In this document: positions 1-64,000 of the stretch, in pieces
How positions within the stretch are numbered: the first letter of the stretch is position 1
Layout: each line of letters begins with the position of its first letter
Source: Paenarthrobacter sp. PH39-S1
GTDB taxonomy: Bacteria; Actinomycetota; Actinomycetes; Actinomycetales; Micrococcaceae
NCBI RefSeq assembly: GCF_030063245.1
Contig: NZ_JASISR010000010.1
Coordinates: 62,001-126,000 of the forward strand
Direction of reading: 5' to 3'
DNA: 64,000 nt
Position numbers and translations under genes: made by a program
The notes under the pieces: generated by a model
The model's input: only the letters and a program-made list of their open reading frames with translations
What the model was told of the DNA's origin: nothing
Database searches by the model: none

Positions 1-3000
1 GCCGAATTTCCACGCGAACGCGGCAATGGTGCCGTCGGGATCGGCGGACCCGGACCCGTCCACCGCCACGTGCAGATCCTGCACCGCGGCCGTGAACGCG
101 GCCGACGGCGGCTGGTTGGCCACCGGGGCCGAGGTCCCCAACTGGTAGTGCTTCGCCACCTGTCCGGATGTCAGGGCCGCCGGGTACACGGCCGCCTCAT
201 CAAGAGTGCCGGCAAAGTAGGGACTGGAGGAGCCCCAGGTGGTGTCCCCGCCGATCCGCCAGTAACCGGTGTAGGCCTGCGCGCCCTTCTGCGGATTGGT
301 TCCCGTCTGGACGCCGTCCACATACAGCACCATGCCCGCGCCGGACTGCGTGGCCACCATCTGATGCCATTTGCCGTCATTGTAGGCGCTGGGGGTGGTG
401 ATGACGTTGCCGGTGCCGGTCCACGTGCCGAAGACCAGTTTGCCGTCGTCCTGCATGTACACATGCCGGTCGTAGTTGTTGGACTGCGCGGTGGCCTGAT
501 CCCCGAAGCCGATCAGCTTTCCGCCGCGGGTGGTGGTGGTGTTGAACCACAGCTCCAGCGAATAGGTGGACGGGTTGTCGTAGCTCTTCCGGCTGCTGAC
601 CAGGCCGGAGCTGCCGTCGAAGGTGGCCGCGGTATCCGCTACGCCGGGCAGCGCGCCGGCGACACCCTGGGTCACCGTGCCGGAATAGGTTCCGGGGCTG
701 GCCGAGACACCGGCGTCATTGGCCGTGGAGCCCGTTGATTCACCAAGACGGTAGTAAAAGGTTGGGCTGTCACCGTAGACAGCCGCGCCGTAGCCGTCCG
801 TGGGGGCCGGCTGGACCATGCTGACCTCATGCGTCACGGCCGCTTTTTCGCCGCCGTTGTCCGTCACGACCAACCGCGCGGCGTAGGTCCCGGCCGCGGC
901 ATAGGGATGCGAGGCCGTGGCCCCGGAACCGGTGGTGCCGTCACCAAAGTCCCACGCGTAGCTGGCGATGGTGCCATCGTCGGTGGAGCCGGCAGCGTCA
1001 AACGTTGCCGTGAGGCCGGTGACCTTGGAGGTGAACGCCGCCGTGGGTGGCAGATTCGCCCCGCTTGCCGTGATGACCGGCGAGCTGGCGGAGAGATTCC
1101 CGGCCGCGTCCACCGCGCGGACGAAGTAGCGGTTTTCGCCGCCCTTGGGGAGCACCGCACTGGTGGCGTAGGTGGTCGCAACCACCCTGTCGTTGCGCAG
1201 GATCTGGTAGGAGACGGTGCCGCTGCTGTCGCTGGATGCCCCCCAGGCGAGTTTGACGGTGGTGGGTCCATCGGCGGAAGGAACCACGTTCGACGGCGTC
1301 GTAGGCGCCACCGCGTCAAGCTGCGGGAACCGGGCAAAGCCCCCCGCCCAGCGACCCGCGGAGGTGGAGGTGGCCACCGTGGTCATGTCGCCACCGGTCC
1401 ACATGGTGCCGTTGCTGTCCACCGTGGTGGCCCAGACGCCCTGCCCCAACCGGAACTTCATGCTGGGAGTAAAACCGGGAATGAGGTTGCCGGTTGCCGC
1501 GTCCCAGGCTCCTATCCACTCAAAAGAGTCCGCTTCCGTCCAGCCGGTCCCCACGTTCGGCCAGCTGAAGGCATTGGAGTAGACCCAGTCATGGCCATGC
1601 GAGCCGGCGTAGATCACACCTGTCCGGCTAACGGACATGGCCTGGAAATCGCCGTGGTTTTTGCCGATGTTGCCGGAGAGGAGGTCGAAACTGCTGGTCG
1701 AGTAACTGAAGAAGCTGTGCTCGGAGCCGCCGAGCCAGACCCGGTCCCCCACCTGGCCGATGGTCTGCTGATAATTGTTGCTGTTGCTGAAAGTGGGCGT
1801 CCACGCGGGCGTGGCCAGGGGCGCGCCGGCAGCAGATTGCACCGCGGCGGCTTTGAGGGCCGGTGCGGTGCCCGAGGTGGTGAAATAGCCTGCCGCATAC
1901 AGTCGGCTGCCGTCGTCGGCGGCGTCTATCGCCACCACGGTGCCATTGAAGTCGGGGTTCCAGCCGGTCCCCGGCGTACCATCCGCCACTGCGACCCGCG
2001 CGGCGCCTTTGGCATAGACGGGTGAGTTCGGATTGGTACCGCCCGAAAGGTGAGTGAAGGCCCCGCCCAGGTAGAGCCAGTTGCCGTTGATGGAGAGGGA
2101 ACTGACGCGCAGTACACCGTTGGTCGTCCGGTTTTCCACCTTCAGGGCCCAGTTGCCCACTGTTGCCCCCGTGGCCGGATTCAGCGCCACAATTGCGGAA
2201 GCGGGCGCGCCGTTGGCCTGGGTGAAGATACCGGCGGCCACTATATTTCCATTGGGCAGCGCCGCAAGCGCCTGAACCGGCGCGTTGAGCACCGGCGTGA
2301 AGCCGCGCATGAGCTCCCCCGTGTTCACGTCGAAGGCTGCCAGGAACGACTGGGACACTTTGTCTGCCCCGGTGGCGGTGGCACTGCGCTGCACCGACGT
2401 GAAGTTACCTCCCACATACATCACATTGCCGCTTTGCGCGAAGGCCTGAACCTCCACATCGCCTTCCTTGGTGGGGGTCTTGGGACCGGAGACGCCCCAC
2501 GGGCTGTCGAGGGCCAGCGAGTTCGCGACGGCGGTGTTGGTCTTGACCGCGGTTCCGCCGTCCGCGATCCGGGTGAAGCCTGCGTCCAGGGAACGGATCT
2601 GTGGCCGCAGGTACATTTCGGTGTAGGGCATCGCATTGCCCAAGCCGTCCGTGGCCGACCACAGATAGCTGGTGCTGCTGCTGGTCCCCGTAACGGCACT
2701 GCCGTAGGCGAAACCGATTCTGTACCCCTGTGCGCTGAGCTCGGAGGCATTGATCTGCCGATAGGCGTTGTCAGGGCCGAAGTTGGAGGTCAGGCCGCCG
2801 CCGCCGCGGACGCCGTCAAAGGAATACCACGCGACCTGATGCTCGGCCCCGAAGGTCCATACCCAGCGGTCACCCTTATTGGTGTTGAACCTGGATTCCT
2901 GCCAGGCGGAGCCATCGGCGTTGGTGGCCCGCTTGAGCCGGATGCCGTCCGAGAGCGCATCAACCCGGCCGTTGTTGAGCAGGCCGTCGATGGCGGTCGC

Positions 3001-3384
3001 CGGAAGCTGGCTGGTGGCGCCGGACATGGGGCTCAGGCCCGCGGTCCGCAGCGCGGTCTGCGAGCCGGTCCCCCGGTTGGCCTCTGTCCATCCTTCGCGG
3101 CCCTTACCGACCAGCACCCAGCCGCCGCCATCGGTGGTCATGTCACAGTAAAACTGGCCCGGCGCGTTCATGGCCGGTGTCAGCAGCCAGTAGGTCCCGT
3201 CCTGCGCCGAAGCATTGTCCTGTTTGATCTCCCAGCAGGACGCGGCGGCCGATGCAGCGGTGGAGCCGTCGCGGACGGCGGATGCTGCGGATACGGGGGC
3301 GGCGATCGCCACCAGAGCGGAAAAAGCCACAGCAGCTGTAACCAACAAACCGAGAACTCTGGAAACGATATGAACCCTCGACAC
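1..3384 (-). CDS. secreted multidomain surface protein (fibrinogen-like, FN3, PKD, LamG), C-terminus cut by window edge
   Basis: The frame is open from a GTG at 3384 to the window edge (1128 codons, no stop), so the 3' end is missing. GTG is preceded by GAGGGG and, four codons upstream, by an in-frame TGA, which fixes the start. An N-terminal hydrophobic stretch ending in VSA-AS looks like a Sec signal peptide. Residues about 50-100 resemble a fibrinogen C-terminal-like domain (Cys50, Cys80, FYCDMTTDGGGWVLVGKG). A long repetitive beta-rich part follows (about 215-680), possibly a propeller, with blocks such as NVMYVGGNFTSV and NWLYLGGAFT. Then come an FN3 domain (about 690-770), a PKD domain (about 775-850, YAWDFGDGT), a LamG/concanavalin-like domain (about 870-1080, GTLDEAAVYPAALTSGQV) and the start of a second PKD. 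Such architectures bind glycans or proteins outside the cell. It lies downstream of the ligase-like gene on the same strand, so it may bind the EPS; that role is inference. Confidence 0.85.
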   Translation of the reverse strand, partial: MSRVHIVSRVLGLLVTAAVAFSALVAIAAPVSAASAVRDGSTAASAAASCWEIKQDNASAQDGTYWLLTPAMNAPGQFYCDMTTDGGGWVLVGKGREGWTEANRGTGSQTALRTAGLSPMSGATSQLPATAIDGLLNNGRVDALSDGIRLKRATNADGSAWQESRFNTNKGDRWVWTFGAEHQVAWYSFDGVRGGGGLTSNFGPDNAYRQINASELSAQGYRIGFAYGSAVTGTSSSTSYLWSATDGLGNAMPYTEMYLRPQIRSLDAGFTRIADGGTAVKTNTAVANSLALDSPWGVSGPKTPTKEGDVEVQAFAQSGNVMYVGGNFTSVQRSATATGADKVSQSFLAAFDVNTGELMRGFTPVLNAPVQALAALPNGNIVAAGIFTQANGAPASAIVALNPATGATVGNWALKVENRTTNGVLRVSSLSINGNWLYLGGAFTHLSGGTNPNSPVYAKGAARVAVADGTPGTGWNPDFNGTVVAIDAADDGSRLYAAGYFTTSGTAPALKAAAVQSAAGAPLATPAWTPTFSNSNNYQQTIGQVGDRVWLGGSEHSFFSYSTSSFDLLSGNIGKNHGDFQAMSVSRTGVIYAGSHGHDWVYSNAFSWPNVGTGWTEADSFEWIGAWDAATGNLIPGFTPSMKFRLGQGVWATTVDSNGTMWTGGDMTTVATSTSAGRWAGGFARFPQLDAVAPTTPSNVVPSADGPTTVKLAWGASSDSSGTVSYQILRNDRVVATTYATSAVLPKGGENRYFVRAVDAAGNLSASSPVITASGANLPPTAAFTSKVTGLTATFDAAGSTDDGTIASYAWDFGDGTTGSGATASHPYAAAGTYAARLVVTDNGGEKAAVTHEVSMVQPAPTDGYGAAVYGDSPTFYYRLGESTGSTANDAGVSASPGTYSGTVTQGVAGALPGVADTAATFDGSSGLVSSRKSYDNPSTYSLELWFNTTTTRGGKLIGFGDQATAQSNNYDRHVYMQDDGKLVFGTWTGTGNVITTPSAYNDGKWHQMVATQSGAGMVLYVDGVQTGTNPQKGAQAYTGYWRIGGDTTWGSSSPYFAGTLDEAAVYPAALTSGQVAKHYQLGTSAPVANQPPSAAFTAAVQDLHVAVDGSGSADPDGTIAAFAWKFG

Positions 3385-3537
3385 AGGGACCCCTCAGAAG
3401 TATTGCGGAGCGCCCAATCGATATGTTCACTCCAAGACCGTCATCCTGCAAAACTGCAGAATGAGGTAAGAGTATGTCCGGCACCAAGGGATGAGAAGCA
3501 GAATCGGCCGGTAAGCGTACCCGACTTATGGCCTGCC

Positions 3538-4959
3538 CTACGCGTTTCCGTTTCGGGGGTACCTGCCCGGGACGACGGGCCTGCCCCATGGTGCGCGTTC
3601 TGGCTTAACCCGGGCAGGAAACTGCGCCGCCACCTGACCGGCCGGATCGTTCCGCAGGGCCAAGGCACCGGCAACCATCACTATCACCAGCCCAGCGCCG
3701 AGAATGCCGTAATAGAACACCTCGACCAGGGACACAAGGATGATCGTGTTGCAGACCAGGCCGACCACGTCCGTGCGGCGCATTGTCTTAAGAAACAGCA
3801 TCACCAGCCAGCCCAGGAACAGACCCAGACCGACGAACCCATGGGAAAACATCACCATCCAAATCTGCCCCTGGGTCCCTACTGAGGGCTGTCCCGCCCG
3901 TTCGGAAGGCCGCGGGGCACCATACCCGAACACGGGCGATTCCAGCGTCCTGTCAAAAGTTTCGACATACAGATTTCCACGGTCAACGATGCTTTCGACC
4001 TTGGCCGTGCGTTGATCCAGACGTTCCTGAACGGGAAGGACGTTGACAGCGATGCCCGCAATGGCAGTAATGCCGATAATGGCCATAATGATCTTGCCAT
4101 GGCCTTGCAGAGCGGCCCGGATGCCGATATACACCAGCGCCACTCCGAGACCGAGGAACATGCCTCGGTTCAACGTCAGGAAGGCGGGAACGAATGATAT
4201 CGGCAGGGCCAGCACCAGCAGCCAGAATTTCCGCTCCCGCCGGACCATTGATGCGTAAGCGATGACCACGGGCGTGAGCAGCGAGTACACGTTCCCCCAG
4301 CCGTTCGCGTACAGGAACGGGGCGCTGGGTCTTGGAGCAGCAATGACGTAGGCGTTCGGGTCGGGGTTGAACTGGGTCAGCCGTCTGAAAGCCATGTCAT
4401 GCACATAGGAATTGTCCAGCAGCACCTGCGGAAACACATACGCCAGCGGTGTCTTGAGTTCAAAGACCGGGAACGCAAGTCCCGCATAACCGCCGACCAC
4501 CACCGCCAGCCAGAATATCGTCAGAACGCCGAATATCTTGCGTTCGCTGAGTGAGTGGCGTGCATTGTAGACGTAGACAAACACGATCGTCGCGGCCAAA
4601 TACAGCCCGTAACGGTAGAAAAAGCCGACAATCCGGATTGGCTCATCGATCTGGATCAGGGAGCAGAGCATCCACAGCATAAACAGCAGCCAGACGCCGA
4701 GCCCGCGTGGGGCTTTCACCTTTGAGAACCGCGCCAGAACATACACCATGACCGCGGCGAAGACCGGCCATGCCATGTCGCCCAGGCCCAGGAGCCACCA
4801 CAACGGAAAACCGGCGAAGGCGACCAGAACGGGCCAGCCGGGCAGGTGCTCAGTCCGGAGCCGTCGGGCACGGCGTTCGCCGCCGTCGTTCCGGCCGGCA
4901 GCCGCCGGAGCATAACGATGAGCATGGGGCCGGGCTTTGGCCCGCGGCTGAACAGCCAT
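3538..4959 (-). CDS. O-antigen ligase/polymerase-like membrane protein (Wzy/WaaL superfamily)
   Basis: A 473-aa protein with about ten to twelve hydrophobic segments and a larger loop before the last membrane segments. The stretch LTLNRGMFLGLG and the loop motif SPVFGYGAP resemble conserved parts of the O-antigen ligase/polymerase superfamily, whose members join undecaprenyl-linked sugar units at the outer face of the membrane. I chose ATG 4959 because GAGG lies 6 nt upstream; the frame stays open further up to 5058 but without a ribosome site. It is transcribed away from the GT2 gene at 5202 and ends 153 nt before the surface protein start. In this locus it probably polymerises or ligates the EPS repeat unit. 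Family assignment is fairly firm; polymerase versus ligase cannot be decided. Confidence 0.8.
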   Translation of the reverse strand: MAVQPRAKARPHAHRYAPAAAGRNDGGERRARRLRTEHLPGWPVLVAFAGFPLWWLLGLGDMAWPVFAAVMVYVLARFSKVKAPRGLGVWLLFMLWMLCSLIQIDEPIRIVGFFYRYGLYLAATIVFVYVYNARHSLSERKIFGVLTIFWLAVVVGGYAGLAFPVFELKTPLAYVFPQVLLDNSYVHDMAFRRLTQFNPDPNAYVIAAPRPSAPFLYANGWGNVYSLLTPVVIAYASMVRRERKFWLLVLALPISFVPAFLTLNRGMFLGLGVALVYIGIRAALQGHGKIIMAIIGITAIAGIAVNVLPVQERLDQRTAKVESIVDRGNLYVETFDRTLESPVFGYGAPRPSERAGQPSVGTQGQIWMVMFSHGFVGLGLFLGWLVMLFLKTMRRTDVVGLVCNTIILVSLVEVFYYGILGAGLVIVMVAGALALRNDPAGQVAAQFPARVKPERAPWGRPVVPGRYPRNGNA

Positions 4960-5086
4960 CTGTATCCTCAAGGTAACGAGACCAGCCCGGTGAGCAAAGC
5001 ACAGCCCGGGTTCCATTGTTCGCATTGTACCCACATCCTGGACGAAAGGCCGCTCCATGTCCTACCGGGCGCCCCGGCACGTCGTT

Positions 5087-5140
5087 TCCGCTACCCGGAC
5101 GGGCCGATCCGCTACGCGGCCAGGCCCATCCGCTACCCGG
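5087..5140 (+). repeat. three 12-bp direct repeats with exact 21-bp period (operator-like)
   Basis: TCCGCTACCCGG at 5087, TCCGCTACGCGG at 5108 and TCCGCTACCCGG at 5129. The 21-bp period is two helical turns, so all copies lie on one DNA face. The last copy touches the -35 position of the TAGGCT -10 box at 5163. This suggests an activator array for the GT2 gene. Confidence 0.6.
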
Positions 5141-5162
5141 AGGCAGGAAACTATTTCGCTGC

Positions 5163-5168
5163 TAGGCT
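5163..5168 (+). promoter_or_regulatory. -10 box TAGGCT for the GT2 gene
   Basis: TAGGCT fits the TANNNT pattern seen before many genes here. It would place the transcript start near 5175, about 25 nt before GTG 5202. The -35 region (about 5140-5146, GGAGGC) does not resemble consensus, consistent with activation through the adjacent repeats. Confidence 0.45.
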
Positions 5169-5201
5169 CGCCCCAATATCATCTTGATGGAAGGGGGAAT
5201 T

Positions 5202-6182
5202 GTGAGCAGCAACGCTGATGCCGGGGGGCACAGCCCGTCGGAGACCGACATTCCCGCCGGCGTATCTGGGCCGCAATTGCCGCATGTCGGCGTGGTTCTG
5301 GTGACGCATAACCGCCCCGAGCTCATGCGCCGGGCGCTGGATTCGATCCTGACCCAGGACTATCCTGGCCCCATCACCGTACACGTGGTCCATGACCGCT
5401 GCGCATTGGATTTCGGTCTAGTGCGGCAGGATCCGTTCCGGGAGGTCCGGGTGCAGGAAAACTCCAGGACCCCGGGTCTGGCGGGTGCACGCAACACGGG
5501 CATTGTCAGTTCGGTCACGCAATTGGTAGCCTTTTGCGACGACGACGACAGTTGGCTTCCGGGCAAGCTGCGGCTGCAGACCATCGCCCTGCTGCAGGTG
5601 CCGGGGGCTGCATTCGCCTCCACGGCAATGGTGGTCGATTACGGTGCTCATACGGCGGTCCGTCTGGCCGGTTCAAAAGCCATTCGGCACGAGGACCTGC
5701 TCCGATCCAGGATGTCCATGGTCCATTCCTCGTCATTTTTGGCCGACCGTGAGGCTTTGATCGGAATTGGCATGGTTGACGAGACGATTCCGAACAGCAT
5801 GTGCGAGGACTGGGATCTGCTCCTGCGGGCCACCCGCCACGGGGCCATAGTGAACGTCGACCAGCCGCTCATCCGCGTCCTATGGGGCGGTTCCTCGTAC
5901 TTTTACCAGCAATGGGAGGTAAAGAACGTCGCCCATCAGTGGATGCTCGATCATCACCAGGACATTCGCACGAACGGCGTTGGTGCCGGCAGGGTGTATG
6001 GTCAGCTTGCCTTTGGTCATGCGGCGCTGGGACAACGGCGCGCTGCCCTGCGATGGGCGGGACGCTCAATACGCGCCAACTGGCGCGAGCCCAGAGCGGT
6101 TCTGGCGTTGGCCGTAGCGACGGGGGTTGTTTCGGACAAACGTGTCCTGGATGCCCTGCAGCGACGCGGGCACGGGATCTGA
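5202..6182 (+). CDS. GT2 family glycosyltransferase
   Basis: A 326-aa soluble GT-A-fold glycosyltransferase. The N-terminal nucleotide-sugar region begins VGVVLVTHNRPELMRRAL, followed by GARNTGI and the acidic cluster CDDDDSW that should bind the metal and UDP/GDP sugar. A later EDWDLLLRA segment matches the usual ED acceptor-site motif. I chose GTG 5202 (GAAGGGGG just upstream); ATG 5187 would add five residues and contains the ribosome site inside the gene. No membrane segments. It is divergent from the ligase-like gene and followed 171 nt later by the Wzz-like gene. It should add one sugar to the EPS repeat unit; donor and acceptor are unknown. Confidence 0.88.
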   Translation: MSSNADAGGHSPSETDIPAGVSGPQLPHVGVVLVTHNRPELMRRALDSILTQDYPGPITVHVVHDRCALDFGLVRQDPFREVRVQENSRTPGLAGARNTGIVSSVTQLVAFCDDDDSWLPGKLRLQTIALLQVPGAAFASTAMVVDYGAHTAVRLAGSKAIRHEDLLRSRMSMVHSSSFLADREALIGIGMVDETIPNSMCEDWDLLLRATRHGAIVNVDQPLIRVLWGGSSYFYQQWEVKNVAHQWMLDHHQDIRTNGVGAGRVYGQLAFGHAALGQRRAALRWAGRSIRANWREPRAVLALAVATGVVSDKRVLDALQRRGHGI

Positions 6183-6321
6183 ACAATTGCGCAAAGGTCA
6201 GGGCGACAGATTACAACACGGCCACTTTTTGCCTCACGAGGACCTTCCTCGGAGATCTGGGCCATAGTCTCGTAGCAGTACAGCTCTGAAAGCTGGAAAT
6301 GAGTTTTAGCTGGGGAAATTC

Positions 6322-6335
6322 CTGACTTCGGTCAG
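6322..6335 (+). promoter_or_regulatory. UUCG-capped hairpin in the leader of the Wzz-like gene
   Basis: CTGAC-TTCG-GTCAG forms a 5-bp stem with a stable UUCG tetraloop a few bases before the GAGG ribosome site of the gene at 6354. It could protect the 5' end or tune translation. Nearby, at 6237-6251, a 6-bp hairpin (CGAGGA/TCCTCG) may be a weak terminator for the GT2 gene. Confidence 0.35.
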
Positions 6336-6353
6336 CGGCAGAATGAGGATGGC

Positions 6354-7841
6354 ATGAATGAGAAACCTTCGGTGGGTATCGGCCACTATGTTGTAGTTTT
6401 GAAAAGGCAATGGAAGATCATTGTTGCCATGGCGCTGTTGGGCGTACTGGCAGTCGTCGCATTCCTCTATCTGGTACCCAGCAGAGTCATGGCTTCGACG
6501 CTGGTGAATGTTAACGTGATTGTTTCCGATCCGTTCAACCCCTCCCGTCCGGCGTCCGGATTGCTTGATGCCGCGACCGAAGATCAGCTGGCCAGTTCCT
6601 ACGTCGTAGCGCATAATGCTGCGCAGACGCTCCAGGGCGGTGACGATGCTGCCGCTTTGCGCGACGGCGTGAGCGTGACCGCTGGTCTTAACGCCACGAC
6701 CGTGCGGATCTCTTATACGTCCTCCTCGGCTGAACGCGCGCGGGCTGGTGCGGATGCGCTCGCCAATTCTTATTTGCTGTATAGGCAGAGCGAAGCGGAC
6801 GCCCGCAAGACGAAGATGATCAACCAGCTCCAACAACAGCTGACCTCGCTGAACGCGGTGTTGGGCGCGACGGCACTGGCGGACCGGTCGGCCCTGAGCG
6901 GGCGTATCTCCAGCGTGGAGTATCAAATCAACCAGCTCACTGCCATCGACACGACGGGCGGCTCGGTTCTGACCCCGGCGGCGGAAAATCCTGTCTCGGT
7001 CCAGCCGCAGACATCAACGTTTCTGGCATCCGGTCTGCTGGTCGGCCTGGTGCTGGGTGTCATTCTTGCCTTCATCCGGAACGCCTTCAACCGGAGGATT
7101 TTGGACGGCTATGACGTCGGATTGGTCGGTGCAGGTCCCGTACTCGCGGAATTGGACGGATCCAGGGGCACTATCCCGGCACGCGGCGATGACGTGAACG
7201 AGTTCCGGATGATCCGTGAGCGGATGCTTGCGTCCGCCGGGACAAGTCTGGAGGCCCTCACCGTCATTGACGCCACCCAGGGCGGGCTCTCGGACGTTGC
7301 CCCGAATCTAGCCGTCGTCATGGCGCAGACCGGGGCCGACGTCGAACTCGTTGTCATGGGGACATCGGAAAAGTACATGACACTGCTGCGCGATGGGCTC
7401 CAGTTGGTCCCTGACACCACCGACTCGGACGAAGAAGCCGAGATTCTGGGGTCGCTGCGGATCCCGCATCTGAAGGTCACCAGGCCGGACCGGACGGGGA
7501 CCCATGACGGAGCCGATGATTTGGTGACGGGAGTTGTGCGCCGTCGGACGGCGGGCCGCAAGCCGGGAACGGTCATTATCCTGGCGCTGCCCGCCGATGC
7601 TCCATACGCCAGCCGGCTGGCCGCCGGAAGGCTGGCGGGAGCGGGCGTGATGGTCGCGGAACGGCTGCGCAGCCGCGCGGATGACCTGGCTGCCGGAGCG
7701 GCGCAACTGGACGAGGTAGGTGCCGTCCTGCTCGGCGTCGTCCTGCTGCAGCGTGGCAGGACCATCACTGATACCCACGAGACATCACACCCCGCAACGC
7801 TGGAGGTCCCGGGCCGGGATGCGGTTTCTGCCCGGCGCTGA
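6354..7841 (+). CDS. Wzz-like chain-length protein fused to a degenerate BY-kinase-like domain
   Basis: 495 aa. A first membrane segment (about 18-42) and a second (about 221-243) flank an extracytoplasmic region with coiled-coil character (about 145-185), the layout of Wzz/CpsC polysaccharide co-polymerases. The cytoplasmic part (about 250-495) aligns by eye with the CpsD/BY-kinase fold: AVVMAQTGADVELVVMG takes the place of the usual Walker A helix and A' strand, and DEVGAVLLGVVL matches the C-terminal strand. The phosphate-loop GK(S/T) is absent (ATQGGLSDVAPN in its place), the A' Asp is lost, and there is no tyrosine-rich tail. It therefore looks like a pseudokinase. ATG 6354 has GAGG 5 nt upstream. 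Likely role: EPS chain-length control without its own kinase activity. Confidence 0.8.
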   Translation: MNEKPSVGIGHYVVVLKRQWKIIVAMALLGVLAVVAFLYLVPSRVMASTLVNVNVIVSDPFNPSRPASGLLDAATEDQLASSYVVAHNAAQTLQGGDDAAALRDGVSVTAGLNATTVRISYTSSSAERARAGADALANSYLLYRQSEADARKTKMINQLQQQLTSLNAVLGATALADRSALSGRISSVEYQINQLTAIDTTGGSVLTPAAENPVSVQPQTSTFLASGLLVGLVLGVILAFIRNAFNRRILDGYDVGLVGAGPVLAELDGSRGTIPARGDDVNEFRMIRERMLASAGTSLEALTVIDATQGGLSDVAPNLAVVMAQTGADVELVVMGTSEKYMTLLRDGLQLVPDTTDSDEEAEILGSLRIPHLKVTRPDRTGTHDGADDLVTGVVRRRTAGRKPGTVIILALPADAPYASRLAAGRLAGAGVMVAERLRSRADDLAAGAAQLDEVGAVLLGVVLLQRGRTITDTHETSHPATLEVPGRDAVSARR

Positions 7842-7873
7842 GGTGCCAGCGTTGATCCGCATGGGGAACACAG

Positions 7874-9064
7874 ATGGGGGCTGCACCGATGAGCGATAGA
7901 AGCGCGGAACAGACAGTGGCTGGGAATCCCGGCAGTTCGATGCTGTCCTTCCGGATCGCACTGTCGGCGGCAATTGTCCTCGTGCTGCTGGCTCTTGTTC
8001 CGCTGGCGGCCGGCCGGGTAGGTTCAGCTCCCGCGGCATCGGTAGCCCCACCGGCTCCGTCCAGCGGGATTAACCACGTCTTTGTGATCAATCTGGAGAA
8101 CAAGGGCTACAGCCGGGTCTGGGGATCGGATTCCGGCGCCCCATATCTTTCCCAAACACTCCGCAGCCAGGGCGTGCTGCTGTCGTCCTACTATTCGATC
8201 GCCCACAGTTCGTTGCCTAATTACATCGCGCAGATTTCGGGCCAGGCCCCCAACACCCGAACGCTCAAGGACTGCGCCGTATATTCCAAATTCGCTGACA
8301 CCGGCACCGTGCCGCCGGGTCAATGGGTCGGCACCGGATGCGTCTACCCCGCAGCCGTTCCCACCGTGGCCGACCAGCTTACCTCAGCCGGGAAGACCTG
8401 GAAGGGGTATATGGAGGATATGAAAACCCCCTGCCGGCACCCCGAGCTGGGTGCGGCGGACGACACGAAGAAGGCCGTGGTGGGGGACCAATATGCCGCC
8501 CGCCATAACCCTTTCGTCTATTTCGCCGGGATCACGGGGTCACCGCAATGTGCCGCCAACGTTGTTGATCTCGATGCACTGACCGGCGATCTGGCCTCCG
8601 CCGCGACAACCCCCAACCTGTCCTATATCACGCCGAACCTGTGCAGCGACGGCCACGACAAACCGTGCGTGGATGGCCGCGCCGGCGGTCTCCAGGCCAT
8701 CGACACCTGGCTCAAACAGTGGGTTCCCCGGATCACCGACTCCCCCGCGTTCCGACAGGACGGTGTCCTGGTCATAACCTTTGACGAATCCGATGAAAAG
8801 GACATCGTGGATCCGGATGCCTATACCTGCTGCACGGCCAGTTCGACCCCGGTCGCCACCGTGCCCGGCGGCATCGGCGGCGGCCTGGTGGGCGCGCTGG
8901 TGCTCTCACCGCACATCAAGGGTGGCACCACCTCGGACACGGTCTATAACCACTACGGCCTGCTGGCCAGCATAGAAGACATTTTCTCGCTCCCCTACCT
9001 CGGTTATGCGGGAGCTTTTGGACAACACCGGTTCGGCACTGACGTCTACAATTCGGTACCCTGA
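7874..9064 (+). CDS. exported phosphoesterase (alkaline/acid phosphatase-like, PF04185-type)
   Basis: 396 aa with one N-terminal hydrophobic helix (about 28-48) followed by a Pro/Ala-rich linker, so probably exported or membrane-anchored. The domain begins INHVFVINLENKGYSRVWG, contains SSYYSIAHSSLPNYIAQISG with the likely nucleophile Ser/Thr region, and VLVITFDESDE with metal-binding acids, as in the phosphoesterase/phospholipase C-acid phosphatase family. Several Cys residues (C-C pairs around CTCCTAS) suggest disulfides. ATG 7874 and ATG 7889 are both possible; a purine-rich tract precedes each. It starts 32 nt after the Wzz-like gene, so the two are probably co-transcribed. It may trim phosphate from the EPS or from lipid carriers; the substrate is not evident. 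Confidence 0.78.
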   Translation: MGAAPMSDRSAEQTVAGNPGSSMLSFRIALSAAIVLVLLALVPLAAGRVGSAPAASVAPPAPSSGINHVFVINLENKGYSRVWGSDSGAPYLSQTLRSQGVLLSSYYSIAHSSLPNYIAQISGQAPNTRTLKDCAVYSKFADTGTVPPGQWVGTGCVYPAAVPTVADQLTSAGKTWKGYMEDMKTPCRHPELGAADDTKKAVVGDQYAARHNPFVYFAGITGSPQCAANVVDLDALTGDLASAATTPNLSYITPNLCSDGHDKPCVDGRAGGLQAIDTWLKQWVPRITDSPAFRQDGVLVITFDESDEKDIVDPDAYTCCTASSTPVATVPGGIGGGLVGALVLSPHIKGGTTSDTVYNHYGLLASIEDIFSLPYLGYAGAFGQHRFGTDVYNSVP

Positions 9065-9141
9065 CGGTCCCCCATGCACCGCGACGGACGAAGCGCAAGA
9101 CAGCGTCAGCAGCGCAAGGCAGCCCAGGCAGCGCTGCCAGC

Positions 9142-9165
9142 GCAACGGGCTGACGTCAGCGTTGC
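9142..9165. terminator. inverted repeat between convergent genes
   Basis: GCAACG and CGTTGC enclose the palindrome CTGACGTCAG. A second palindrome GGCAGCGCTGCC lies at 9127-9138. Both sit between the convergent phosphoesterase and APH-like genes and could stop transcription from both sides. There is no T-tract, so confidence is limited. Confidence 0.4.
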
Positions 9166-9190
9166 ACTGCCTGCCGTGCAGGTAATCGGG

Positions 9191-10468
9191 TCAGCGCATG
9201 AGCGTCCGGGCCGCAGCAAGAACGTCCATCAGGTCCTGCTGCGAGATCCAGGAGGAGGGCCAGCCGCCGTTGTGCACGGCAAGCGTCCAGGCACGCTCGG
9301 CGACCACCAGCGCGTACACGGCAGCGAGATCGCCCTCCGCCGACTTCGGTACACCGGCGGCCCGCAGGTACAGCGCCGAATCCTCAAGCGAACGCGCCAG
9401 GTTTCCTGCCACCGTGCCGGTTCCTGCTTCTCTGCGGACACTGATCGCCCAATGCAGAGCGTCGAGTCCCGCGATGGCATCCGGCTCCGCCGATTCCCAG
9501 TCCCAGCACCACAATTGTCCCCCGGGTTCGCGTGCGGCATTCCACGGCACCAGGTCGCCGTGCCAGCGGCGGGTGATGGGAAGGGTGGCGTCCCTGGCCA
9601 GAACCATACGCTCGGTCTGTGTTGCCGCTGCCCGCAGCGCCTGCTCCGCACCGTCGGGAAGAGCTCTCAGGCGTTGACTCAGCGCGCGGAAGTGACCGGT
9701 CGACGATACGGTCCCAATGCGCTCCACCGGGGTGAGCGCAAACATCTCCGCCGGCGTAGGTCGGCCGACGTTTCCGCGGACCGCTCTGACGTTCTCCGGC
9801 AGCGGTTCGGTGATCAGGTACGGAAATCCGTCCCACTTTCCGGTACCCAGAAGTCGGGGAACTCGGGTCGGGCCGGAAGCGGTCGCCAACGCTGTCAGGG
9901 CGACTTCCTCCGTCTGGATGTACTCGCGGCTTGTCTCATTCCACGCCAGCTTCGCGTAACCGGCCGGCCGGCCGTCGCCGTCGAAAAGCTGCAACGTCGG
10001 CTTGCGGTTGTCGCCCAGCCGGATCCCTATGGCCGCGGACAGCGGACCCAGTTGCAGGCAGGAGGTGATTTCCTCCAACGGCAGGCAAGCTTCTGCCCGT
10101 GGTGATCCGGCCACCACGGGCCTTTGAACGGAAAGCGTGTGCAACGCCGGCGGCAGCCCCGCTCTGGCGACCAGGCCCAAGGCGTTCCGCGCCCACCGGA
10201 CCTTCGGTGGCCGCAGTGCGCGATAGCTCCTCAGTGCTGCCGCTGTGACCCGGGGATTGCGGCGCGGTATCAGCAGGCGTGCCTTCGCGGGCGACGGCAG
10301 GACCCAATACGTCTCCGCATCCGCCCAGTGGCTGTTCGGCGCCGCATCGACGACGACGCGCGCCTGCCCGGTCCGGACGGGTGTGGACCACAGCTGTTCC
10401 ACCAAAGAATCCAGCGGTGTTCCGCCGGCGCCTGTGATAATCCGTTCCGTGCCTTGCATTTTCTGCAT
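9191..10468 (-). CDS. APH-fold phosphotransferase-like protein
   Basis: 425 aa. The C-terminal half shows the aminoglycoside-phosphotransferase/kinase fold: catalytic loop HGDLVPWN (His303, Asp305, Asn310) and a metal-binding Asp in WCWDWESAEPDA near residue 325, plus GLDALHWA typical of this fold. The first about 150 residues match nothing I recognise. I chose ATG 10468, preceded by AGGAG with a 6-nt spacer, rather than the longer frame from 10531. It is the last gene of the minus-strand run after the WecG-like gene (78 nt gap). In an EPS locus it more likely phosphorylates a sugar, lipid or polymer than an antibiotic, but the substrate is unknown. Confidence 0.72.
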   Translation of the reverse strand: MQKMQGTERIITGAGGTPLDSLVEQLWSTPVRTGQARVVVDAAPNSHWADAETYWVLPSPAKARLLIPRRNPRVTAAALRSYRALRPPKVRWARNALGLVARAGLPPALHTLSVQRPVVAGSPRAEACLPLEEITSCLQLGPLSAAIGIRLGDNRKPTLQLFDGDGRPAGYAKLAWNETSREYIQTEEVALTALATASGPTRVPRLLGTGKWDGFPYLITEPLPENVRAVRGNVGRPTPAEMFALTPVERIGTVSSTGHFRALSQRLRALPDGAEQALRAAATQTERMVLARDATLPITRRWHGDLVPWNAAREPGGQLWCWDWESAEPDAIAGLDALHWAISVRREAGTGTVAGNLARSLEDSALYLRAAGVPKSAEGDLAAVYALVVAERAWTLAVHNGGWPSSWISQQDLMDVLAAARTLMR

Positions 10469-10546
10469 TTTCTTCTCCTGCCGGATCGGCGGCCTTGTGT
10501 TGCGGGTGGCTGACTCCGTGGCCGGGACCAAACTTCGGCGGCGCTG

Positions 10547-11368
10547 TTACGGAGCGGGGATTGAGCTGTTCAGCCGAAGCCGGCCGTAAGCGGGCGGCCC
10601 GTCGGCCAGGTAGCGACGGGCCAGCCTGCGGGGTTCGTGCACCAGCCGCCAGACCCACTCGAGACCGTGGCCGCTGACCCATTGGGGGGCCCGCGCCACA
10701 CGACCGGCGAGAAAATCAACCGCGGCACCGAAGGCCAGCAGGACGCGGGCGCCTGTCAAGGCCCCGTACTGGCTGATCCACACTTCCTGCCGCGGCTTTC
10801 CTAATCCGACCACCAGGATGTCCACCCCCGCGTGCGAAATCTCCTCGGCGAAGCGCCGACAGGCCTGCGGATCGGAGAGCTCGGAACGGGCAGGCGCCCA
10901 CCATCCGGCGACCACCAAATCGGGGCGGATAGCCGCGAGTTTGCCTTTGAGGAGTTCATGGGTTTCCTCGGTCCCGCCCAGAAATCCAACCCGAAGGCCC
11001 CGCGTGGCCGCCCGATCCAGCAGTGGTTCGATGAGGTCGCTGCCGGCCAGTCGGGGCCAGTTCTGCCCCGTCATCCGTTTGGCCTGCGCGACCAGCGGCG
11101 CGCCGTCCAGGAGGCTGAGCCACTGGACCGCCGGCTGGTCGGCCGGTCCGGCACTGGCGCGGGTCCCTCCGTCTCCGGTTCCCAGGTTGAGCGTGCCGCC
11201 GGCACCGAAGTGCTTGATGTGGTCCAGATTGACCGAGACGACCGCCATCGGCAGAGGGCCCGGAACAGCAGCCCGGTCGGACACCATGTCCACGGCGGCG
11301 TCAAAGGACATCAGGTCCACCTCCGCGCCGCCGAGAATGACGCGGGATGTGGATATTACTTTCACCAT
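10547..11368 (-). CDS. WecG/TagA/CpsF family glycosyltransferase
   Basis: 273 aa, the family's usual size. It shows the conserved LLDGAPLV site in place of the typical PDG motif, RLAGSDLIEPLLDRAA, GLRVGFLGGTEET and DILVVGLGKPRQEVWI, all signatures of the GT26 family. These enzymes transfer a sugar, often N-acetylmannosamine or a uronic acid, onto a lipid-linked first sugar at the cytoplasmic face. ATG 11368 follows an AGGGGG tract about 8 nt upstream. It lies 63 nt downstream of cysN and may share its transcript. Probably adds the second sugar of the EPS repeat unit. Confidence 0.85.
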   Translation of the reverse strand: MVKVISTSRVILGGAEVDLMSFDAAVDMVSDRAAVPGPLPMAVVSVNLDHIKHFGAGGTLNLGTGDGGTRASAGPADQPAVQWLSLLDGAPLVAQAKRMTGQNWPRLAGSDLIEPLLDRAATRGLRVGFLGGTEETHELLKGKLAAIRPDLVVAGWWAPARSELSDPQACRRFAEEISHAGVDILVVGLGKPRQEVWISQYGALTGARVLLAFGAAVDFLAGRVARAPQWVSGHGLEWVWRLVHEPRRLARRYLADGPPAYGRLRLNSSIPAP

Positions 11369-11431
11369 GGTGCTGCCCCCTGCTTCGATATGGTGCCAAA
11401 TTCGAGCGTGTACAAACTTAGGGAGTGTCCC

Positions 11432-12679
11432 CTAGGCGTGCACGATCATGCCGGCACCGACGGTGTTGTTGGTGTGTTCGTCGATCAGGACGAAACCGCC
11501 CGTTTCACGGTTGCGCCGGTACTCATCGGTCAGCAGTGGTGTCGTGGTGCGAAGCCGTACCCGCCCGATGGAATTGAGCTTGAGCTCCGCACAGGATTCG
11601 TTGCGGTGCAGCGTATTCACATCAAGCTCGTACTGGACCGATTTCACCAGGGCCCGGGTGTTGCGGGTGGTGTGTTTGAGGGCAAGTTTTTGACCGGGCC
11701 GCATGGGTTCATCACTCATCCAAGCCACCATCGCGTCGATGTCCTGGGTGATTCTGGGTTGGTTATTCGGGCGGCAGATCATGTCGCCGCGGGAAATGTC
11801 AATGTCGTCTTCCAACCGGACCGTGACGGACATCGGCGCAAACGCCTCGTCCACCGGGCCATCAGCGGTTTCAATGGAGCTGATCCGGCTCGGCAGCCCG
11901 CTGGGCAGGACGATGACTTCGTCTCCCGTGCGCATCACTCCGCCGGCGATTTTCCCGGCGTATCCGCGGTAATCATGAAATTGGCTGGAATGCGGCCGGA
12001 TCACATGCTGGACGGGAAAGCGCCCGTCCACCAGGTTCCGGTCACTGGCGATGTACACGTTTTCCAGGTGATTGAGCAGCGCGGCGCCCTCATACCAGGG
12101 CATGTTCTCCGAGCGGTCCACGACGTTGTCGCCGTGCAGCGCAGATACCGGAATAACCGTCAGATCTGCTATCTGCAGCTTGGCCGCAAATTCGGTAAAT
12201 TCCCGCCGGATGTTCTCATATACTTCCCGGGAGTACCCCACCAGATCCATTTTGTTGACGGCCAGCACGAGGTGCGGGACCTGCAGCAGTGAGACCAGGA
12301 AGGCATGGCGGCGGCTTTGCTCCACCAGTCCCTTGCGGGCGTCAACCAGCACGATGGCCAGATCTGCGGTGGACGCACCCGTCACCATGTTGCGCGTGTA
12401 TTGGATGTGGCCCGGGGTGTCGGCGATGATGAACTTGCGTGCGGGCGTGGCGAAATACCTGTAGGCAACATCGATGGTGATGCCCTGCTCCCGTTCGGCC
12501 CGGAGCCCATCGGTGAGCAGCGACAGTTCCGTGTATTCGGACCCCATCTCGCGACTGGCACGCTCCACGCCCTCAAGCTGATCTGTGAATATGGATTTGG
12601 AATCATAGAGCAGACGACCGATAAGGGTGCTCTTGCCGTCGTCGACCGACCCCGCTGTCGCAAATCTGAGCAGGTCCAT
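11432..12679 (-). CDS. cysN: sulfate adenylyltransferase subunit 1 (GTPase)
   Basis: 415 aa, the normal size for CysN without a fused APS kinase. G1 loop SVDDGKSTLIGRLL, G3 DTPGHIQYTRNM and G4 NKMDLV identify the translation-factor-like GTPase whose GTP hydrolysis drives APS formation by CysD. Its ATG overlaps the cysD stop by one base (TAATG), so translation is coupled. It belongs to the cysQ-cysD-cysN run within the EPS cluster. The product APS would be phosphorylated by the CysC encoded at 17367. Confidence 0.95.
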   Translation of the reverse strand: MDLLRFATAGSVDDGKSTLIGRLLYDSKSIFTDQLEGVERASREMGSEYTELSLLTDGLRAEREQGITIDVAYRYFATPARKFIIADTPGHIQYTRNMVTGASTADLAIVLVDARKGLVEQSRRHAFLVSLLQVPHLVLAVNKMDLVGYSREVYENIRREFTEFAAKLQIADLTVIPVSALHGDNVVDRSENMPWYEGAALLNHLENVYIASDRNLVDGRFPVQHVIRPHSSQFHDYRGYAGKIAGGVMRTGDEVIVLPSGLPSRISSIETADGPVDEAFAPMSVTVRLEDDIDISRGDMICRPNNQPRITQDIDAMVAWMSDEPMRPGQKLALKHTTRNTRALVKSVQYELDVNTLHRNESCAELKLNSIGRVRLRTTTPLLTDEYRRNRETGGFVLIDEHTNNTVGAGMIVHA

Positions 12680-13599
12680 TAGAAGTAGCCTTCTTTCTTT
12701 CGGTCTTCCATCGCTGCTTCGCTGACGCGGTCGTCTCCGCGGGTTGCGCCGCGTTCGGTGATGCGGGTGGAGGCAACTTCGTCAAGGACTTTCTCAACGG
12801 TGTCCGCCTGGGAGCGGACGGCTGCCGTCAGCGTGGCGTCGCCGACGGTGCGGTATCGGACCGACTCCACGAAGGTCGGCTCCGCGGCCATCGGCCGACA
12901 GAACTCGTTGGCGGCGAACAACATGCCATTGCGTTCGAACACCTCGCGTTCGTGGGCGTAATAGATGGACGGCACCTCGATGCCCTCTGCCGCGATGTAC
13001 TCCCAGATGTCCAGCTCGGTCCAATTGGACAACGGAAAGACGCGGATGCTCTCCCCCACATGCACTCGTGCGTTGAACAGATTCCACAGTTCCGGCCGTT
13101 GTTTTTTTGGATCCCACTGGCCGAACTCGTCCCGGAAAGAGAATATGCGTTCCTTGGCCCGCGCCTTTTCCTCATCCCGGCGCGCCCCGCCCAACAGTGC
13201 ATTGAATCCGTACTTTTCCGCCGTTTCCAGCAGCACCGGCGTCTGCGTACGGTTGCGGGTTCCGTTGGGCTCTTCCTTGACCGTCCCCCGGTCGATGGCA
13301 TCCTGGACGGACCCCACCACCAGGTTCAGCGAATACTGCGCTACGATCTTGTCCCGGAAATCCAGCACCTCCGGGAAATTATGTCCAGTGTCCACGTGCA
13401 GGATGGCCATTGGCACGGCCGCCGGGGCGAACGCCTTCCTGGCCAGGTGCAGCATGACCAGGGAGTCCTTGCCGCCGGAGAACATCAGGGCCGGCCGCTC
13501 AATTTCGGCAACAACTTCCCGGATAATATAGATCGCCTCTGATTCCAATACCTCGAGCTGCGACAAAATCCGCCTGGGGCTCTCCATCACGTCACTCAC
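12679..13599 (-). CDS. cysD: sulfate adenylyltransferase subunit 2
   Basis: 306 aa. A PP-loop ATPase with the motif MFSGGKDSLVML near residue 40 and the family blocks HVDTGHNFPEVLDF and RRDEEKARAKER, followed by FPLSNWTELDIW. It adenylates sulfate to APS with ATP in complex with CysN. The start is GTG 13599 inside the 8-base overlap GTGAGTGA with cysQ, so cysQ, cysD and cysN form a tight operon. Placement next to cysQ rather than APS reductase genes points to PAPS supply rather than cysteine synthesis. Confidence 0.96.
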   Translation of the reverse strand: MSDVMESPRRILSQLEVLESEAIYIIREVVAEIERPALMFSGGKDSLVMLHLARKAFAPAAVPMAILHVDTGHNFPEVLDFRDKIVAQYSLNLVVGSVQDAIDRGTVKEEPNGTRNRTQTPVLLETAEKYGFNALLGGARRDEEKARAKERIFSFRDEFGQWDPKKQRPELWNLFNARVHVGESIRVFPLSNWTELDIWEYIAAEGIEVPSIYYAHEREVFERNGMLFAANEFCRPMAAEPTFVESVRYRTVGDATLTAAVRSQADTVEKVLDEVASTRITERGATRGDDRVSEAAMEDRKKEGYF

Positions 13600-14401
13600 C
13601 TGCGTTTCCTTTCGACCGGCTGCTGGTCAGCCTGGTCTCGTCGATGAGCCGAAGCAGCGCCCCGCTCAGTTCCGGTCTGCACACCAGCAGATCGGGTAAA
13701 TAGGGATTAGGTTGGTTGTAGCGCAATGGCGACCCGTCGATCCGGCTGGCATGCAGTCCGGCACCCCGGGCCACCGCGACAGGCGCCGCCGAATCCCATT
13801 CGTACTGGCCGCCGTCGTGCAGGTAAATGTCCACTTCGCCGCTCGCCACTGCGCAGACCTTGTATCCTGCCGATCCCATCGGAATCAGCTGGGCGCCGAT
13901 TTGTCCGGCCACCTGGGCCGCGAGTTCGGGCGCACGGCTGCGTGAAACCGCCATCCGCAACGGCGCATGCGGTGCGGACACCTGGCCTGGCCGCGCGGAG
14001 CTGCAGACCATGTCCAGTCGCGGCAATGCCACCGCCCCGGTGACCAGCTCGCCCGCTGACCAGAGCGCCACATGGACGGCCCAGTCCCCCCGTCCTTCGG
14101 AGAATTCCCGCGTTCCGTCCAACGGGTCGATGATCCACACCCGGTCGGCGTTCAGCCTCGCCGGGTTGTCTGTTGCTTCCTCCGAGAGCACCATGTCCCC
14201 GGGCCGCGCCTGCTGGAGCGCTTTTCTCAGATATTCCTGCGAGCGCTTGTCACCCACCACTCCCAGTGGATTCTTACCATCATGCGGCTCGCGGCGCTGC
14301 AGCGCGAGGAGTGCCTTTCCCGCACCTTCTGCAAGCTCACAGGCCAGATCGTCGTCGGACATTTTTGCGCTGCGAACGGTGTCCCGCTTGAGTAATAACA
14401 T
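13592..14401 (-). CDS. cysQ: 3'(2'),5'-bisphosphate nucleotidase (CysQ family)
   Basis: 269 aa. An inositol-monophosphatase-fold phosphatase with LSEEATDNP, the metal-binding WIIDPLDGTREFSEG near residues 90-100, and the distal YEWDSAAPVAVARGAG. CysQ removes the 3'-phosphate from PAP, the by-product of sulfotransferases, or from PAPS. ATG 14401 has a GGGGG tract 3 nt upstream. It lies 27 nt after the initiating glycosyltransferase on the same strand and overlaps cysD by 8 bases. Its presence inside the EPS operon is the strongest sign that sulfotransfer takes place, because PAP arises mainly there. Confidence 0.92.
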   Translation of the reverse strand: MLLLKRDTVRSAKMSDDDLACELAEGAGKALLALQRREPHDGKNPLGVVGDKRSQEYLRKALQQARPGDMVLSEEATDNPARLNADRVWIIDPLDGTREFSEGRGDWAVHVALWSAGELVTGAVALPRLDMVCSSARPGQVSAPHAPLRMAVSRSRAPELAAQVAGQIGAQLIPMGSAGYKVCAVASGEVDIYLHDGGQYEWDSAAPVAVARGAGLHASRIDGSPLRYNQPNPYLPDLLVCRPELSGALLRLIDETRLTSSRSKGNAGE

Positions 14402-14428
14402 GTTCCCCCCTGGTTTTCGGTGCTGCGG

Positions 14429-15973
14429 TTAGTAGGCGCCAACAGGATTCTTGAGCATCCTTGCGGTGCGCCAGAGAATAATGAGATCGCCGGTGAGAGA
14501 CCAGTTTTCGACGTAATACAGGTCCAGACGGACGCTGTCCTGCCAGTTCAGAGCGGAGCGGCCGTTGATCTGCCACATACCCGTCAGGCCCGGTTTGATG
14601 TACAGGCGGCGGTGGACCCGATCCTTGTATCCGTCAACCTCGCGCTGCAGAGGTGGCCTGGGGCCGACCAGGCTCATGTCCCCGCGCAGTACGTTCCAGA
14701 GCTGGGGAAGTTCGTCCAGCGAATACCTTCGCAGCCATTCGCCGGTGGTCGTCACACGCGGGTCGTCCTTCATCTTGAAGAGGAGTCCGGCGCCCTCATT
14801 GCGCTCGAGCAGCCCGGCCAGTTCCTCCTCCGCCGTCACGACCATGGATCGGAATTTGAACATCACGAACTTCTCCCCGGCCCGGCCGATCCGTTCCTGG
14901 CGGAAAAGCACCGGTCCCGGACTGTCACGGCGGATCAGCACGGCGAGGACCAGAAAAAGCGGAGCGAGAACCAGCAAGGCGCAGCCGGAGAGAACAACAT
15001 CCAGCAGGCGCTTGACCACATGTTTTGCCCCCGCGTACTGCGGAAGTTCCACGTGCATCAGCGGCAGTCCCTCCACCGGGCGGGAGTGGATACGGGGTCC
15101 GGCCACGTTGGTCAGTCCGGTGGCCAGGACAAGTTCGGTTCTGGATTCTTCGAGCCGCCAGCCCAGTTTCTGGATGTAATCACTGCCGCCCTTCAGCGGG
15201 CCGGCCACGATGACGGCGTCCGCTTCGAAACGGCGGACGGCGTCCACCACCGAATCAATGGTGGACACGACGGGTACGGCGGTGGGGCCGACGACGACGC
15301 TCAGCCGCGGGTCACTGCCGGGCAGGGCCGCGCCCACGACATGATAGGCGGCCCCGGATTTCTTCTGAATCTGGTTGATGACGTAGCGGACGTCCTTGTG
15401 GCGGCCCAACACTATGACCCGGGAAAGATAGTGGCCGAAGGCGCGTTGCCGCATCAGCCAGTTCCGCAGCGCCCAGCGCGAAGCTATCAGCCCGCCCACG
15501 CCCAGCGGGACGGCCAGGGCGAAGTAGCCTCTGGCAATGTCAATCTTAAAAACCAGGAACGTGATGGCCAGCAGACCAAGCAGTGTGGTCGTAGCGCTGA
15601 TGACCCGCTTGTATTCGTCCGAACCGATCCCCACCACACGTGCGTCCCGGCTGCCGTAAATGCCCAGCGCCAGCATCCAGGCCGCTGCTATCCCCAAGGA
15701 GAGGAATCCGTATCCGATTCCGAACTGGCCCACGCTGACGTCCGGGTTTCCGAACCCGAATCGGCCAATCTGCGCTCCGATGGCAACGCTGGTCAGTACC
15801 GTGGCGTCACTGATGCACAGCCGCAAGTGATACCTTGTGGCCCACTGCTCACCCGAACGGACGGTGGCGGCTCCTGCCCGGGACCGCACCGACCGGCTGG
15901 CGGGGTAGTAGCGTGCCGGCGCCGCGAGATCAAGCCCAAGGCCGAATGCACCCGAGTCCTCCAGGGGACTCAT
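14429..15973 (-). CDS. polyprenyl glycosylphosphotransferase initiating EPS synthesis (WbaP/CpsE-like)
   Basis: 514 aa. The N-terminal half has four to five membrane segments and a CoA-binding-like middle region (RVIVLGRHKDVRYVINQI). The C-terminal bacterial sugar transferase domain starts with the re-entrant helix KRLLDVVLSGCALLVLAPLF and has PGPVLFRQERIG, FKFRSM, RRYSLDELPQLWNVLRGDMS, VGPRPPL and KPGLTGMWQINGRS. It transfers a sugar-1-phosphate to undecaprenyl phosphate, the first committed step. ATG 15973 has no clear ribosome site; MSPLED gives a normal family length. It is the first gene of the minus-strand run leading into cysQ-cysD-cysN, WecG-like and APH-like genes. Confidence 0.9.
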   Translation of the reverse strand: MSPLEDSGAFGLGLDLAAPARYYPASRSVRSRAGAATVRSGEQWATRYHLRLCISDATVLTSVAIGAQIGRFGFGNPDVSVGQFGIGYGFLSLGIAAAWMLALGIYGSRDARVVGIGSDEYKRVISATTTLLGLLAITFLVFKIDIARGYFALAVPLGVGGLIASRWALRNWLMRQRAFGHYLSRVIVLGRHKDVRYVINQIQKKSGAAYHVVGAALPGSDPRLSVVVGPTAVPVVSTIDSVVDAVRRFEADAVIVAGPLKGGSDYIQKLGWRLEESRTELVLATGLTNVAGPRIHSRPVEGLPLMHVELPQYAGAKHVVKRLLDVVLSGCALLVLAPLFLVLAVLIRRDSPGPVLFRQERIGRAGEKFVMFKFRSMVVTAEEELAGLLERNEGAGLLFKMKDDPRVTTTGEWLRRYSLDELPQLWNVLRGDMSLVGPRPPLQREVDGYKDRVHRRLYIKPGLTGMWQINGRSALNWQDSVRLDLYYVENWSLTGDLIILWRTARMLKNPVGAY

Positions 15974-16380
15974 GCGGTGCGCCGGGAGCCGGTGCTGCTA
16001 AAAGGGGAGGCCGACGACGGCTGGGGGGAAGTCTTGGTCTCAGAAGACTCCACCGCCATCGGCCCCGAATGGGGGGCCCGCAGATTACTGTGCGGGCGGA
16101 GCTGCGGTGCAGCTGAAGGGACAAGCAGGATGAAGGTTGAAGGTAAGCACATAATTCGAGACCTGCTTCGTACCCGGTAGTTGATTGAGTGAATACCTCA
16201 ACGCTATGGGCGTCGATCGCGCCGCACACGAGTAGCGCCTACGCGTCTTCTCAGCCGGGCCTACGTGGTCTTGCGCTGGGGTACTTTGTATCGCTCCCCG
16301 CTGAAGCAGGAGACTACTTGGTGCCGTGACGGACTACTCCTCCACCGCATATCACTACCCATGTGCACGCGCGCGGAGCA
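15974..16380. promoter_or_regulatory. 407-bp divergent intergenic region with candidate promoter
   Basis: This gap separates the minus-strand EPS genes from tauE-cysC on the plus strand and must hold promoters for both. TTGATT at 16181-16186 and CTATGG at 16204-16209, with 17 bp between, are a possible plus-strand promoter. The overlapping TTGAG/CTCAA pair (16185-16201) could be an operator. No reading frame here looks coding. Confidence 0.3.
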
Positions 16381-17370
16381 ATGGCAAAATCTCCACTTAT
16401 GGACTTAATGGTGGTATTCGCAGCCTTTGGCGTGGCGATAGTGGTCGGCTTGACCGGCATGGGCGGCGGGGCGTTGATGACTCCCGTCCTGGTGCTGATC
16501 TTCGGCGTTCCTCCGTTGGCCGCCGTATCCAGCGACCTGGTGGCAAGCGCCGTCATGAAGCCGATCGGTTCCGTTGTCCATTTGCGCCGTAAGACGGTCA
16601 ATCTTGACCTGGTCAAATGGCTGGCTCTGGGCTCGGTGCCCGCGGCGTTTTGCGGGGTGCTGGTACTCAAGGCGCTCGGTCCCGGTGAAGCGGTCCAGGA
16701 AGGGGTCAAACTGGCCCTTGGCGTCGCGCTGCTGCTGGCCGCCGTGCTGCTGGTGGTGCGCTCTTTCCTGCGGCTGGTGGAACGGGCCCGCAGTCGGAAC
16801 GGACAGGGGTCTACGCCACCCCAGGACCGCCCTTCGGTGCTGGCCCGGCCGTTGCCGACGGTGCTGCTTGGCGCCATTGGCGGCCTCGTCGTCGGAATGA
16901 CGTCGGTAGGCTCGGGCTCCATCATCATCATTGGGCTGATGATGATTTATCCCGGGCTTAAGGCCAGCCAGCTGGTGGGCACGGACCTGGTCCAGGCCGT
17001 ACCTCTGGTGGCCGCTGCCGCGTTGAGCCACTCCGTCTTTGGTGACCTGGATCTGGCCCTCACCCTGCCCTTGGTTCTGGGGAGCATCCCGGGCGTCTAT
17101 CTGGGAGCGCAACTGTCCAGCCGGCTCTCCGGCGGATTCGTGCGGCGCGCCTTGGCCTTTGTCCTGCTGGCCTCCGCACTGAAAATGCTGGGATTGGGCA
17201 ATGTCCCGACCGCAATTATTTTAGGCGCCGCTCTCATGGTGGCACCGGTGCTGTGGATGTATATCCGCAGATTCAACGGTCTGCCGGCACTGGCGGTCAC
17301 CGAGAGCCGCCAACGCCGCAGCGCGGCCGTCAACGCAGACCATGCCTTACAAACCGGGAGATCAAATTGA
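16381..17370 (+). CDS. TauE/SafE family sulfite/sulfonate-type membrane transporter
   Basis: 329 aa with about eight hydrophobic segments. The first ends in the family hallmark GLTGMGGGALMTPVLVL; the second half repeats it as GMTSVGSGSIIIIGLMM, showing the internal duplication of TauE/SafE proteins, which move sulfite, sulfoacetate or related anions. GTG 16363 and ATG 16399 are alternative starts; ATG 16381 has GGAG just upstream. Its stop TGA overlaps the TTG start of cysC by 4 bases, so the two are translated together. Coupling to an APS kinase suggests transport of sulfate, sulfite or a sulfated compound for the PAPS pathway; direction unknown. Confidence 0.85.
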   Translation: MAKSPLMDLMVVFAAFGVAIVVGLTGMGGGALMTPVLVLIFGVPPLAAVSSDLVASAVMKPIGSVVHLRRKTVNLDLVKWLALGSVPAAFCGVLVLKALGPGEAVQEGVKLALGVALLLAAVLLVVRSFLRLVERARSRNGQGSTPPQDRPSVLARPLPTVLLGAIGGLVVGMTSVGSGSIIIIGLMMIYPGLKASQLVGTDLVQAVPLVAAAALSHSVFGDLDLALTLPLVLGSIPGVYLGAQLSSRLSGGFVRRALAFVLLASALKMLGLGNVPTAIILGAALMVAPVLWMYIRRFNGLPALAVTESRQRRSAAVNADHALQTGRSN

Positions 17371-18725
17371 CCAGCTGGACCAGTCCCGACCCAACACCTG
17401 TTCATGCCCTGGATGGACCCGCACTCGACGAGTTGGAGCTCCTGCTCGGTGGGCTATTCGCGCCGGCGCATGGCTATTGCCTGCCGGGACAGGCGCCACC
17501 TTCCTGGCCTGACAACTTCACCTTGGCGGTGCCCGTCGGGCTGGGCGAAACGGCACGGATCCAAGGAGCGCTAGTCCTCTCCGATCCGGATGGAACACCC
17601 TTGGCCCGGCTCACTATCAGCGACTCCACCCACCTGTCCGCCACGGTAATGAACCTCGCCGGCGAGCTGGTCCCCTTACGCCCGGCCGAGCACCCGCCGG
17701 CCAGAGGATTGCGGCTGACGCAGCCGCTGCCAAAACCGGCGGGGCGCAGGACACTTCTCGCCGCCTTTTCTGGTCAACCGCGGGCGGCGCAGATGGCCAT
17801 GACGGCTGCAACAGCGAGGAGGGAAGAGGCGGACATTTGGTTCGTCGCCGTTTGTGGACCCCAGCCACATGGCCGCTACACGGTAACGGGTCTGATGACC
17901 ACGCTTGAACAATGTGCTGCCCAGCTTCCGGATTCCTCGGTCGGACTGGTGATTATGCCTACCTCCGTGGATGCGATGGACCGGCACGACCGTCTCCTGC
18001 GCGGGCATGTTCTGGCGAATCTGGGCGCGGACGTGCTGCTGGACTTCACGGAACTGGCGGAAACGCCGGACCGCGTCCCGGCGCAGCAAGCTGGCGTCCC
18101 TGGCATGGGTGCCGTGGTCTTCCTGACCGGGCTCTCCGGTTCGGGGAAATCGACCATCGCACGCGCGCTGGCCGGCCACCTGCAGCACAGCGACAGGCGG
18201 CCCGTGACGTTGCTGGACGGAGACGATGTCCGCCGGCTCCTGTCCTCCGGGCTGGGGTTCAGCAAAGAAGACAGGGAGATCAATATCCGGCGCGTTGGCT
18301 GGGTTGCCTCACTCATCGCCCGGTCCGGGGGGATCGCCGTCTGTGCGCCGATCGCCCCGTTTGATGCCACCCGTCAGGAGGTCCGCGCCATGGCTGCGGA
18401 TGCAGGGACGTTCCTGCTGGTGCATGTCTCCACTCCGCTGCAGGTATGTGAACAACGGGACCGTAAGGGCCTGTACGCCCGGGCGCGGGCCGGCAACCTG
18501 CCCGACTTCACCGGAATCGATTCACCGTACGAAATACCCGAGGATGCGGACGTCGTCATCGATACCTGGTGCACCGGCGTCCAGGAGGCCGCGGAGCAGA
18601 TCGTGGACGCACTGGCCCTGCGTGCAAAACCGGAGCGCTCGACACCTGAGCGATCAATGCAAGAGCCATGCCCCGCAGTCGCCGACAGCAGGCTCGACGG
18701 TGCCCGGCTCACCGTAGCCCGCTGA
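17367..18725 (+). CDS. cysC: adenylylsulfate kinase with ATP-sulfurylase-like N-terminal region
   Basis: 452 aa. The C-terminal about 200 residues are a canonical APS kinase: Walker A TGLSGSGKST (about 254-262), LLDGDDVRRLLSSGLGFS, REINIRRVGWVA, CAPIAPFDATRQ and KGLYARARAG. This makes PAPS from APS. The first about 245 residues resemble the PUA-like and catalytic-fold parts of ATP sulfurylase (IQGALVLSDPDGTPLARLTI), but I see no HxGH-type active site, so this part is probably non-catalytic. The start is TTG 17367, with GGAG 6 nt upstream, within the TTGA overlap with tauE; no ATG or GTG nearby fits. Sulfate adenylation itself would be done by CysDN. Confidence 0.9.
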   Translation: MTSWTSPDPTPVHALDGPALDELELLLGGLFAPAHGYCLPGQAPPSWPDNFTLAVPVGLGETARIQGALVLSDPDGTPLARLTISDSTHLSATVMNLAGELVPLRPAEHPPARGLRLTQPLPKPAGRRTLLAAFSGQPRAAQMAMTAATARREEADIWFVAVCGPQPHGRYTVTGLMTTLEQCAAQLPDSSVGLVIMPTSVDAMDRHDRLLRGHVLANLGADVLLDFTELAETPDRVPAQQAGVPGMGAVVFLTGLSGSGKSTIARALAGHLQHSDRRPVTLLDGDDVRRLLSSGLGFSKEDREINIRRVGWVASLIARSGGIAVCAPIAPFDATRQEVRAMAADAGTFLLVHVSTPLQVCEQRDRKGLYARARAGNLPDFTGIDSPYEIPEDADVVIDTWCTGVQEAAEQIVDALALRAKPERSTPERSMQEPCPAVADSRLDGARLTVAR

Positions 18726-18764
18726 CGCCGTCGCCCCCTCGTTACCTCCGCATTGATGACGCAC

Positions 18765-18799
18765 CTGGCGCCCATATCCCCGAGGGACATGGGCGCCAG
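18765..18799. terminator. hairpin between convergent cysC and LAL1
   Basis: CTGGCGCCCAT and ATGGGCGCCAG form a perfect 11-bp stem around a 13-nt loop region that itself pairs CC/GG. It sits 40 nt after cysC and before the convergent LAL regulator stop, so it can act on both strands. No T-run follows. Confidence 0.6.
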
Positions 18800-18886
18800 A
18801 TGTGATATCGACGGGAACAGGGCTCAGGTTGCGGATTCTTCCACGCGTGCCGTGCTCCTGCGGCCAGGGCTCACGGTCTGCCCCAG

Positions 18887-21592
18887 TCAGGCGAAGGTGT
18901 CTTTGAGTTCCGCCCTTGACGTGACCTGGAGCTTGCCGTAAATCTGATACAAATGGCCTTCCACGGTGCGCACAGAAATGTGCATTTTGGCCGCGATGGC
19001 CCGGTTACTGACTCCCGCCGCAGCCCAGGCCGCGACCTCCTGCTCCCGCGCGGTCAAAGCCTCCCCGTCCTCGCTGGACCGCTTGACGCCACCGAGCTTC
19101 TCCAGACTCCCGCGGATGAACTGCTGGGCCACCCTCATCATGTTGCGGTCCGCGGCATCGGCGGCAAATTTCAGCGCGGCGCGGGCGGCGTCACGGGCGA
19201 ACAGGTCGTCCCCGCTGCCCGAGGCGGCTTCCGCCACGGCGGTCAGTACGCCGGCGTCCATGCTCAGCAGTCCAGTGCCGTAGTCCTGACATTGCTGCGC
19301 AAACGGTCCATGGATGCCCGATGCCACATCGACCAGCCGCTGTGCACCGGTGGTGCTGCCAAGACGAACGGCCGCATGGACGAACAGCAGTTCGGCGGAC
19401 GATGCCTGGCACCGGCGCTCCTGATCGGCAAGGCTGAACAGCCTCACGATGGCCTTTTCTTTGGAGGCCAGCTCCGCCGAGGCCAGTATTTGGAAATACG
19501 CACACCCGCTCGCCAGCATCCGCGATGTCCGGACTCTCGGTGGTTTGCCGCTGTTCAGGCACTCCAATGCCCGGTCATTGTCTCCTTGCAAGGCGTAGGC
19601 ATACGCTGCCGCGGCACTCGCAAGCGCCGAAGTCCCGTCCGGATCCAGCTGCCGGAGCTGGCTGGCTGCCGGCAGCAGATGCTCCAGGGCCTCCTGCGTG
19701 CGGCCCCGGTAGGCGAAAAGCAGCCCGTCTCCAAGTTCGGCAAACGCCGCCGCGCGGGCACCCGTAAAGGTGCAGGAGTACATAGCAACGTCGGGAACTG
19801 CCCGGACCGGGGCAGCCGTTCCGGTCAGGATGGCCAGTAGTATGGCCGAGTCCGCAACCTCCCAGCGCGGCGGCAGGACGTCATACCCGGCAGACCGCGC
19901 GCCCACCTCATGAGCCAGCTTGACCGCTTCCGTCTGGCGTCCGGTAAGGGTCTGAATTTCGCACAGCAGGCTTCCCGCATGACGTCTTTGGTCCCTGCTG
20001 CGCCCTGACGCGTGGATTCTGGCCAATTCCGCCGCAAATTCGACGTAGCGGCCGCCATAAATCCCCAGTTCTGCCCGCGCCAGGATCAGCTCCTCATTAA
20101 AATTCGCCAGCTTGTCCGGGTCCAAGCCCTCACTCCCGCTGCACCGGTTCAGCCGCGCTCCCACCGCATCGAGGATTGCCTGCGGATCCGGTTGTTGTGT
20201 TTCCGAAGACCTGACGAGCCTGGAACGCATGAGCTGAATCTCCACCCATTGCGCCAGCGGCATGTGATCCGAGAGCAGGCCCTGGCTGAACAGGACGGAA
20301 CGGGCCGATTCAATCTCGCCCAATGCCATCAGCGCGCGGGCCTCCTGCGCGACCGCCTCCAACCGCTGCGCCGGGTCCCGCAGGACGGCAACAAAGTTCA
20401 GCGCGGTTTCCGGGTTGCCGGAGCAATTGGCCAGCCGGGCCGCGCGCAACGCCAACTCTGGGGCAAGGGCCAGGCCGCAACTCAAAGCCCACGCTGCCAT
20501 GGACAATTCTTCGGACTCTGTCACAACCGTCTTGACCAGTATCGCGGCCACCGTGTGATGGAGGTCCCTGCTTCTTCCGATCGCCACCTGGCTGCGGAGG
20601 ATGTGGACGATCAGCCGGTTGGAGAGTCTGACCCGGGACGGCTCGCCCCGGGTGATGTCCAGATATCCGCGCTGCTCAAGTGAGTTGATGGCCAATGGAT
20701 CACCGACGCCCAGCAGCCGGTCGAGAGTCAGGCCGCCGGAAAGCGCCAGAACGTCCATGACCAGACATTCCTGCTGTGAAAGCGAGTTAAGCGAAGTCAT
20801 CACGGTGTCCGCAACCGTGGTGCTGTATTCGAACGGCTTACCGGTGAGGACCCAGATGCCATCCTGCTGCACGACCGTTTTGGCGGCTATCTGTTCCGGC
20901 AGGATGACTTCCGCGAAACGCGGATTTCCTCCGCTTGCTTCCCACAGCGCCTCGGACAGGGCTCGGGAGACCTTGGCATCGAGTGCGGCGACCAGCCACT
21001 GCGCCATTTCGTATTCATTGAAGGGCTGTACTTCCACCCTGCGCACCAGACCATCCTTCCACAGCCCGACGATGCCGCCGGGAGCCGTGGCCAGGTCCTC
21101 GCAGGCGGCCAACAAATGCACGGTTCCGTTGGCGGTCAGCTGACTGACGACCAGGGCCGTCAGCTCGTCAAGGTACTGCGCGTTATCGACACACAGGATG
21201 ATGTCGCGCCCATGGGCCCTGGTCCGCAGCAGCTTGGTGAGTCCCCGCAGGACAGCCAATGGGTTTCCCACCACGTCTTCGTCAAGATCGTTAAGCAGTG
21301 AGCTGAACGCCCCGTACGGCATGTCGGAGGCCATCGAGCTGCCTCGCACCTGCACTATGTAAGCGTTCTCGCCCAACTGCGCGGCTGCTTTTCTGGTCAG
21401 AAACGTCTTACCGGCGCCGTACTCCCCGACGAGAATAACCCCGCACCTGGTGCTGCCGGTCAGAACCGTCACGATGTCGTCGACGAGCAGTTGCCGACAG
21501 TAGGAGGAGTTTTCAATCTTCTGCCGGATAATCCTAAATACGGAATCCTGTGAAATGGATTTGCCCGCGCCAGCAATACCTGAGTGCAACAT
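18887..21592 (-). CDS. LAL-type (large ATP-binding LuxR) transcriptional regulator 1
   Basis: 901 aa. The N-terminal AAA/STAND ATPase has Walker A LVGEYGAGKTFL (about 56-66) and Walker B DIILCVDNAQYLDE. A long helical, TPR-like middle follows, and a LuxR helix-turn-helix ends the protein (LTAREQEVAAWAAAGVSNRA, then SVRTVEGHLYQIYGKL). Such MalT-like proteins bind ATP and an inducer and activate promoters. I chose ATG 21592 with AAGG 8 nt upstream; ATG 21607 has no ribosome site. A -10-like TAAGTT lies at 21634-21639. The same architecture recurs in the next two genes. Its neighbour is the PAPS/EPS locus; the regulated genes are not shown by sequence. Confidence 0.9.
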   Translation of the reverse strand: MLHSGIAGAGKSISQDSVFRIIRQKIENSSYCRQLLVDDIVTVLTGSTRCGVILVGEYGAGKTFLTRKAAAQLGENAYIVQVRGSSMASDMPYGAFSSLLNDLDEDVVGNPLAVLRGLTKLLRTRAHGRDIILCVDNAQYLDELTALVVSQLTANGTVHLLAACEDLATAPGGIVGLWKDGLVRRVEVQPFNEYEMAQWLVAALDAKVSRALSEALWEASGGNPRFAEVILPEQIAAKTVVQQDGIWVLTGKPFEYSTTVADTVMTSLNSLSQQECLVMDVLALSGGLTLDRLLGVGDPLAINSLEQRGYLDITRGEPSRVRLSNRLIVHILRSQVAIGRSRDLHHTVAAILVKTVVTESEELSMAAWALSCGLALAPELALRAARLANCSGNPETALNFVAVLRDPAQRLEAVAQEARALMALGEIESARSVLFSQGLLSDHMPLAQWVEIQLMRSRLVRSSETQQPDPQAILDAVGARLNRCSGSEGLDPDKLANFNEELILARAELGIYGGRYVEFAAELARIHASGRSRDQRRHAGSLLCEIQTLTGRQTEAVKLAHEVGARSAGYDVLPPRWEVADSAILLAILTGTAAPVRAVPDVAMYSCTFTGARAAAFAELGDGLLFAYRGRTQEALEHLLPAASQLRQLDPDGTSALASAAAAYAYALQGDNDRALECLNSGKPPRVRTSRMLASGCAYFQILASAELASKEKAIVRLFSLADQERRCQASSAELLFVHAAVRLGSTTGAQRLVDVASGIHGPFAQQCQDYGTGLLSMDAGVLTAVAEAASGSGDDLFARDAARAALKFAADAADRNMMRVAQQFIRGSLEKLGGVKRSSEDGEALTAREQEVAAWAAAGVSNRAIAAKMHISVRTVEGHLYQIYGKLQVTSRAELKDTFA

Positions 21593-22000
21593 GTTTGAGA
21601 CCTTCATATCCAGTTGGGGGTGCTGCTAAACCAAACTTACGAAAGTCCCGCCTCCATGGCACGAGTAGAAAGTACTCCATTTCCCAGTATTTTCACAGGC
21701 GGCCCGGGACAGGTGTACTCAGTACTCTGGAGGATGCCTGCTTTTAGGGACCAAGTAGTCACGGCGCTACAGGGCAGGCGGACGGTAGCGGTCATCATCC
21801 AGGCCGCCATGGCGTGATGACAACCCTTTGAGTACAGGCAGCGGCAGCGACATTGAACGGCGCGTTACAAGGACCGGACCGGACCGCGAACGGGACCGGA
21901 CCGCGAACGGGACCGGGACCGGACCGCGAACGGGACCGGACGGCGAAGGGCACGGCGAAGTTCACGCCCGTGCTGGGCGTCCAACAGGAAAGGGGTCTGG
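21593..22000. promoter_or_regulatory. 408-bp intergenic region upstream of LAL1
   Basis: On the minus strand a -10-like TAAGTT occupies 21634-21639. Upstream of it are three GTACTC hexamers (plus-strand reading 21672-21677, 21715-21720, 21722-21727), the last two 7 bp apart, possible operators. Further up is the 17-bp tandem repeat listed separately. No coding frame is convincing. Confidence 0.4.
21876..21949. repeat. 17-bp tandem repeat, four copies
   Basis: Unit GGACCGGACCGCGAACG at 21876-21892, 21893-21909 and 21916-21932, with a degenerate fourth copy at 21933-21949 and a 6-bp insertion (GGACCG) after the second. It lies directly downstream of the LAL2 stop and upstream of LAL1. Role unknown. 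Confidence 0.8.
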
Positions 22001-24706
22001 TCAGTGAAGGGCGTTTGGCGACGTCAGCCCGACCACGAAGCCCAGCTCCTGGCGCCCGGCAATGCCAAGCTTGGCATAGCTGCGGTACAGATGGCCCTCA
22101 ACGGTACGCACGGACGAGTGCAGCTGATCGGCTATTTGCCGATCCGTCAGCCCCTCAAGTGCCAGTGAGGTAATGGCCCGTTCCCGGGGCGTCAGGATTT
22201 TTTGGATGTTCAAGGCTTCCGGAGACTGAGCCTGCGGCTGCCCCAGGTCATTGGAGCAGGCGTTCCGCCCTGCCTCCGCCCAGGCGGCGTTCCGGATGTC
22301 TCCATCCCGTTTTGACAGGCGGGACGCCACGCCAAAACATTCCGCGGCCAAAGGCGTCAGGGCTACGGCGCGCAGCGTTTCTGCCGCACGGATGAAAGCT
22401 GCAGCGCCGCCGTCGTCAAGTGCCTGCCCATATGCCAGCAGCGCGGCGGCCCAGGGACCTTCGCAGTCCGCCGCGACCGAAAGGAAGCGCGGCAGCCGGG
22501 ATCTGTCATTAAGGCTGATGCACAGGAAGAGCGCCTGCAGCTCCACCGCCTTGGTTGCGTCATCGGAGAGCAGATCGGCCACGTCATGAAGCTCGTCAAG
22601 CCCGGTTCCGTCCTTGGCGCAATATTCCTTGCCTGCCGCCATAAAGGCGTCCGCGTACCAGCGCGTCAACTTTGGACCGCCGTGTCCGGCCACCTCGAAT
22701 TCGGCCAGCAGCTGACGGGCGGCAGCTACCTGCCCCAGTGCAGCGGAAGCAAAGAATGCCATCGCTACGCACAGCTGGAAGAGCTGCTGGGGATCGTTGT
22801 TGCGGACGGCTTCCACCCCTGCCAGCACCACGTCCAGGGCCTGGGCGTACCGCTGCTGCCGAAGCAGGAGAAAGCACCGGGCAACGTAGAATCCGCCCCC
22901 GAAGGGGATCAGCCCACGGCCGGAGTCCACGACAAACCGTTCCAGGGCCGCGTCCACGCCTTTCCAGTCGCCGGCGTCGAGCAGGCACAGAACCAGCCGC
23001 AGGGAAATGAATTCGGCGAAGAAAAAGACCTGTTCAGACCCGCCTTGGAAGAGGCCGCTGGCCTGCTCCAGCTTGACGCGTGCCTGGAGGGGCAGTCCGC
23101 GGGCGCACAGCCACTCCGCGCGCATAACCAGGATGAAAACCTTGGTTTCCGTCGTCCGCAGGTGCGCCTGCGAATGGTGCTCCAATACCTGAAGCTTGTC
23201 TCCGAGGGCGCTGAAGTCTCCCGCGGCGGACAGCGCCATTAGTTCGTGCAGGGCGCTGTGGTCCTCGATCTTCCGCAGAATCAGCACCGACTCATCCTGG
23301 CTGGCCGCCGCGACCCTTTTCCCTGCGGCCCGCAGCCGTTGAGCATCCCGCAGGAGCTCCTCCGCCGGGTGCTGCAATGCGGAACGGGTGCTGCCCCACA
23401 GCAGGCTTCCATCGACCAGATCCTCCAAGGTGGATCCCGTCGCGAAGCCTGGCTCCAGCAAGGCGGCGGCCGCGCTGTAATCGCCCCGGTTATAGTGCGC
23501 CCTGGCCATAATGACCTGTGCCCGCAGCTGATATCCCGGCCCTGTCACCTGTGCGGCCGCCCGCTGGGCCAGATCATTGTCGAAAAGCTGACTGGCGAGG
23601 GTAGCCGCCCGGATCAGCAACCGATCTGGAACCGCCAGACCGCAATCGAGTGCCCAACTGACCCGCCGCAGCAAGCCTTCCGTATCCTCGGGTTCCTCTG
23701 CGAGCTCGGTGAGTAATTGTGCTCGGAGAACCAGGCTTCGCGGCACCGACACCAGGGTGCGGATGGCTTCCCCATAGAGTGGATGCCAAAGCCGCAGGAC
23801 ACGGACAGCATCCCCCGTGATGGTGATGAGCTGGTGCTCCACCAGAGCTGCGACCGCCGCCGCGCCACTGATGGCCACCACTGCCTGCTGGTCTACGGGC
23901 TCAGCCAACGCGACCAGCTGCAGGGCCTCGCGCTCCGCGTCGGAAAGGCGCAGAAAACGGCGTCGCATGACGTCCTTGAGCGCGCTGCCGCGTGGCAGAT
24001 CGCCTGCAAAAAGCCAAACACCGCGCTGGAGCATCAGGCTGCCCGATTCGCGGGACTCGTCGAGAAGAACCTGCACCAACATCGGGTTTCCCTGCGAACT
24101 CCGCCACAGAATATCGCTGCTGCTGGCCGCCACAACGTCCCCGAGAACCGTCTGGCACATCTGGTTGACCTGGTCCCGGCTCAGCGGCGGCAGTTCAAAC
24201 CGCTCGGCGATTCCGTCGTACCAAAGCCTGTTCAGGTCCTGCGGCGGCCCCGGCTGTTGCCGCGAGGTGATCAGGACCTTGGCCCAGCCGGCAGTGGCCA
24301 GCTCCGCGATGACCGTGGCGCTCCCTTCATCGAGGTGGTCGGCGTCATCGACAACGAGCAACAGGGGGTGTGACTTGAGGTGGTGGGATTGTTCCAGCCG
24401 CGTCCACATTGCCCGCAGAATGGACACCGGCGAATTGCCTTCGTCGATCTGCAGATCAGTCAAAAATGGTGCCAGTACGCCGAATGGAACCTTGGCCAGC
24501 GATGAGCTGGCATGGACGTTCATAACGGACATTTCCTGCTGCAGCAGCTCTGCCACCCGGCGGCTGGTCACCGACTTTCCGAAACCGGAATCGCCGATAA
24601 AAAAGACGCCGCCCATGCCGGGTGACCGGATGGCATTGATCGCGCCCTCAATAATATGTTCCCTGCCAATGAGCGTCCTCCCGCCAAGCTCCTTGGTGCC
24701 GATCAT
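22001..24706 (-). CDS. LAL-type LuxR transcriptional regulator 2
   Basis: 901 aa with the same plan as its neighbours: Walker A FIGDSGFGKSVT near residue 40, Walker B LLLVVDDADHLDE, a helical middle region and a C-terminal LuxR helix-turn-helix (LTPRERAITSLALEGLTDRQ, then SVRTVEGHLYRSYAKL). ATG 24706 has AGGA 8 nt upstream. It starts 45 nt after the LAL3 stop, so the two probably share a transcript from the promoter near 27660. Walker motifs are intact, so ATP binding is expected. Effector and targets are unknown. Confidence 0.9.
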   Translation of the reverse strand: MIGTKELGGRTLIGREHIIEGAINAIRSPGMGGVFFIGDSGFGKSVTSRRVAELLQQEMSVMNVHASSSLAKVPFGVLAPFLTDLQIDEGNSPVSILRAMWTRLEQSHHLKSHPLLLVVDDADHLDEGSATVIAELATAGWAKVLITSRQQPGPPQDLNRLWYDGIAERFELPPLSRDQVNQMCQTVLGDVVAASSSDILWRSSQGNPMLVQVLLDESRESGSLMLQRGVWLFAGDLPRGSALKDVMRRRFLRLSDAEREALQLVALAEPVDQQAVVAISGAAAVAALVEHQLITITGDAVRVLRLWHPLYGEAIRTLVSVPRSLVLRAQLLTELAEEPEDTEGLLRRVSWALDCGLAVPDRLLIRAATLASQLFDNDLAQRAAAQVTGPGYQLRAQVIMARAHYNRGDYSAAAALLEPGFATGSTLEDLVDGSLLWGSTRSALQHPAEELLRDAQRLRAAGKRVAAASQDESVLILRKIEDHSALHELMALSAAGDFSALGDKLQVLEHHSQAHLRTTETKVFILVMRAEWLCARGLPLQARVKLEQASGLFQGGSEQVFFFAEFISLRLVLCLLDAGDWKGVDAALERFVVDSGRGLIPFGGGFYVARCFLLLRQQRYAQALDVVLAGVEAVRNNDPQQLFQLCVAMAFFASAALGQVAAARQLLAEFEVAGHGGPKLTRWYADAFMAAGKEYCAKDGTGLDELHDVADLLSDDATKAVELQALFLCISLNDRSRLPRFLSVAADCEGPWAAALLAYGQALDDGGAAAFIRAAETLRAVALTPLAAECFGVASRLSKRDGDIRNAAWAEAGRNACSNDLGQPQAQSPEALNIQKILTPRERAITSLALEGLTDRQIADQLHSSVRTVEGHLYRSYAKLGIAGRQELGFVVGLTSPNALH

Positions 24707-24751
24707 CCGGGATTCCTGTCACAACGGTTTGCCATGCTGCGCCCGATACGG

Positions 24752-27511
24752 TTACAGGCGCCCAACCAGTTCGCCCCTCGTCTTGACATTCAGTTTGGCA
24801 AAGATCTGATAAAGGTGTCCCTCAACGGTACGGATGGAGACGTCCAGAGCCAGCGCAATGTCTTTATTGGATGCTCCCCCGCCAGCCAGCAGCCCGATCT
24901 CGCGTTCCCGACCCGTCAGCGCGAGCGAACCGTCGGTGTGGACAACCGGACGCATGGGCAAGATGGCCTGGAGGGTGTCCAAGCGGTGCTGGGCGGCCCT
25001 GACCGTGGCCCGATCGCCGCGCTGACGAGCAAGCTCCACTGCGTGCGCCGTGAATTTTGCCTCCGCCGAATCCAGCCGGAGGCTTTGGGCCAGGTCCGCG
25101 GCCTTAAGGAAGGGCCGGGGGTCCTTCGCGCGGTTACCGGCCACGAAGAGCGTTCCGATGTCGGCCAGCGTTCCCTGCCGGCGGTTTGCGGTCTCTTCGA
25201 TCAGCCGCTCCACTTCCTCGCTGCCGGCAACAGAGGCTCCCATCAGGGCAATACCTGCAGACACGACGAGCCCCCGGGCTATATCCACTTGGGCACTCCT
25301 GATCAGCGTGGCCGCGGCATTCGGATCTCCGGTCCAGAGCCTGGCCATCAGGGCACAGTTTTCGGCAAGCGAGCGCGCCAGCCAGGAGTACGGTCCCGTG
25401 CAAGTGCCCATACGGGCGAGATACTGCAGCACCCGCGGCCTGTCGCCGAGCTGGGCGTAGGCATATGCCGTCACCGCGTACGCGAGGTATAGATGATCGT
25501 TCCCGGACCTTAGTTCCAATTGCGCCACAGCGCCCAGCAGCGGTTCCAGCGCTTCGTTCGCGCGACCTGCGTACGCCCACGCCAGTCCCTTAAACAGTTC
25601 TGCCTGACCGCCCCGATATTGCAGCTTCGCGGCGGGCCCGGACATGGCCCCGGCAAGCATACGCACGCATTCCTCCCATCGGCCCAAAAAGAACCGGCAC
25701 AGGAATTCGCGCCGGCCGAGCCGGTCGCGACGAAACGGCGGGCAATCGAGTGTCCCGATCAGTGAAGAAACTTCTCCGATCAGGGCAATAGCGTCAAGTT
25801 CCCGCCCGGTGAGGGCCCATGCCTCCGCGAGCAGGCTGCCCGCGGAAAGCCGGTACTCCACATCCGTTGAGTCCGAGCGGTAGATCTCTTCGAGCCTTGC
25901 AGCAATGGCGGCATAGTCGCCGAGGAAGACCGCCACCTCGAATTCCACGATTTCCAGCCGATGGGCGCCCCGTTCCAACTCCTCCAGCAGCCGGGGATCC
26001 GCCCCCGTCCGCCATGCCGCCATTCTTGCCCTCGCCGCCTGCAGGACTGCCAAGACCTCGACCGTGCCCCCGCTCCCCGGCATCAGCGCATCACAGAGTG
26101 CGACAATGTAGCCCACGTATTCCGCGGGGCGCAACGCATCCAATTGCCAGCTTGAAACATCCCGGAGCTCGCGCACGGCCGAATTCGCGTCGGAGAGCAG
26201 CAGGTGGCCGGCGGCTTTGACTTCCTGGCCCGCTACCCACAGGGGATCCAGCCGAGGGATATTTGCGGCTGTGCGTAAGGCAAACTGTGGGTTGTAAAGC
26301 TGGACGGCCAGCCGGGCCGCGGCCAATGCCGTGTCCGGCTCCAGGGCAGCACCGCAGTCCTGCGTCCACGCCGCATGGGCCAGAAGGTCATCCACATTCA
26401 TCGCGGACATGTCTGGTTTGAGCTCACGGACAATCCTGGCGTGTAACTCGCGGCTCCGGGCGGCCGGGACCCATCTGCGGACAATGTCAGCAACATAATG
26501 GTCCCGCAGCGCGACCCATTGCTGCGTCGCGCCCTCGATGTTGATCAGCCCGTCATCCTCCATCCAGGAAAGCTCGGCGGCGCCAAACATATCCATGGCG
26601 ACATCGAGCGGCAGCCGGCGCGCCAACGCCAGGACTTCAATAACCTCTCGGGTTGCTTCATCGGCGCGGGCCCACGTTGCCTTGAAAAGGTCCTCCACAT
26701 TGCCACCAAAGGTGGGCATTTCCTTCAGCACCCAGGTTTCTCCGCGCAACACCAAATTTCCGGTGCGCTGTTGTTCCGAGGTGAGCGCAGACAGGACGCG
26801 CGAATTACCCCGCGACAGCGAATACAGCACCGCAGCCGCACCGGAGCCGACGTAGTGGCCCAGAGTTCCGTGCAGAATCGTCTTGGTCTGCTGGAGCGTG
26901 AAAGGGTCAAGATCGAGTTGGACAAGTTGGCCGGTATCCAGGAAGTAGAGCAGGTCCGGCGGCACCAGGCTGGCGTCGGTGGCCAAAACTATGAGGCGAA
27001 CGGTTCCCGAGGCCACGAGATGAAGAATGACGGCTGTGCTCATCTCGTCCATGAACTGAACGTTGTCCAGGACGAGGTAAACGGGCTTGCCCCCGGCATC
27101 CTCGCGGATGGCTGCTGCGATTCCTTGAATGACGCACATCGGGTCGTCCAAGGCCTTCGGCGGTACCCGCGCCAGCATGAAGCCCAAATATCCATACGGA
27201 ATATTCTTCGCGGATTGCTCGCCGCGGAAGTACACGGGGTGGTTATCGGTGGACTGGCCCAGACAAGCACGAGCGAACGCCGACTTCCCCACGCCTGCCT
27301 CGCCCGTGACAAGTACTCCCAGATTGTCGGGGTCCGCCAGGAATTGGCGCAGCGCAGCAATCTCGGCCTCGCGCGCTGACCCCACCGCCCTGGCGCGTTC
27401 ATCGCCTGCGGACCATATAGTCCTGACATGTTCGATGGCGTCCGGTCGTCCCGGGAGTAAACCCGTTGCTCCCCGATCCCCGGACACGGAAATTTCTGCC
27501 CGCAACCTCAT
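24752..27511 (-). CDS. LAL-type LuxR transcriptional regulator 3
   Basis: 919 aa. Walker A LVTGEAGVGKSAFA (about 67-80), Walker B VYLVLDNVQFMDE, long repeat-rich helical region, and LuxR helix-turn-helix at the end (LTGREREIGLLAGGGASNKD, then SIRTVEGHLYQIFAKL). ATG 27511 follows GGGGGGA with a 9-nt spacer. It is the first gene of the LAL3-LAL2 run, under an AT-rich upstream region with a TTGACA-type promoter. The three LAL genes have the same layout and diverged sequence, indicating old duplications. Confidence 0.9.
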   Translation of the reverse strand: MRLRAEISVSGDRGATGLLPGRPDAIEHVRTIWSAGDERARAVGSAREAEIAALRQFLADPDNLGVLVTGEAGVGKSAFARACLGQSTDNHPVYFRGEQSAKNIPYGYLGFMLARVPPKALDDPMCVIQGIAAAIREDAGGKPVYLVLDNVQFMDEMSTAVILHLVASGTVRLIVLATDASLVPPDLLYFLDTGQLVQLDLDPFTLQQTKTILHGTLGHYVGSGAAAVLYSLSRGNSRVLSALTSEQQRTGNLVLRGETWVLKEMPTFGGNVEDLFKATWARADEATREVIEVLALARRLPLDVAMDMFGAAELSWMEDDGLINIEGATQQWVALRDHYVADIVRRWVPAARSRELHARIVRELKPDMSAMNVDDLLAHAAWTQDCGAALEPDTALAAARLAVQLYNPQFALRTAANIPRLDPLWVAGQEVKAAGHLLLSDANSAVRELRDVSSWQLDALRPAEYVGYIVALCDALMPGSGGTVEVLAVLQAARARMAAWRTGADPRLLEELERGAHRLEIVEFEVAVFLGDYAAIAARLEEIYRSDSTDVEYRLSAGSLLAEAWALTGRELDAIALIGEVSSLIGTLDCPPFRRDRLGRREFLCRFFLGRWEECVRMLAGAMSGPAAKLQYRGGQAELFKGLAWAYAGRANEALEPLLGAVAQLELRSGNDHLYLAYAVTAYAYAQLGDRPRVLQYLARMGTCTGPYSWLARSLAENCALMARLWTGDPNAAATLIRSAQVDIARGLVVSAGIALMGASVAGSEEVERLIEETANRRQGTLADIGTLFVAGNRAKDPRPFLKAADLAQSLRLDSAEAKFTAHAVELARQRGDRATVRAAQHRLDTLQAILPMRPVVHTDGSLALTGREREIGLLAGGGASNKDIALALDVSIRTVEGHLYQIFAKLNVKTRGELVGRL

Positions 27512-27629
27512 TCAAATATCCCCCCACTGCTAAAGAACCCCACGGGACCGCCACGACACCCCGCTTGTTCGAACACTACCCCGGCGGACCACCAGTAACC
27601 ATAGAATGCGGGTAACTCGGCGAAACTAA

Positions 27630-27662
27630 ACAACTTATCATGAAACTTGACAACTTTGTCAA
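27630..27662 (-). promoter_or_regulatory. promoter and 16-bp inverted repeat upstream of LAL3
   Basis: TTGACAA-CT-TTGTCAA (27647-27662) is an inverted repeat whose minus-strand reading gives a perfect -35 TTGACA (27662-27657). TGATAA lies about 16 bp further as a possible -10. The surrounding 120 bp are much richer in A and T than the genome around them. Confidence 0.45.
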
Positions 27663-27714
27663 CTACGAAGACAATTTTTTGCCCAGCGAATAGATGATTT
27701 TACTGGTGGCTGCA

Positions 27715-28305
27715 TCAAACTTCGCGCATGGCTCCGTGGAACTTCTGCTGCGCCTCCAGCAGACCGGCGGAAATCAGAAGCTCGGCGGCATCTGCCGCAT
27801 CCTGGATCAGGAATGGAAGGTCCTTGGCCTCAGTTGCGGAGAAGTCCTTCAGGACATGGGTTGCGGCGTCCGCGCGGCCCGGCGGCCGCCCAACACCCAC
27901 CCGCACGCGGTAGTAGTCCTTCGTACCCAAGGCTTTGGACATGTCGCGCAACCCGTTGTGGCCGCCCTCGCCTCCGCCGATCTTTAGTTTGATCGCGTCA
28001 AAGGGAATGTCAATTTCGTCGTGGACGGCGATGACATGTTCTGCATCCAAGTCAAAGAACTTTGCCAGCGCGGCGGCCGGTCCACCGGAGAGATTCATGA
28101 ACGTCAAGGATTTGGCCAAGACCAGTTTCGGACTGCCGATGCCGAGCCTGCCCTCGGCCACCAATGCGCGTGCCTTGTGGGTGCGGAATCCGGAACCCGT
28201 CCGCCGGGCCAGTTCCTCCACGACAAGATAGCCGATATTGTGCCGGTTACGGCTGTAGCCGGGCCCGGGATTCCCGAGCCCGACTACAAGCCAGGTATTA
28301 CTCAT
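27715..28305 (-). CDS. pth: peptidyl-tRNA hydrolase
   Basis: 196 aa, normal for Pth. The N-terminus WLVVGLGNPGPGYSRNRHNI contains the catalytic His and substrate Asn residues; TFMNLSGGPAAALAKFF and the loop HDEIDIPFDAIKLKIGGGEGGHNGL carry the catalytic Asp and conserved glycines. It frees tRNA from stalled peptidyl-tRNA in the cytoplasm. It starts 21 nt after rplY, the usual actinobacterial neighbour, and is probably co-transcribed with it. Confidence 0.97.
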   Translation of the reverse strand: MSNTWLVVGLGNPGPGYSRNRHNIGYLVVEELARRTGSGFRTHKARALVAEGRLGIGSPKLVLAKSLTFMNLSGGPAAALAKFFDLDAEHVIAVHDEIDIPFDAIKLKIGGGEGGHNGLRDMSKALGTKDYYRVRVGVGRPPGRADAATHVLKDFSATEAKDLPFLIQDAADAAELLISAGLLEAQQKFHGAMREV

Positions 28306-28326
28306 GTGGATCTACCGGTCGGGTTA

Positions 28327-28944
28327 TTACTCGGCGGCAGCAGGAGCATCCGCGGCCGGAGCCTCAGTCTCTTCGCCCAGATCCTGCTCTTCCGGTTCGG
28401 AGATATTCACGATCAGCAGTTCCGGATCGGCCAGCAGGACGGAGCCGGCAGGCAGGACGAGGTCGGCGGCGTAGATGTGCGCACCGACTTCGCGACCGGC
28501 AATGTCAACCTCGACGTGCTTGGGCAGGTTGGTGGCTTCCGCCTCCAGGGAGATGGTGACTTCCTCCTGGTTGGTGACGGCGCCCGGGGCGACTTCACCG
28601 ATCAGCACGACGGGAACGTCAACGATGACCTTTTCGCCCTTGCGGACTGTCAGCAGGTCAATGTGCTCGATGATCTGCAGCAGCGGGTCGCGCTGGATGT
28701 CCTTGACCAGGGCCAAGTGCACGTCGCCCTGAATGTCCAGGGTCAGCAGGGCGTTGGCACCGCGGACAGCGCGGGTGGTCTGGCGTTCCGGGAGGGCAAT
28801 GTGGATCGGTGCGGCACCATGGCCATAAATAACCGCCGGGATCTGGTTGGCACGGCGCGCACGGCGGGCGGAACCCTTGCCGAATTCGGTGCGGACGACG
28901 GCGGCAAGCTTCTGCTCGTCCTTCTTGACAGCTTTCTCAGCCAT
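28327..28944 (-). CDS. rplY: 50S ribosomal protein L25/general stress protein Ctc
   Basis: 205 aa, the long TL5/Ctc form: an N-terminal 5S-rRNA-binding beta domain (RTEFGKGSARRARRANQIPA, VIYGHG) and a C-terminal extension ending in an acidic Ala/Glu tail. It binds 5S rRNA in the large subunit. ATG 28944 is preceded by AAGGAG with a 7-nt spacer; a longer frame from 28959 lacks one. Upstream lies the prs hairpin terminator, so rplY has its own promoter in the 125-nt gap. Confidence 0.95.
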   Translation of the reverse strand: MAEKAVKKDEQKLAAVVRTEFGKGSARRARRANQIPAVIYGHGAAPIHIALPERQTTRAVRGANALLTLDIQGDVHLALVKDIQRDPLLQIIEHIDLLTVRKGEKVIVDVPVVLIGEVAPGAVTNQEEVTISLEAEATNLPKHVEVDIAGREVGAHIYAADLVLPAGSVLLADPELLIVNISEPEEQDLGEETEAPAADAPAAAE

Positions 28945-29069
28945 GAGTGACTCCTTCATTTCGTTTTTCGTTGATCAGCGGGGCCCCGGCAGGAAACTAA
29001 GGGCCGGAACTGAGGCCTAAACCAAGCCGACACGCCAAACGCGAAGGAGTTTAAGACCCAGTCGATAAC

Positions 29070-29096
29070 GGATCGGTGCCGCTGCGGCACCGATCC
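29070..29096. terminator. hairpin after prs
   Basis: GGATCGGTGCCG and CGGCACCGATCC form a perfect 12-bp stem with a CTG loop between the prs stop and the rplY start. No T-run follows on the minus strand, so termination is inferred from position and stability. Confidence 0.65.
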
Positions 29097-29162
29097 CTCG
29101 CCAAGGTATCGGGACAATCCTACCAGCCCGCTGGCCGCAGCAGCGCACCTCAGATCCGGGTG

Positions 29163-30143
29163 TTAGACCTGACCGTCGAACAGTGAGGTGACCGACCCAT
29201 CCTCGAACACTTCGCGGATGGCCCGCGCGATCAGCGGCGCGATGGAGAGTACCGTCAGCTGCGGGAAGCGCTTCTCGGCAGGGATCGGCAGCGTGTTGGT
29301 CACTACCACCTCGCGGGCGCCGCTCTCCGACAGCCGCTTTGCCGCCGGCCCTGAGAACACGCCGTGCGTCGCCGCGATGATGACATCCTTGGCACCGGCA
29401 TTCATGAGCACCTGGACCGCGCCGGAAATGGTCCCACCGGTGTCGATCATGTCATCAATCAGCACACAGGTCCGTCCCTGTATCTGGCCTACCACCGTTT
29501 TGGACATCGCCTGGTTGGGGACCGTCAGGTCGCGGCTCTTGTGCACGAACGCCAGCGGCGCACCGCCGAGGCGCTCCGCCCACTGCTCGGCAACGCGGAC
29601 GCGCCCGGTGTCCGGGGAAACCACCGTGACGTTATCCCCGCCGACGCGGGTGCGGATGTAGTCGGCCAGCAGCGGGATGGCCATGAGATGGTCCACCGGG
29701 CCATCAAAAAAGCCCTGGATCTGGCTGGTGTGCAGGTCAACGCTCATGATGCGGTCGGCGCCGGCGGTCTTGTACAGGTCCGCCACCAGCCGGGCGGAAA
29801 TCGGCTCACGTCCCCGGCCTTTCTTATCCTGGCGGGCATACGGGTAGAACGGCGACACCACCGTGAGGCGTTTGGCGGAGGCACGCTTAAGCGAATCAAC
29901 CATGATCAGCTGTTCCATCAGCCAGTTGTTCAGCGGGGCCGGGTGCGCCTGCAGGACAAACACATCGGTGCCGCGGACGCTTTCCGCGGAGCGGACATAG
30001 ATTTCGCCGTTGGCAAAATCATAGGCATCGATGGGCAGCAGCTCGGTGCCCAGCTCTTTGGCGATCTCCTGTGCCAGTTCCGGATGCGCCCGGCCGGCGG
30101 CAAGGACCAGTTTCTTCTCGCCATGTGCCGTAATTCCGCTCAT
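29163..30143 (-). CDS. prs: ribose-phosphate pyrophosphokinase (PRPP synthase)
   Basis: 326 aa, standard length. Motifs include the FANGEIYVR flexible region, YPYARQDKKGRGREPISARL, DLHTSQIQGFF and the PRPP-binding loop CVLIDDMIDTGGTI. It makes PRPP from ribose 5-phosphate and ATP for nucleotides, His and Trp. The start ATG overlaps the glmU stop by 4 bases (ATGA), giving the common glmU-prs operon. Confidence 0.97.
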   Translation of the reverse strand: MSGITAHGEKKLVLAAGRAHPELAQEIAKELGTELLPIDAYDFANGEIYVRSAESVRGTDVFVLQAHPAPLNNWLMEQLIMVDSLKRASAKRLTVVSPFYPYARQDKKGRGREPISARLVADLYKTAGADRIMSVDLHTSQIQGFFDGPVDHLMAIPLLADYIRTRVGGDNVTVVSPDTGRVRVAEQWAERLGGAPLAFVHKSRDLTVPNQAMSKTVVGQIQGRTCVLIDDMIDTGGTISGAVQVLMNAGAKDVIIAATHGVFSGPAAKRLSESGAREVVVTNTLPIPAEKRFPQLTVLSIAPLIARAIREVFEDGSVTSLFDGQV

Positions 30144-31714
30144 ACTTGTGTGCCCTCTTCTGTCGGTGCCTGGATGCTGGAGGAATCAGGGTCCGCACGG
30201 CGCGCGGAGACGGAGCCCGTGTGCCGGGCGGAGACGGAACCGGCGCGCTTGGCCAGCGTCCAGCCTTCCATGTTGCGCTGCGGGGAGACGTTGATGGCCA
30301 GGGCCCCGGCCGGCACGTCCCTGCGGATCACCGTGCCAGCCCCGCTGTAGGCGCCGTTTCCGACACTGACCGGGGCGACGAAGACGGTGTTGGAGCCGGT
30401 GCGGACGCCCGAGCCGATCACCGTTCGGTGCTTGTGTTCGCCGTCATAGTTCGCGGTGATGTTGCCGCAGCCGATGTTCGTGTCCTCGCCGATCTCAGCG
30501 TCCCCGGCGTAGCCGAGGTGCGAGAGCTTGGAGCCGCGGCCGATGGTGACGTTTTTGGTTTCATAGAAGGCGCCGATCTTGCCGTCCGCGCCCAAGACTG
30601 TGCCCGGCCGGAGGTACGTGAACGGGCCCACGTGCGCGTGCGCGCCGATCCTGGCGCCGCTGCCATGCGTGCGCGTCACCTCGGCGCCCTCCCCGATCTG
30701 CACATCCGTTAACGTGCTGTCGGGCCCGAGGACGGCGTCCCGGGCCACCGTGCAGGAGCCGTGCAGTTGGGTGCCGGGCAGGATCGTGACGTCCTCTTCG
30801 AGAAGCACCGTCGAGTCGATCCAGGTCGTGGCCGGGTCGATGACCGTCACGCCCGCACGCATCCAGGCCTGCACTGTTCGCCGGTTGTGTTCGGCGCCCA
30901 GCGCGGCCAGCTGGACGCGGTCGTTGGCGCCCTCGACCTGCCAGCGGTCCCCGGTCACAACGGCGGCGACCCTGCCGCCGTCGTTCCTGGCAATCGAGAG
31001 AACATCCGTCAGGTACATCTCACCTTGCGAGTTGTCCGCGGTGACCTGCCCGAGCGCGGCACGGAGCACGGCGGCGTCGAAGGCGTAAATGCCCGAGTTG
31101 ATTTCCCGGACTTCCCGCTCGACCGGGTTTGCATCCTTGTGCTCCCGGATCCCCAGCACCGTACCGTCGCCGGCGCGCAGAATCCGGCCGTAGCCGCTGG
31201 CGTCGTCAAGCACCGCGGTCAGTACCGTCACCGCATTCCGGTCCGTGCTGTGCACGTCGACAAGCTCCGCCAACAGGGCAGTTGTGAGCAACGGCACATC
31301 GCCATACGTCACCACAACGGTGCCCTCGAGGCCTTCCGGCAGTGCCTCCAACGCCGACTGAACTGCCCGGCCGGTGCCCGGGACGTGGTCCTGGTCGACA
31401 ATCAGCGCTTCCGGATACAGTGCCGAGATATGTTCGGCGACGAGGTCGCGTTCATGACGGACGACGGCGGCAAGGACCTTGGGGCGGAGCGCCCGGGCCG
31501 CGGCGAGGGCGTGCCCGACCAGCGAAATCCCGCCGATTTCGTGCAGAATCTTCGGTTTCCGGGACTTCATCCGGGTACCGGCACCGGCGGCGAGGATGAT
31601 CACCGCGGCCGGCTGCGTTTCCGGTTCTGCCGCCGGCTGGACGGGCGGGGAAACGGCTGCTTCGAATGCCGACGCGTCCCCAACCGCGCCTTCACTGGTA
31701 TTTCGGGGGCTCAC
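30140..31714 (-). CDS. glmU: bifunctional N-acetylglucosamine-1-phosphate uridyltransferase/glucosamine-1-phosphate acetyltransferase
   Basis: 524 aa. The N-terminal pyrophosphorylase domain has IILAAGAGTRMKSRKPKILH and VTYGDVPLL; the C-terminal left-handed beta-helix acetyltransferase has many hexapeptide repeats and ETKNVTIGRGSKLSHLGYAG. It makes UDP-GlcNAc for peptidoglycan and EPS. Extra Pro/Ala-rich residues precede the catalytic domain (about 1-38) and a low-complexity tail follows the helix. GTG 31714 has GGAG 9 nt upstream. It lies 163 nt downstream of tRNA-Gln. Confidence 0.97.
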   Translation of the reverse strand: MSPRNTSEGAVGDASAFEAAVSPPVQPAAEPETQPAAVIILAAGAGTRMKSRKPKILHEIGGISLVGHALAAARALRPKVLAAVVRHERDLVAEHISALYPEALIVDQDHVPGTGRAVQSALEALPEGLEGTVVVTYGDVPLLTTALLAELVDVHSTDRNAVTVLTAVLDDASGYGRILRAGDGTVLGIREHKDANPVEREVREINSGIYAFDAAVLRAALGQVTADNSQGEMYLTDVLSIARNDGGRVAAVVTGDRWQVEGANDRVQLAALGAEHNRRTVQAWMRAGVTVIDPATTWIDSTVLLEEDVTILPGTQLHGSCTVARDAVLGPDSTLTDVQIGEGAEVTRTHGSGARIGAHAHVGPFTYLRPGTVLGADGKIGAFYETKNVTIGRGSKLSHLGYAGDAEIGEDTNIGCGNITANYDGEHKHRTVIGSGVRTGSNTVFVAPVSVGNGAYSGAGTVIRRDVPAGALAINVSPQRNMEGWTLAKRAGSVSARHTGSVSARRADPDSSSIQAPTEEGTQV

Positions 31715-31723
31715 TAAGTGGCA

Positions 31724-31751
31724 CTCCTACCCGGACTGGATCCGTCGTCAA
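31724..31751 (-). promoter_or_regulatory. candidate promoter of glmU-prs
   Basis: On the minus strand TTGACG (31751-31746) and TAGGAG (31729-31724) are separated by 16 bp, just before GTG 31714. The -10 overlaps the proposed ribosome site, so this is tentative. Confidence 0.3.
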
Positions 31752-31877
31752 ACTGAGCAAAGGGTTAACGCAATGTTACCTTCCCGGGAAGCCGCCCTCG
31801 GTCACCGGACCGCTGCGGATTCCGCTGCCATGCGGCGCACTTCACCGAAACCGCCGAGCGAACGCGGGTATTCTCTG

Positions 31878-31949
31878 TTCCGCCCATAGGATTCGAACCT
31901 ATACTCCACAGCTCCAAAGGCTGGGGTGCTGCCATTACACCAGGGCGGA
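31878..31949 (-). tRNA. tRNA-Gln (anticodon TTG)
   Basis: A 72-nt cloverleaf read on the minus strand: acceptor stem TCCGCCC/GGGCGGA, D-arm with GTGTAATGGCAGCAC, anticodon stem CAGCC/GGCTG-type pairing around loop CTTTGGA (anticodon TTG), and T-arm with GGTTCGAATCC. Discriminator A; CCA is not encoded. It lies upstream of glmU and downstream of the ABC-F gene. Confidence 0.95.
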
Positions 31950-32177
31950 CCATGCCGGCGCCGCTGATTCCGCTGCTCCAGTCAGCCGTAGGCGTCCGGA
32001 AGCAATGCGGGCGGCCGCACGAGTATCTAGTTTGCCACGCCGGTGACCGTGCCCGCGACTCGGGATGTGATTCATCCTAGGACCGAAGCAATCCGCGCCG
32101 ACTTGCCCCCGGCGTGACGGGTGTACTTTCCCGCGTTCCGGGCAGAGGTATCAGCGCGCGAATGGATTGGCGACCGG

Positions 32178-33992
32178 CTAGGCGAGAGTGTCGGAGGCCT
32201 GCATCCATTCCTCCTCGAGGGCTTCCCTATCGGCCGCGAGGCCCTGCAGCTTGCGGTTCAGTCCGGTCAGCAGCTCGTGGTTACCCACGTTGGCTTCCAT
32301 CTGCCCGTTGAGCTTCTCCTCCTGCGCGGTGAGCTTGCCCAGCTGGCGTTCGATCCGGCCCAGCCCCTTGCGGGCTTCGCGTTTCTCCGCTTCGCTCGGC
32401 CCGGTCTTGGCCGGCGCCGCTGCGTCCTGTCCAGCCGCTGCCGGGCCCGATGTCGCGGCTTTCCCGGCGAGTGCGGCCTCGCGCAGCTGAAGGTACTGGT
32501 CCACTCCGCCCGGCAGGTCGCGGATTTTGCCATCGCCCAGCAGTGCCATCTGCCGGTCGGTGACGCGCTCCAGCAGGTAACGGTCGTGCGAGACCACCAC
32601 GAGCGTGCCAGGCCAGCCGTCCAGCACGTCCTCCACGGCGGCGAGCGTATCGGTATCCAGATCATTGGTCGGTTCGTCGAGCATCAGTACGTTCGGCTCC
32701 CCCACCAGCAGGCGCAGCAACTGCAGCCGGCGCCGCTCGCCGCCGGAAAGCTCGCTCACGCGGGTCCACTGCTTATCCTTGGTGAAGCCGAGCTGCTCCA
32801 CGAGTTGGCCAGCGGTCATGTCCTTGCCGCCGACGGCGAAGGAGCGTTTTTCCCGTTCGATGACCTCGATGACCCGCATGTCCAGGACGTCGTCAAGCTC
32901 AGTGACCTCCTGGGTGAGGACGGCCGTCTGGACCGTTTTACCGCGCTTAAGACGGCCCTTGGTCGGCGGTACCTGTCCGTTGAGCAGCTTCAGCAGGGTC
33001 GTCTTCCCGGAGCCGTTGACCCCGACGAGGCCCAGCCTCTCACCCGGCGCCAAGCGCAAGGTGATGTTGTCCAGCAACGGCGCGCCGCCGTCGTCGTCCG
33101 TTGCATAGGAAAGGGTGACGTCCTCCAGATCCAGCACGTCCTTGCCCAGCCGGGCAGTCGCCATTTTGCTCAGCGAGACCGAATCGCGCGGCTCGGGCAC
33201 ATCGGAAATCAGCTCGTTGGCCGCCTCGATCCGGAACTTCGGCTTCGCCGTCCGGGCCGGAGCACCGCGGCGCAGCCAGGCCAACTCCTTCTTGACCAGC
33301 TGCACCCGTTTGCTTTCCATCACCGAGGCGGAGCGGTCGCGCTCGGCGCGCGCCAGCACATATGCCGCGTAACCTCCGTCGAACGGGTCAACAATGCCGT
33401 CGTGGACCTCCCAGGTCCTGGTACAGACCTCGTCCAGGAACCAGCGGTCATGGGTGACGACGACGAACGCGCCCTCGTTCGCGCGCCAGCGGGTCTTCAG
33501 GTGGCGGGCCAGCCAGGCGACGCCCTCCACATCCAGGTGGTTGGTGGGTTCATCAAGCATTATCACGTCGTCATCGCCAATCAGCAGCTTGGCGAGCGCC
33601 ACGCGACGCTTCTGGCCGCCGGAGAGCGCATGCACGTTGGCATGCCAGTCGACCTCGCCGACCAATCCGCCCATGACTTCGCGGATCTTCGGGTTGGCGG
33701 CCCATTCGTGATCCGCCGCGTCCCCGACAATCGCCTCCCCGACCGTCAGGTCCGCGTCGAGCACGTCGGACTGGTCCAAGTACCCGACCTGGACGTTTCC
33801 GCGCAGCGTGACCCGGCCCTCGTCCGGGGTCTGGCGTTGGGCCAGCAGGCGCATCAGGGTGGATTTGCCGTCACCGTTCCGGCCCACGATGCCGATCCTG
33901 TCCCCTTCCTCCAGGCCTAGGGTAACGCCGTCCAGCACGGTACGGGTCGCGAACTGGACGGTGAGGCTTTCGCCGCCGAGAAGGTGTGCCAC
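32178..33992 (-). CDS. ABC-F family ATP-binding protein
   Basis: 604 aa with two ABC domains and no membrane segment. Domain 1: Walker A VGRNGDGKSTL, signature LSGGQKRRVAL, Walker B VIMLDEPTNHLD. Domain 2: VGVNGSGKTTL, LSGGERRRLQL, VLMLDEPTNDLD. A charged linker joins them and the C-terminus is an Ala/Lys/Glu-rich coiled coil, as in Uup-type proteins. ABC-F proteins act on ribosomes, relieving stalls or protecting from drugs. It follows ispE by 92 nt on the same strand. Nothing marks it as a resistance determinant; a housekeeping role is more likely. Confidence 0.93.
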   Translation of the reverse strand: MAHLLGGESLTVQFATRTVLDGVTLGLEEGDRIGIVGRNGDGKSTLMRLLAQRQTPDEGRVTLRGNVQVGYLDQSDVLDADLTVGEAIVGDAADHEWAANPKIREVMGGLVGEVDWHANVHALSGGQKRRVALAKLLIGDDDVIMLDEPTNHLDVEGVAWLARHLKTRWRANEGAFVVVTHDRWFLDEVCTRTWEVHDGIVDPFDGGYAAYVLARAERDRSASVMESKRVQLVKKELAWLRRGAPARTAKPKFRIEAANELISDVPEPRDSVSLSKMATARLGKDVLDLEDVTLSYATDDDGGAPLLDNITLRLAPGERLGLVGVNGSGKTTLLKLLNGQVPPTKGRLKRGKTVQTAVLTQEVTELDDVLDMRVIEVIEREKRSFAVGGKDMTAGQLVEQLGFTKDKQWTRVSELSGGERRRLQLLRLLVGEPNVLMLDEPTNDLDTDTLAAVEDVLDGWPGTLVVVSHDRYLLERVTDRQMALLGDGKIRDLPGGVDQYLQLREAALAGKAATSGPAAAGQDAAAPAKTGPSEAEKREARKGLGRIERQLGKLTAQEEKLNGQMEANVGNHELLTGLNRKLQGLAADREALEEEWMQASDTLA

Positions 33993-34084
33993 GGATCAAC
34001 TACTTTCAATAAGATTCAAGGCCAGCCATTCTACCCCGCGGGCCCGGGCCGGCTCCGCATGCCTTGGAACGGCGCCCAGGAGGC

Positions 34085-35221
34085 TCAGCGGATGACGTCT
34101 GAGATGATTTTCGCCCCGTGCACCGGACCGTGTACCGGAAGCGCGTTGTGCCCGTCGTTCGCCAGCCGGTCCGCCAGTACCCGGGCGTCGGCCTCATCGG
34201 CTGCCAGCATCGCGATGGTGGGTCCGGAACCGGACACGAGGGAAGCCAGCGCACCGTGTTTCTTCCCTGCTGCGATCACGTCCGCGAGCTGCGGCGCCAG
34301 TGCGACGGCGGCGCGCTGCAGATCGTTGACGAGCACGGCGGCGAGGGCCCTAGCGTCCCCGGCGCGCAGGGCCGCGAGCACGGCCGGATCCACCTGCCCG
34401 GGCACCGACGGCTCGGCGTCGTCGTCCTCGCGCATGCGGTCCAGCTGCCGGAACACCTCGGGGGTGGGCAGCCCGAAGTTGGCCTGGACCAGCACCCAGT
34501 GCAGCTGCGACGGCGCCAGTGCCGGGGTGAGCTCATCCCCCACACCGAGCCCGACGGCGGCACCGCCGAGCAGCCCGAAGGGCACGTCGGCGCCGAGTTC
34601 GGCGGCCAGGTGGGAAAGCTCCTCGCGGGAGAGACCGCTGTCCCAGAGCGCCTCGCATGCCAGCAGTGTGGCCGCGGCGTCGGCGGATCCACCGCCCATC
34701 CCACCGGAGACAGGCACTCGTTTAGTGATTTCCAGCAGGACCGGGCCGGCGCCCTCGCTGACGTCGGACATCAGCCGCGCCGCCCGGACGGCGAGGTTCC
34801 TCTCGTCCAAGGGAACCGCCAGCGCACCCTCGGCCTGACCCGGATTACCCCTAAGCCGGACGGTGACCGCTGCCGGGGCCGTGGCGTCCGCAGCGGGTCC
34901 CGTGGTGGAGGTGGGTCCGTCGGGGCCGGCGATGGTGCCGGGCGTGGGTCCGTCGGTGAAGGCGGGGCCAGTGCGACCGGTGGTGGAGCCAGTGGTGCGA
35001 CCGGTGGTGGAGCCGGTGCTGGCAGAGTCCGCGGCCCGCATCAGCTTGGCGGGGACGCTGGTCGCGGCGACCTCCTCATACAAGGAGACCGCCAGGTACA
35101 GACTGGCCACCGAGTGGTAGCCATCAGGCCGCAGCGGGCCAGCCCGGAAGAAGACGTTGATCTTTCCCGGCGCCCTGACCCGGACGGTCCGGCCGACCGG
35201 AAACCTGTGCACTGAGCTCAT
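34085..35221 (-). CDS. ispE: 4-diphosphocytidyl-2-C-methyl-D-erythritol kinase
   Basis: 378 aa, longer than the usual about 300. GHMP-kinase motifs: VRVRAPGKINVFFRAG near the start, the ATP loop VSGGMGGGSADAAATLLA, and SGSGPTIAML near the end. It phosphorylates CDP-methylerythritol in the MEP isoprenoid pathway. A Ser/Thr/Gly/Pro-rich insertion of about 55 residues (about 65-120) with GSTTGRTTGSTTGRT interrupts the N-terminal domain and explains the length. ATG 35221 lies 7 nt after a TAAGTT box, so it is probably leaderless; GGAGG in between is too close to act as ribosome site. Confidence 0.93.
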   Translation of the reverse strand: MSSVHRFPVGRTVRVRAPGKINVFFRAGPLRPDGYHSVASLYLAVSLYEEVAATSVPAKLMRAADSASTGSTTGRTTGSTTGRTGPAFTDGPTPGTIAGPDGPTSTTGPAADATAPAAVTVRLRGNPGQAEGALAVPLDERNLAVRAARLMSDVSEGAGPVLLEITKRVPVSGGMGGGSADAAATLLACEALWDSGLSREELSHLAAELGADVPFGLLGGAAVGLGVGDELTPALAPSQLHWVLVQANFGLPTPEVFRQLDRMREDDDAEPSVPGQVDPAVLAALRAGDARALAAVLVNDLQRAAVALAPQLADVIAAGKKHGALASLVSGSGPTIAMLAADEADARVLADRLANDGHNALPVHGPVHGAKIISDVIR

Positions 35222-35228
35222 AGCCTCC

Positions 35229-35234
35229 AACTTA
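35229..35234 (-). promoter_or_regulatory. -10 box TAAGTT, leaderless ispE
   Basis: TAAGTT ends 7 nt before the ATG, so transcription would begin at or next to the start codon. The rsmA terminator lies 150 bp upstream, so ispE needs its own promoter. Confidence 0.5.
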
Positions 35235-35379
35235 GGGTACGGCGTGGCCGGGGCCAACTGCCGCGAGCCCTGTCCGCAGGGTTCTGCCTCAACACCGGGA
35301 CCCGTCACCGGCTTCCCGCCCGGCCCCGGCGATACGGTCTCCGCTGCCACCGTCGGGGGCGGACCGCTCCCTCCCGATT

Positions 35380-35450
35380 CAAAAATGACGGCGGTCCCGC
35401 CATATGACGGGCGCGTCCCGCATCATTTTCGGGGACCGCCGTCATTTTTG
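35380..35450. terminator. 19-bp perfect inverted repeat with T-tract between rsmA and ispE
   Basis: CAAAAATGACGGCGGTCCC (35380-35398) is matched exactly by its complement at 35432-35450, with a 33-nt spacer that holds a smaller hairpin (ATGA..GGG/CCC..TCAT). Read on the minus strand it ends in TTTTTG, as an intrinsic terminator for rsmA. A-rich on one arm and T-rich on the other, it could work on either strand. Confidence 0.7.
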
Positions 35451-35490
35451 CCCGTGGTGCCCTCTGCCCGGGGCGTCGGCCCGCGACGGT

Positions 35491-36381
35491 TCAGACGATC
35501 AGGGGAATTTTCGCTTCCGCGATCCTCGCATATGCCGCAATATCGATGACCTCGCCGCGGGCCCGGGGGTCGACGCCGGCAACGGTCAGGCACCGCTCGG
35601 CTTCCGCGGCTCCCCCGGCCCACCCCGCCAGTGCGGCCCGGAGGGTCTTGCGGCGCTGCGCGAAGGCGGCATCAATGACGGCAAATACCTCTTCCCGGCT
35701 GGCCCGCGTGACAGGCGGCTGGTGCCGGGTGAAGGCCACCAGGCCGGAGGAAATCTTGGGCGCGGGCCAAAAGACGTTCATCCCGATTACGCCTGCCTTG
35801 CGCATCCGGGAATACCAGGCGGCCTTGACGGACGGGATGCCGTAGGTCTTCGAGCCGGGTCCGGCCGCAAGCCGGTCCGCCACCTCGTCCTGGACCATCA
35901 CCAGACCATGCTGCAGCGATGGGAAGCGTTCCAGCAGGTTCAGCACCACCGGGACGGCCACGTTGTAGGGCAGGTTCGCGACCAGGGATGCCGGCTGGAC
36001 GGGGAGCTCGGTGACACGCATCGCATCGGAGAGCACCACGTCGAGGTTGGCTACCAGATCAGGACGGAAGGCGGCGATCGTGTCCGGCAGTTTGGCGGCC
36101 AGCACAGGATCGATTTCCACGGCGACCACCCGGGCCGCTGCATCCAACAGTCCCAGGGTCAGCGAGCCCAGTCCGGGACCGACTTCGAGGACGGTTTCCG
36201 CCGGGTCGATCCGGGCTGTGGCCACGATACGGCGGATGGTATTACCGTCAATAACGAAGTTCTGGCCCAGCGTTTTGGTCGGTCGGATGCCGATCTCATC
36301 TGCCAGCCGGCGGATATCCGCCGCTCCCAGCAGGGGCCGAACGGGGAGGGCACTCTCGGGGCGGGAAGCTGGCTCTGTCAC
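35491..36381 (-). CDS. rsmA: 16S rRNA dimethyladenosine transferase (A1518/A1519)
   Basis: 296 aa (KsgA). SAM-binding [16 protein letters not shown], catalytic [10 protein letters not shown], and early [14 protein letters not shown] are diagnostic. It dimethylates two adenines in helix 45 during small-subunit assembly. GTG 36381 lies 6 nt after TAAGAT and lacks a clear ribosome site, so a leaderless mRNA is likely. The order rpf-rsmA-ispE on one strand is typical of actinobacteria. Confidence 0.96.
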
Positions 36382-36387
36382 TGTGCC

Positions 36388-36393
36388 ATCTTA
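36388..36393 (-). promoter_or_regulatory. -10 box TAAGAT, leaderless rsmA
   Basis: TAAGAT ends 6 nt before GTG 36381, matching the leaderless pattern found at seven other genes here. Confidence 0.5.
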
Positions 36394-36457
36394 GTCACTG
36401 TGCCATCTGAGCCCCCGGCCACCTGAGCCAACTGGGCTCAGCCGCGGTCGGGCTTCC

Positions 36458-38073
<1,616 letters not shown>

Positions 38074-39030
38074 TCAGCCCCAGGAGCCATAGACCGCTTC
38101 GGTGTTGGCGGCCAGCTCCGCACCGAGCAGACCAAGGTCTTTAGCCAGCAGTTCCGCCATCGAGCGGACCGTGTAGGGCACCATGTAGCTGGCGTTGGGC
38201 CGCCCGCGGTGCGGGTGCGGAGTCAGGAATGGCGCGTCGGTCTCGACCAGGACCAGCTGCGGGTCCGCTACGGTTAGCGCGGCCCTGATGTCATGCGCAT
38301 TTTTAAACGTCACGGTGCCGGCAAAAGACATGTACCAGCCGTTGGCATTGCAGATCCGGGCCAGGTCGGCGTCGCCGGAGAAGCAGTGCAGCACCACCCT
38401 TTCCGGTGCTCCCTCCGCCTGCAGGGTCGCCACCACATCAGCGTGGGCGTCCCGGTCATGGATCTGCAGCGCCAGCCCCAGGCGCTTGGCCAGGTCAATG
38501 TGCCGGCGGAATGAGTACCGCTGGTCCGCCAGCCCGGATTCCGCGGTTCGGAAGTAGTCCAAGCCGGTTTCGCCGATGGCCCGCACCCGGGGGTGCGCTG
38601 CGAGCCGTTCAATCTCCGCGAGCGCGCACTCCAGCGCGCCCCGCGCCGCCAACTCCGGAGCGTCGTTGGGATGGAGAGCGACGGCGCCCAGCAGTCTGCG
38701 GTCCAGCTCCAGGGCCGCTACGGTAAAGCGGGACGATTCCAGATCGCAGCCGACCTGTACCGCGCCCTTCACGCCCACCGCTTCGGCCGCGTCCAGCGCC
38801 GCGGCCACGGAGACCTGGACCAGACCGTCACGCATATCCAGATGGGTGTGATTGTCGATCACGGGAACCGGCAACGGCTCAGGGGCACCGGGGTAGTCAA
38901 GCTTCCGGCGCCGTCCGTCGTCCTCCGTACTGCTGCGCGTCCCGCGGTCAGACGACGACGGCCGCCGGGCGCCGTCGTCGTCCGGCCGCGATCCAGGGCG
39001 GTACTGCACGGGAATCTCTGTGCTGCTCAT
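38074..39030 (-). CDS. TatD family metal-dependent hydrolase/DNase
   Basis: 318 aa. Metal-binding motifs in order: IDNHTHLDM, IGETGLDYF, LQIHDRDAHADV, VVLHCFSGD and LVETDAPFLTPHPHRG. These define the TatD TIM-barrel, a 3'-5' exonuclease family. The first about 55 residues are a charged, disordered tail rich in Asp, Arg and Ser. ATG 39030 lies 7 nt after TAAAGT, so probably leaderless. The frame is open back to 39654 but that part overlaps the moxR gene on the other strand and is not coding. Confidence 0.93.
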   Translation of the reverse strand: MSSTEIPVQYRPGSRPDDDGARRPSSSDRGTRSSTEDDGRRRKLDYPGAPEPLPVPVIDNHTHLDMRDGLVQVSVAAALDAAEAVGVKGAVQVGCDLESSRFTVAALELDRRLLGAVALHPNDAPELAARGALECALAEIERLAAHPRVRAIGETGLDYFRTAESGLADQRYSFRRHIDLAKRLGLALQIHDRDAHADVVATLQAEGAPERVVLHCFSGDADLARICNANGWYMSFAGTVTFKNAHDIRAALTVADPQLVLVETDAPFLTPHPHRGRPNASYMVPYTVRSMAELLAKDLGLLGAELAANTEAVYGSWG

Positions 39031-39037
39031 GTGCCCA

Positions 39038-39043
39038 ACTTTA
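39038..39043 (-). promoter_or_regulatory. -10 box TAAAGT, leaderless tatD
   Basis: TAAAGT with a 7-nt gap to the ATG. No ribosome site is present. Confidence 0.5.
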
Positions 39044-39217
39044 CCCAGCGGCGCACCTAGCCATCGACCTGGGACGTCGTGCACCGGCCGCCGGGAACCG
39101 GAACGGACATAACGGTGTTGAACTAGTAACCTAGGTCTCACGACCGACCTCGGACGGGCACTGCGCGGCTGCGGCTGTGAAGGTAACGGGAGGTCGGCGA
39201 CGCGCGAAAGGTCGATG

Positions 39218-40414
39218 ATGGACCAACAGAACCGCACCATCGCAGGGCAGTCATTGCCGCGCCCGGCAGCCGGGGACAACGGAACCGCCCGGCCCGGTGC
39301 GCTCGGCGACGCCATTGCCCCGGGCGGGACCACAGCGGCCCAGGGTCTCAGCGCGGCCGACGGACCCAGCGCGGCCGCAGCGCCCGGCGAGGGCAGTGCC
39401 ATGGATCCGGCGCAATTCCAGCAGACAAGCCAACGGATACTGGCCACCATCAACACGGTCGTGGACGGCAAGGCCCGGGCCGCGGAGCTGGCCCTGACCG
39501 TGCTGCTGGCCCGCGGGCATCTGCTGGTGGAGGACGTGCCAGGGGTGGGCAAGACCCTGCTGGCCAAAACTCTGGCCCGGACCATCGACTGTTCGGTCAG
39601 CCGCATCCAGTTCACCCCTGACCTGCTGCCCTCCGATATCACCGGGGTGTCCATCTACAACCAGTCGACGCGGAAGTTCGAGTTCCGCCCGGGCGCCGTT
39701 TTCGCCAATATCGTGATCGGCGACGAGATCAACCGCGCCTCTGCGAAAACCCAGTCGGCGCTGCTGGAAAGCATGGAAGAGCACCGCGTTACGACGGACG
39801 GCACCTCGCACCGGCTGCCGGAGCCGTTCATGGTGGTCGCCACGCAGAATCCGATCGAGATGGAGGGCACGTACCCCCTGCCGGAGGCGCAGCGGGACCG
39901 TTTCATGGCCCGCATTTCGATGGGCTACCCGGACCGGGCTTCTGAGATCGATATGCTCCAGACCCATCAGTCCGTCTCGCCGCTCGAGGCGGTCAGCGCT
40001 GTCGCCACCGTGCAGGACGTCGCCTCGATGATGGGCGCCGTCGACGTCGTCTATGTTTCGGCCCCCGTTAAGGAGTACATCGTGGCGCTCGGCCGCGCGA
40101 CGCGGGAGAGCCAGCAGCTGAGGCTGGGGGCGAGCCCGCGGGCTCTGCTCCAACTGCTGCGCGCAGCGAAGGCGCACGCCGCGCTGCAACAGCGCACCTT
40201 TGTCCTTCCCGACGATGTGGTGACCATGGCTGATGCGGTCCTGGCGCATCGGGTTATTCTGGAGCGCCGGTCCGCGAGTGCGGGTCAGACCGCGTCCGGC
40301 GTCATCGCCGCCATTTTGGAGGTGTTGCCGGTTGGCTCCGAGGCCGATTGGGCAGGGCTGCGGCCAAGCGGAACCGGACGCCTTGGCCCTGGCAGTACCG
40401 GCGCCGGCCGGTAG
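39218..40414 (+). CDS. MoxR family AAA+ ATPase
   Basis: 398 aa. An Ala/Gly-rich N-terminal tail of about 65 residues precedes the AAA+ core: Walker A VEDVPGVGKTLLAKTLA, VNV-type FTPDLLPSDITG, Walker B IVIGDEINRASAKTQSALLE, sensor 1 VATQNPIEMEGTYPLPEAQ and the GASPRA sensor 2. MoxR ATPases act as chaperones for partner proteins. AAAGG lies 6 nt before ATG 39218; ATG 39215 directly before it is too close. It leads the MoxR-DUF58-transglutaminase operon. Confidence 0.94.
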   Translation: MDQQNRTIAGQSLPRPAAGDNGTARPGALGDAIAPGGTTAAQGLSAADGPSAAAAPGEGSAMDPAQFQQTSQRILATINTVVDGKARAAELALTVLLARGHLLVEDVPGVGKTLLAKTLARTIDCSVSRIQFTPDLLPSDITGVSIYNQSTRKFEFRPGAVFANIVIGDEINRASAKTQSALLESMEEHRVTTDGTSHRLPEPFMVVATQNPIEMEGTYPLPEAQRDRFMARISMGYPDRASEIDMLQTHQSVSPLEAVSAVATVQDVASMMGAVDVVYVSAPVKEYIVALGRATRESQQLRLGASPRALLQLLRAAKAHAALQQRTFVLPDDVVTMADAVLAHRVILERRSASAGQTASGVIAAILEVLPVGSEADWAGLRPSGTGRLGPGSTGAGR

Positions 40415-40426
40415 CGGGAGGATGCC

Positions 40427-41947
40427 ATGGGCTTCGGCTGGTTTCCGTACAGGCTGCTCCTTCTCCGCGGCTGGGGTCTTGTGGGGGCCGGGCTCTTTGC
40501 CATGCTGCTCGCGCAGATCCTGGGCCGGCGCGATCTGCTGACCCTGGGCATTTTCCTGCTGGTGCTCCCGCTTTTGGCGGCGCTGGGCATAAAGCTGCTC
40601 CGGCCCGAATTCGTGGTCCATCGGGAGTTTTCGCCCGCGTCGGTGGAAACGGGGACGACGACGACGGCACATCTGGCGATCACCGGGGGCGGATTCGGCA
40701 GCGGGCGGATCCGCATGTCTGAGCAGCTTCCGCCACGCTTCGGCGATCCTCCGTCGTTCACGTACCCGGCCCGTTACCGCACCGACGGCGGGGTGAGCCG
40801 TTACGAATATCGGCTCCGCCCGTCCCGCCGCGGACAGTTCCGGATCGGCCCGGTGACGGCGGAATTCACCGATCCCTTTGGCCTGAGCGGGCACCGCCGG
40901 GAATTGGGCGTCACGGAACTGCTCACCGTCACGCCCGCCGCCGTCGAACTTCCCGCCACTTCCCTCACAGGTGCCCGCGGCGATGACGGAATGACCGCCA
41001 CCCGGCAGCGTGCCAATCCCAGCGACGATGACGTGATGACCCGCCAATACCGCCACGGTGATCCAATGCGCCGCGTGCACTGGCCCGCGACCGCTCGCCA
41101 TGGGGAGCTCATGGTCCGCCAGGAAGAATCCGTCACCACTCCGGAGGCCACCGTGCTGCTGGACAGCCGGCTGAGTGCTTACCGGAACGCCGGTCATGCC
41201 CCGGGCGGTGCCTTCGGTTCCGGCGCCCCGGACGGCAGCCATGCCGATCTGATCAGCAGCGAAACCTTCGAGTGGACGGTGGTGGCAGCCATGTCCGTTG
41301 CCGCGCACCTGATTGAACGCAGCTTTGACCTGCAGATTCTTGATCTCGGCGGTCAGCCGGGATTCCACACCTCGGGATCGGCTCCGCAGCCCTGGGAAGA
41401 CAGCTATGAGGGCGGCGCCGGGCTGGCGTCCGTGGCCGCATCGCTGGCCGCCCTTGAACTGACGACGCCGGCGGGGCGGCGCGGGGGCGCCCCGCCGTCC
41501 GCCGCGGGGCCGGAGGCCTGGGCCGAGCCGCTGCTGGACAAGTTGTCCCTGCGCCGCCAGCACGGTCCGCTGATCGCTTTACTGGGTGGGCTCTCCTACG
41601 GCGAAGCGGCCGCGCTGGCTCCGGCGGCCGAGTACAGTGCCAGCGCATTCGCAATTGTCTGCACCGGGCAGCCGCTGGAAGCCGGCGAGCTGCTGGAGAT
41701 CCTGCGGACCGGCGGCTGGCGGGCTGTCGCCGTCGGCAGTGGCACCCCGCTGGCCTCCGCGTGGGCATGTTTCGACGAGCCGGAGTTATCCGGCGCCGCC
41801 AACGGGCCCGTCCGGGGTGGCAGTCTGGGCCCCCCCCACGCCGGTCCACGCCGCGGCGTCCCAGTCAGCGGCGTCCCAGTCAGCGGCGTCCCAGTCAGCC
41901 ACGGAAGATTCCGCTTCCACAACGGTTCCGGGGGGAGCCGGCCATGA
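40427..41947 (+). CDS. DUF58 domain protein
   Basis: 506 aa. Two N-terminal membrane segments (about 15-55), a beta-rich region, then the DUF58 core: NPSDDDVMTRQYRHGDPMRRVHW.. as the conserved Asp-Arg-Trp motif (about 195-225) and a VWA-like region. The C-terminus is Gly/Pro-rich and ends with three perfect 15-bp repeats giving GVPVS. ATG 40427 follows GGGAGGA with a good spacer. Stop and next start overlap (ATGA). DUF58 proteins form complexes with MoxR; function here is envelope-related by association. Confidence 0.9.
   Translation: MGFGWFPYRLLLLRGWGLVGAGLFAMLLAQILGRRDLLTLGIFLLVLPLLAALGIKLLRPEFVVHREFSPASVETGTTTTAHLAITGGGFGSGRIRMSEQLPPRFGDPPSFTYPARYRTDGGVSRYEYRLRPSRRGQFRIGPVTAEFTDPFGLSGHRRELGVTELLTVTPAAVELPATSLTGARGDDGMTATRQRANPSDDDVMTRQYRHGDPMRRVHWPATARHGELMVRQEESVTTPEATVLLDSRLSAYRNAGHAPGGAFGSGAPDGSHADLISSETFEWTVVAAMSVAAHLIERSFDLQILDLGGQPGFHTSGSAPQPWEDSYEGGAGLASVAASLAALELTTPAGRRGGAPPSAAGPEAWAEPLLDKLSLRRQHGPLIALLGGLSYGEAAALAPAAEYSASAFAIVCTGQPLEAGELLEILRTGGWRAVAVGSGTPLASAWACFDEPELSGAANGPVRGGSLGPPHAGPRRGVPVSGVPVSGVPVSHGRFRFHNGSGGSRP
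41853..41897 (+). repeat. three perfect 15-bp tandem repeats in the DUF58 gene
   Basis: GCGGCGTCCCAGTCA repeated at 41853, 41868 and 41883, coding for repeated GVPVS near the protein end. Confidence 0.9.
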
Positions 41948-44505
41948 GCACCCGTACGCAGGGCCCCGGGCTGGTTTCGGACCCGGGCAATGGCGCGGCC
42001 GGGACACGGCGCTCTTCCCGTCCCGCCGCCGGAGTGGCGCCGTGGTCTATGGCCGGAGCCATCTTCGTTGCCGTTATCGGCACTTCACTGGGTCTGAACG
42101 GAGTGCTGCGGGGCTGGAGCTGGTTGATCCTTGTGATCTTGACTGTGGCCGCGGTTCTGCTGGTGACCGCTGGCGCCCGTGCCTTCCGCCTTCCACCGGC
42201 AGCCGCCCAAATGCTGGGTCTGGCGGCCTTGGTCATGGTGCTGACGCTGCTGTTCCTTAATTCCTCCGCCCTGTTGGGATCTATCCCGGGCAAAGAGAGC
42301 TTCGAGGCCCTCCAACCGTTGATCAGCCAGGCCTCGGACACCATCATCACGGGGGCGGCGCCGGTGTACCCCAACGCGGGCATCGTTTTCATTGTCTGCG
42401 CCGGCATCGGCCTCGCGGCCCTGCTGACAGATTCGCTGGCCGTGGGTCTGGCCATGCCGGCCAGCAGCGGGCTCGGCATCTTCGCTATCATGCTCATTCC
42501 AGCCCTCATCAAACCCGACAGCCTTGGTCCGTTGGGTTTTCTCGGCGGAGCGGCCGGTTACCTGCTGATTCTGGGACTGAGCCAATGGTACGCACCGGCT
42601 GCCGACCTGGATCAGAGCGCCAGACGGTCAACCGGACAGCTCCGGCGGGCCGTCAGCGTCGCCGTCGCCGCCGTCGTCGTCACCGTGCTCGCGGCACTAC
42701 TGATCCCCGGCTTCAACTCCGGGACGTTCCCGCAGGGAACCCGGCTGAACGCCTTCGGCAAGGTCTCCGGGCTGAATCCAATGCTGTCGCTGGGTAACGA
42801 TCTGCGCCAGTCCGGCGGCCAGGGGATGATGGTCTATGCAACGGACGCGACCTCCGCACCCTATCTGCGGACCACGACGCTGGAGGATTTCAGCGGCAAT
42901 TCCTGGGAGCCCACGAGCCGGAACACGATGCGCCAACTGGACGCCAACAACATCACCGGTGATTCGTCCCGCGCTTCCGGTGTTCCTACCGTCACGACCA
43001 CCACGGTGATCGAGTCCACGGACTTCAGCGGCCCGTGGCTGCCGGTGCCGTATGCGCCGGTGAACATCACGGGGCTTTCCGGGCGCTGGGGTTGGGATCC
43101 GGAGACGCTGGCCATCCAAGGCATCAACTCGACATCCTTGAACCAGCAGTACATCGTCCGGAGCGTCATGCCGGCGCTCACCAAGGGCGCGCTGTCCCAA
43201 GTGGTCCAAAAACCGCCCAGCACACTGGACCCGGTGTTCATGTCGTTGCCGACCGACACGCCCGGCATCATCCGGCAGCGGGCCCTGGACATCACAGCGG
43301 GTTCCTCCACCTACTTTGACAGGGCACTGTCGATCCAGAATTATCTGCGCGGCCCGCAGTTCAGCTATTCCGAACAGACCCCTGTGACCAATGGTTACGA
43401 CGGCAGCGGCATGGACGTTCTGGCTACGTTCCTCGACGTCAAGAGCGGCTATTGTGTGCACTATTCGGCCGCCATGGCGGTGATGGCGCGGGAGGTCGGG
43501 ATCCCCAGCAGGATTGCGGTGGGCTACGCACCAGGGCAGCTCACCGGTCGGACCGTGCTGATAAACGGCGAGCAACTCACGGAGTACCAGGTGGATGGAC
43601 ATAGTGCCCACGCCTGGCCCGAACTGTACTTCGCCGGCCTCGGATGGGTTCCCTTCGAACCTACTCCCAGTCGAGGCCAAGTCCCCGCCTACGCGCTGCA
43701 GCTTGGCGTCTCCGGGGGCGCGGCCAACAGCCCCGATAATGAGCTGCGGCCAGGAGACAACGCGGCCAATACCGCTTCACCTTCCGCGGTGGCATCGCCC
43801 GCGCCGGTTTCCCCGCACGCCACCGGAGGACAGGCGGGTGGCACGGTCCAACCGCTGTGGTTCGTGCTGACGCCCGCCGTTGTTCTGCTGCTGGCCGCGC
43901 CCGGTCTAACCCGCATCAATTTGCGCCGGCGCCGCCGGCGGACCACCCGCCCCGGTGCGGGGGCAGCCCGGGCGCCAGAATCCGCAGCCTGGGCGCCAGA
44001 ATCCGCAGCCTGGGCGGAGCTGACCGACCTCGCGTTTGACTATGGACTGCAGCCGATGGCCAGCGATACGCCCCGGACCTTCGCCGCCCGTCTGCTGCAG
44101 GGGCCGCTGCGCGGTGGCGCCGGGGGCGGGATTGGAGGCGGCGCCGGGGCCGTCAGAGCCGCCGGCACGGCAGGCAACACAACCGCCGCCGGACCGGTGC
44201 AGGTATTGCTCTCCGCCTACGAGCACCGTGCCTACGGTTCACCGGAGGAAGAGTCATTCGTGGACCGCAGCGATCCGGAGGCGGACGGGGATGAGGCCGC
44301 GGTGCGGAGCGGGCTCAGGAGCGCACTGACAGTGGCGCATCGGCTGCTGCGCGCGAAGGCACCTGCCGGCCGTCGGCTTCGCGCCGAGCTGTTGCCGCCG
44401 TCGACCCTGCGGCGCTGGCGCGGCGGGCCAGAGCGGTCCAGCCGGAAGCGCCCGCCGCCCCCTTCCCAACTGGGTAGCAGTTATGGCACTCAAACGACCG
44501 TTTGA
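41944..44505 (+). CDS. transglutaminase-like membrane protein (TgpA/DUF3488 type)
   Basis: 853 aa. About six N-terminal membrane segments (about 35-245), an extracytoplasmic transglutaminase core with the triad Cys in KSGYCVHYSAAMAVMAREVG, His in QVDGHSAHAWPELYF and Asp downstream in the usual position, one more membrane segment (about 640-660), and an Arg-rich cytoplasmic tail. ATG 41944 overlaps the DUF58 stop by 4 bases. The last about 13 residues (from SQLGSSYGTQTTV) are encoded by the left arm of the 66-bp palindrome at 44465, and the stop lies in the right arm. Likely cross-links or cleaves wall-associated proteins. Confidence 0.92.
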   Translation: MSTRTQGPGLVSDPGNGAAGTRRSSRPAAGVAPWSMAGAIFVAVIGTSLGLNGVLRGWSWLILVILTVAAVLLVTAGARAFRLPPAAAQMLGLAALVMVLTLLFLNSSALLGSIPGKESFEALQPLISQASDTIITGAAPVYPNAGIVFIVCAGIGLAALLTDSLAVGLAMPASSGLGIFAIMLIPALIKPDSLGPLGFLGGAAGYLLILGLSQWYAPAADLDQSARRSTGQLRRAVSVAVAAVVVTVLAALLIPGFNSGTFPQGTRLNAFGKVSGLNPMLSLGNDLRQSGGQGMMVYATDATSAPYLRTTTLEDFSGNSWEPTSRNTMRQLDANNITGDSSRASGVPTVTTTTVIESTDFSGPWLPVPYAPVNITGLSGRWGWDPETLAIQGINSTSLNQQYIVRSVMPALTKGALSQVVQKPPSTLDPVFMSLPTDTPGIIRQRALDITAGSSTYFDRALSIQNYLRGPQFSYSEQTPVTNGYDGSGMDVLATFLDVKSGYCVHYSAAMAVMAREVGIPSRIAVGYAPGQLTGRTVLINGEQLTEYQVDGHSAHAWPELYFAGLGWVPFEPTPSRGQVPAYALQLGVSGGAANSPDNELRPGDNAANTASPSAVASPAPVSPHATGGQAGGTVQPLWFVLTPAVVLLLAAPGLTRINLRRRRRRTTRPGAGAARAPESAAWAPESAAWAELTDLAFDYGLQPMASDTPRTFAARLLQGPLRGGAGGGIGGGAGAVRAAGTAGNTTAAGPVQVLLSAYEHRAYGSPEEESFVDRSDPEADGDEAAVRSGLRSALTVAHRLLRAKAPAGRRLRAELLPPSTLRRWRGGPERSSRKRPPPPSQLGSSYGTQTTV

Positions 44506-44530
44506 GTGCCATAACTGCTACCCAGTTGGG
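44465..44530. terminator. 66-bp near-perfect palindrome, bidirectional terminator
   Basis: Two 32-bp arms are exactly complementary, with only the central AC (44497-44498) unpaired; the left arm starts CCCAACTGGGTAGCAG. It lies between the convergent transglutaminase and gabD genes and includes the last codons and stop (TGA, 44503-44505) of the former. The stem would be extremely stable and symmetric, so it can terminate both transcripts. No T-tract. Confidence 0.75.
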
Positions 44531-44555
44531 TCAGGGGGAACCGCGGTGCTACGTC

Positions 44556-46052
44556 CTAGGATGCGTATGGGTCCGCGATGCCGATGTACTGGGTGTACAG
44601 GTATTCCTCAATTCCTTCCAGCCCGCCTTCGCGGCCCAGACCGGACTGCTTGACTCCGCCGAATGGTGCGGCTGCATTGGAGATGACCCCGGCGTTAAGC
44701 CCGAGCATGCCGGTTTCCAGCCGTTCGCCCATCCGCAGCCCGCGGTTCAGATCCCTTGTGAAGACATAGGCCACCAGCCCGAATTCGGTGTCATTGGCCA
44801 GAGCGACGGCTTCGGCCTCGTTCTTGAAGGTCACGATCGGTGCCACTGGCCCGAAGATCTCCTCGTCGAGAATGCGGGATCCGGGCTCGACACCGGTCAG
44901 GACGGTGGGCTGGTAGAAATAGCCGGGGCCATCCACGGCCGCTCCACCCGTGAGCGCCGTCGCGCCGTCGGCGAGCGCGTCCGTGACCAGCGAATGGACC
45001 TTGTCGCGGCTCTTGGCATCGATCAGCGGCCCTACCTGGGTGGCTTCTTCGGTGCCGCGGCCGGTGCTCATGGCGGACATTTTCGCGGCAAATTTTTCCG
45101 CGAATTCCGCGGCCACGGATTCGTGCACAATGAAGCGGTTCGCGGCGGTGCAGGCCTCGCCCATGTTCCGCAGTTTCGCAGCCATGGCGCCGGTGACGGC
45201 TGCATCCAGGTCGGCATCCTCGAAGACCACGAATGGCGCGTTGCCGCCCAGCTCCATGGAGGTGCGCAACACGTTGGTGGAGGCATCCGCCAACAGCCTG
45301 CGCCCCACCTCGGTGGAACCGGTAAAGGACATTTTGCGCAGCCGGGAATCCTTGATCAGCGGACCCGTCACGGCCGACGCGGAGGTGGTGGTGAGAACAT
45401 TTAGCACGCCGTCCGGCAACCCGGCCTCCTGCATCACCTCGGCAAAAAGGAGCGAGGTCAACGGGGTGAGCGCGGCGGGCTTCAGTACCATGGTGCAGCC
45501 GGCGGCGACGGCCGGGGCGATCTTGCGGGTGGCCATGGCGAGCGGGAAATTCCATGGTGTGATCAACAGGCACGGCCCGACCGGCTTCTTGTTCACCAGC
45601 AGCCTGGACTTGCCGTCCGGCGAGATCGAATAGCGGCCAAAGGCGCGGACGGCTTCCTCGGAGAACCAGCGGAGAAACTCTGCTCCGTAGGCGACCTCAC
45701 CGCGGGCTTCGGCGAGCGGCTTACCCATTTCGAGAGTCATCAGCAGGGCGAAATCGTCGGCGCGCGCCGTGACCATTTCGAAGGCTCGGCGCAGGATTTC
45801 GCCGCGTTCCCGCGGGGCGGTGGCCGCCCAGCCGTCCTGGGCGGCAACGGCGGCGTCCAGCGCCGCGACGCCGTCCTGCGGGCCGGCGTCGGCGATGGAA
45901 ACCAGCGTTTTCCCCGTCGCCGGATCTTCCACGCCAAAGGTCCTGCCGCCCGTGGCCGGCCGCCATGACCCTCCGATCAGCAGTTCCGCAGGAATGCCGG
46001 CGAGCAGTTCGCTCTCACGGTCGGCGGTGATGGTCTGGGTGCTCGCGCTCAT
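44556..46052 (-). CDS. gabD: succinate-semialdehyde dehydrogenase
   Basis: 498 aa aldehyde dehydrogenase. TPWNFPLAMATRKIAPAVAAG, SFTGSTEVGRRLL, the catalytic Glu in MELGGNAPFVVFEDADLD and catalytic Cys in GEACTAANRF, and EEIFGPVAPIVTF near the end. The whole pattern matches NAD(P)-dependent succinate-semialdehyde dehydrogenase (GABA breakdown), though other semialdehydes are possible. ATG 46052 has GGAG 5-6 nt upstream; the frame from 46184 is a non-coding extension. It lies alone, 116 nt downstream of an 18-bp palindrome that may be an operator. Confidence 0.9.
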   Translation of the reverse strand: MSASTQTITADRESELLAGIPAELLIGGSWRPATGGRTFGVEDPATGKTLVSIADAGPQDGVAALDAAVAAQDGWAATAPRERGEILRRAFEMVTARADDFALLMTLEMGKPLAEARGEVAYGAEFLRWFSEEAVRAFGRYSISPDGKSRLLVNKKPVGPCLLITPWNFPLAMATRKIAPAVAAGCTMVLKPAALTPLTSLLFAEVMQEAGLPDGVLNVLTTTSASAVTGPLIKDSRLRKMSFTGSTEVGRRLLADASTNVLRTSMELGGNAPFVVFEDADLDAAVTGAMAAKLRNMGEACTAANRFIVHESVAAEFAEKFAAKMSAMSTGRGTEEATQVGPLIDAKSRDKVHSLVTDALADGATALTGGAAVDGPGYFYQPTVLTGVEPGSRILDEEIFGPVAPIVTFKNEAEAVALANDTEFGLVAYVFTRDLNRGLRMGERLETGMLGLNAGVISNAAAPFGGVKQSGLGREGGLEGIEEYLYTQYIGIADPYAS

Positions 46053-46167
46053 ACGGACTCCTATGTCAGAGAGGAAATATGTCAGATAAGAAATACTTCT
46101 GCTGCCCACGGTAGTTCCCGGCCGCTGGGGATGTCTACGCATGTGAGCACCACCCTGACGGTATTCC

Positions 46168-46185
46168 GTTGTGCAGCTGCACAAC
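46168..46185. promoter_or_regulatory. 18-bp perfect palindrome upstream of gabD
   Basis: GTTGTGCAGCTGCACAAC has no loop, so it is more like a dimeric regulator site than a terminator. It lies 116 bp before gabD and 51 bp after the rsmI stop. A GntR- or TetR-type operator is a reasonable guess; direct repeats TATGTCAGA nearer gabD (46062-46092) may add control. Confidence 0.5.
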
Positions 46186-46236
46186 TACCGTCGGACAGCT
46201 ACCTCCGTGGATTGCAGCCCGCGTTGCCGGCGCCGC

Positions 46237-47127
46237 TCAGCGCGCGGCCAGCACCGCGCTGTACAGCTCGCGCTTGCTCACATGGACCTCCTCCGCGACA
46301 GCGGCCACCGCCTCTTTGAGCCGGATCCCCTGACCGATCAGCTCGTTGACGGCTGCTACGTGGTCCTCGGGACGGCTCGGAGCCGACTCCGCCGCGCCGG
46401 CAACGACGACGGCGATCTCGCCCCGGACCTCGGACGTTTCGGCCCATTCGAGAAGCTCACGCAAAGGTCCGCGCAGCACCTCCTCATAGGTCTTCGTCAG
46501 CTCGCGGGCCACCGCAGCCCGGCGGTTCGGTCCAAAGGCCTCCTGGAGCGCACGGAGCATCGGCTCCAGACGGTGCGGCGCCTCGAAAAACACCATGGTG
46601 CGCCGTTCCAGGCGCAGCTCTGCCAGCCGGCCAGCCCGTTCACCGCTCTTGCGGGGCAGGAAACCCTCAAAACAGAACCTGTCGGTGGGGAGTCCGGACA
46701 GCGCCAGTGCCGTCAGCACCGCCGACGGTCCGGGGGCGGCCGTGACCCGGATCCCGGCGGCAACGGCCGCTTCCACCAGCCGGAAACCGGGATCGGAAAC
46801 GGCGGGCATCCCGGCGTCCGTCACCATCAGCAATGTGCGGCCCTCCCGGACCTGAGCCAGCAGATCTGCCGTCCTACTTTGCTCGTTGTGCTCGTGGTAA
46901 CTGATCACGCGCCCGGTCACGGTGACACCCAGCGCCTGCACCAGTCGATGGAGTCTTCGAGTGTCCTCTGCGGCGATAAGATCGGCCGAGCCCAGCCATT
47001 CCATCAGACGCGCGGAGGCATCACCCATATTGCCGATCGGGGTCGCCGCCAGCACAATGTAGCCCTCGCCAGCCATCCGTCCGGTGGTCGGTGCGGTGGC
47101 TGCTGCGGCCGGTTGCTCTGTGTCCAT
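46237..47127 (-). CDS. rsmI: 16S rRNA (cytidine1402-2'-O)-methyltransferase
   Basis: 296 aa. Tetrapyrrole-methylase fold with VLAATPIGNMGDAS, AEDTRRLHRL, ISYHEHNEQSR, VTDAGMPAVSDPGFRLV and FEGFLPRKSGER, all diagnostic for RsmI, which modifies C1402 in the decoding centre. ATG 47127 lies 6 nt after TAGGCT, so leaderless transcription is likely. Divergent from the protein mannosyltransferase gene, a common actinobacterial pair. Confidence 0.96.
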   Translation of the reverse strand: MDTEQPAAAATAPTTGRMAGEGYIVLAATPIGNMGDASARLMEWLGSADLIAAEDTRRLHRLVQALGVTVTGRVISYHEHNEQSRTADLLAQVREGRTLLMVTDAGMPAVSDPGFRLVEAAVAAGIRVTAAPGPSAVLTALALSGLPTDRFCFEGFLPRKSGERAGRLAELRLERRTMVFFEAPHRLEPMLRALQEAFGPNRRAAVARELTKTYEEVLRGPLRELLEWAETSEVRGEIAVVVAGAAESAPSRPEDHVAAVNELIGQGIRLKEAVAAVAEEVHVSKRELYSAVLAAR

Positions 47128-47133
47128 GCTTCC

Positions 47134-47139
47134 AGCCTA
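47134..47139 (-). promoter_or_regulatory. -10 box TAGGCT, leaderless rsmI
   Basis: TAGGCT with a 6-nt gap to ATG 47127. The divergent partner has its own box at 47236. Confidence 0.5.
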
Positions 47140-47235
47140 GTGTTCGCCGCACCGGCTGATACCCGGCTCCGTCAAACGCGCACCGACGGTTCCGATGAGC
47201 ATGTGGCGCGGCCCGGACCGGTGGGGAGCCAAAGG

Positions 47236-47241
47236 TAGCAT
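47236..47241 (+). promoter_or_regulatory. -10 box TAGCAT, leaderless protein mannosyltransferase
   Basis: TAGCAT with a 7-nt gap to GTG 47249. This supports GTG 47249 over ATG 47195 as the real start. Confidence 0.5.
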
Positions 47242-47248
47242 TGGCAGG

Positions 47249-48931
47249 GTGAGCCTGAACGTTACCGATCCCGCAGCGCCCCCGCCGGTGCCGCCGCCTC
47301 CGGCACCCGGTGCGGAGCAGCGCTGGCTTAGCGATCCGAAGACCGCGTTCACCGTCGCTGCCCTGCGCGACCGGCTGTTGGGTTCGCGGTGGCGCTGGCT
47401 CGAGACCCCGCTGTCACTGCGCCTGTGGTTCTGGCTGGCACCGGCTCTGATGGCCACGATCGGCGGAATTCTGCGCTTTGTCCGACTGGGGGAACCGCAT
47501 TCCCTGGTCTTCGACGAGACCTACTACGTCAAAGACGCCTATTCCCTGCTGCAGAGCGGCTACGAACGCAACTGGGCGGACAAGGCCAACGAACACTTCA
47601 ATGCGGGCGACTTCAGCTCCATCCTCGGCACGCCCGAGTACGTGGTCCATCCGCCCGTCGGCAAATGGATGATCGCCTTCGGCATGTGGCTCTTCGGCCC
47701 TTCCAGCACCTTCGGCTGGCGCTTTTCCGCCGCCGCGGTGGGAACAGTCTCCATCTTCCTGCTGGCACTGATCGCGCAAAAAATGTTCCGCTCCAGCATC
47801 ATCGGCGCCATGGCCGGGCTGCTCTTCGCCGTCGACGGACATGCGATTGTGCAGTCCCGCACCTCCCTGCTGGATAATTTTGTGATGTTTTGGGCGCTGG
47901 TGGCCTTTGGCGCCCTGCTGTTGGACCGCGACGACGGCCGGAACCGGCTCGCTGAACGGCTGGCCGCGCTGGCGGCAGCCCGGGGCGGCATTCCGTTCGG
48001 GAAGGATCTGGTCCACGGGCCGTGGCTGGGCGTCCGCTGGTGGCGGCTGGCTGCCGGCATCGCGCTGGGCCTGTGCATCGGGACCAAGTGGTCCGGGGTG
48101 TTCTTCCTGGTGGCCTTCGGCCTGCTCACCGTTTTCTGGGACCTCAGCGCCCGCCGCATAGCCGGCGTCCGCCATTGGGTCGCGGGCGGAATACTCAAGG
48201 ATGGGATCTTCGCGTTCGTCTCCGTCGTCCCGGTGGCAGCCGCGACGTATCTGGCGTCCTGGACCGGCTGGTTCCTGGCCGCGGACTCCTGGGACCGCAA
48301 CTGGGCCGCCACCGATACCGGCAGCGGCTGGGGCTGGATCCCCGATCCGCTGCGTTCCCTGTGGCACTACCATTTCACCGCCTACAACTTCCACACCGGG
48401 CTGGAATCGGACCACCCATACAAGGCCAATGCCTGGTCCTGGCTCGTGATGGGCCGCCCCACCTCGTTTTACACCGACTATCCAAAGCACGGTGAAAAGG
48501 GCTGCATGGCGGACAGCTGTGCAGCCGTCGTCTCCTCCGTCGGAAACCCTGTGATTTGGTGGTCGGCGGTCCTGGCCGCGGCGTTCCTGCTGGTCTATTG
48601 GATTACACGCCGCGACTGGCGCGCCGGTGCCATCCTGGCTGCCCTGGCTGCAGGCTACCTGCCGTGGCTGCTGTACCCGAACCGCACCATCTTTTTCTTC
48701 TACGCGATCGCCTATGAGCCGTACCTGATCCTGGCCCTGGTCTTTGTGCTGGGCCTGGTGCTGGGCAAATCAACCGATGCCCGGTGGCGGCGGCTGCAGG
48801 GCGCCCTGCTGGTGGGGATTTTCCTGGTCCTGACGGTGGTGGTCAGCGCCTACTTCTACCCGATCTGGACCGACCAGATGATCCCGTATGGGCAATGGCG
48901 GAACCGGATGTGGCTGCCCAGCTGGATTTAG
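47249..48931 (+). CDS. polyprenyl-phosphate-mannose--protein mannosyltransferase (PMT family)
   Basis: 560 aa, about eleven membrane segments. The first loop carries the catalytic acidic motif FDETYYVKDAYSLL (Asp-Glu) typical of PMT proteins; later blocks HPPVGKWMIAFGMWLFGPSS and GTKWSGVFFLVAFGLL agree, as does the C-terminal PMT_4TMC-like half. It O-mannosylates exported proteins from polyprenyl-phosphate-mannose on the outer side of the membrane. GTG 47249 is chosen from the TAGCAT box; ATG 47195 would add 18 residues without family similarity. Divergent from rsmI. Confidence 0.93.
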   Translation: MSLNVTDPAAPPPVPPPPAPGAEQRWLSDPKTAFTVAALRDRLLGSRWRWLETPLSLRLWFWLAPALMATIGGILRFVRLGEPHSLVFDETYYVKDAYSLLQSGYERNWADKANEHFNAGDFSSILGTPEYVVHPPVGKWMIAFGMWLFGPSSTFGWRFSAAAVGTVSIFLLALIAQKMFRSSIIGAMAGLLFAVDGHAIVQSRTSLLDNFVMFWALVAFGALLLDRDDGRNRLAERLAALAAARGGIPFGKDLVHGPWLGVRWWRLAAGIALGLCIGTKWSGVFFLVAFGLLTVFWDLSARRIAGVRHWVAGGILKDGIFAFVSVVPVAAATYLASWTGWFLAADSWDRNWAATDTGSGWGWIPDPLRSLWHYHFTAYNFHTGLESDHPYKANAWSWLVMGRPTSFYTDYPKHGEKGCMADSCAAVVSSVGNPVIWWSAVLAAAFLLVYWITRRDWRAGAILAALAAGYLPWLLYPNRTIFFFYAIAYEPYLILALVFVLGLVLGKSTDARWRRLQGALLVGIFLVLTVVVSAYFYPIWTDQMIPYGQWRNRMWLPSWI

Positions 48932-48958
48932 CCCGCGCAACTGCTCGGACGGCAGCTG

Positions 48959-50113
48959 CTATATTCCGGCTGCCGCCCGCCGGCCCTGCCGCGGATTCCT
49001 TGCCCGTTTGCTCAGATTGCGGCGCTGTTTGGTCGGCCAGGTGAAGGCGAGCGTCAGCGTCGAAACCAAGAGGACGACGACGCCGATCAGGAGACCGGAA
49101 TCGGTCCAGAACTGCTCAGGGAACAGTCTGATCAGGGAATCGTCGAGATAGAACGTCCAGGTCCCGTTCTTGAAGAATATTTGGTGGAAGTCCGTGAAGA
49201 ACGTTTCCCAGCCCGCGAAGGCCAGAACGCCCAGGCCGATCACCAGCACCAGCGTGACAATGGAACCGGCGAACAGACCGCGGCGGACCCCACCGGTGCT
49301 GCGGCGCGTCAGGTACACGATGGCGACAATCACGACGACGGCGAGCACCGCGCCGGCGATGAACGCCATGGTGATGACCGATTTCACGTCCTCCATGTGG
49401 CTGACCTCGCCGACGGCAAACAGCTTCCCGCCGTCCGGTTTGACCAGGTCTGCCAGAAAGCGTGGACCGGCAAAATTGAGCAGATAATCCACCACATAGG
49501 ATCCGTAAGTCATCCGGTCATCGGTACTGAAACCGAAGGTATCGGCGGGAAATCCGGGGCGGTGGTATTCCACCCAAAGAAACAGTGGGGTGGTGATCAG
49601 CCGGATGGCAAGCACCAGGAGCACCACGGGGTAACAGACGGCAAGCACCACCTGCAGTACGCGCGGCAACACTGGCTGGACCTTGGCGGCCTCCTCGCGC
49701 TGCGCGGCGCGCCGGTCCACGTCCTCCTGCGGCGGACGGATCTGCAGCATGCTGGTGGGAAGGGGCTCATGGAAGACAGCGGACCCGTCTACACTGGGGG
49801 CATCTACGGCGGAGCCGTCTGCGCTAGGACCGTCTGCGCTAGGACCGTCTGCGGAAGGGCCGTGCCGGGGCACCGGTGCGGCAGCGGTCCGTGCTCCGGA
49901 CGATGGCCCAGCACCCGGCCGGACAGTGCTCGCCTGGGCGGCTGCGGAATGTGCGGCAGCCGGCGTCATCCAGGCGAATGCCGGCTCATCGTCCTCCGGC
50001 GTTTCGGGCGACAGCTCGCCGATGCTCTCATCGGGGGTCGCGGGCAGCCGAGACTCGGATCCAACGTTATCGTCCGCGGGGTCGGCTGAAACCGGCTTCT
50101 TGTTCTCACTCAC
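48959..50113 (-). CDS. DUF1461/TIGR01906-type integral membrane protein
   Basis: 384 aa. The first about 150 residues are acidic and low in complexity, including repeats of GPSAD from 15-bp DNA repeats. The second half has five hydrophobic segments (about 165-185, 270-300, 310-330, 350-375) and ends in a basic tail. The layout, with a long loop containing YGSYVVDYLLNFAGP and LVKPDGGKLFAVGEVSHMEDVK, matches the TIGR01906 membrane family of unknown function. GTG 50113 lies 6 nt after TACGCT; the frame from 50185 has no start support. Convergent with the PMT gene, 27 nt away. Confidence 0.82.
   Translation of the reverse strand: MSENKKPVSADPADDNVGSESRLPATPDESIGELSPETPEDDEPAFAWMTPAAAHSAAAQASTVRPGAGPSSGARTAAAPVPRHGPSADGPSADGPSADGSAVDAPSVDGSAVFHEPLPTSMLQIRPPQEDVDRRAAQREEAAKVQPVLPRVLQVVLAVCYPVVLLVLAIRLITTPLFLWVEYHRPGFPADTFGFSTDDRMTYGSYVVDYLLNFAGPRFLADLVKPDGGKLFAVGEVSHMEDVKSVITMAFIAGAVLAVVVIVAIVYLTRRSTGGVRRGLFAGSIVTLVLVIGLGVLAFAGWETFFTDFHQIFFKNGTWTFYLDDSLIRLFPEQFWTDSGLLIGVVVLLVSTLTLAFTWPTKQRRNLSKRARNPRQGRRAAAGI
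49815..49859. repeat. 15-bp tandem repeats in the DUF1461 gene
   Basis: CCGTCTGCGCTAGGA repeated about two and a half times, coding for GPSAD repeats in the disordered N-terminus. Confidence 0.75.
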
Positions 50114-50119
50114 ATTTTC

Positions 50120-50125
50120 AGCGTA
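50120..50125 (-). promoter_or_regulatory. -10 box TACGCT, leaderless DUF1461 gene
   Basis: TACGCT with a 6-nt gap to GTG 50113; no ribosome site. Confidence 0.45.
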
Positions 50126-50290
50126 CCTGCCGTCCGTCCCAGGGCGAGGCCGCCACCCCGCAACGCAGCCGAAGTCGGGCCGCATATCCGGCCCTGCGCT
50201 TGCCGGGTGCTGCTGCGGCAGCAGTGGGAAGCCCCACAGCCAGCGGCGTGCGGCGGCCAGCGGCGTGCGGCCAGGCGGAATTCCCCGGCG

Positions 50291-51283
50291 TCAGGCTGTG
50301 GCGAGGCTGTCTCCCGCGTCGGTGCCGTCCAGGTCACCGAGCTCCCCCGTCAGCACGGCCCGGCCCCCCAAAATCAGCACGTAGGCCCAGTACCCGGCCA
50401 GCACCAGTGCGCCGAGGGATATTTTGGCCCAGACGGGAAGCTGACTGGGGGTCACAAAGGCCTCCACCAGCCCCGAGACAAAGAGCACGATCAGCAGGCC
50501 GATCGCCACGGTAATCAGCGACCGCCCCTCCTGGGCCAAGGCCACCAGGCGGGGGCGCGGTCCCGGGGAAATCCAGGACCAGAAGATCTGCAGACCCGCC
50601 GCGCAGGCCACGAAGACCGCCGTCAGCTCCATCAGAGAGTGCGGCAGGATATAGCTGAAAAACACGTCGCCGCGGCCATACCCGAACATCACCCCGCCGG
50701 TGAGTCCGACGCCCATCGCGTTTTGGTGGAGCAGGAACGGAACGTACACGCCCGTGATGCCCAGTGCCACAGCCTGCGCCGCGATCCACGCGTTGTTGGT
50801 CCAGACCTGTCCGGCAAACGAGGCTCCCGGATTCTCCGAGTAGTAGTCGACAAAGCCGTGATCCACCAGCTGGCGCAGCCGGGCATCGTTGCCCAGGGCG
50901 GACAAAACCTGCGGGTTTCCAGCCGCCCATATCCCATACAGCACCGCGATGGCCACGAATACGGCGCCGACGCCAAGGGTCAGCCAGCGGACCCGATAGA
51001 AGGCGGCTGGCAGGGCCAGGACGAAGAAGCGCGCCAGATCTTCTGCGAAATTCGAGCGGGCACCGGTGAAGCGCGTTCTGGCCCGGGCCAGCCGAGTGGA
51101 CAGGGAGGCGGAAAGGGCGCTTTCGGGCGCCACCGAGCGGATCATCGACAGGTGCGTGGACGTGCTTTGGTACAGCCGCAGCAGTTCATCCGCCTGCTCG
51201 CCGGTGAGCCTGCGCCGTCGGCCCAATTCGTTCAACCTGTCCCACTGCGCACGATGTACCGCGGTAAACGCATCCAAGTCCAC
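50291..51283 (-). CDS. SpoIIM/DUF95 family membrane protein
   Basis: 330 aa. A soluble N-terminal helical part (about 1-95, MDLDAFTAVHRAQWDRLNEL) and five membrane segments follow, with the family motifs NNAWIAAQAVALGITGVYVPF, and PHSLMELTAVFVACAAGLQ carrying a conserved His/Glu pair. Related to the sporulation protein SpoIIM, but these non-spore-forming actinobacteria use it elsewhere, often beside RDD and MoxR genes as here. Its function is unknown. GTG 51283 is 6 nt after TAGTGT. Divergent from the RDD gene. Confidence 0.88.
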   Translation of the reverse strand: MDLDAFTAVHRAQWDRLNELGRRRRLTGEQADELLRLYQSTSTHLSMIRSVAPESALSASLSTRLARARTRFTGARSNFAEDLARFFVLALPAAFYRVRWLTLGVGAVFVAIAVLYGIWAAGNPQVLSALGNDARLRQLVDHGFVDYYSENPGASFAGQVWTNNAWIAAQAVALGITGVYVPFLLHQNAMGVGLTGGVMFGYGRGDVFFSYILPHSLMELTAVFVACAAGLQIFWSWISPGPRPRLVALAQEGRSLITVAIGLLIVLFVSGLVEAFVTPSQLPVWAKISLGALVLAGYWAYVLILGGRAVLTGELGDLDGTDAGDSLATA

Positions 51284-51289
51284 CGTCCC

Positions 51290-51295
51290 ACACTA
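51290..51295 (-). promoter_or_regulatory. -10 box TAGTGT, leaderless SpoIIM-like gene
   Basis: TAGTGT with a 6-nt gap to GTG 51283. Confidence 0.45.
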
Positions 51296-51353
51296 ACCTG
51301 CCCGCCGCCGTCGTACTCCTCATGGTTGCTCCGCCCACCCATCCGGGAATGGC

Positions 51354-51359
51354 TAGACT
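51354..51359 (+). promoter_or_regulatory. -10 box TAGACT of the RDD gene
   Basis: TAGACT predicts a transcript start near 51366 and a leader of about 57 nt. This fits a Shine-Dalgarno start at 51423 (GGAAGGAG at 51408-51415). Confidence 0.4.
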
Positions 51360-51422
51360 GGACAACGCACGGCGAGGGAGCGCGCCCGTGCGCCTTTGGA
51401 CCGGTGTGGAAGGAGCGCGACC

Positions 51423-52229
51423 ATCAGCTCAATCATCACCGGTGAGGCAGTGGTTCTGGAGCTGCGGGCCGCCTCTTTTGCCGCCCGTGGGGTGGGCGCG
51501 CTGATCGATTTTGCCGCCGCGGTTGTCCTGCTGGTCGGGCTGGGGCTGCTGCTGCTTTCCGGATTGGGCGACATTGATCCGGCCGCGGCCAGCGCGCTGG
51601 TGCTGGGCACCGTGGTTTTTGTCTTCGTGGCGCTGCCGATCGGTGTGGAAACATTGACCCGGGGAAAGTCGCTCGGCAAGCTGGTGATGGGGCTGCGCAT
51701 AGTGCGTGACGACGGCGGCTCCATCCGTTTCCGGCAGGCCCTGATCCGGGGCCTGCTGGGTGTGTTCGAGCTGTACATGATGCTCGGGTCCGTAGCGTTT
51801 CTGGTTTCCCTGTTCAATTCCCCCTCCAAGCGGCTCGGCGACATGCTGGCCGGAACCTACTCGATGCGTGAGCGGGTGGCCGCGGCCCCGCCCTTGATCG
51901 TGACCACGCCGCCGCAGCTGCAGCCCTGGGCCGGACTGGCCGATATCGGGCGGATGCCGGACCCGCTGGGCCGACGGATCTCCGCGTTCCTGACGCAGTG
52001 GGCGAAAATGACACCGGAGTCCCGGGCGCAGCTGGCGGCGGCTCTGGCGACGGAGGCCGCCGCCTATGTCTCTCCGCCGCCGCCGCCCGGGACGGCTCCG
52101 GATGCGTACCTGGCTGCGGTGATGTCCGAACGCCGGGACCGCGAGCTGCGCCGCATGACCGCCCAGCGGGAACGCGCCGACGCAACCGCCCGCCGGCTCT
52201 ACACGCTGCCCTTCGATCAGGACAACTGA
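51423..52229 (+). CDS. RDD family membrane protein, apparent ATC start codon
   Basis: 268 aa. Early membrane segments and the RDD pattern: LRAASFAARGVGALIDFAA, TRGKSLGKLVMGLRIVRDDGGSI and QALIRGLLGVFEL. The C-terminal part (about 170-268) is soluble and rich in Arg and Ala. GGAAGGAG ends 7 nt before ATC 51423, and translation from there gives (M)SSIITGEAVVLEL, the natural N-terminus. The only ordinary starts are TTG 51396, which has no ribosome site and adds nine unlikely residues, and GTG 51450, too far downstream. So either ATC initiates or one base differs from the true sequence. Function unknown; divergent from the SpoIIM-like gene. Confidence 0.88.
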   Translation: MSSIITGEAVVLELRAASFAARGVGALIDFAAAVVLLVGLGLLLLSGLGDIDPAAASALVLGTVVFVFVALPIGVETLTRGKSLGKLVMGLRIVRDDGGSIRFRQALIRGLLGVFELYMMLGSVAFLVSLFNSPSKRLGDMLAGTYSMRERVAAAPPLIVTTPPQLQPWAGLADIGRMPDPLGRRISAFLTQWAKMTPESRAQLAAALATEAAAYVSPPPPPGTAPDAYLAAVMSERRDRELRRMTAQRERADATARRLYTLPFDQDN

Positions 52230-52311
52230 GATCCGCTCCGGTCGAGGGATCGCCGGGATGACGGAGAGGGGTCGGGGAGGGGCAGGCAGAAGGCGGGAAG
52301 GAGTGCGCGGT

Positions 52312-53556
52312 TTAGCGGGAGGCGTACTGTGCCCAGGGGATGTTCCAGTCGCCGTAGCCGTCCGTCGGCGCAGCCGACTCGCCGACGCTGTTGATGACCT
52401 GGACCAGGTCGCCCACCCCCATGTTGTTGAAGACCCAGGAGGCGCCTGCCTCGTCCATGCCGATGCAGCCGTGCGAGAGGTTCAACTGGCCAATGTAGGC
52501 CACTGCCGAATCCGTGGCCTGATGAATGAACTCGCCGCTGGGGGTCAGCCGGGTGGCGTAATTGACGTCAAGTTCGCCGTAGTTGGCCGGATCACCTGGC
52601 TTGAGCCCAATGCTGGCGGCCACGAAGTGCGCGGTCCGCTGCCGGTCCATCAGCACCAGGTAGCCCGAGGCCGAGGGGAAACGCTCGTCACCCATGGTCA
52701 CCAGGAAGTGCTGGGACGGCTGGTCGTTGACATAGACATCGGCAACGTGGTTGGCCGAATCCGCAACCATGACCTTCTTGTCGCCGATCCGGACGGTGAC
52801 CGTCTTGTTGAAGTTACCAATCTGGCCTTTGCCCAGATCCACGCCGAACAGCGCCATCTCCATGGTGATGGTGCTGTTCGCGGTCCAGAAGCCTTCGGGC
52901 CGGTAGCGGACCATCGTGTCGCTGTACCAGTGGAACGCGCCGACCTGACCCGCCGTCGTCGTAATTTTAAGCGCCTTCTCGACGGCTTCCTTGTTGATCA
53001 CCGGCTCGCTGAAGGTGATCTGTAGGGGCTGCCCGACGCCGACCTTCTGGCCGTTCTGCGGATACACGGCGGCGTCGGCTTCGTGCGAGGCTGGCACCGT
53101 CGTAAAGGTCTGCGCCTGGTGTTTTTCCCGGCCGGCACCGTCCACCACGGTGTACTCGTACTGATAGGCGGTGTCAAACTTCAGCGCACCACCTGCGGTC
53201 CAGGTCGATCCGTCCGCGCTGGTGGCCCCCTCAACGGCCGTGCCGGACTTGGCCTCGGTCAGCGCGACCGATTTAATCGTTCCGTAGGTTGCCTTGACGA
53301 CGACGGGCGCAGCAGGGTTAACCTGCGCGGCACCGTCCGTGGGAGTCACGCCAAGCTCCATAGCCTGCACGACCGGAGCCGCGAGGCCCTCTGTGGTGCG
53401 CGCGGGACTCTGCGACTCGGATGCGATCGAAGACCCGGCCCAGGTGGGAGCGGTGGCAGCGCCAATTCCGCCGCCGACGACGCCAAGGCAAACGAGGGCA
53501 ATCAGTCCGATTTTCCAGCCCTTGCCGTGGCTCTTGCGCATCTGCGAATCCTGCAC
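52312..53556 (-). CDS. L,D-transpeptidase with Ig-like domains (YkuD catalytic domain)
   Basis: 414 aa. One N-terminal membrane anchor (about 12-35), two Ig-like domains (about 60-140 and 145-240, with ITFSEPVINKEAVEKAL), and a C-terminal YkuD domain with catalytic SHGCIGMDEAGASWVF and the upstream HFVAAS/GEFIHQA parts, like LdtMt2. It forms 3-3 cross-links in peptidoglycan outside the membrane. GTG 53556 has GGGGGAG 4 nt upstream; the ATG-type frame from 53592 lacks one. The membrane helix has no lipobox. Downstream of the MBL gene by 74 nt. Confidence 0.94.
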   Translation of the reverse strand: MQDSQMRKSHGKGWKIGLIALVCLGVVGGGIGAATAPTWAGSSIASESQSPARTTEGLAAPVVQAMELGVTPTDGAAQVNPAAPVVVKATYGTIKSVALTEAKSGTAVEGATSADGSTWTAGGALKFDTAYQYEYTVVDGAGREKHQAQTFTTVPASHEADAAVYPQNGQKVGVGQPLQITFSEPVINKEAVEKALKITTTAGQVGAFHWYSDTMVRYRPEGFWTANSTITMEMALFGVDLGKGQIGNFNKTVTVRIGDKKVMVADSANHVADVYVNDQPSQHFLVTMGDERFPSASGYLVLMDRQRTAHFVAASIGLKPGDPANYGELDVNYATRLTPSGEFIHQATDSAVAYIGQLNLSHGCIGMDEAGASWVFNNMGVGDLVQVINSVGESAAPTDGYGDWNIPWAQYASR

Positions 53557-53630
53557 TGCTCTCCCCCAAACCCAACGAAAATACGGGGCCATTGATACGC
53601 CCGCGCACGGCAGCCATAGCGGCTGCCGTT

Positions 53631-54464
53631 CTATTTTACGTCATCGGCCCGAGCACCGCGGACGGCTGTGCTCCCGCCACGCAGAAATTCAAGCTGGGCT
53701 GCAACGGACAATTCCGCGGCCGCCCGGACCTCGACGGGCGTGTCGGCATAGACCACGGCGGCGACGCCGGCCGCCGAAGCCTGCGGCCCCAGCTGCTCCA
53801 GCGCCGTGCGGACCTGGACGAGGCGCTCGTTCCGGTGCGCCAGATAGGCGCCGGACGCGGCGGCCAGATCCGGCAATGCCGGGCCATGCGCCGGAAGCAA
53901 CCGCGCTGGGCCCATCCGTTCCAGGGTTTCAAGCGAGCGCAGATAGGCCCCCAGCCGGCCGTCCGGGTAATCGATCACGGTGCTGCCGCGGCCCAGAATG
54001 GTGTCGCCGGTCAGCACCGAGCCGGTCGGGCCGTCGTCGGGCAACCAGAAACATACGGAATCGGCCGTGTGCCCGGGCGTGGCGATGACCTCGATGCGGA
54101 CGCCGGCGGCCGTTATCCGCTCCCCCGGCTGCAACGGCTGGCCGCCCAGGCAGTACGCCGCGGCCAGGGCCCGGACCGGCGCCCCGGTTAGGTCACGGAA
54201 CCTGCGGCTGCCGGCTGTATGGTCCCGGTGCCAATGGGTTATCAGCACCAGTTCCACCATTCCGCGGCCGGCGAGCGCGCGCAGATGCGGCTCGTCCACC
54301 GGCCCCGGATCCACGACCACCACACCGGCGGAACCGGGCGCTGAAATGATGTAGCTGTTGGTACCGTCCAGCGTCATGGGGCCCGGGTTGGGCGCCAGCC
54401 TGCTCCAAGTCAGCGCGCTGCTGCGCGTCCACCCGACGGAATCCACGAAATCCACTGCGTCCAT
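53631..54464 (-). CDS. MBL-fold metallo-hydrolase
   Basis: 277 aa. Zinc-binding motif LITHWHRDHTAGS, then PGHTADSVCFWL, LTGDTILGRG and the final LPAHGPALPD, the usual order in glyoxalase-II-like and related hydrolases. No signal peptide. ATG 54464 has GGAGGAGG 5 nt upstream; the frame from 54593 overlaps ahcY and is unsupported. It lies 91 nt after ahcY on the same strand. The substrate is unknown. Confidence 0.9.
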   Translation of the reverse strand: MDAVDFVDSVGWTRSSALTWSRLAPNPGPMTLDGTNSYIISAPGSAGVVVVDPGPVDEPHLRALAGRGMVELVLITHWHRDHTAGSRRFRDLTGAPVRALAAAYCLGGQPLQPGERITAAGVRIEVIATPGHTADSVCFWLPDDGPTGSVLTGDTILGRGSTVIDYPDGRLGAYLRSLETLERMGPARLLPAHGPALPDLAAASGAYLAHRNERLVQVRTALEQLGPQASAAGVAAVVYADTPVEVRAAAELSVAAQLEFLRGGSTAVRGARADDVK

Positions 54465-54555
54465 GCCGCCTCCTCCCCGCAGGGCCCATCTGCTGAGCAA
54501 TAGGTGCCTCCGTCGGGCCCCATCAGAGAGCATCTGCCGCTCAGTCGATTGACGT

Positions 54556-56085
54556 TTAGTAGCGGTACTGCTCCGATTTGTAGGGGCCGGCAACGTCCAG
54601 TCCGAGGTACTCCGCCTGCGTCTTGGACAGCTCGGTCAGCTCGACATCCAGCGCGTCCAGGTGCAGCCGGGCCACCTTCTCGTCGAGAATCTTCGGCAGC
54701 ACGTAGACCTGGTTTTCGTATTCGGGCTTGCCCTCGGCATCCGTCTGCCCGTGTCTGCTGAAGATTTCGATCTGCGCGATGGTCTGGTTGGCAAATGAGT
54801 TGCTCATCACGAAGGACGGATGGCCGGTGGCGTTGCCCAGGTTCAGCAGACGGCCCTCGGAGAGCACAATGATGGAGCGCGGCTCCGTGCCGCCGCCGTC
54901 GTCTGTGCTTTTGTCCGGAGCGAAAATCCATTCGTGCACCTGGGGCTTGATCTCGACTTTCCGGATGCCGGGAACCCGCGCCAGCCCGGCCATGTCGATC
55001 TCATTATCGAAGTGTCCGATGTTGCCGACGATCGCCTTGTTCCGCATCCTGGCCATATGCTCGGCCATAATCACGTCTTTGTTGCCGGTGGTGGTGATGA
55101 AAATGTGTCCCTCGCTAAGCACGGATTCCAGCTTCGCGACCTGGTAACCGTCCATGGCCGCCTGCAGCGCGCAGATCGGATCGATCTCGGTCACGATCAC
55201 CCGGGAGCCCTGTCCGCGAAGTGCTTCGGCGGCGCCCTTGCCGACGTCGCCATAACCGCAGACGACGGCGACCTTCCCGCCCATGAGAACGTCCGTGGCC
55301 CGGTTCAGTCCGTCCGGCAGCGAGTGCCGGATCCCGTATTTATTGTCGAACTTGCTCTTGGTGACCGAGTCATTGACATTAATGGCGGGAAAGAGCAGCT
55401 TGCCCTGCTCGGCGAGCTGGTAGAGCCGCATGACCCCGGTGGTGGTTTCCTCGGTGACGCCCTTGATTCCGGCGGCCACGCGGGTCCACTTTTGTCCGTT
55501 CTGGGACAGCGTTTCCCGCAGTACATCGAGAAATATCCGGTATTCCTCCGGATCGGCGTCGGTGCCGGCCGGGACCGCACCGACGGCCTCGAATTCAACA
55601 CCCTTGTGCAGCAGCATGGTGGCGTCTCCGCCGTCGTCCAGAATCATGTTCGGGCCAAGCTCGGGATCGGCATCCGCCCCGGGCCAGCTGAGGATCTGCA
55701 GCGCGGTCCACCAGTATTCCTCCAGCGTTTCACCCTTCCAGGCGAAAACGGGGACACCCTTCGGGTCAGCCTCGGTGCCGTGCCCCACGACGACGGCGGC
55801 GGCGGCCTCGTCCTGGGTGGAGAAGATGTTGCAGGAGGCCCAGCGTACCTGAGCACCGAGCGCCACCAGCGTCTCGATCAGAACGGCGGTCTGCACGGTC
55901 ATGTGCAACGAACCGGCGATCCGCGCGCCCCGCAGCGGCTGCGTGGGGCCGAACTCCGTCCGCAGCGACATCAGCCCCGGCATTTCATGCTCGGCGAGCC
56001 GGATCTGGTGGCGTCCGGCCTCCGCCAACGTGACGTCGGCAACCTTGTAGTCGAAGCTTTCGCAGGTGTTGGGCTCGGGAGTCAT
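54556..56085 (-). CDS. ahcY: adenosylhomocysteinase
   Basis: 509 aa. NAD-binding [20 protein letters not shown], catalytic [34 protein letters not shown] and the C-terminal [19 protein letters not shown]...YKSEQYRY, where the last Lys-Tyr region closes the partner's cofactor site. It splits S-adenosylhomocysteine into adenosine and homocysteine, keeping methylation going. Start ATG overlaps the Trm112-like stop by 4 bases. Confidence 0.97.
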
Positions 56086-56387
56086 CTGCGGGGTTCCTTA
56101 CTGGACATCGGAGGGGTGGCGGCAGGAGAGGTGGCGGCAGCGAAGGTTGTGGCATCGGAAGGTGCGTCCGTGGCGCCGGCGTCATGCTGGTCCGACCCGG
56201 CCGCCACAGCATCGGAAAGCTGCTCCGGGGACAGCAACAGCACAATTCCGTCCTCGATGCGGTAGCGCAGCGGATGGGAGTCCGGTCCGGGAACCGTGCT
56301 GACCAGCTCTTCACCGTCCTGCCGCAGGGAGGATCTGGTCACGGGACATCGAAGAACTGCCAGGAGTTCATCTCTGACATGCGGCAT
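56082..56387 (-). CDS. Trm112 family protein
   Basis: 101 aa. The N-terminal 55 residues match the small Trm112/UPF0434 fold ([35 protein letters not shown]), here with only one of the zinc cysteines. The last about 40 residues are an Ala/Pro/Asp-rich tail not usual in the family. It overlaps ahcY by 4 bases. Related proteins help methyltransferases; the partner is not known. Confidence 0.78.
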
Positions 56388-56511
56388 GGGCTCGCTCCCT
56401 CAAACTAGGTAAAGTAGGCAAACAGGGCAACAGGTAAACCGGCAAACACCAGTAAGCCGGACAATCCGCCCTTGTTGCGTCCCGTAGTTGTTCAAGCCTA
56501 GTACCGGGCGC

Positions 56512-56895
56512 TCAGTCGCGCAGAATGCGTAAATGACTGCGACGCGCCGACTGACCGGCGGCCGTGCCCACGGGCGGTTCGAGGGCCGATTTTGTGCCGC
56601 GCTGCGCCAACGGCGCGGTATCCTCGTCGGGAACGCAGGCCGCCTCCCGCACGGCGTCGACGAGTGCCAGCAGGTCGTCCGGGCCCGGCCCGGCAGGTGT
56701 CGACGGCATGGCCAGCCGCAGAACCTCCCAGCCGCGCGGAACACTGAGCCGGCCCGCGTGCAGGGAACACAAATCGTAACTATGCGGCTCCGCAAATGTC
56801 GCCAGCGGTCCAAGGACGGCCGTGGAATCGGCATATACGTACGTCAGTGTGGCGATTGCCGATTCTCGGCAGCCGGATCTTGAACACATGCGCAT
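56512..56895 (-). CDS. DUF3499 family protein
   Basis: 127 aa. MRMCSRSGCRESAIATLTYVYADSTAVLGPLA and PHSYDLCSLHAGRLSVPRGWEV hold two CxxxxC/CxxH-like sets that may bind a metal; this is the DUF3499 pattern, restricted to actinobacteria. ATG 56895 is chosen because the conserved block starts there; the frame is open to 56913. In other actinobacteria it sits beside manB and whiB-type genes. Function unknown. Confidence 0.8.
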   Translation of the reverse strand: MRMCSRSGCRESAIATLTYVYADSTAVLGPLATFAEPHSYDLCSLHAGRLSVPRGWEVLRLAMPSTPAGPGPDDLLALVDAVREAACVPDEDTAPLAQRGTKSALEPPVGTAAGQSARRSHLRILRD

Positions 56896-57106
56896 GGTAC
56901 CCACGGTGTACAAGATTACCCGCCTTTAATGACGTTCCCGCTCAGACGCGCTGACGAGTCGACGACGGCGATTGGCCAGACAGGTGGCCATGAATAGGGA
57001 ACAGCGCCTTCAAACCGGAACATCCCGACCGGCCGCTCAGGGCACGGCGGCCTTCAAGGGGACCGGAAAGGGGCCGCCGTTTTCGGTTAAAGTCTGCTCG
57101 GAGGCC

Positions 57107-57112
57107 TAAAGT
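57107..57112 (+). promoter_or_regulatory. -10 box TAAAGT, leaderless zincin-like gene
   Basis: TAAAGT with a 6-nt gap to ATG 57119; no ribosome site in range. Confidence 0.5.
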
Positions 57113-57118
57113 CTTTGT

Positions 57119-57661
57119 ATGCAGTTCGAGTCCAGCGGCGCCGGCTTCACCGTAGTTTTCGATGCGGTCATGTCCGATGATACGGTCATTTCCCCTGCAG
57201 CCCCGGGCAGCGAACCCACCCCCCGCGGGCGTGCATTCCAAGCGCGCCGCAGGAACCGCCATGATCGCGGCCTGCGCGGCGAGTTGATGCTGCCGGCCCT
57301 GCCGGGGTCGCTGACCCGGGCGGAAAAATTCAACGAGCTGCTGATGGACTCGGCGGAACGGCTCAGCGAGCTCTGGGGGGACGCGCTCGACGCGGTCGAG
57401 TTCGCCGTCGAGGATATTCCAGGTTCCCTCGAGAGTCTGACGGGCACGGGCGAAAGAGTGCCGATGGCGTTCTTCCGGCCCGCCGCCGCGGACACTCCCG
57501 CCGTGATCACGATCTACCGCCGGCCCGTCGAACAGCTGGCCGATAACCAGGACGAGCTGCGGGAAATCGTCCATGAAGTGGTCATCGAGCAGGTTGCCGG
57601 GCTGCTCAACCTTTCCCCAGATGCGGTCGACCCTGCCTACCGCCGGTTCCGGCGCTACTAG
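57119..57661 (+). CDS. zincin-like metallopeptidase-family protein lacking HExxH
   Basis: 180 aa. After an N-terminal Arg-rich tail (about 1-55), the domain LPALPGSLTRAEKFNELLMD, AVEFAVEDIP, TIYRRPVEQLADNQDELREI and VHEVVIEQVAGLLNLSPDAV follows the PF06262-type layout common in actinobacteria. Its helix reads HEVVIE, where active members have HExxH, so the third zinc ligand is missing and catalysis is doubtful. ATG 57119 follows TAAAGT; ATG 57170 is an alternative. Convergent with the DUF5719 gene. Confidence 0.8.
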   Translation: MQFESSGAGFTVVFDAVMSDDTVISPAAPGSEPTPRGRAFQARRRNRHDRGLRGELMLPALPGSLTRAEKFNELLMDSAERLSELWGDALDAVEFAVEDIPGSLESLTGTGERVPMAFFRPAAADTPAVITIYRRPVEQLADNQDELREIVHEVVIEQVAGLLNLSPDAVDPAYRRFRRY

Positions 57662-57694
57662 CGCCGGCGTTTCAACTAGCGCCGGCGTTTCAAC
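57659..57694. repeat. 18-bp tandem duplication over the zincin stop codon
   Basis: TAGCGCCGGCGTTTCAAC occurs twice in a row; the first copy starts with the stop codon TAG. Confidence 0.9.
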
Positions 57695-57739
57695 CGGCTC
57701 AACCGCCTCCCCCGCTGTCTGCAAAAGTGGCTGTCTGGA

Positions 57740-59470
57740 TCAGTACCCCAGAACCACCTTGAGGTCCTGCGGCCCGGAGACCCCGCGGGGCACGCCCAGC
57801 ACCGAAACGGCTGCCTTGTCTTTGCTGCCCAGCACCTGCGCGCCGTAGACAGCATCTCCCGTGGCGGAGAGGATGAAACCTGCCACCGCTTCACCGGCCA
57901 GCTGTGCCGGGTCAACAGTAACAGTCGTTCCACCGGCGACGTCGACGGTCTTGACCGCCAGTAGTTTGCCCGCCGCGGTGACCGGCGTCAGGGACACCTT
58001 GGCGCGGCCCGCTGGCATGCCAAAGGACAGGGCCGAGACCGGGCCCTGCGGAACCGTGATGAGCTGGCCGTCACCCAGCTTGGCCCCGGCTGCCGAATAG
58101 CCGAAGTCGACGGCGTCGCCGGTCTTGAGACCGCTCACCACACGTGCCGTGGCGGTGAAGGAAATGTCCGAACCGACGTCGAGGGTGTAGGTTCCCGCAG
58201 GCAGCCCGGTCAGCGCCAGCTCCGATACGGCCCCGGCCTTGACCGTGAAAACACCACCATTGGGCAGCGGCTGCTGCCCGCCGGAGCCGTAGACCTTGAC
58301 CTGGACCAGCGCGTCGGCCGTTCCCGGGACGGTGACCTGCAGCGCAGCGGCGGCGTCCGCGTAACCGGATTGTGCGGCCAGCGATGCCGCTAATGCCGGA
58401 TCCTGGACCGCGACGCCGGTGATCACCTGCCGCGCTGCCGGCACGTTCGCGGGCGCAATGACGTCCACTCCGCCGGCGGTAAGGCCGCGCAGAACGGACT
58501 GCTGGACGGTCGCCGCCACGGGACCGCCCGTGCTCTTGAGATGGACCGAAAGGCCACTCTGTCCAGGTGCAAGCCCAGCCAGGACCACGGCCCTGTTGGT
58601 TCCCGGTGGCACCAGCAGGCCCTTGGCCCCCGGGGCCTGCAGCGGGCCATCATCGCCGTACAGGTCAAGATTCACGGTGGCCGCAGTCTGTGACGAATTC
58701 GAGATGTTCAGAACTGCCGTGCGTCCCACGGTCGTGCTGGCGCCCGCAAGCCACAGATCGTTGGACGGCTGCTGGCAGCCGGCCACGCCCAGACCCGCCA
58801 GATCACCGTCCGCGGCGGAGTAGGACATCACCGCGCCGACGGCGGCACGTTGGGCATCCACCGGGTCCGCCCGCAGGACCGAGGCATCACTGACCGCCTG
58901 ATTTCCAAGCACGACCGCCTTGCGCTGGTCCCCGGCTGCCCCGGTGCTGGGGCTGGCGACGGTGCTGGGGCTGGATCCGGGACTGGGGGTGCTGCCGGTG
59001 CTGGCAGAACCGGCGTCCGGCGCGCCGGCCAGGGTTGCCAGCGGCGTGCCTCCCGGCAACGGAGCCAGGATGCTGTGGGGCAGGATGCCCCCGGCGGAGC
59101 TCAGCACCATCGCGGTCACCGCCGAGCTGGAACTGCTGGACGCCGCGGAAAACTGCGGATCCGTCCCGCCTGTCGAGCCGTCCAGCAGAAGAGCCGGCCC
59201 CGGACAATTCGTCACGCTTTGGCCCGCCGGCAGCGCGGCAACCGGGGGTTTCACGGTGGCTGCAGCAGAGATCTGCGGGGTGACCGATCCCGCCGCGACG
59301 ACGGCTCCGGCTACGACGGCGATGCCGCAGCCGGCGAGAACGGACCGCACGGCGCCACGCCGGCGCCGCCCGGACCCGACCCCTTTCGGGTCCTTCCGCG
59401 CCGTCTGCACTGCAGGTTTCGCGGCCGTCTTCGCCGCAGGTTTCCCGGCCGCCTTGGGTTCCTCAACCAC
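57740..59470 (-). CDS. DUF5719 family secreted/anchored protein
   Basis: 576 aa. Basic Lys/Ala-rich N-terminus, one membrane helix (about 44-65), then a beta-rich extracytoplasmic region with SVTNCPGPALLLDG at its start and long Ser/Pro/Ala segments. It matches the actinobacterial DUF5719 family, found beside the giant GT2 gene and WhiB. GTG 59470 overlaps the GT2 stop by 8 bases, so the pair is translated together. Function unknown; probably works with the glycosyltransferase in surface glycan assembly. Confidence 0.85.
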   Translation of the reverse strand: MVEEPKAAGKPAAKTAAKPAVQTARKDPKGVGSGRRRRGAVRSVLAGCGIAVVAGAVVAAGSVTPQISAAATVKPPVAALPAGQSVTNCPGPALLLDGSTGGTDPQFSAASSSSSSAVTAMVLSSAGGILPHSILAPLPGGTPLATLAGAPDAGSASTGSTPSPGSSPSTVASPSTGAAGDQRKAVVLGNQAVSDASVLRADPVDAQRAAVGAVMSYSAADGDLAGLGVAGCQQPSNDLWLAGASTTVGRTAVLNISNSSQTAATVNLDLYGDDGPLQAPGAKGLLVPPGTNRAVVLAGLAPGQSGLSVHLKSTGGPVAATVQQSVLRGLTAGGVDVIAPANVPAARQVITGVAVQDPALAASLAAQSGYADAAAALQVTVPGTADALVQVKVYGSGGQQPLPNGGVFTVKAGAVSELALTGLPAGTYTLDVGSDISFTATARVVSGLKTGDAVDFGYSAAGAKLGDGQLITVPQGPVSALSFGMPAGRAKVSLTPVTAAGKLLAVKTVDVAGGTTVTVDPAQLAGEAVAGFILSATGDAVYGAQVLGSKDKAAVSVLGVPRGVSGPQDLKVVLGY

Positions 59471-62400
59471 GGGTTCCTACCTTATGTATCGCTGCGTCGT
59501 GTCCGGGTGCTGCTTCCAAGCTGGCCCCGAGAGCGGCGCCCGGATCGGGCGCTTTCGCGCCGACGTCCGGCACCCGTCCAGGACCAGGGCCGGCGCCGGG
59601 CGCGGCTACGCGCCGCCGTCGGGCCGGCATCGGTATGGCCATCAGCAACGTCAGCGAGAGCACAATGATCTGCACGAGGTTCCACAGGGTGAACCACGGC
59701 TTTTCATAGCGGACCTCAAGCTGGCCGCCGGAGGACGGTAGCGTGAAGGCCTGCGACCAGCCGGAGCCCGTCGCCGTCAGGTTCTCCCCATTCAGCCGGG
59801 CGGTCCAGCCGGAATCCGCCCGCTCCGCGAGCACCAGCCGGCGGCCCGCGTCGCCGGCCTCGATCCGCGCATGTACATCCACAACTTCGGAACCCAGATA
59901 GGCAACGGTAGCGCCGGCGGCATCAATGATCCGCACCCGCGAACCAACCTCGGGTGTCTGCCCGGCGATGGCACCAGGTGTCACCCGCCAGAGCCATCCG
60001 ACGTCGGTCGGGCCAACCGTCGCCAGTCCCGGAACGGCTTCAATCTGACTGGCCAACAGTTCCGCGGCGGTGTCGCCGTGTTGCAGGACGACGAACCCCA
60101 CGCCCAGCTCGGTCAGCTCCGGCCGCGGATCAACACCCGTTCCGGCCACGATGGTCGCGACTGCCCGCCGGACGGACGCTGTGGCCGCGTCATCCCCGCG
60201 CACGGTCTCCGAGCCGGGCGAGCCGGTGATGTCCCGGGCGGACGCAATCGTTGAGAGCGAATCCAAAGTGGTTCCGGCGCTCCGCATCAGGGCCGCGCTG
60301 ACGCTGGCGTCGGCATTGATGCTCAACACCAGGGTCCGGGCGCGCTCGGTGCCGTTCCCGCGGTCCGCCGCGGTGGCCGGCAGGGTCCGCGCGGCACTGG
60401 GACGGATCAGCGGGGGGACACCATACGCTGCGGCAAGGGGCGCCGGCGTGGACGTAATATCACTTTGCGGTCCGGCGTCCAGCGCCAGGGACCTATCCGC
60501 TGCCTGATCGTTGCTGTGGACAAGATTCTGCGCCACCCACAGTGTGAGGCTGGCCGCGGGGCAAAGCACCAGCAGCACCGATACCAGTACCGCGGTGACA
60601 CGGTAACGGCGTGTCACCGTGCCGGCCCCCTGATGTGCACGCTGCAGCAGCGCGTCCAGGCCGAGCACCGCCGCGCCCAAGAGGGCAAACGCTCCGACGG
60701 AGACACTGGGACCGCTGAAAGGCGTGACCAGGAAGGTGCCGCCGAGGGCGACCGCGATGCCGCCGCTGAGATAGCCGCTGACCAGCCCCAGCACCGCAAC
60801 GCCCCACAGCGCCCGGACCATGCCGGCATGAACGGTGCGCAGCAGCAGGGCGGCAACGGCCAACAGCACCACCGGCGCGCCCACCAGCAGCATCGCTGCC
60901 AGTGCCCAGGGGAAGCCGCCGGCGGTGAACCAGGGCAGGGCGTTGATGCCGGCGCCGGTCCCGATCTGTACCGGCTGGCCGAGTATTTGTTCCCACAGCG
61001 GCGCATTGACATAGGACAGCGGGACCCCCGGATCCGCGAGGATGGCCCGTGGCTGGTCCAGCGTGGAAATGATGAAGGGCACGAACATGACCGCGCTCGG
61101 GAGCAGCGCCCACCAGAGAGTGCGGCCGCGCCGGCCCAGCAGCACCATGGCAAGACCGAGGCCGACGACGGCGGCCACCAGGAGTGACGGCGCGGAGGCC
61201 GTGATGACAGCCAGGCCAAGACCGGCTGCGGCGGCCGCCGTCCAGGACGGAACCCGTCCGGTCCCGGGTCGGCCGACCGGAACAGTCACAGTCCGCGAGG
61301 TGCGTCCTGCGGAACGGCGGGAATAAACCGGCTGGGGCGTCACCTGCCCGGCTGCCGCCGGTCCGGGGCGTCCCGCGGCTGCGCCAGCGGCGCGGATCAG
61401 GCCCAGCAGGACCCACGGCATCAGTACATGTGCCAGCAGCGCGCCCAGACGCCCCTGGCCGATGGCAACCTGAAGGGCCGGTGCCGAGGCCCAGATGAGA
61501 GCTGCGGTGAAACGGGGCCAGCGGTGCCGCGTCAGGGCACCGCTGGCGAACCAGGCGCCCAGCCCGGCCAGCGGCAGCGCCAGAATGAGGAGCCATGCAA
61601 CGGCGGCAGAGCCATTCCCGAATCCGGCTACCGCCAGCAGCCAGAGCACGTAGCCAAAGGGATCCCCGTGTCCGGGCAGACCGGCCCCCACGGCAATCCA
61701 CCAGGTGGAGGCGTTGTGCCAGATCCCGCCGAGGCCGGTCGAAAGCGGCAGAAGGGCACCGCCGGCAACGGCGCCGGAGCCGATCAGAGGGAACAAACAC
61801 ACCAGGCCGACGGCGAGCAGTAGTACGGTGGCGGCAATGGCTCCCGCGGCGGCCGGCAGCCGGGTGGCCGTGCTGATGGCGGCAAAATCGTCGGCAGCGT
61901 CCCCGCTCGGAACCAGCTGGGAGGATGCGTCGTCCGGGTCGGTCCACGCGACGGGCTCGCCGAACAAATCAAGCAGCGAGCGTCGATGTGAACGGATCTC
62001 CCGGCCGCTGGCTTGGAGTCCGCGCATCACCGATCGTGGAAGAACCCGGGTCGTCGCGGCCATGGCCCGGCTGCGCCGCACCGTCAGGGGGCGGGCCAGT
62101 GCGGCGCAGGTAGCCATGAACTGCCCGGCACCATAGCCGGGCTCCTTCACTACGATCCCGGTCAGCAGGCGGAACACGCCGCCGAACAACGCACCAAGGG
62201 CCAAGAACGGGACCTGCCACCAAGCGGCATGCTTGAGGCGCAGGTGGATTTGCGCCTTACGGGCGGCCTTAGGAGTAGCCAAACCGCGGCGTGGGTGGGC
62301 GACGTGGAAGACCCTGGCCTGCGGAACCACGACGACGCGGTGGCCGGCCAGCCGGTTTCGCCAGCAGAAATCGATGTCGTCCCCGGTGCCCGGCAGCGCC

Positions 62401-62987
62401 GGATCAAAACCGTCCAGCTCCTCCCAGACGTCGCGGCGCACAAGCATGCCAGCGGAGTTGACGGCAAACACATCGCTGCGGCCGTCGTGCTGCCCCTGGT
62501 CATGCTCATCGCGGTCAATCAAGGTAATGCGCTCGGCCCCGCGGCTGGCGGACAAACCGACATCCACCAATTTGCGCGGTTCGGCCCAGTCCAGCTGTTT
62601 ACACCCGGCCACAGTCACCGACGGTGCCCGTTCAACCGCGTGCAGCAGTTCGGCCAGCGCATCCGGGGCGGGTGCAGCGTCATCGTGCAGCAGCCAGAGC
62701 CATTCGGAGTCCGGAATGGGAGCGGCCTCGGGAAGCGGGGCTAGCTGGTCTACCGCGGCCCGGACGGCGGAACCGAATCCTCCCCGGTGCGAAGCGTGGG
62801 TGATGACCTTTCCCTTGCCGAGGGCGCCCTCAAGGAGGTCCAGCGAGCCATCGCGGGACCCGGTATCGGCTCCGATCACGGTGTCGGCCGGCCGGGTCTG
62901 GGCGGCAACGGCCGCCAATGTTCTGGGGAGATATTTTTCACCATCGTGGGCAATAACGATGGCGGTGACTCTTACTGCAGCAGAAAT
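59463..62987 (-). CDS. large membrane GT2 glycosyltransferase, apparent ATT start codon
   Basis: About 1174 aa. A cytoplasmic GT2 domain starts (M)SAAVRVTAIVIAHDGEKYL and has GADTGSRDGS, WLLHDDAAPAPDAL, GTGDDIDFCWRNRLAG; then come about twelve membrane segments (about 250-830), an extracytoplasmic region and a last membrane helix (about 1105-1125). The first in-frame TTG (62918) would remove the beta-1 strand needed for sugar-nucleotide binding. Upstream of it only ATT 62987 and ATC codons exist before an in-frame TGA, and ATT overlaps the whiB stop by one base (TAATT), as cysN does with TAATG. An ATT start is therefore most likely. Probably a mannan/arabinan-type surface glycan enzyme; acceptor unknown. 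Confidence 0.88.
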   Translation of the reverse strand: MSAAVRVTAIVIAHDGEKYLPRTLAAVAAQTRPADTVIGADTGSRDGSLDLLEGALGKGKVITHASHRGGFGSAVRAAVDQLAPLPEAAPIPDSEWLWLLHDDAAPAPDALAELLHAVERAPSVTVAGCKQLDWAEPRKLVDVGLSASRGAERITLIDRDEHDQGQHDGRSDVFAVNSAGMLVRRDVWEELDGFDPALPGTGDDIDFCWRNRLAGHRVVVVPQARVFHVAHPRRGLATPKAARKAQIHLRLKHAAWWQVPFLALGALFGGVFRLLTGIVVKEPGYGAGQFMATCAALARPLTVRRSRAMAATTRVLPRSVMRGLQASGREIRSHRRSLLDLFGEPVAWTDPDDASSQLVPSGDAADDFAAISTATRLPAAAGAIAATVLLLAVGLVCLFPLIGSGAVAGGALLPLSTGLGGIWHNASTWWIAVGAGLPGHGDPFGYVLWLLAVAGFGNGSAAVAWLLILALPLAGLGAWFASGALTRHRWPRFTAALIWASAPALQVAIGQGRLGALLAHVLMPWVLLGLIRAAGAAAGRPGPAAAGQVTPQPVYSRRSAGRTSRTVTVPVGRPGTGRVPSWTAAAAAGLGLAVITASAPSLLVAAVVGLGLAMVLLGRRGRTLWWALLPSAVMFVPFIISTLDQPRAILADPGVPLSYVNAPLWEQILGQPVQIGTGAGINALPWFTAGGFPWALAAMLLVGAPVVLLAVAALLLRTVHAGMVRALWGVAVLGLVSGYLSGGIAVALGGTFLVTPFSGPSVSVGAFALLGAAVLGLDALLQRAHQGAGTVTRRYRVTAVLVSVLLVLCPAASLTLWVAQNLVHSNDQAADRSLALDAGPQSDITSTPAPLAAAYGVPPLIRPSAARTLPATAADRGNGTERARTLVLSINADASVSAALMRSAGTTLDSLSTIASARDITGSPGSETVRGDDAATASVRRAVATIVAGTGVDPRPELTELGVGFVVLQHGDTAAELLASQIEAVPGLATVGPTDVGWLWRVTPGAIAGQTPEVGSRVRIIDAAGATVAYLGSEVVDVHARIEAGDAGRRLVLAERADSGWTARLNGENLTATGSGWSQAFTLPSSGGQLEVRYEKPWFTLWNLVQIIVLSLTLLMAIPMPARRRRVAAPGAGPGPGRVPDVGAKAPDPGAALGASLEAAPGHDAAIHKVGTRG

Positions 62988-63586
62988 TAGACCGCTCGCT
63001 TCCGTAGCCGGCGACGTTCACGCTCGGACAGTCCACCCCAAATGCCAAAGCGTTCGTCATTGGACAGCGCATATTCCAAGCACTGGGCGCGGACGTTGCA
63101 CGCGCCGCAGACTTTTTTGGCGTCCCTGGTCGAGCCGCCCTTTTCGGGGAAGAACGCTTCCGGGTCAGTCTGCGCACACAGCGCGTCGGTCTGCCAGCCG
63201 AGTTCACCCTCGTCGCTGAAGTCATCACTTCTGGAGGGAAGCCCGATCCACACCGGCTGGGGAAGTCCCTGCACCGGCTTGACGAGCAGCTCCAGGGGCG
63301 GGTCCGTCAGATCCTCAGCCAGATCGTCACCCAACTCCTGCGCTTCGTGATCGGCCAGGAACGCCGTCGCCTGATCCTCGAGGGACTCCCGGGCACTCTG
63401 GTGGTACCGCTCGGCAGCCAGCGGATCCGCCGTATCGACGTACCAGTCGCTGGGGACACCAATTGAGCGATACTGCACCGCAGCCTGCCCCTGCACGGCG
63501 GACTGGCCGCCCAGGACGGTCGCCGCTATAGAACCAGCCGTCGAGCGTTGTGCCGGTGAAGCTGCACTGCGTTCCGCTTGTCCCAT
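62987..63586 (-). CDS. WhiB family transcriptional regulator
   Basis: 199 aa. The C-terminal 80 residues have the four iron-sulfur Cys (ALCAQTDPEAFFPEKGGS, then VCGACNVRAQC), the GIWGGLSERERRRLRKR turn and basic tail. The spacing and the position next to the giant GT2 and DUF5719 genes fit the WhiB2/WhmD group that controls cell division, but the about 110-residue N-terminal extension is long. ATG 63586 follows AGGAGG with a 6-nt spacer; the frame from 63664 is unsupported. It binds a 4Fe-4S cluster and partners with the main sigma factor. Confidence 0.93.
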   Translation of the reverse strand: MGQAERSAASPAQRSTAGSIAATVLGGQSAVQGQAAVQYRSIGVPSDWYVDTADPLAAERYHQSARESLEDQATAFLADHEAQELGDDLAEDLTDPPLELLVKPVQGLPQPVWIGLPSRSDDFSDEGELGWQTDALCAQTDPEAFFPEKGGSTRDAKKVCGACNVRAQCLEYALSNDERFGIWGGLSERERRRLRKRAV

Positions 63587-63682
63587 GGTCGTCCTCCTGT
63601 GTGTCCGCTGCGGTAAAAGAATTGGCCGTTGGCCCGGCTTCCGGTTCGTTGCAACCGCCGGCAACGACGTGGCGTGGTTCTA

Positions 63683-63712
63683 ATTACACCGTTGTAAGAC
63701 AGGGTGCGTCAA
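63683..63712 (-). promoter_or_regulatory. whiB promoter, SigA-type
   Basis: TTGACG (63712-63707) and TGTAAT (63688-63683) with 18 bp between, about 97 nt before the whiB ATG. Both boxes match consensus at five of six positions, the best promoter in the window. Confidence 0.65.
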
Positions 63713-63915
63713 GCGGGAGGCGATCATATCCACAAACGGCCCGTCGGACGCGCCGCGCCACGCCCGACATCCGGATGGGCTATCCCGGGCGTGGCGGATT
63801 GCTTTAATCGTCGCCGCGATGATGCCCGCGAAAGTACACGCTTTTCATGCCGAGCCGCCGGATACGCGGCGGCCGGGAAAGTGAGTAATATCACATCGAC
63901 GCAGACCCGATTGCA

Positions 63916-63949
63916 GGCTTTCGGCACTCACTGGCTTTCGGCACTCACT
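63916..63949. repeat. 17-bp tandem repeat, two perfect copies
   Basis: GGCTTTCGGCACTCACT occurs at 63916 and 63933 in the non-coding end of the window. It may be an operator for a gene beyond the edge. Confidence 0.8.
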
Positions 63950-64000
63950 GACCGCCGGCACTGCGTGCTGACGGCTCCTGATGGCAGGATGAGTACATGC

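Follow-up and report, generated by a model that had tools for sequence, protein, structure and literature searches.

The window, a 64,000-nucleotide stretch of the Paenarthrobacter sp. PH39-S1 genome, carries a set of sulfate-activation genes embedded among genes for polysaccharide assembly. The features considered below are the following, with L002 coordinates given where a feature lies at least partly left of base 1:

L002:10176-11066 (G000:C11:52176-53066), about 9 kb left of base 1, minus strand: sulfotransferase (PF00685 and PF13469, both over cut-off)
L002:11150-12811, outside the window, minus strand: Wzx-type flippase (PF01943; 12 hydrophobic segments)
1-3384, continuing left of base 1 to L002:18270, minus strand: large PKD-domain protein of 1704 aa (codon-position GC; PF18911, matched in the scanned part L002:18270-19823)
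3538-5058, minus strand: Wzy/O-antigen ligase-like protein (PF04932 at E 3e-6, below cut-off; 10 hydrophobic segments)
5184-6182, plus strand: glycosyltransferase family 2 (PF00535)
6354-7841, plus strand: Wzz/chain-length-determinant-like protein (TIGR01006, PF02706 and PF13807, weak and below cut-off)
9191-10531, minus strand: kinase-like (APH-type) protein (HGDxxxWN and WDWE stretches conserved)
10547-11368, minus strand: WecG/TagA/CpsF-type glycosyltransferase (PF03808, TIGR00696)
11432-12679, minus strand: cysN, GTPase subunit of ATP sulfurylase (TIGR02034, 574 bits)
12679-13599, minus strand: cysD, small subunit of ATP sulfurylase (TIGR02039, 422 bits; separate paralog group in the tree)
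13592-14401, minus strand: cysQ, putative PAP phosphatase for recycling (5djf; motifs; TIGR01331 below cut-off)
14429-15973, minus strand: initiating polyprenyl-phosphate sugar transferase (TIGR03025, PF02397)
16363-17370, plus strand: TauE/TSUP transporter (PF01925; 9 hydrophobic segments)
17367-18725, plus strand: cysC, ATP-sulfurylase-like domain fused to APS kinase (PF01583; TIGR00455, 191 bits; N-terminal profile against 3cr8)
18887-27511, minus strand: three large LuxR/AAA (STAND-type) candidate regulators (PF00196 and AAA)

No Pfam or NCBIfam profile matched one further open reading frame, L002:12769-13656, which was rejected as a gene and is treated as non-coding.

Profile matches and coordinates confirm that cysQ, cysD and cysN form an overlapping operon (8 bases shared by cysQ and cysD, 1 base by cysD and cysN) between the initiating sugar transferase and the WecG-like glycosyltransferase, as the sequence-only reading had described. 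In a tree, 17 cysD copies, among them that of the window, form a separate paralog group, split from 15 other copies with support of 100/100. The CysQ-like protein reaches 112 bits against the NCBIfam profile TIGR01331, below the cut-off of 229. Among solved structures, its first relative is the PAP phosphatase 5djf (E 6e-67), followed by CysQ 3b8b (4e-18), with inositol phosphatases ranking lower (E from 9e-14 on), and the SEEA, DPLDGT and EWDSA stretches are present. As it is nearer to PAP than to inositol phosphatases and its motifs are conserved, we regard it as a probable CysQ-type PAP phosphatase.

The expected cysC gene was found across the divergent gap, where it overlaps the gene of the TauE-type transporter. 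Its start had been placed at 17253, but a TTG codon at 17367 is more likely: this codon overlaps the TauE stop as TTGA, and a relative with 74% identity aligns from the same start. No other gene in the genome matches PF01583. The first approximately 240 residues of CysC constitute an ATP-sulfurylase-like domain (profile of 18 N-terminal parts against 3cr8, E 1e-19), thus the protein fits the 3cr8-type make-up of a sulfurylase-like N-terminus followed by an APS kinase. A PUA_2 match was obtained for 7 of 18 CysC members, the window copy not being among them. This domain was named by profile search; an AlphaFold model of full CysC, built from a three-sequence alignment, had a mean pLDDT of 47 and was set aside. 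The stretch that we take to be the usual sulfurylase active site is not kept in the N-terminal alignment, and sulfurylase activity is predicted to have been lost from this domain. We presume 3cr8 to be the two-domain APS kinase of Thiobacillus denitrificans. Window CysC shares its architecture with that protein and with a two-domain Entamoeba enzyme, described as having an inactive sulfurylase-like domain (PMC13213808); unlike in these enzymes, its APS would come from a separate CysDN.

The piece missing from this set, a sulfotransferase, had been predicted to lie perhaps left of base 1, and one is indeed encoded there on the same contig, beside the Wzx-type flippase. PF00685 and PF13469 match nothing else in the 4.65-Mb genome, hence the objection raised in advance, that the genome might hold no sulfotransferase, falls away. 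The gene lies outside the cys operon, 20-26 kb from the window cys genes (26 kb from cysC). A search for a further sulfotransferase family, PF03567, gave no match in the genome and none in any control genome, so it does not establish the absence of that family. The structural relatives of the sulfotransferase are 3rnl and heparan sulfate 3-O-sulfotransferase structures (E about 7e-15), and 13 of its 14 solved relatives are heparan sulfate sulfotransferases. The stretches that we take to bind PAPS occur in variant forms in 17 sulfotransferase sequences, including that of the window genome. Because it has no hydrophobic segment, the enzyme is probably cytoplasmic.

Genes of the cysDN type might also be explained as a second copy for cysteine assimilation, placed beside polysaccharide genes by chance. 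The combination expected of such a cluster, cysH and a sulfite reductase with cysDN, is present on contig C69 (cysN, cysD, cysH and a NirA-like sulfite reductase) and absent from the window. PF01507 has three matches in the genome, namely the window CysD and the CysD and CysH of C69, therefore CysD is its only hit in the window, and a NIR_SIR search of the window gave none; the earlier statement that cysH and sulfite- or nitrite-reductase-like genes are missing here was thus correct. Nor does the genome hold a cysH-type cluster dependent on the window for its cysDN, which had been named as a potential refutation, since C69 has its own pair. The C69 CysH carries CC and CxxC pairs, presumably the mark of an APS reductase; APS reductases work without PAPS. 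The C69 cluster serves cysteine synthesis, separately from the window cys genes.

A survey of 295 family genomes also bears on this alternative. A sulfotransferase match was found in 20 of them (18 in one survey and 19 in another, 20 in the union), that of G276 being a 66-residue match with a stop. A cysC match occurred in 21 genomes, i.e. in 20/20 sulfotransferase carriers and in 1/275 others (Fisher test 4e-30, shared ancestry ignored). The single exception, G016, has a cysQ-cysD operon and a cysN-cysC fusion, and in the carrier G177 the match is limited to the kinase domain of such a fusion. Both genes are found in the identical 10 of 32 genera. They share a contig in 15 of the 20 carriers, separated by 58 bp to 30 kb; the remaining five assemblies consist of several contigs, and each has the two genes on separate ones. 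All 17 cysD copies at least 70% identical to that of the window (its own included) come from sulfotransferase carriers; three of the 20 carriers (G074, G177 and G276) lack such a copy. In two genomes of the same genus, G001 and G004, cysC is without a match and the cysD retained is of the lower-identity kind. On the other side, the window-type cysD is the sole cysD at E <= 1e-60 in 5 of the 17 genomes having it, where it may also feed cysteine synthesis. We consider the cysteine explanation very unlikely, and chance placement is rejected on the co-inheritance data. In a class-wide survey, cysC was detected in 298 of 394 genomes; due to this commonness, it marks the trait within the family alone.

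Among 17 other carriers of the first survey, 12 had both genes on one contig, and their loci were compared. All 12 contain cysC, cysQ, cysD, the sulfotransferase and PKD proteins; glycosyltransferase family 2 and Wzy-like proteins recur in 11 and Wzx in 10, these matches often being part-length, and the initiating transferase recurs in 8. The TauE/TSUP gene, whose product possibly transports sulfate or sulfite, adjoins cysC in 6 of the 12, and 8 have relatives of the LuxR/AAA regulators close to cysC or to the sugar transferase. The kinase-like gene adjoins the sulfotransferase in 11, whereas the two are separate in the window genome; PF01636 matches 4 of 12 members of this kinase-like family, the window copy giving no match. 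A CysC search of genome contigs returned 8 loci, of which 6 were mainly kinase-domain matches and 2 were taken further. The similarity of cysD is not tracked by that of the sulfotransferase, which suggests that the glycan cassettes are exchangeable.

The constant presence of PKD proteins in these loci would suit a system in which the sulfotransferase and PAPS genes sulfate proteins, such as the large PKD proteins themselves. We regard this as highly improbable, as the PKD proteins, with their N-terminal hydrophobic segment, are probably exported, in contrast to the sulfotransferase, whose nearest solved relatives, moreover, use carbohydrate. It is also conceivable that the acceptor is a lipid-linked oligosaccharide, a glycolipid or a secondary metabolite, in the style of Nod factors or mycobacterial sulfolipids, with no polymer being formed. 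Some rhizobial and mycobacterial sulfotransferases are described as sulfating lipo-oligosaccharides (PMC8205485), and the Wzy and Wzz matches in the window are weak. However, a polysaccharide assembly set (initiating transferase, glycosyltransferases, flippase, polymerase) is present in the region and largely recurs in the relatives, and nearly all solved relatives of the sulfotransferase act on heparan sulfate. The presence of Wzy- and Wzz-like proteins, both of them weak calls, makes a glycolipid target less likely, and we judge this alternative to be unlikely overall.

Based on the gene identities, linkage and co-inheritance computed here, we conclude that the region very probably provides sulfate activation within a Wzx/Wzy-type locus whose product is a sulfated surface polysaccharide. 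The sequence-only reading, that a cys set within an EPS locus points to sulfotransfer, is thereby supported by the sulfotransferase, the separate cysDN of C69, the sole cysC and the co-occurrence of the two genes. In the pathway that we propose, TauE would import sulfate, CysDN would form APS, and CysC would phosphorylate it to PAPS. The sulfotransferase would then transfer the sulfate, in the cytoplasm, to a sugar of a lipid-linked repeat unit built by the initiating transferase, GT2 and WecG-like enzymes, while the by-product PAP would be hydrolysed by CysQ. The unit would be flipped by Wzx and polymerised by the Wzy- and Wzz-like proteins. The acceptor sugar, like transport and the enzyme activities, is predicted from the gene content.

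Loci for sulfated polysaccharides are already known (synechan, the Cobetia and Vibrio capsules, and the predicted wps-1 of Actinoplanes), and the present locus adds one. Genes for PAPS supply have been termed a hallmark of such loci (PMC11641403), and here they share a locus with a sulfotransferase. The sulfated capsule structures of Cobetia marina KMM 1449 and Vibrio sp. KMM 8419 have been solved, and, as in the window, cysD and cysN/cysC lie in a polysaccharide cluster with sulfotransferases; the Cobetia cluster also has cysQ and, further, a sulfate permease, and the Vibrio cysCND are second copies (PMC11766843, PMC11641403). Unlike the window genome, these are Gram-negative marine hosts with ABC-transporter export (kps), and cysNC is fused in Cobetia (PMC11766843, PMC11641403). 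The synechan cluster xss of Synechocystis 6803 is similarly a Wzx/Wzy cluster with sulfotransferases and a STAND-type activator, XssQ, but it has two sulfotransferases and eight glycosyltransferases, and the term PAPS is absent from the main text of that paper (PMC8205485).

A similar gene content is that of wps-1 in Actinoplanes missouriensis, for which a sulfated polymer was predicted in 2026 (PMC13390465). It is an actinomycete Wzx/Wzy/Wzz cluster with GT2 and GT26 (WecG type), it has a heparan-sulfate-type sulfotransferase, WpsH, numbered beside the kinase-like WpsI, and a gene of the sulfate adenylyltransferase/APS kinase family, AMIS_7390, neighbours it (PMC13390465). In contrast to the window locus, it has two sulfotransferases, GH26 and a methyltransferase, and its main text names neither cysC nor cysD (PMC13390465). 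The two loci were compared by gene kind alone; the kinds match, but the kinase-like gene of the window is not beside the sulfotransferase. AMIS_7390 was not induced together with wps-1 on day 3, its deletion harms the sporangia, and the authors link it to sulfur amino acids and not to PAPS supply (PMC13390465).

These comparisons permit a further suggestion, which we offer tentatively and think may well not hold. A conserved activation module (cysQDN and two-domain cysC, in many cases with a TSUP transporter and STAND-type regulators) might be combined with exchangeable cassettes, in which case related strains would display differently sulfated surface polysaccharides, or ‘sulfotypes’, akin to serotype switching. 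The kinase-like protein paired with the sulfotransferase would join in sulfation or add phosphate, and PAPS supply would explain the hitherto unexplained sporangial phenotype of AMIS_7390.

That sulfated EPS is little described in soil actinobacteria, as was remarked at the outset, fits the papers considered here, the exception being the Actinoplanes prediction (PMC13390465). Among the open-access matches listed, titles and the beginnings of abstracts describe no sulfated-polysaccharide genes in Arthrobacter relatives. Bacterial sulfated polysaccharides have been called a cyanobacterial speciality (PMC8205485, PMC13390465), despite the two solved capsules of marine Gram-negative bacteria (PMC11766843, PMC11641403). 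It seems that a bacterium related to Arthrobacter probably sulfates its own surface polysaccharide, a chemistry seldom reported in such bacteria. Within the family, cysC together with the sulfotransferase might constitute a simple genomic marker and supplies candidates for a chemical test. If our reading is true, the locus, carried by 20 of 295 family genomes, would extend the sulfated-polysaccharide trait to Gram-positive bacteria.

The predicted cys genes were found at the positions claimed by the sequence-only reading, with families assigned as listed below. That reading had also suggested that the missing sulfotransferase perhaps lies left of base 1. A genome search (4.65 Mb, 135 contigs) gave one match each for PF00685 and PF13469, in a single gene on contig C11, of which the window is C11:62001-126000.

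C11:52.3-53.0 kb (about 9 kb left of base 1), minus strand: sulfotransferase, 296 aa (PF00685, PF13469)
9191-10531, minus strand: kinase-like gene (conserved stretches, no Pfam match)
10547-11368, minus strand: WecG-like glycosyltransferase (PF03808)
11432-12679, minus strand: cysN (TIGR02034)
12679-13599, minus strand: cysD (TIGR02039)
13592-14401, minus strand: cysQ (below the NCBIfam CysQ cut-off, PAP-phosphatase-like by solved relative)
14429-15973, minus strand: initiating sugar transferase (TIGR03025)
16363-17370, plus strand: TauE-type transporter (PF01925)
from 17367 (likelier start), plus strand: cysC (TIGR00455)

The minus-strand run from the sugar transferase to the kinase-like gene is likely one operon, in which adjoining genes either share 1 or 8 bases or leave gaps of 15-63; the plus-strand transporter gene and cysC overlap. 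One neighbour of the sulfotransferase, encoded on the same strand, is a Wzx-type flippase. The top solved relatives of the sulfotransferase are 3rnl ('Sulfotransferase' by name) and heparan sulfate 3-O-sulfotransferases (E about 7e-15). Both PAPS-binding stretches occur in variant forms among 17 sulfotransferases including its own (KRGGTTS in 7, QRxxTTx in 10). PF03567 had no match in the genome, but none in the control genomes either, thus the absence of such sulfotransferases is not concluded.

The cys genes of the window probably serve a purpose other than cysteine synthesis. Contig C69 carries another cluster, which encodes CysN, CysD, CysH, a chelatase-like protein and a NirA/sulfite-reductase-like protein; it has its own cysN and cysD, and is not the cysH cluster without another cysDN copy that would have spoken against the sequence-only reading. 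As that reading stated, the window lacks cysH (the three PF01507 matches in the genome are both cysD genes and the C69 cysH) and a nitrite/sulfite-reductase gene (NIR_SIR matches only on C69 and at C11:13.9 kb). The C69 CysH contains the CC and CxxC pairs usual in APS reductases, whose substrate is APS itself. CysC had no match in two genomes of the same genus, G001 and G004, each of which keeps one cysD.

The window cysC is the single PF01583 match in the genome. Its start is more likely TTG 17367, inside the TTGA ending the TauE gene, than GTG 17253; the alignment with a relative in Arthrobacter sp. H14-L1, 74% identical, begins at the TTG start too. The first ~240 residues of CysC match ATP sulfurylases, including the sulfurylase-like half of 3cr8, a two-domain APS kinase (E 1e-19), and PUA_2 matches 7 of 18 cysC members, the window copy not among them. 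Sulfurylase-like domains without activity are described in Thiobacillus denitrificans and Entamoeba (excerpt of PMC13213808). CysDN would provide APS for the two-domain CysC. CysQ contains SEEA, DPLDGT and EWDSA stretches, and its top solved relative is the PAP phosphatase 5djf (E 6e-67), presumably the M. tuberculosis enzyme, with inositol phosphatases far behind (9e-14 and weaker).

Co-inheritance was studied in 295 family genomes, the window's own included; the two sulfotransferase searches and the cysC search were treated as one genome set because handles and totals agree. Sulfotransferases were found in 18 genomes by sequence and 19 by PF00685 (union 20; G276 contributes a fragment of 66 residues containing a stop). 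All 20 are among the 21 genomes with a cysC sequence match (Fisher's test 4e-30, which ignores ancestry), and in 15 of them the two genes share a contig with a gap of 58 bp to 30 kb; in the other five, all multi-contig assemblies, the genes lie on separate contigs. A patchy distribution speaks against simple inheritance of the pair: within the window's genus, for example, three of five genomes have both genes and two have neither. A counter-result on specificity is that cysC matches 298 of 394 genomes across the class.

The twenty-first genome, G016, carries cysQ-cysD as an operon, with cysN and cysC fused. The same fusion occurs in G177, where 745 bases separate a PF00685 gene from the APS kinase domain; genus g13 (G177, stretch L136; G016, stretch L135) holds the module in this other form. 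Since G008 has six PF00685 matches, four inside 8 kb of one contig, its product is perhaps multiply sulfated.

Locus composition was compared in 12 relatives, those with both genes on one contig out of 17 other genomes matching the sulfotransferase sequence. CysC, cysQ, cysD, the sulfotransferase and PKD-domain proteins occur in 12/12 loci, cysN in 11 (beyond the fetched end in the remaining one), GT2 and Wzy-like proteins in 11 each, Wzx in 10 (often with a third to half of the protein covered), the initiating transferase and Wzz-like proteins in 8 each, and TauE in 6. Relatives of LuxR/AAA regulators lie close to cysC or the sugar transferase in 8/12; the window has three large ones in tandem adjoining cysC (18887-27511, minus strand). 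The counts for PKD-domain proteins, Wzz-like proteins and LuxR/AAA regulators are lower bounds because some fetched stretches stop close to them. The WecG-like glycosyltransferase matched none of the 12 loci at E 1e-8 and therefore may be part of this strain's own glycan. The kinase-like gene adjoins the sulfotransferase in 11/12 relatives, though not in the window genome; alignment with 11 relatives shows conserved HGDxxxWN and WDWE stretches, PF01636 matches 4 of these 12 copies, and a profile search of solved structures returned choline kinase only (E 0.58). Also present are a PF04185 phosphoesterase-family protein amid the polysaccharide genes (7874-9064, plus strand; matched among the 12 loci only in G191, 63% identity) and three giant PKD-domain proteins of 1471, 1082 and 1704 aa, of which one also contains Laminin_G_3 (L002, the stretch left of the window: 13649-18064, 6644-9892, and 18270 to window 3384, minus strand).

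In 17 genomes (own included), every one a sulfotransferase carrier, a cysD copy shares 70% identity or more with that of the window; the next best copy reaches 67%, and the carriers without such a cysD are G074, G177 and G276. When the 17 were placed in a tree with 15 further copies picked by us (10 from carriers, 5 from non-carriers), the two sets separated with support 100/100. Five of the 17 genomes have no other cysD at E <= 1e-60, and in them this enzyme may therefore supply cysteine synthesis as well. Sulfotransferase and cysD identities are uncorrelated among the 17 (136 pairs, Spearman -0.04): compared with the window, the same-genus G002 shows 94% for CysD and 30% for the sulfotransferase, and G055 78% and 75%. 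The sulfotransferase tree forms two main groups (n=7 and n=10). These comparisons suggest that glycan cassettes were exchanged around a stable PAPS module; other histories, e.g. old paralogs sorted by loss, are possible explanations of the mismatch.

Sulfated capsules of determined structure, with PAPS genes and sulfotransferases in the capsule cluster, are described for Cobetia and Vibrio (parts of PMC11766843 and PMC11641403), the PAPS genes of Vibrio being second copies (PMC11641403), and synechan is the product of a Wzx/Wzy cluster with sulfotransferases (part of PMC8205485). By described gene kinds, the closest known system is the wps-1 cluster of Actinoplanes missouriensis, which has a WecG-type enzyme and a heparan-type sulfotransferase whose gene number adjoins that of a kinase-like gene; the neighbouring gene AMIS_7390 belongs to the sulfate adenylyltransferase/APS kinase family (excerpts of PMC13390465). 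Deletion of AMIS_7390 causes severe sporangium defects; the authors link the gene to sulfur amino acids. PAPS supply would be a simple alternative reading; however, AMIS_7390 was not switched on together with wps-1 at day 3 (same excerpts).

The proposal that the window's PAPS genes serve sulfotransfer onto an exported polymer or a glycolipid is supported, and the best explanation is, with good confidence, a sulfated Wzx/Wzy polysaccharide. Loci of this kind are already known and this one adds a further example; its modest novelty lies in the co-inheritance across a family, the varying sulfotransferases and the two-domain APS kinase.
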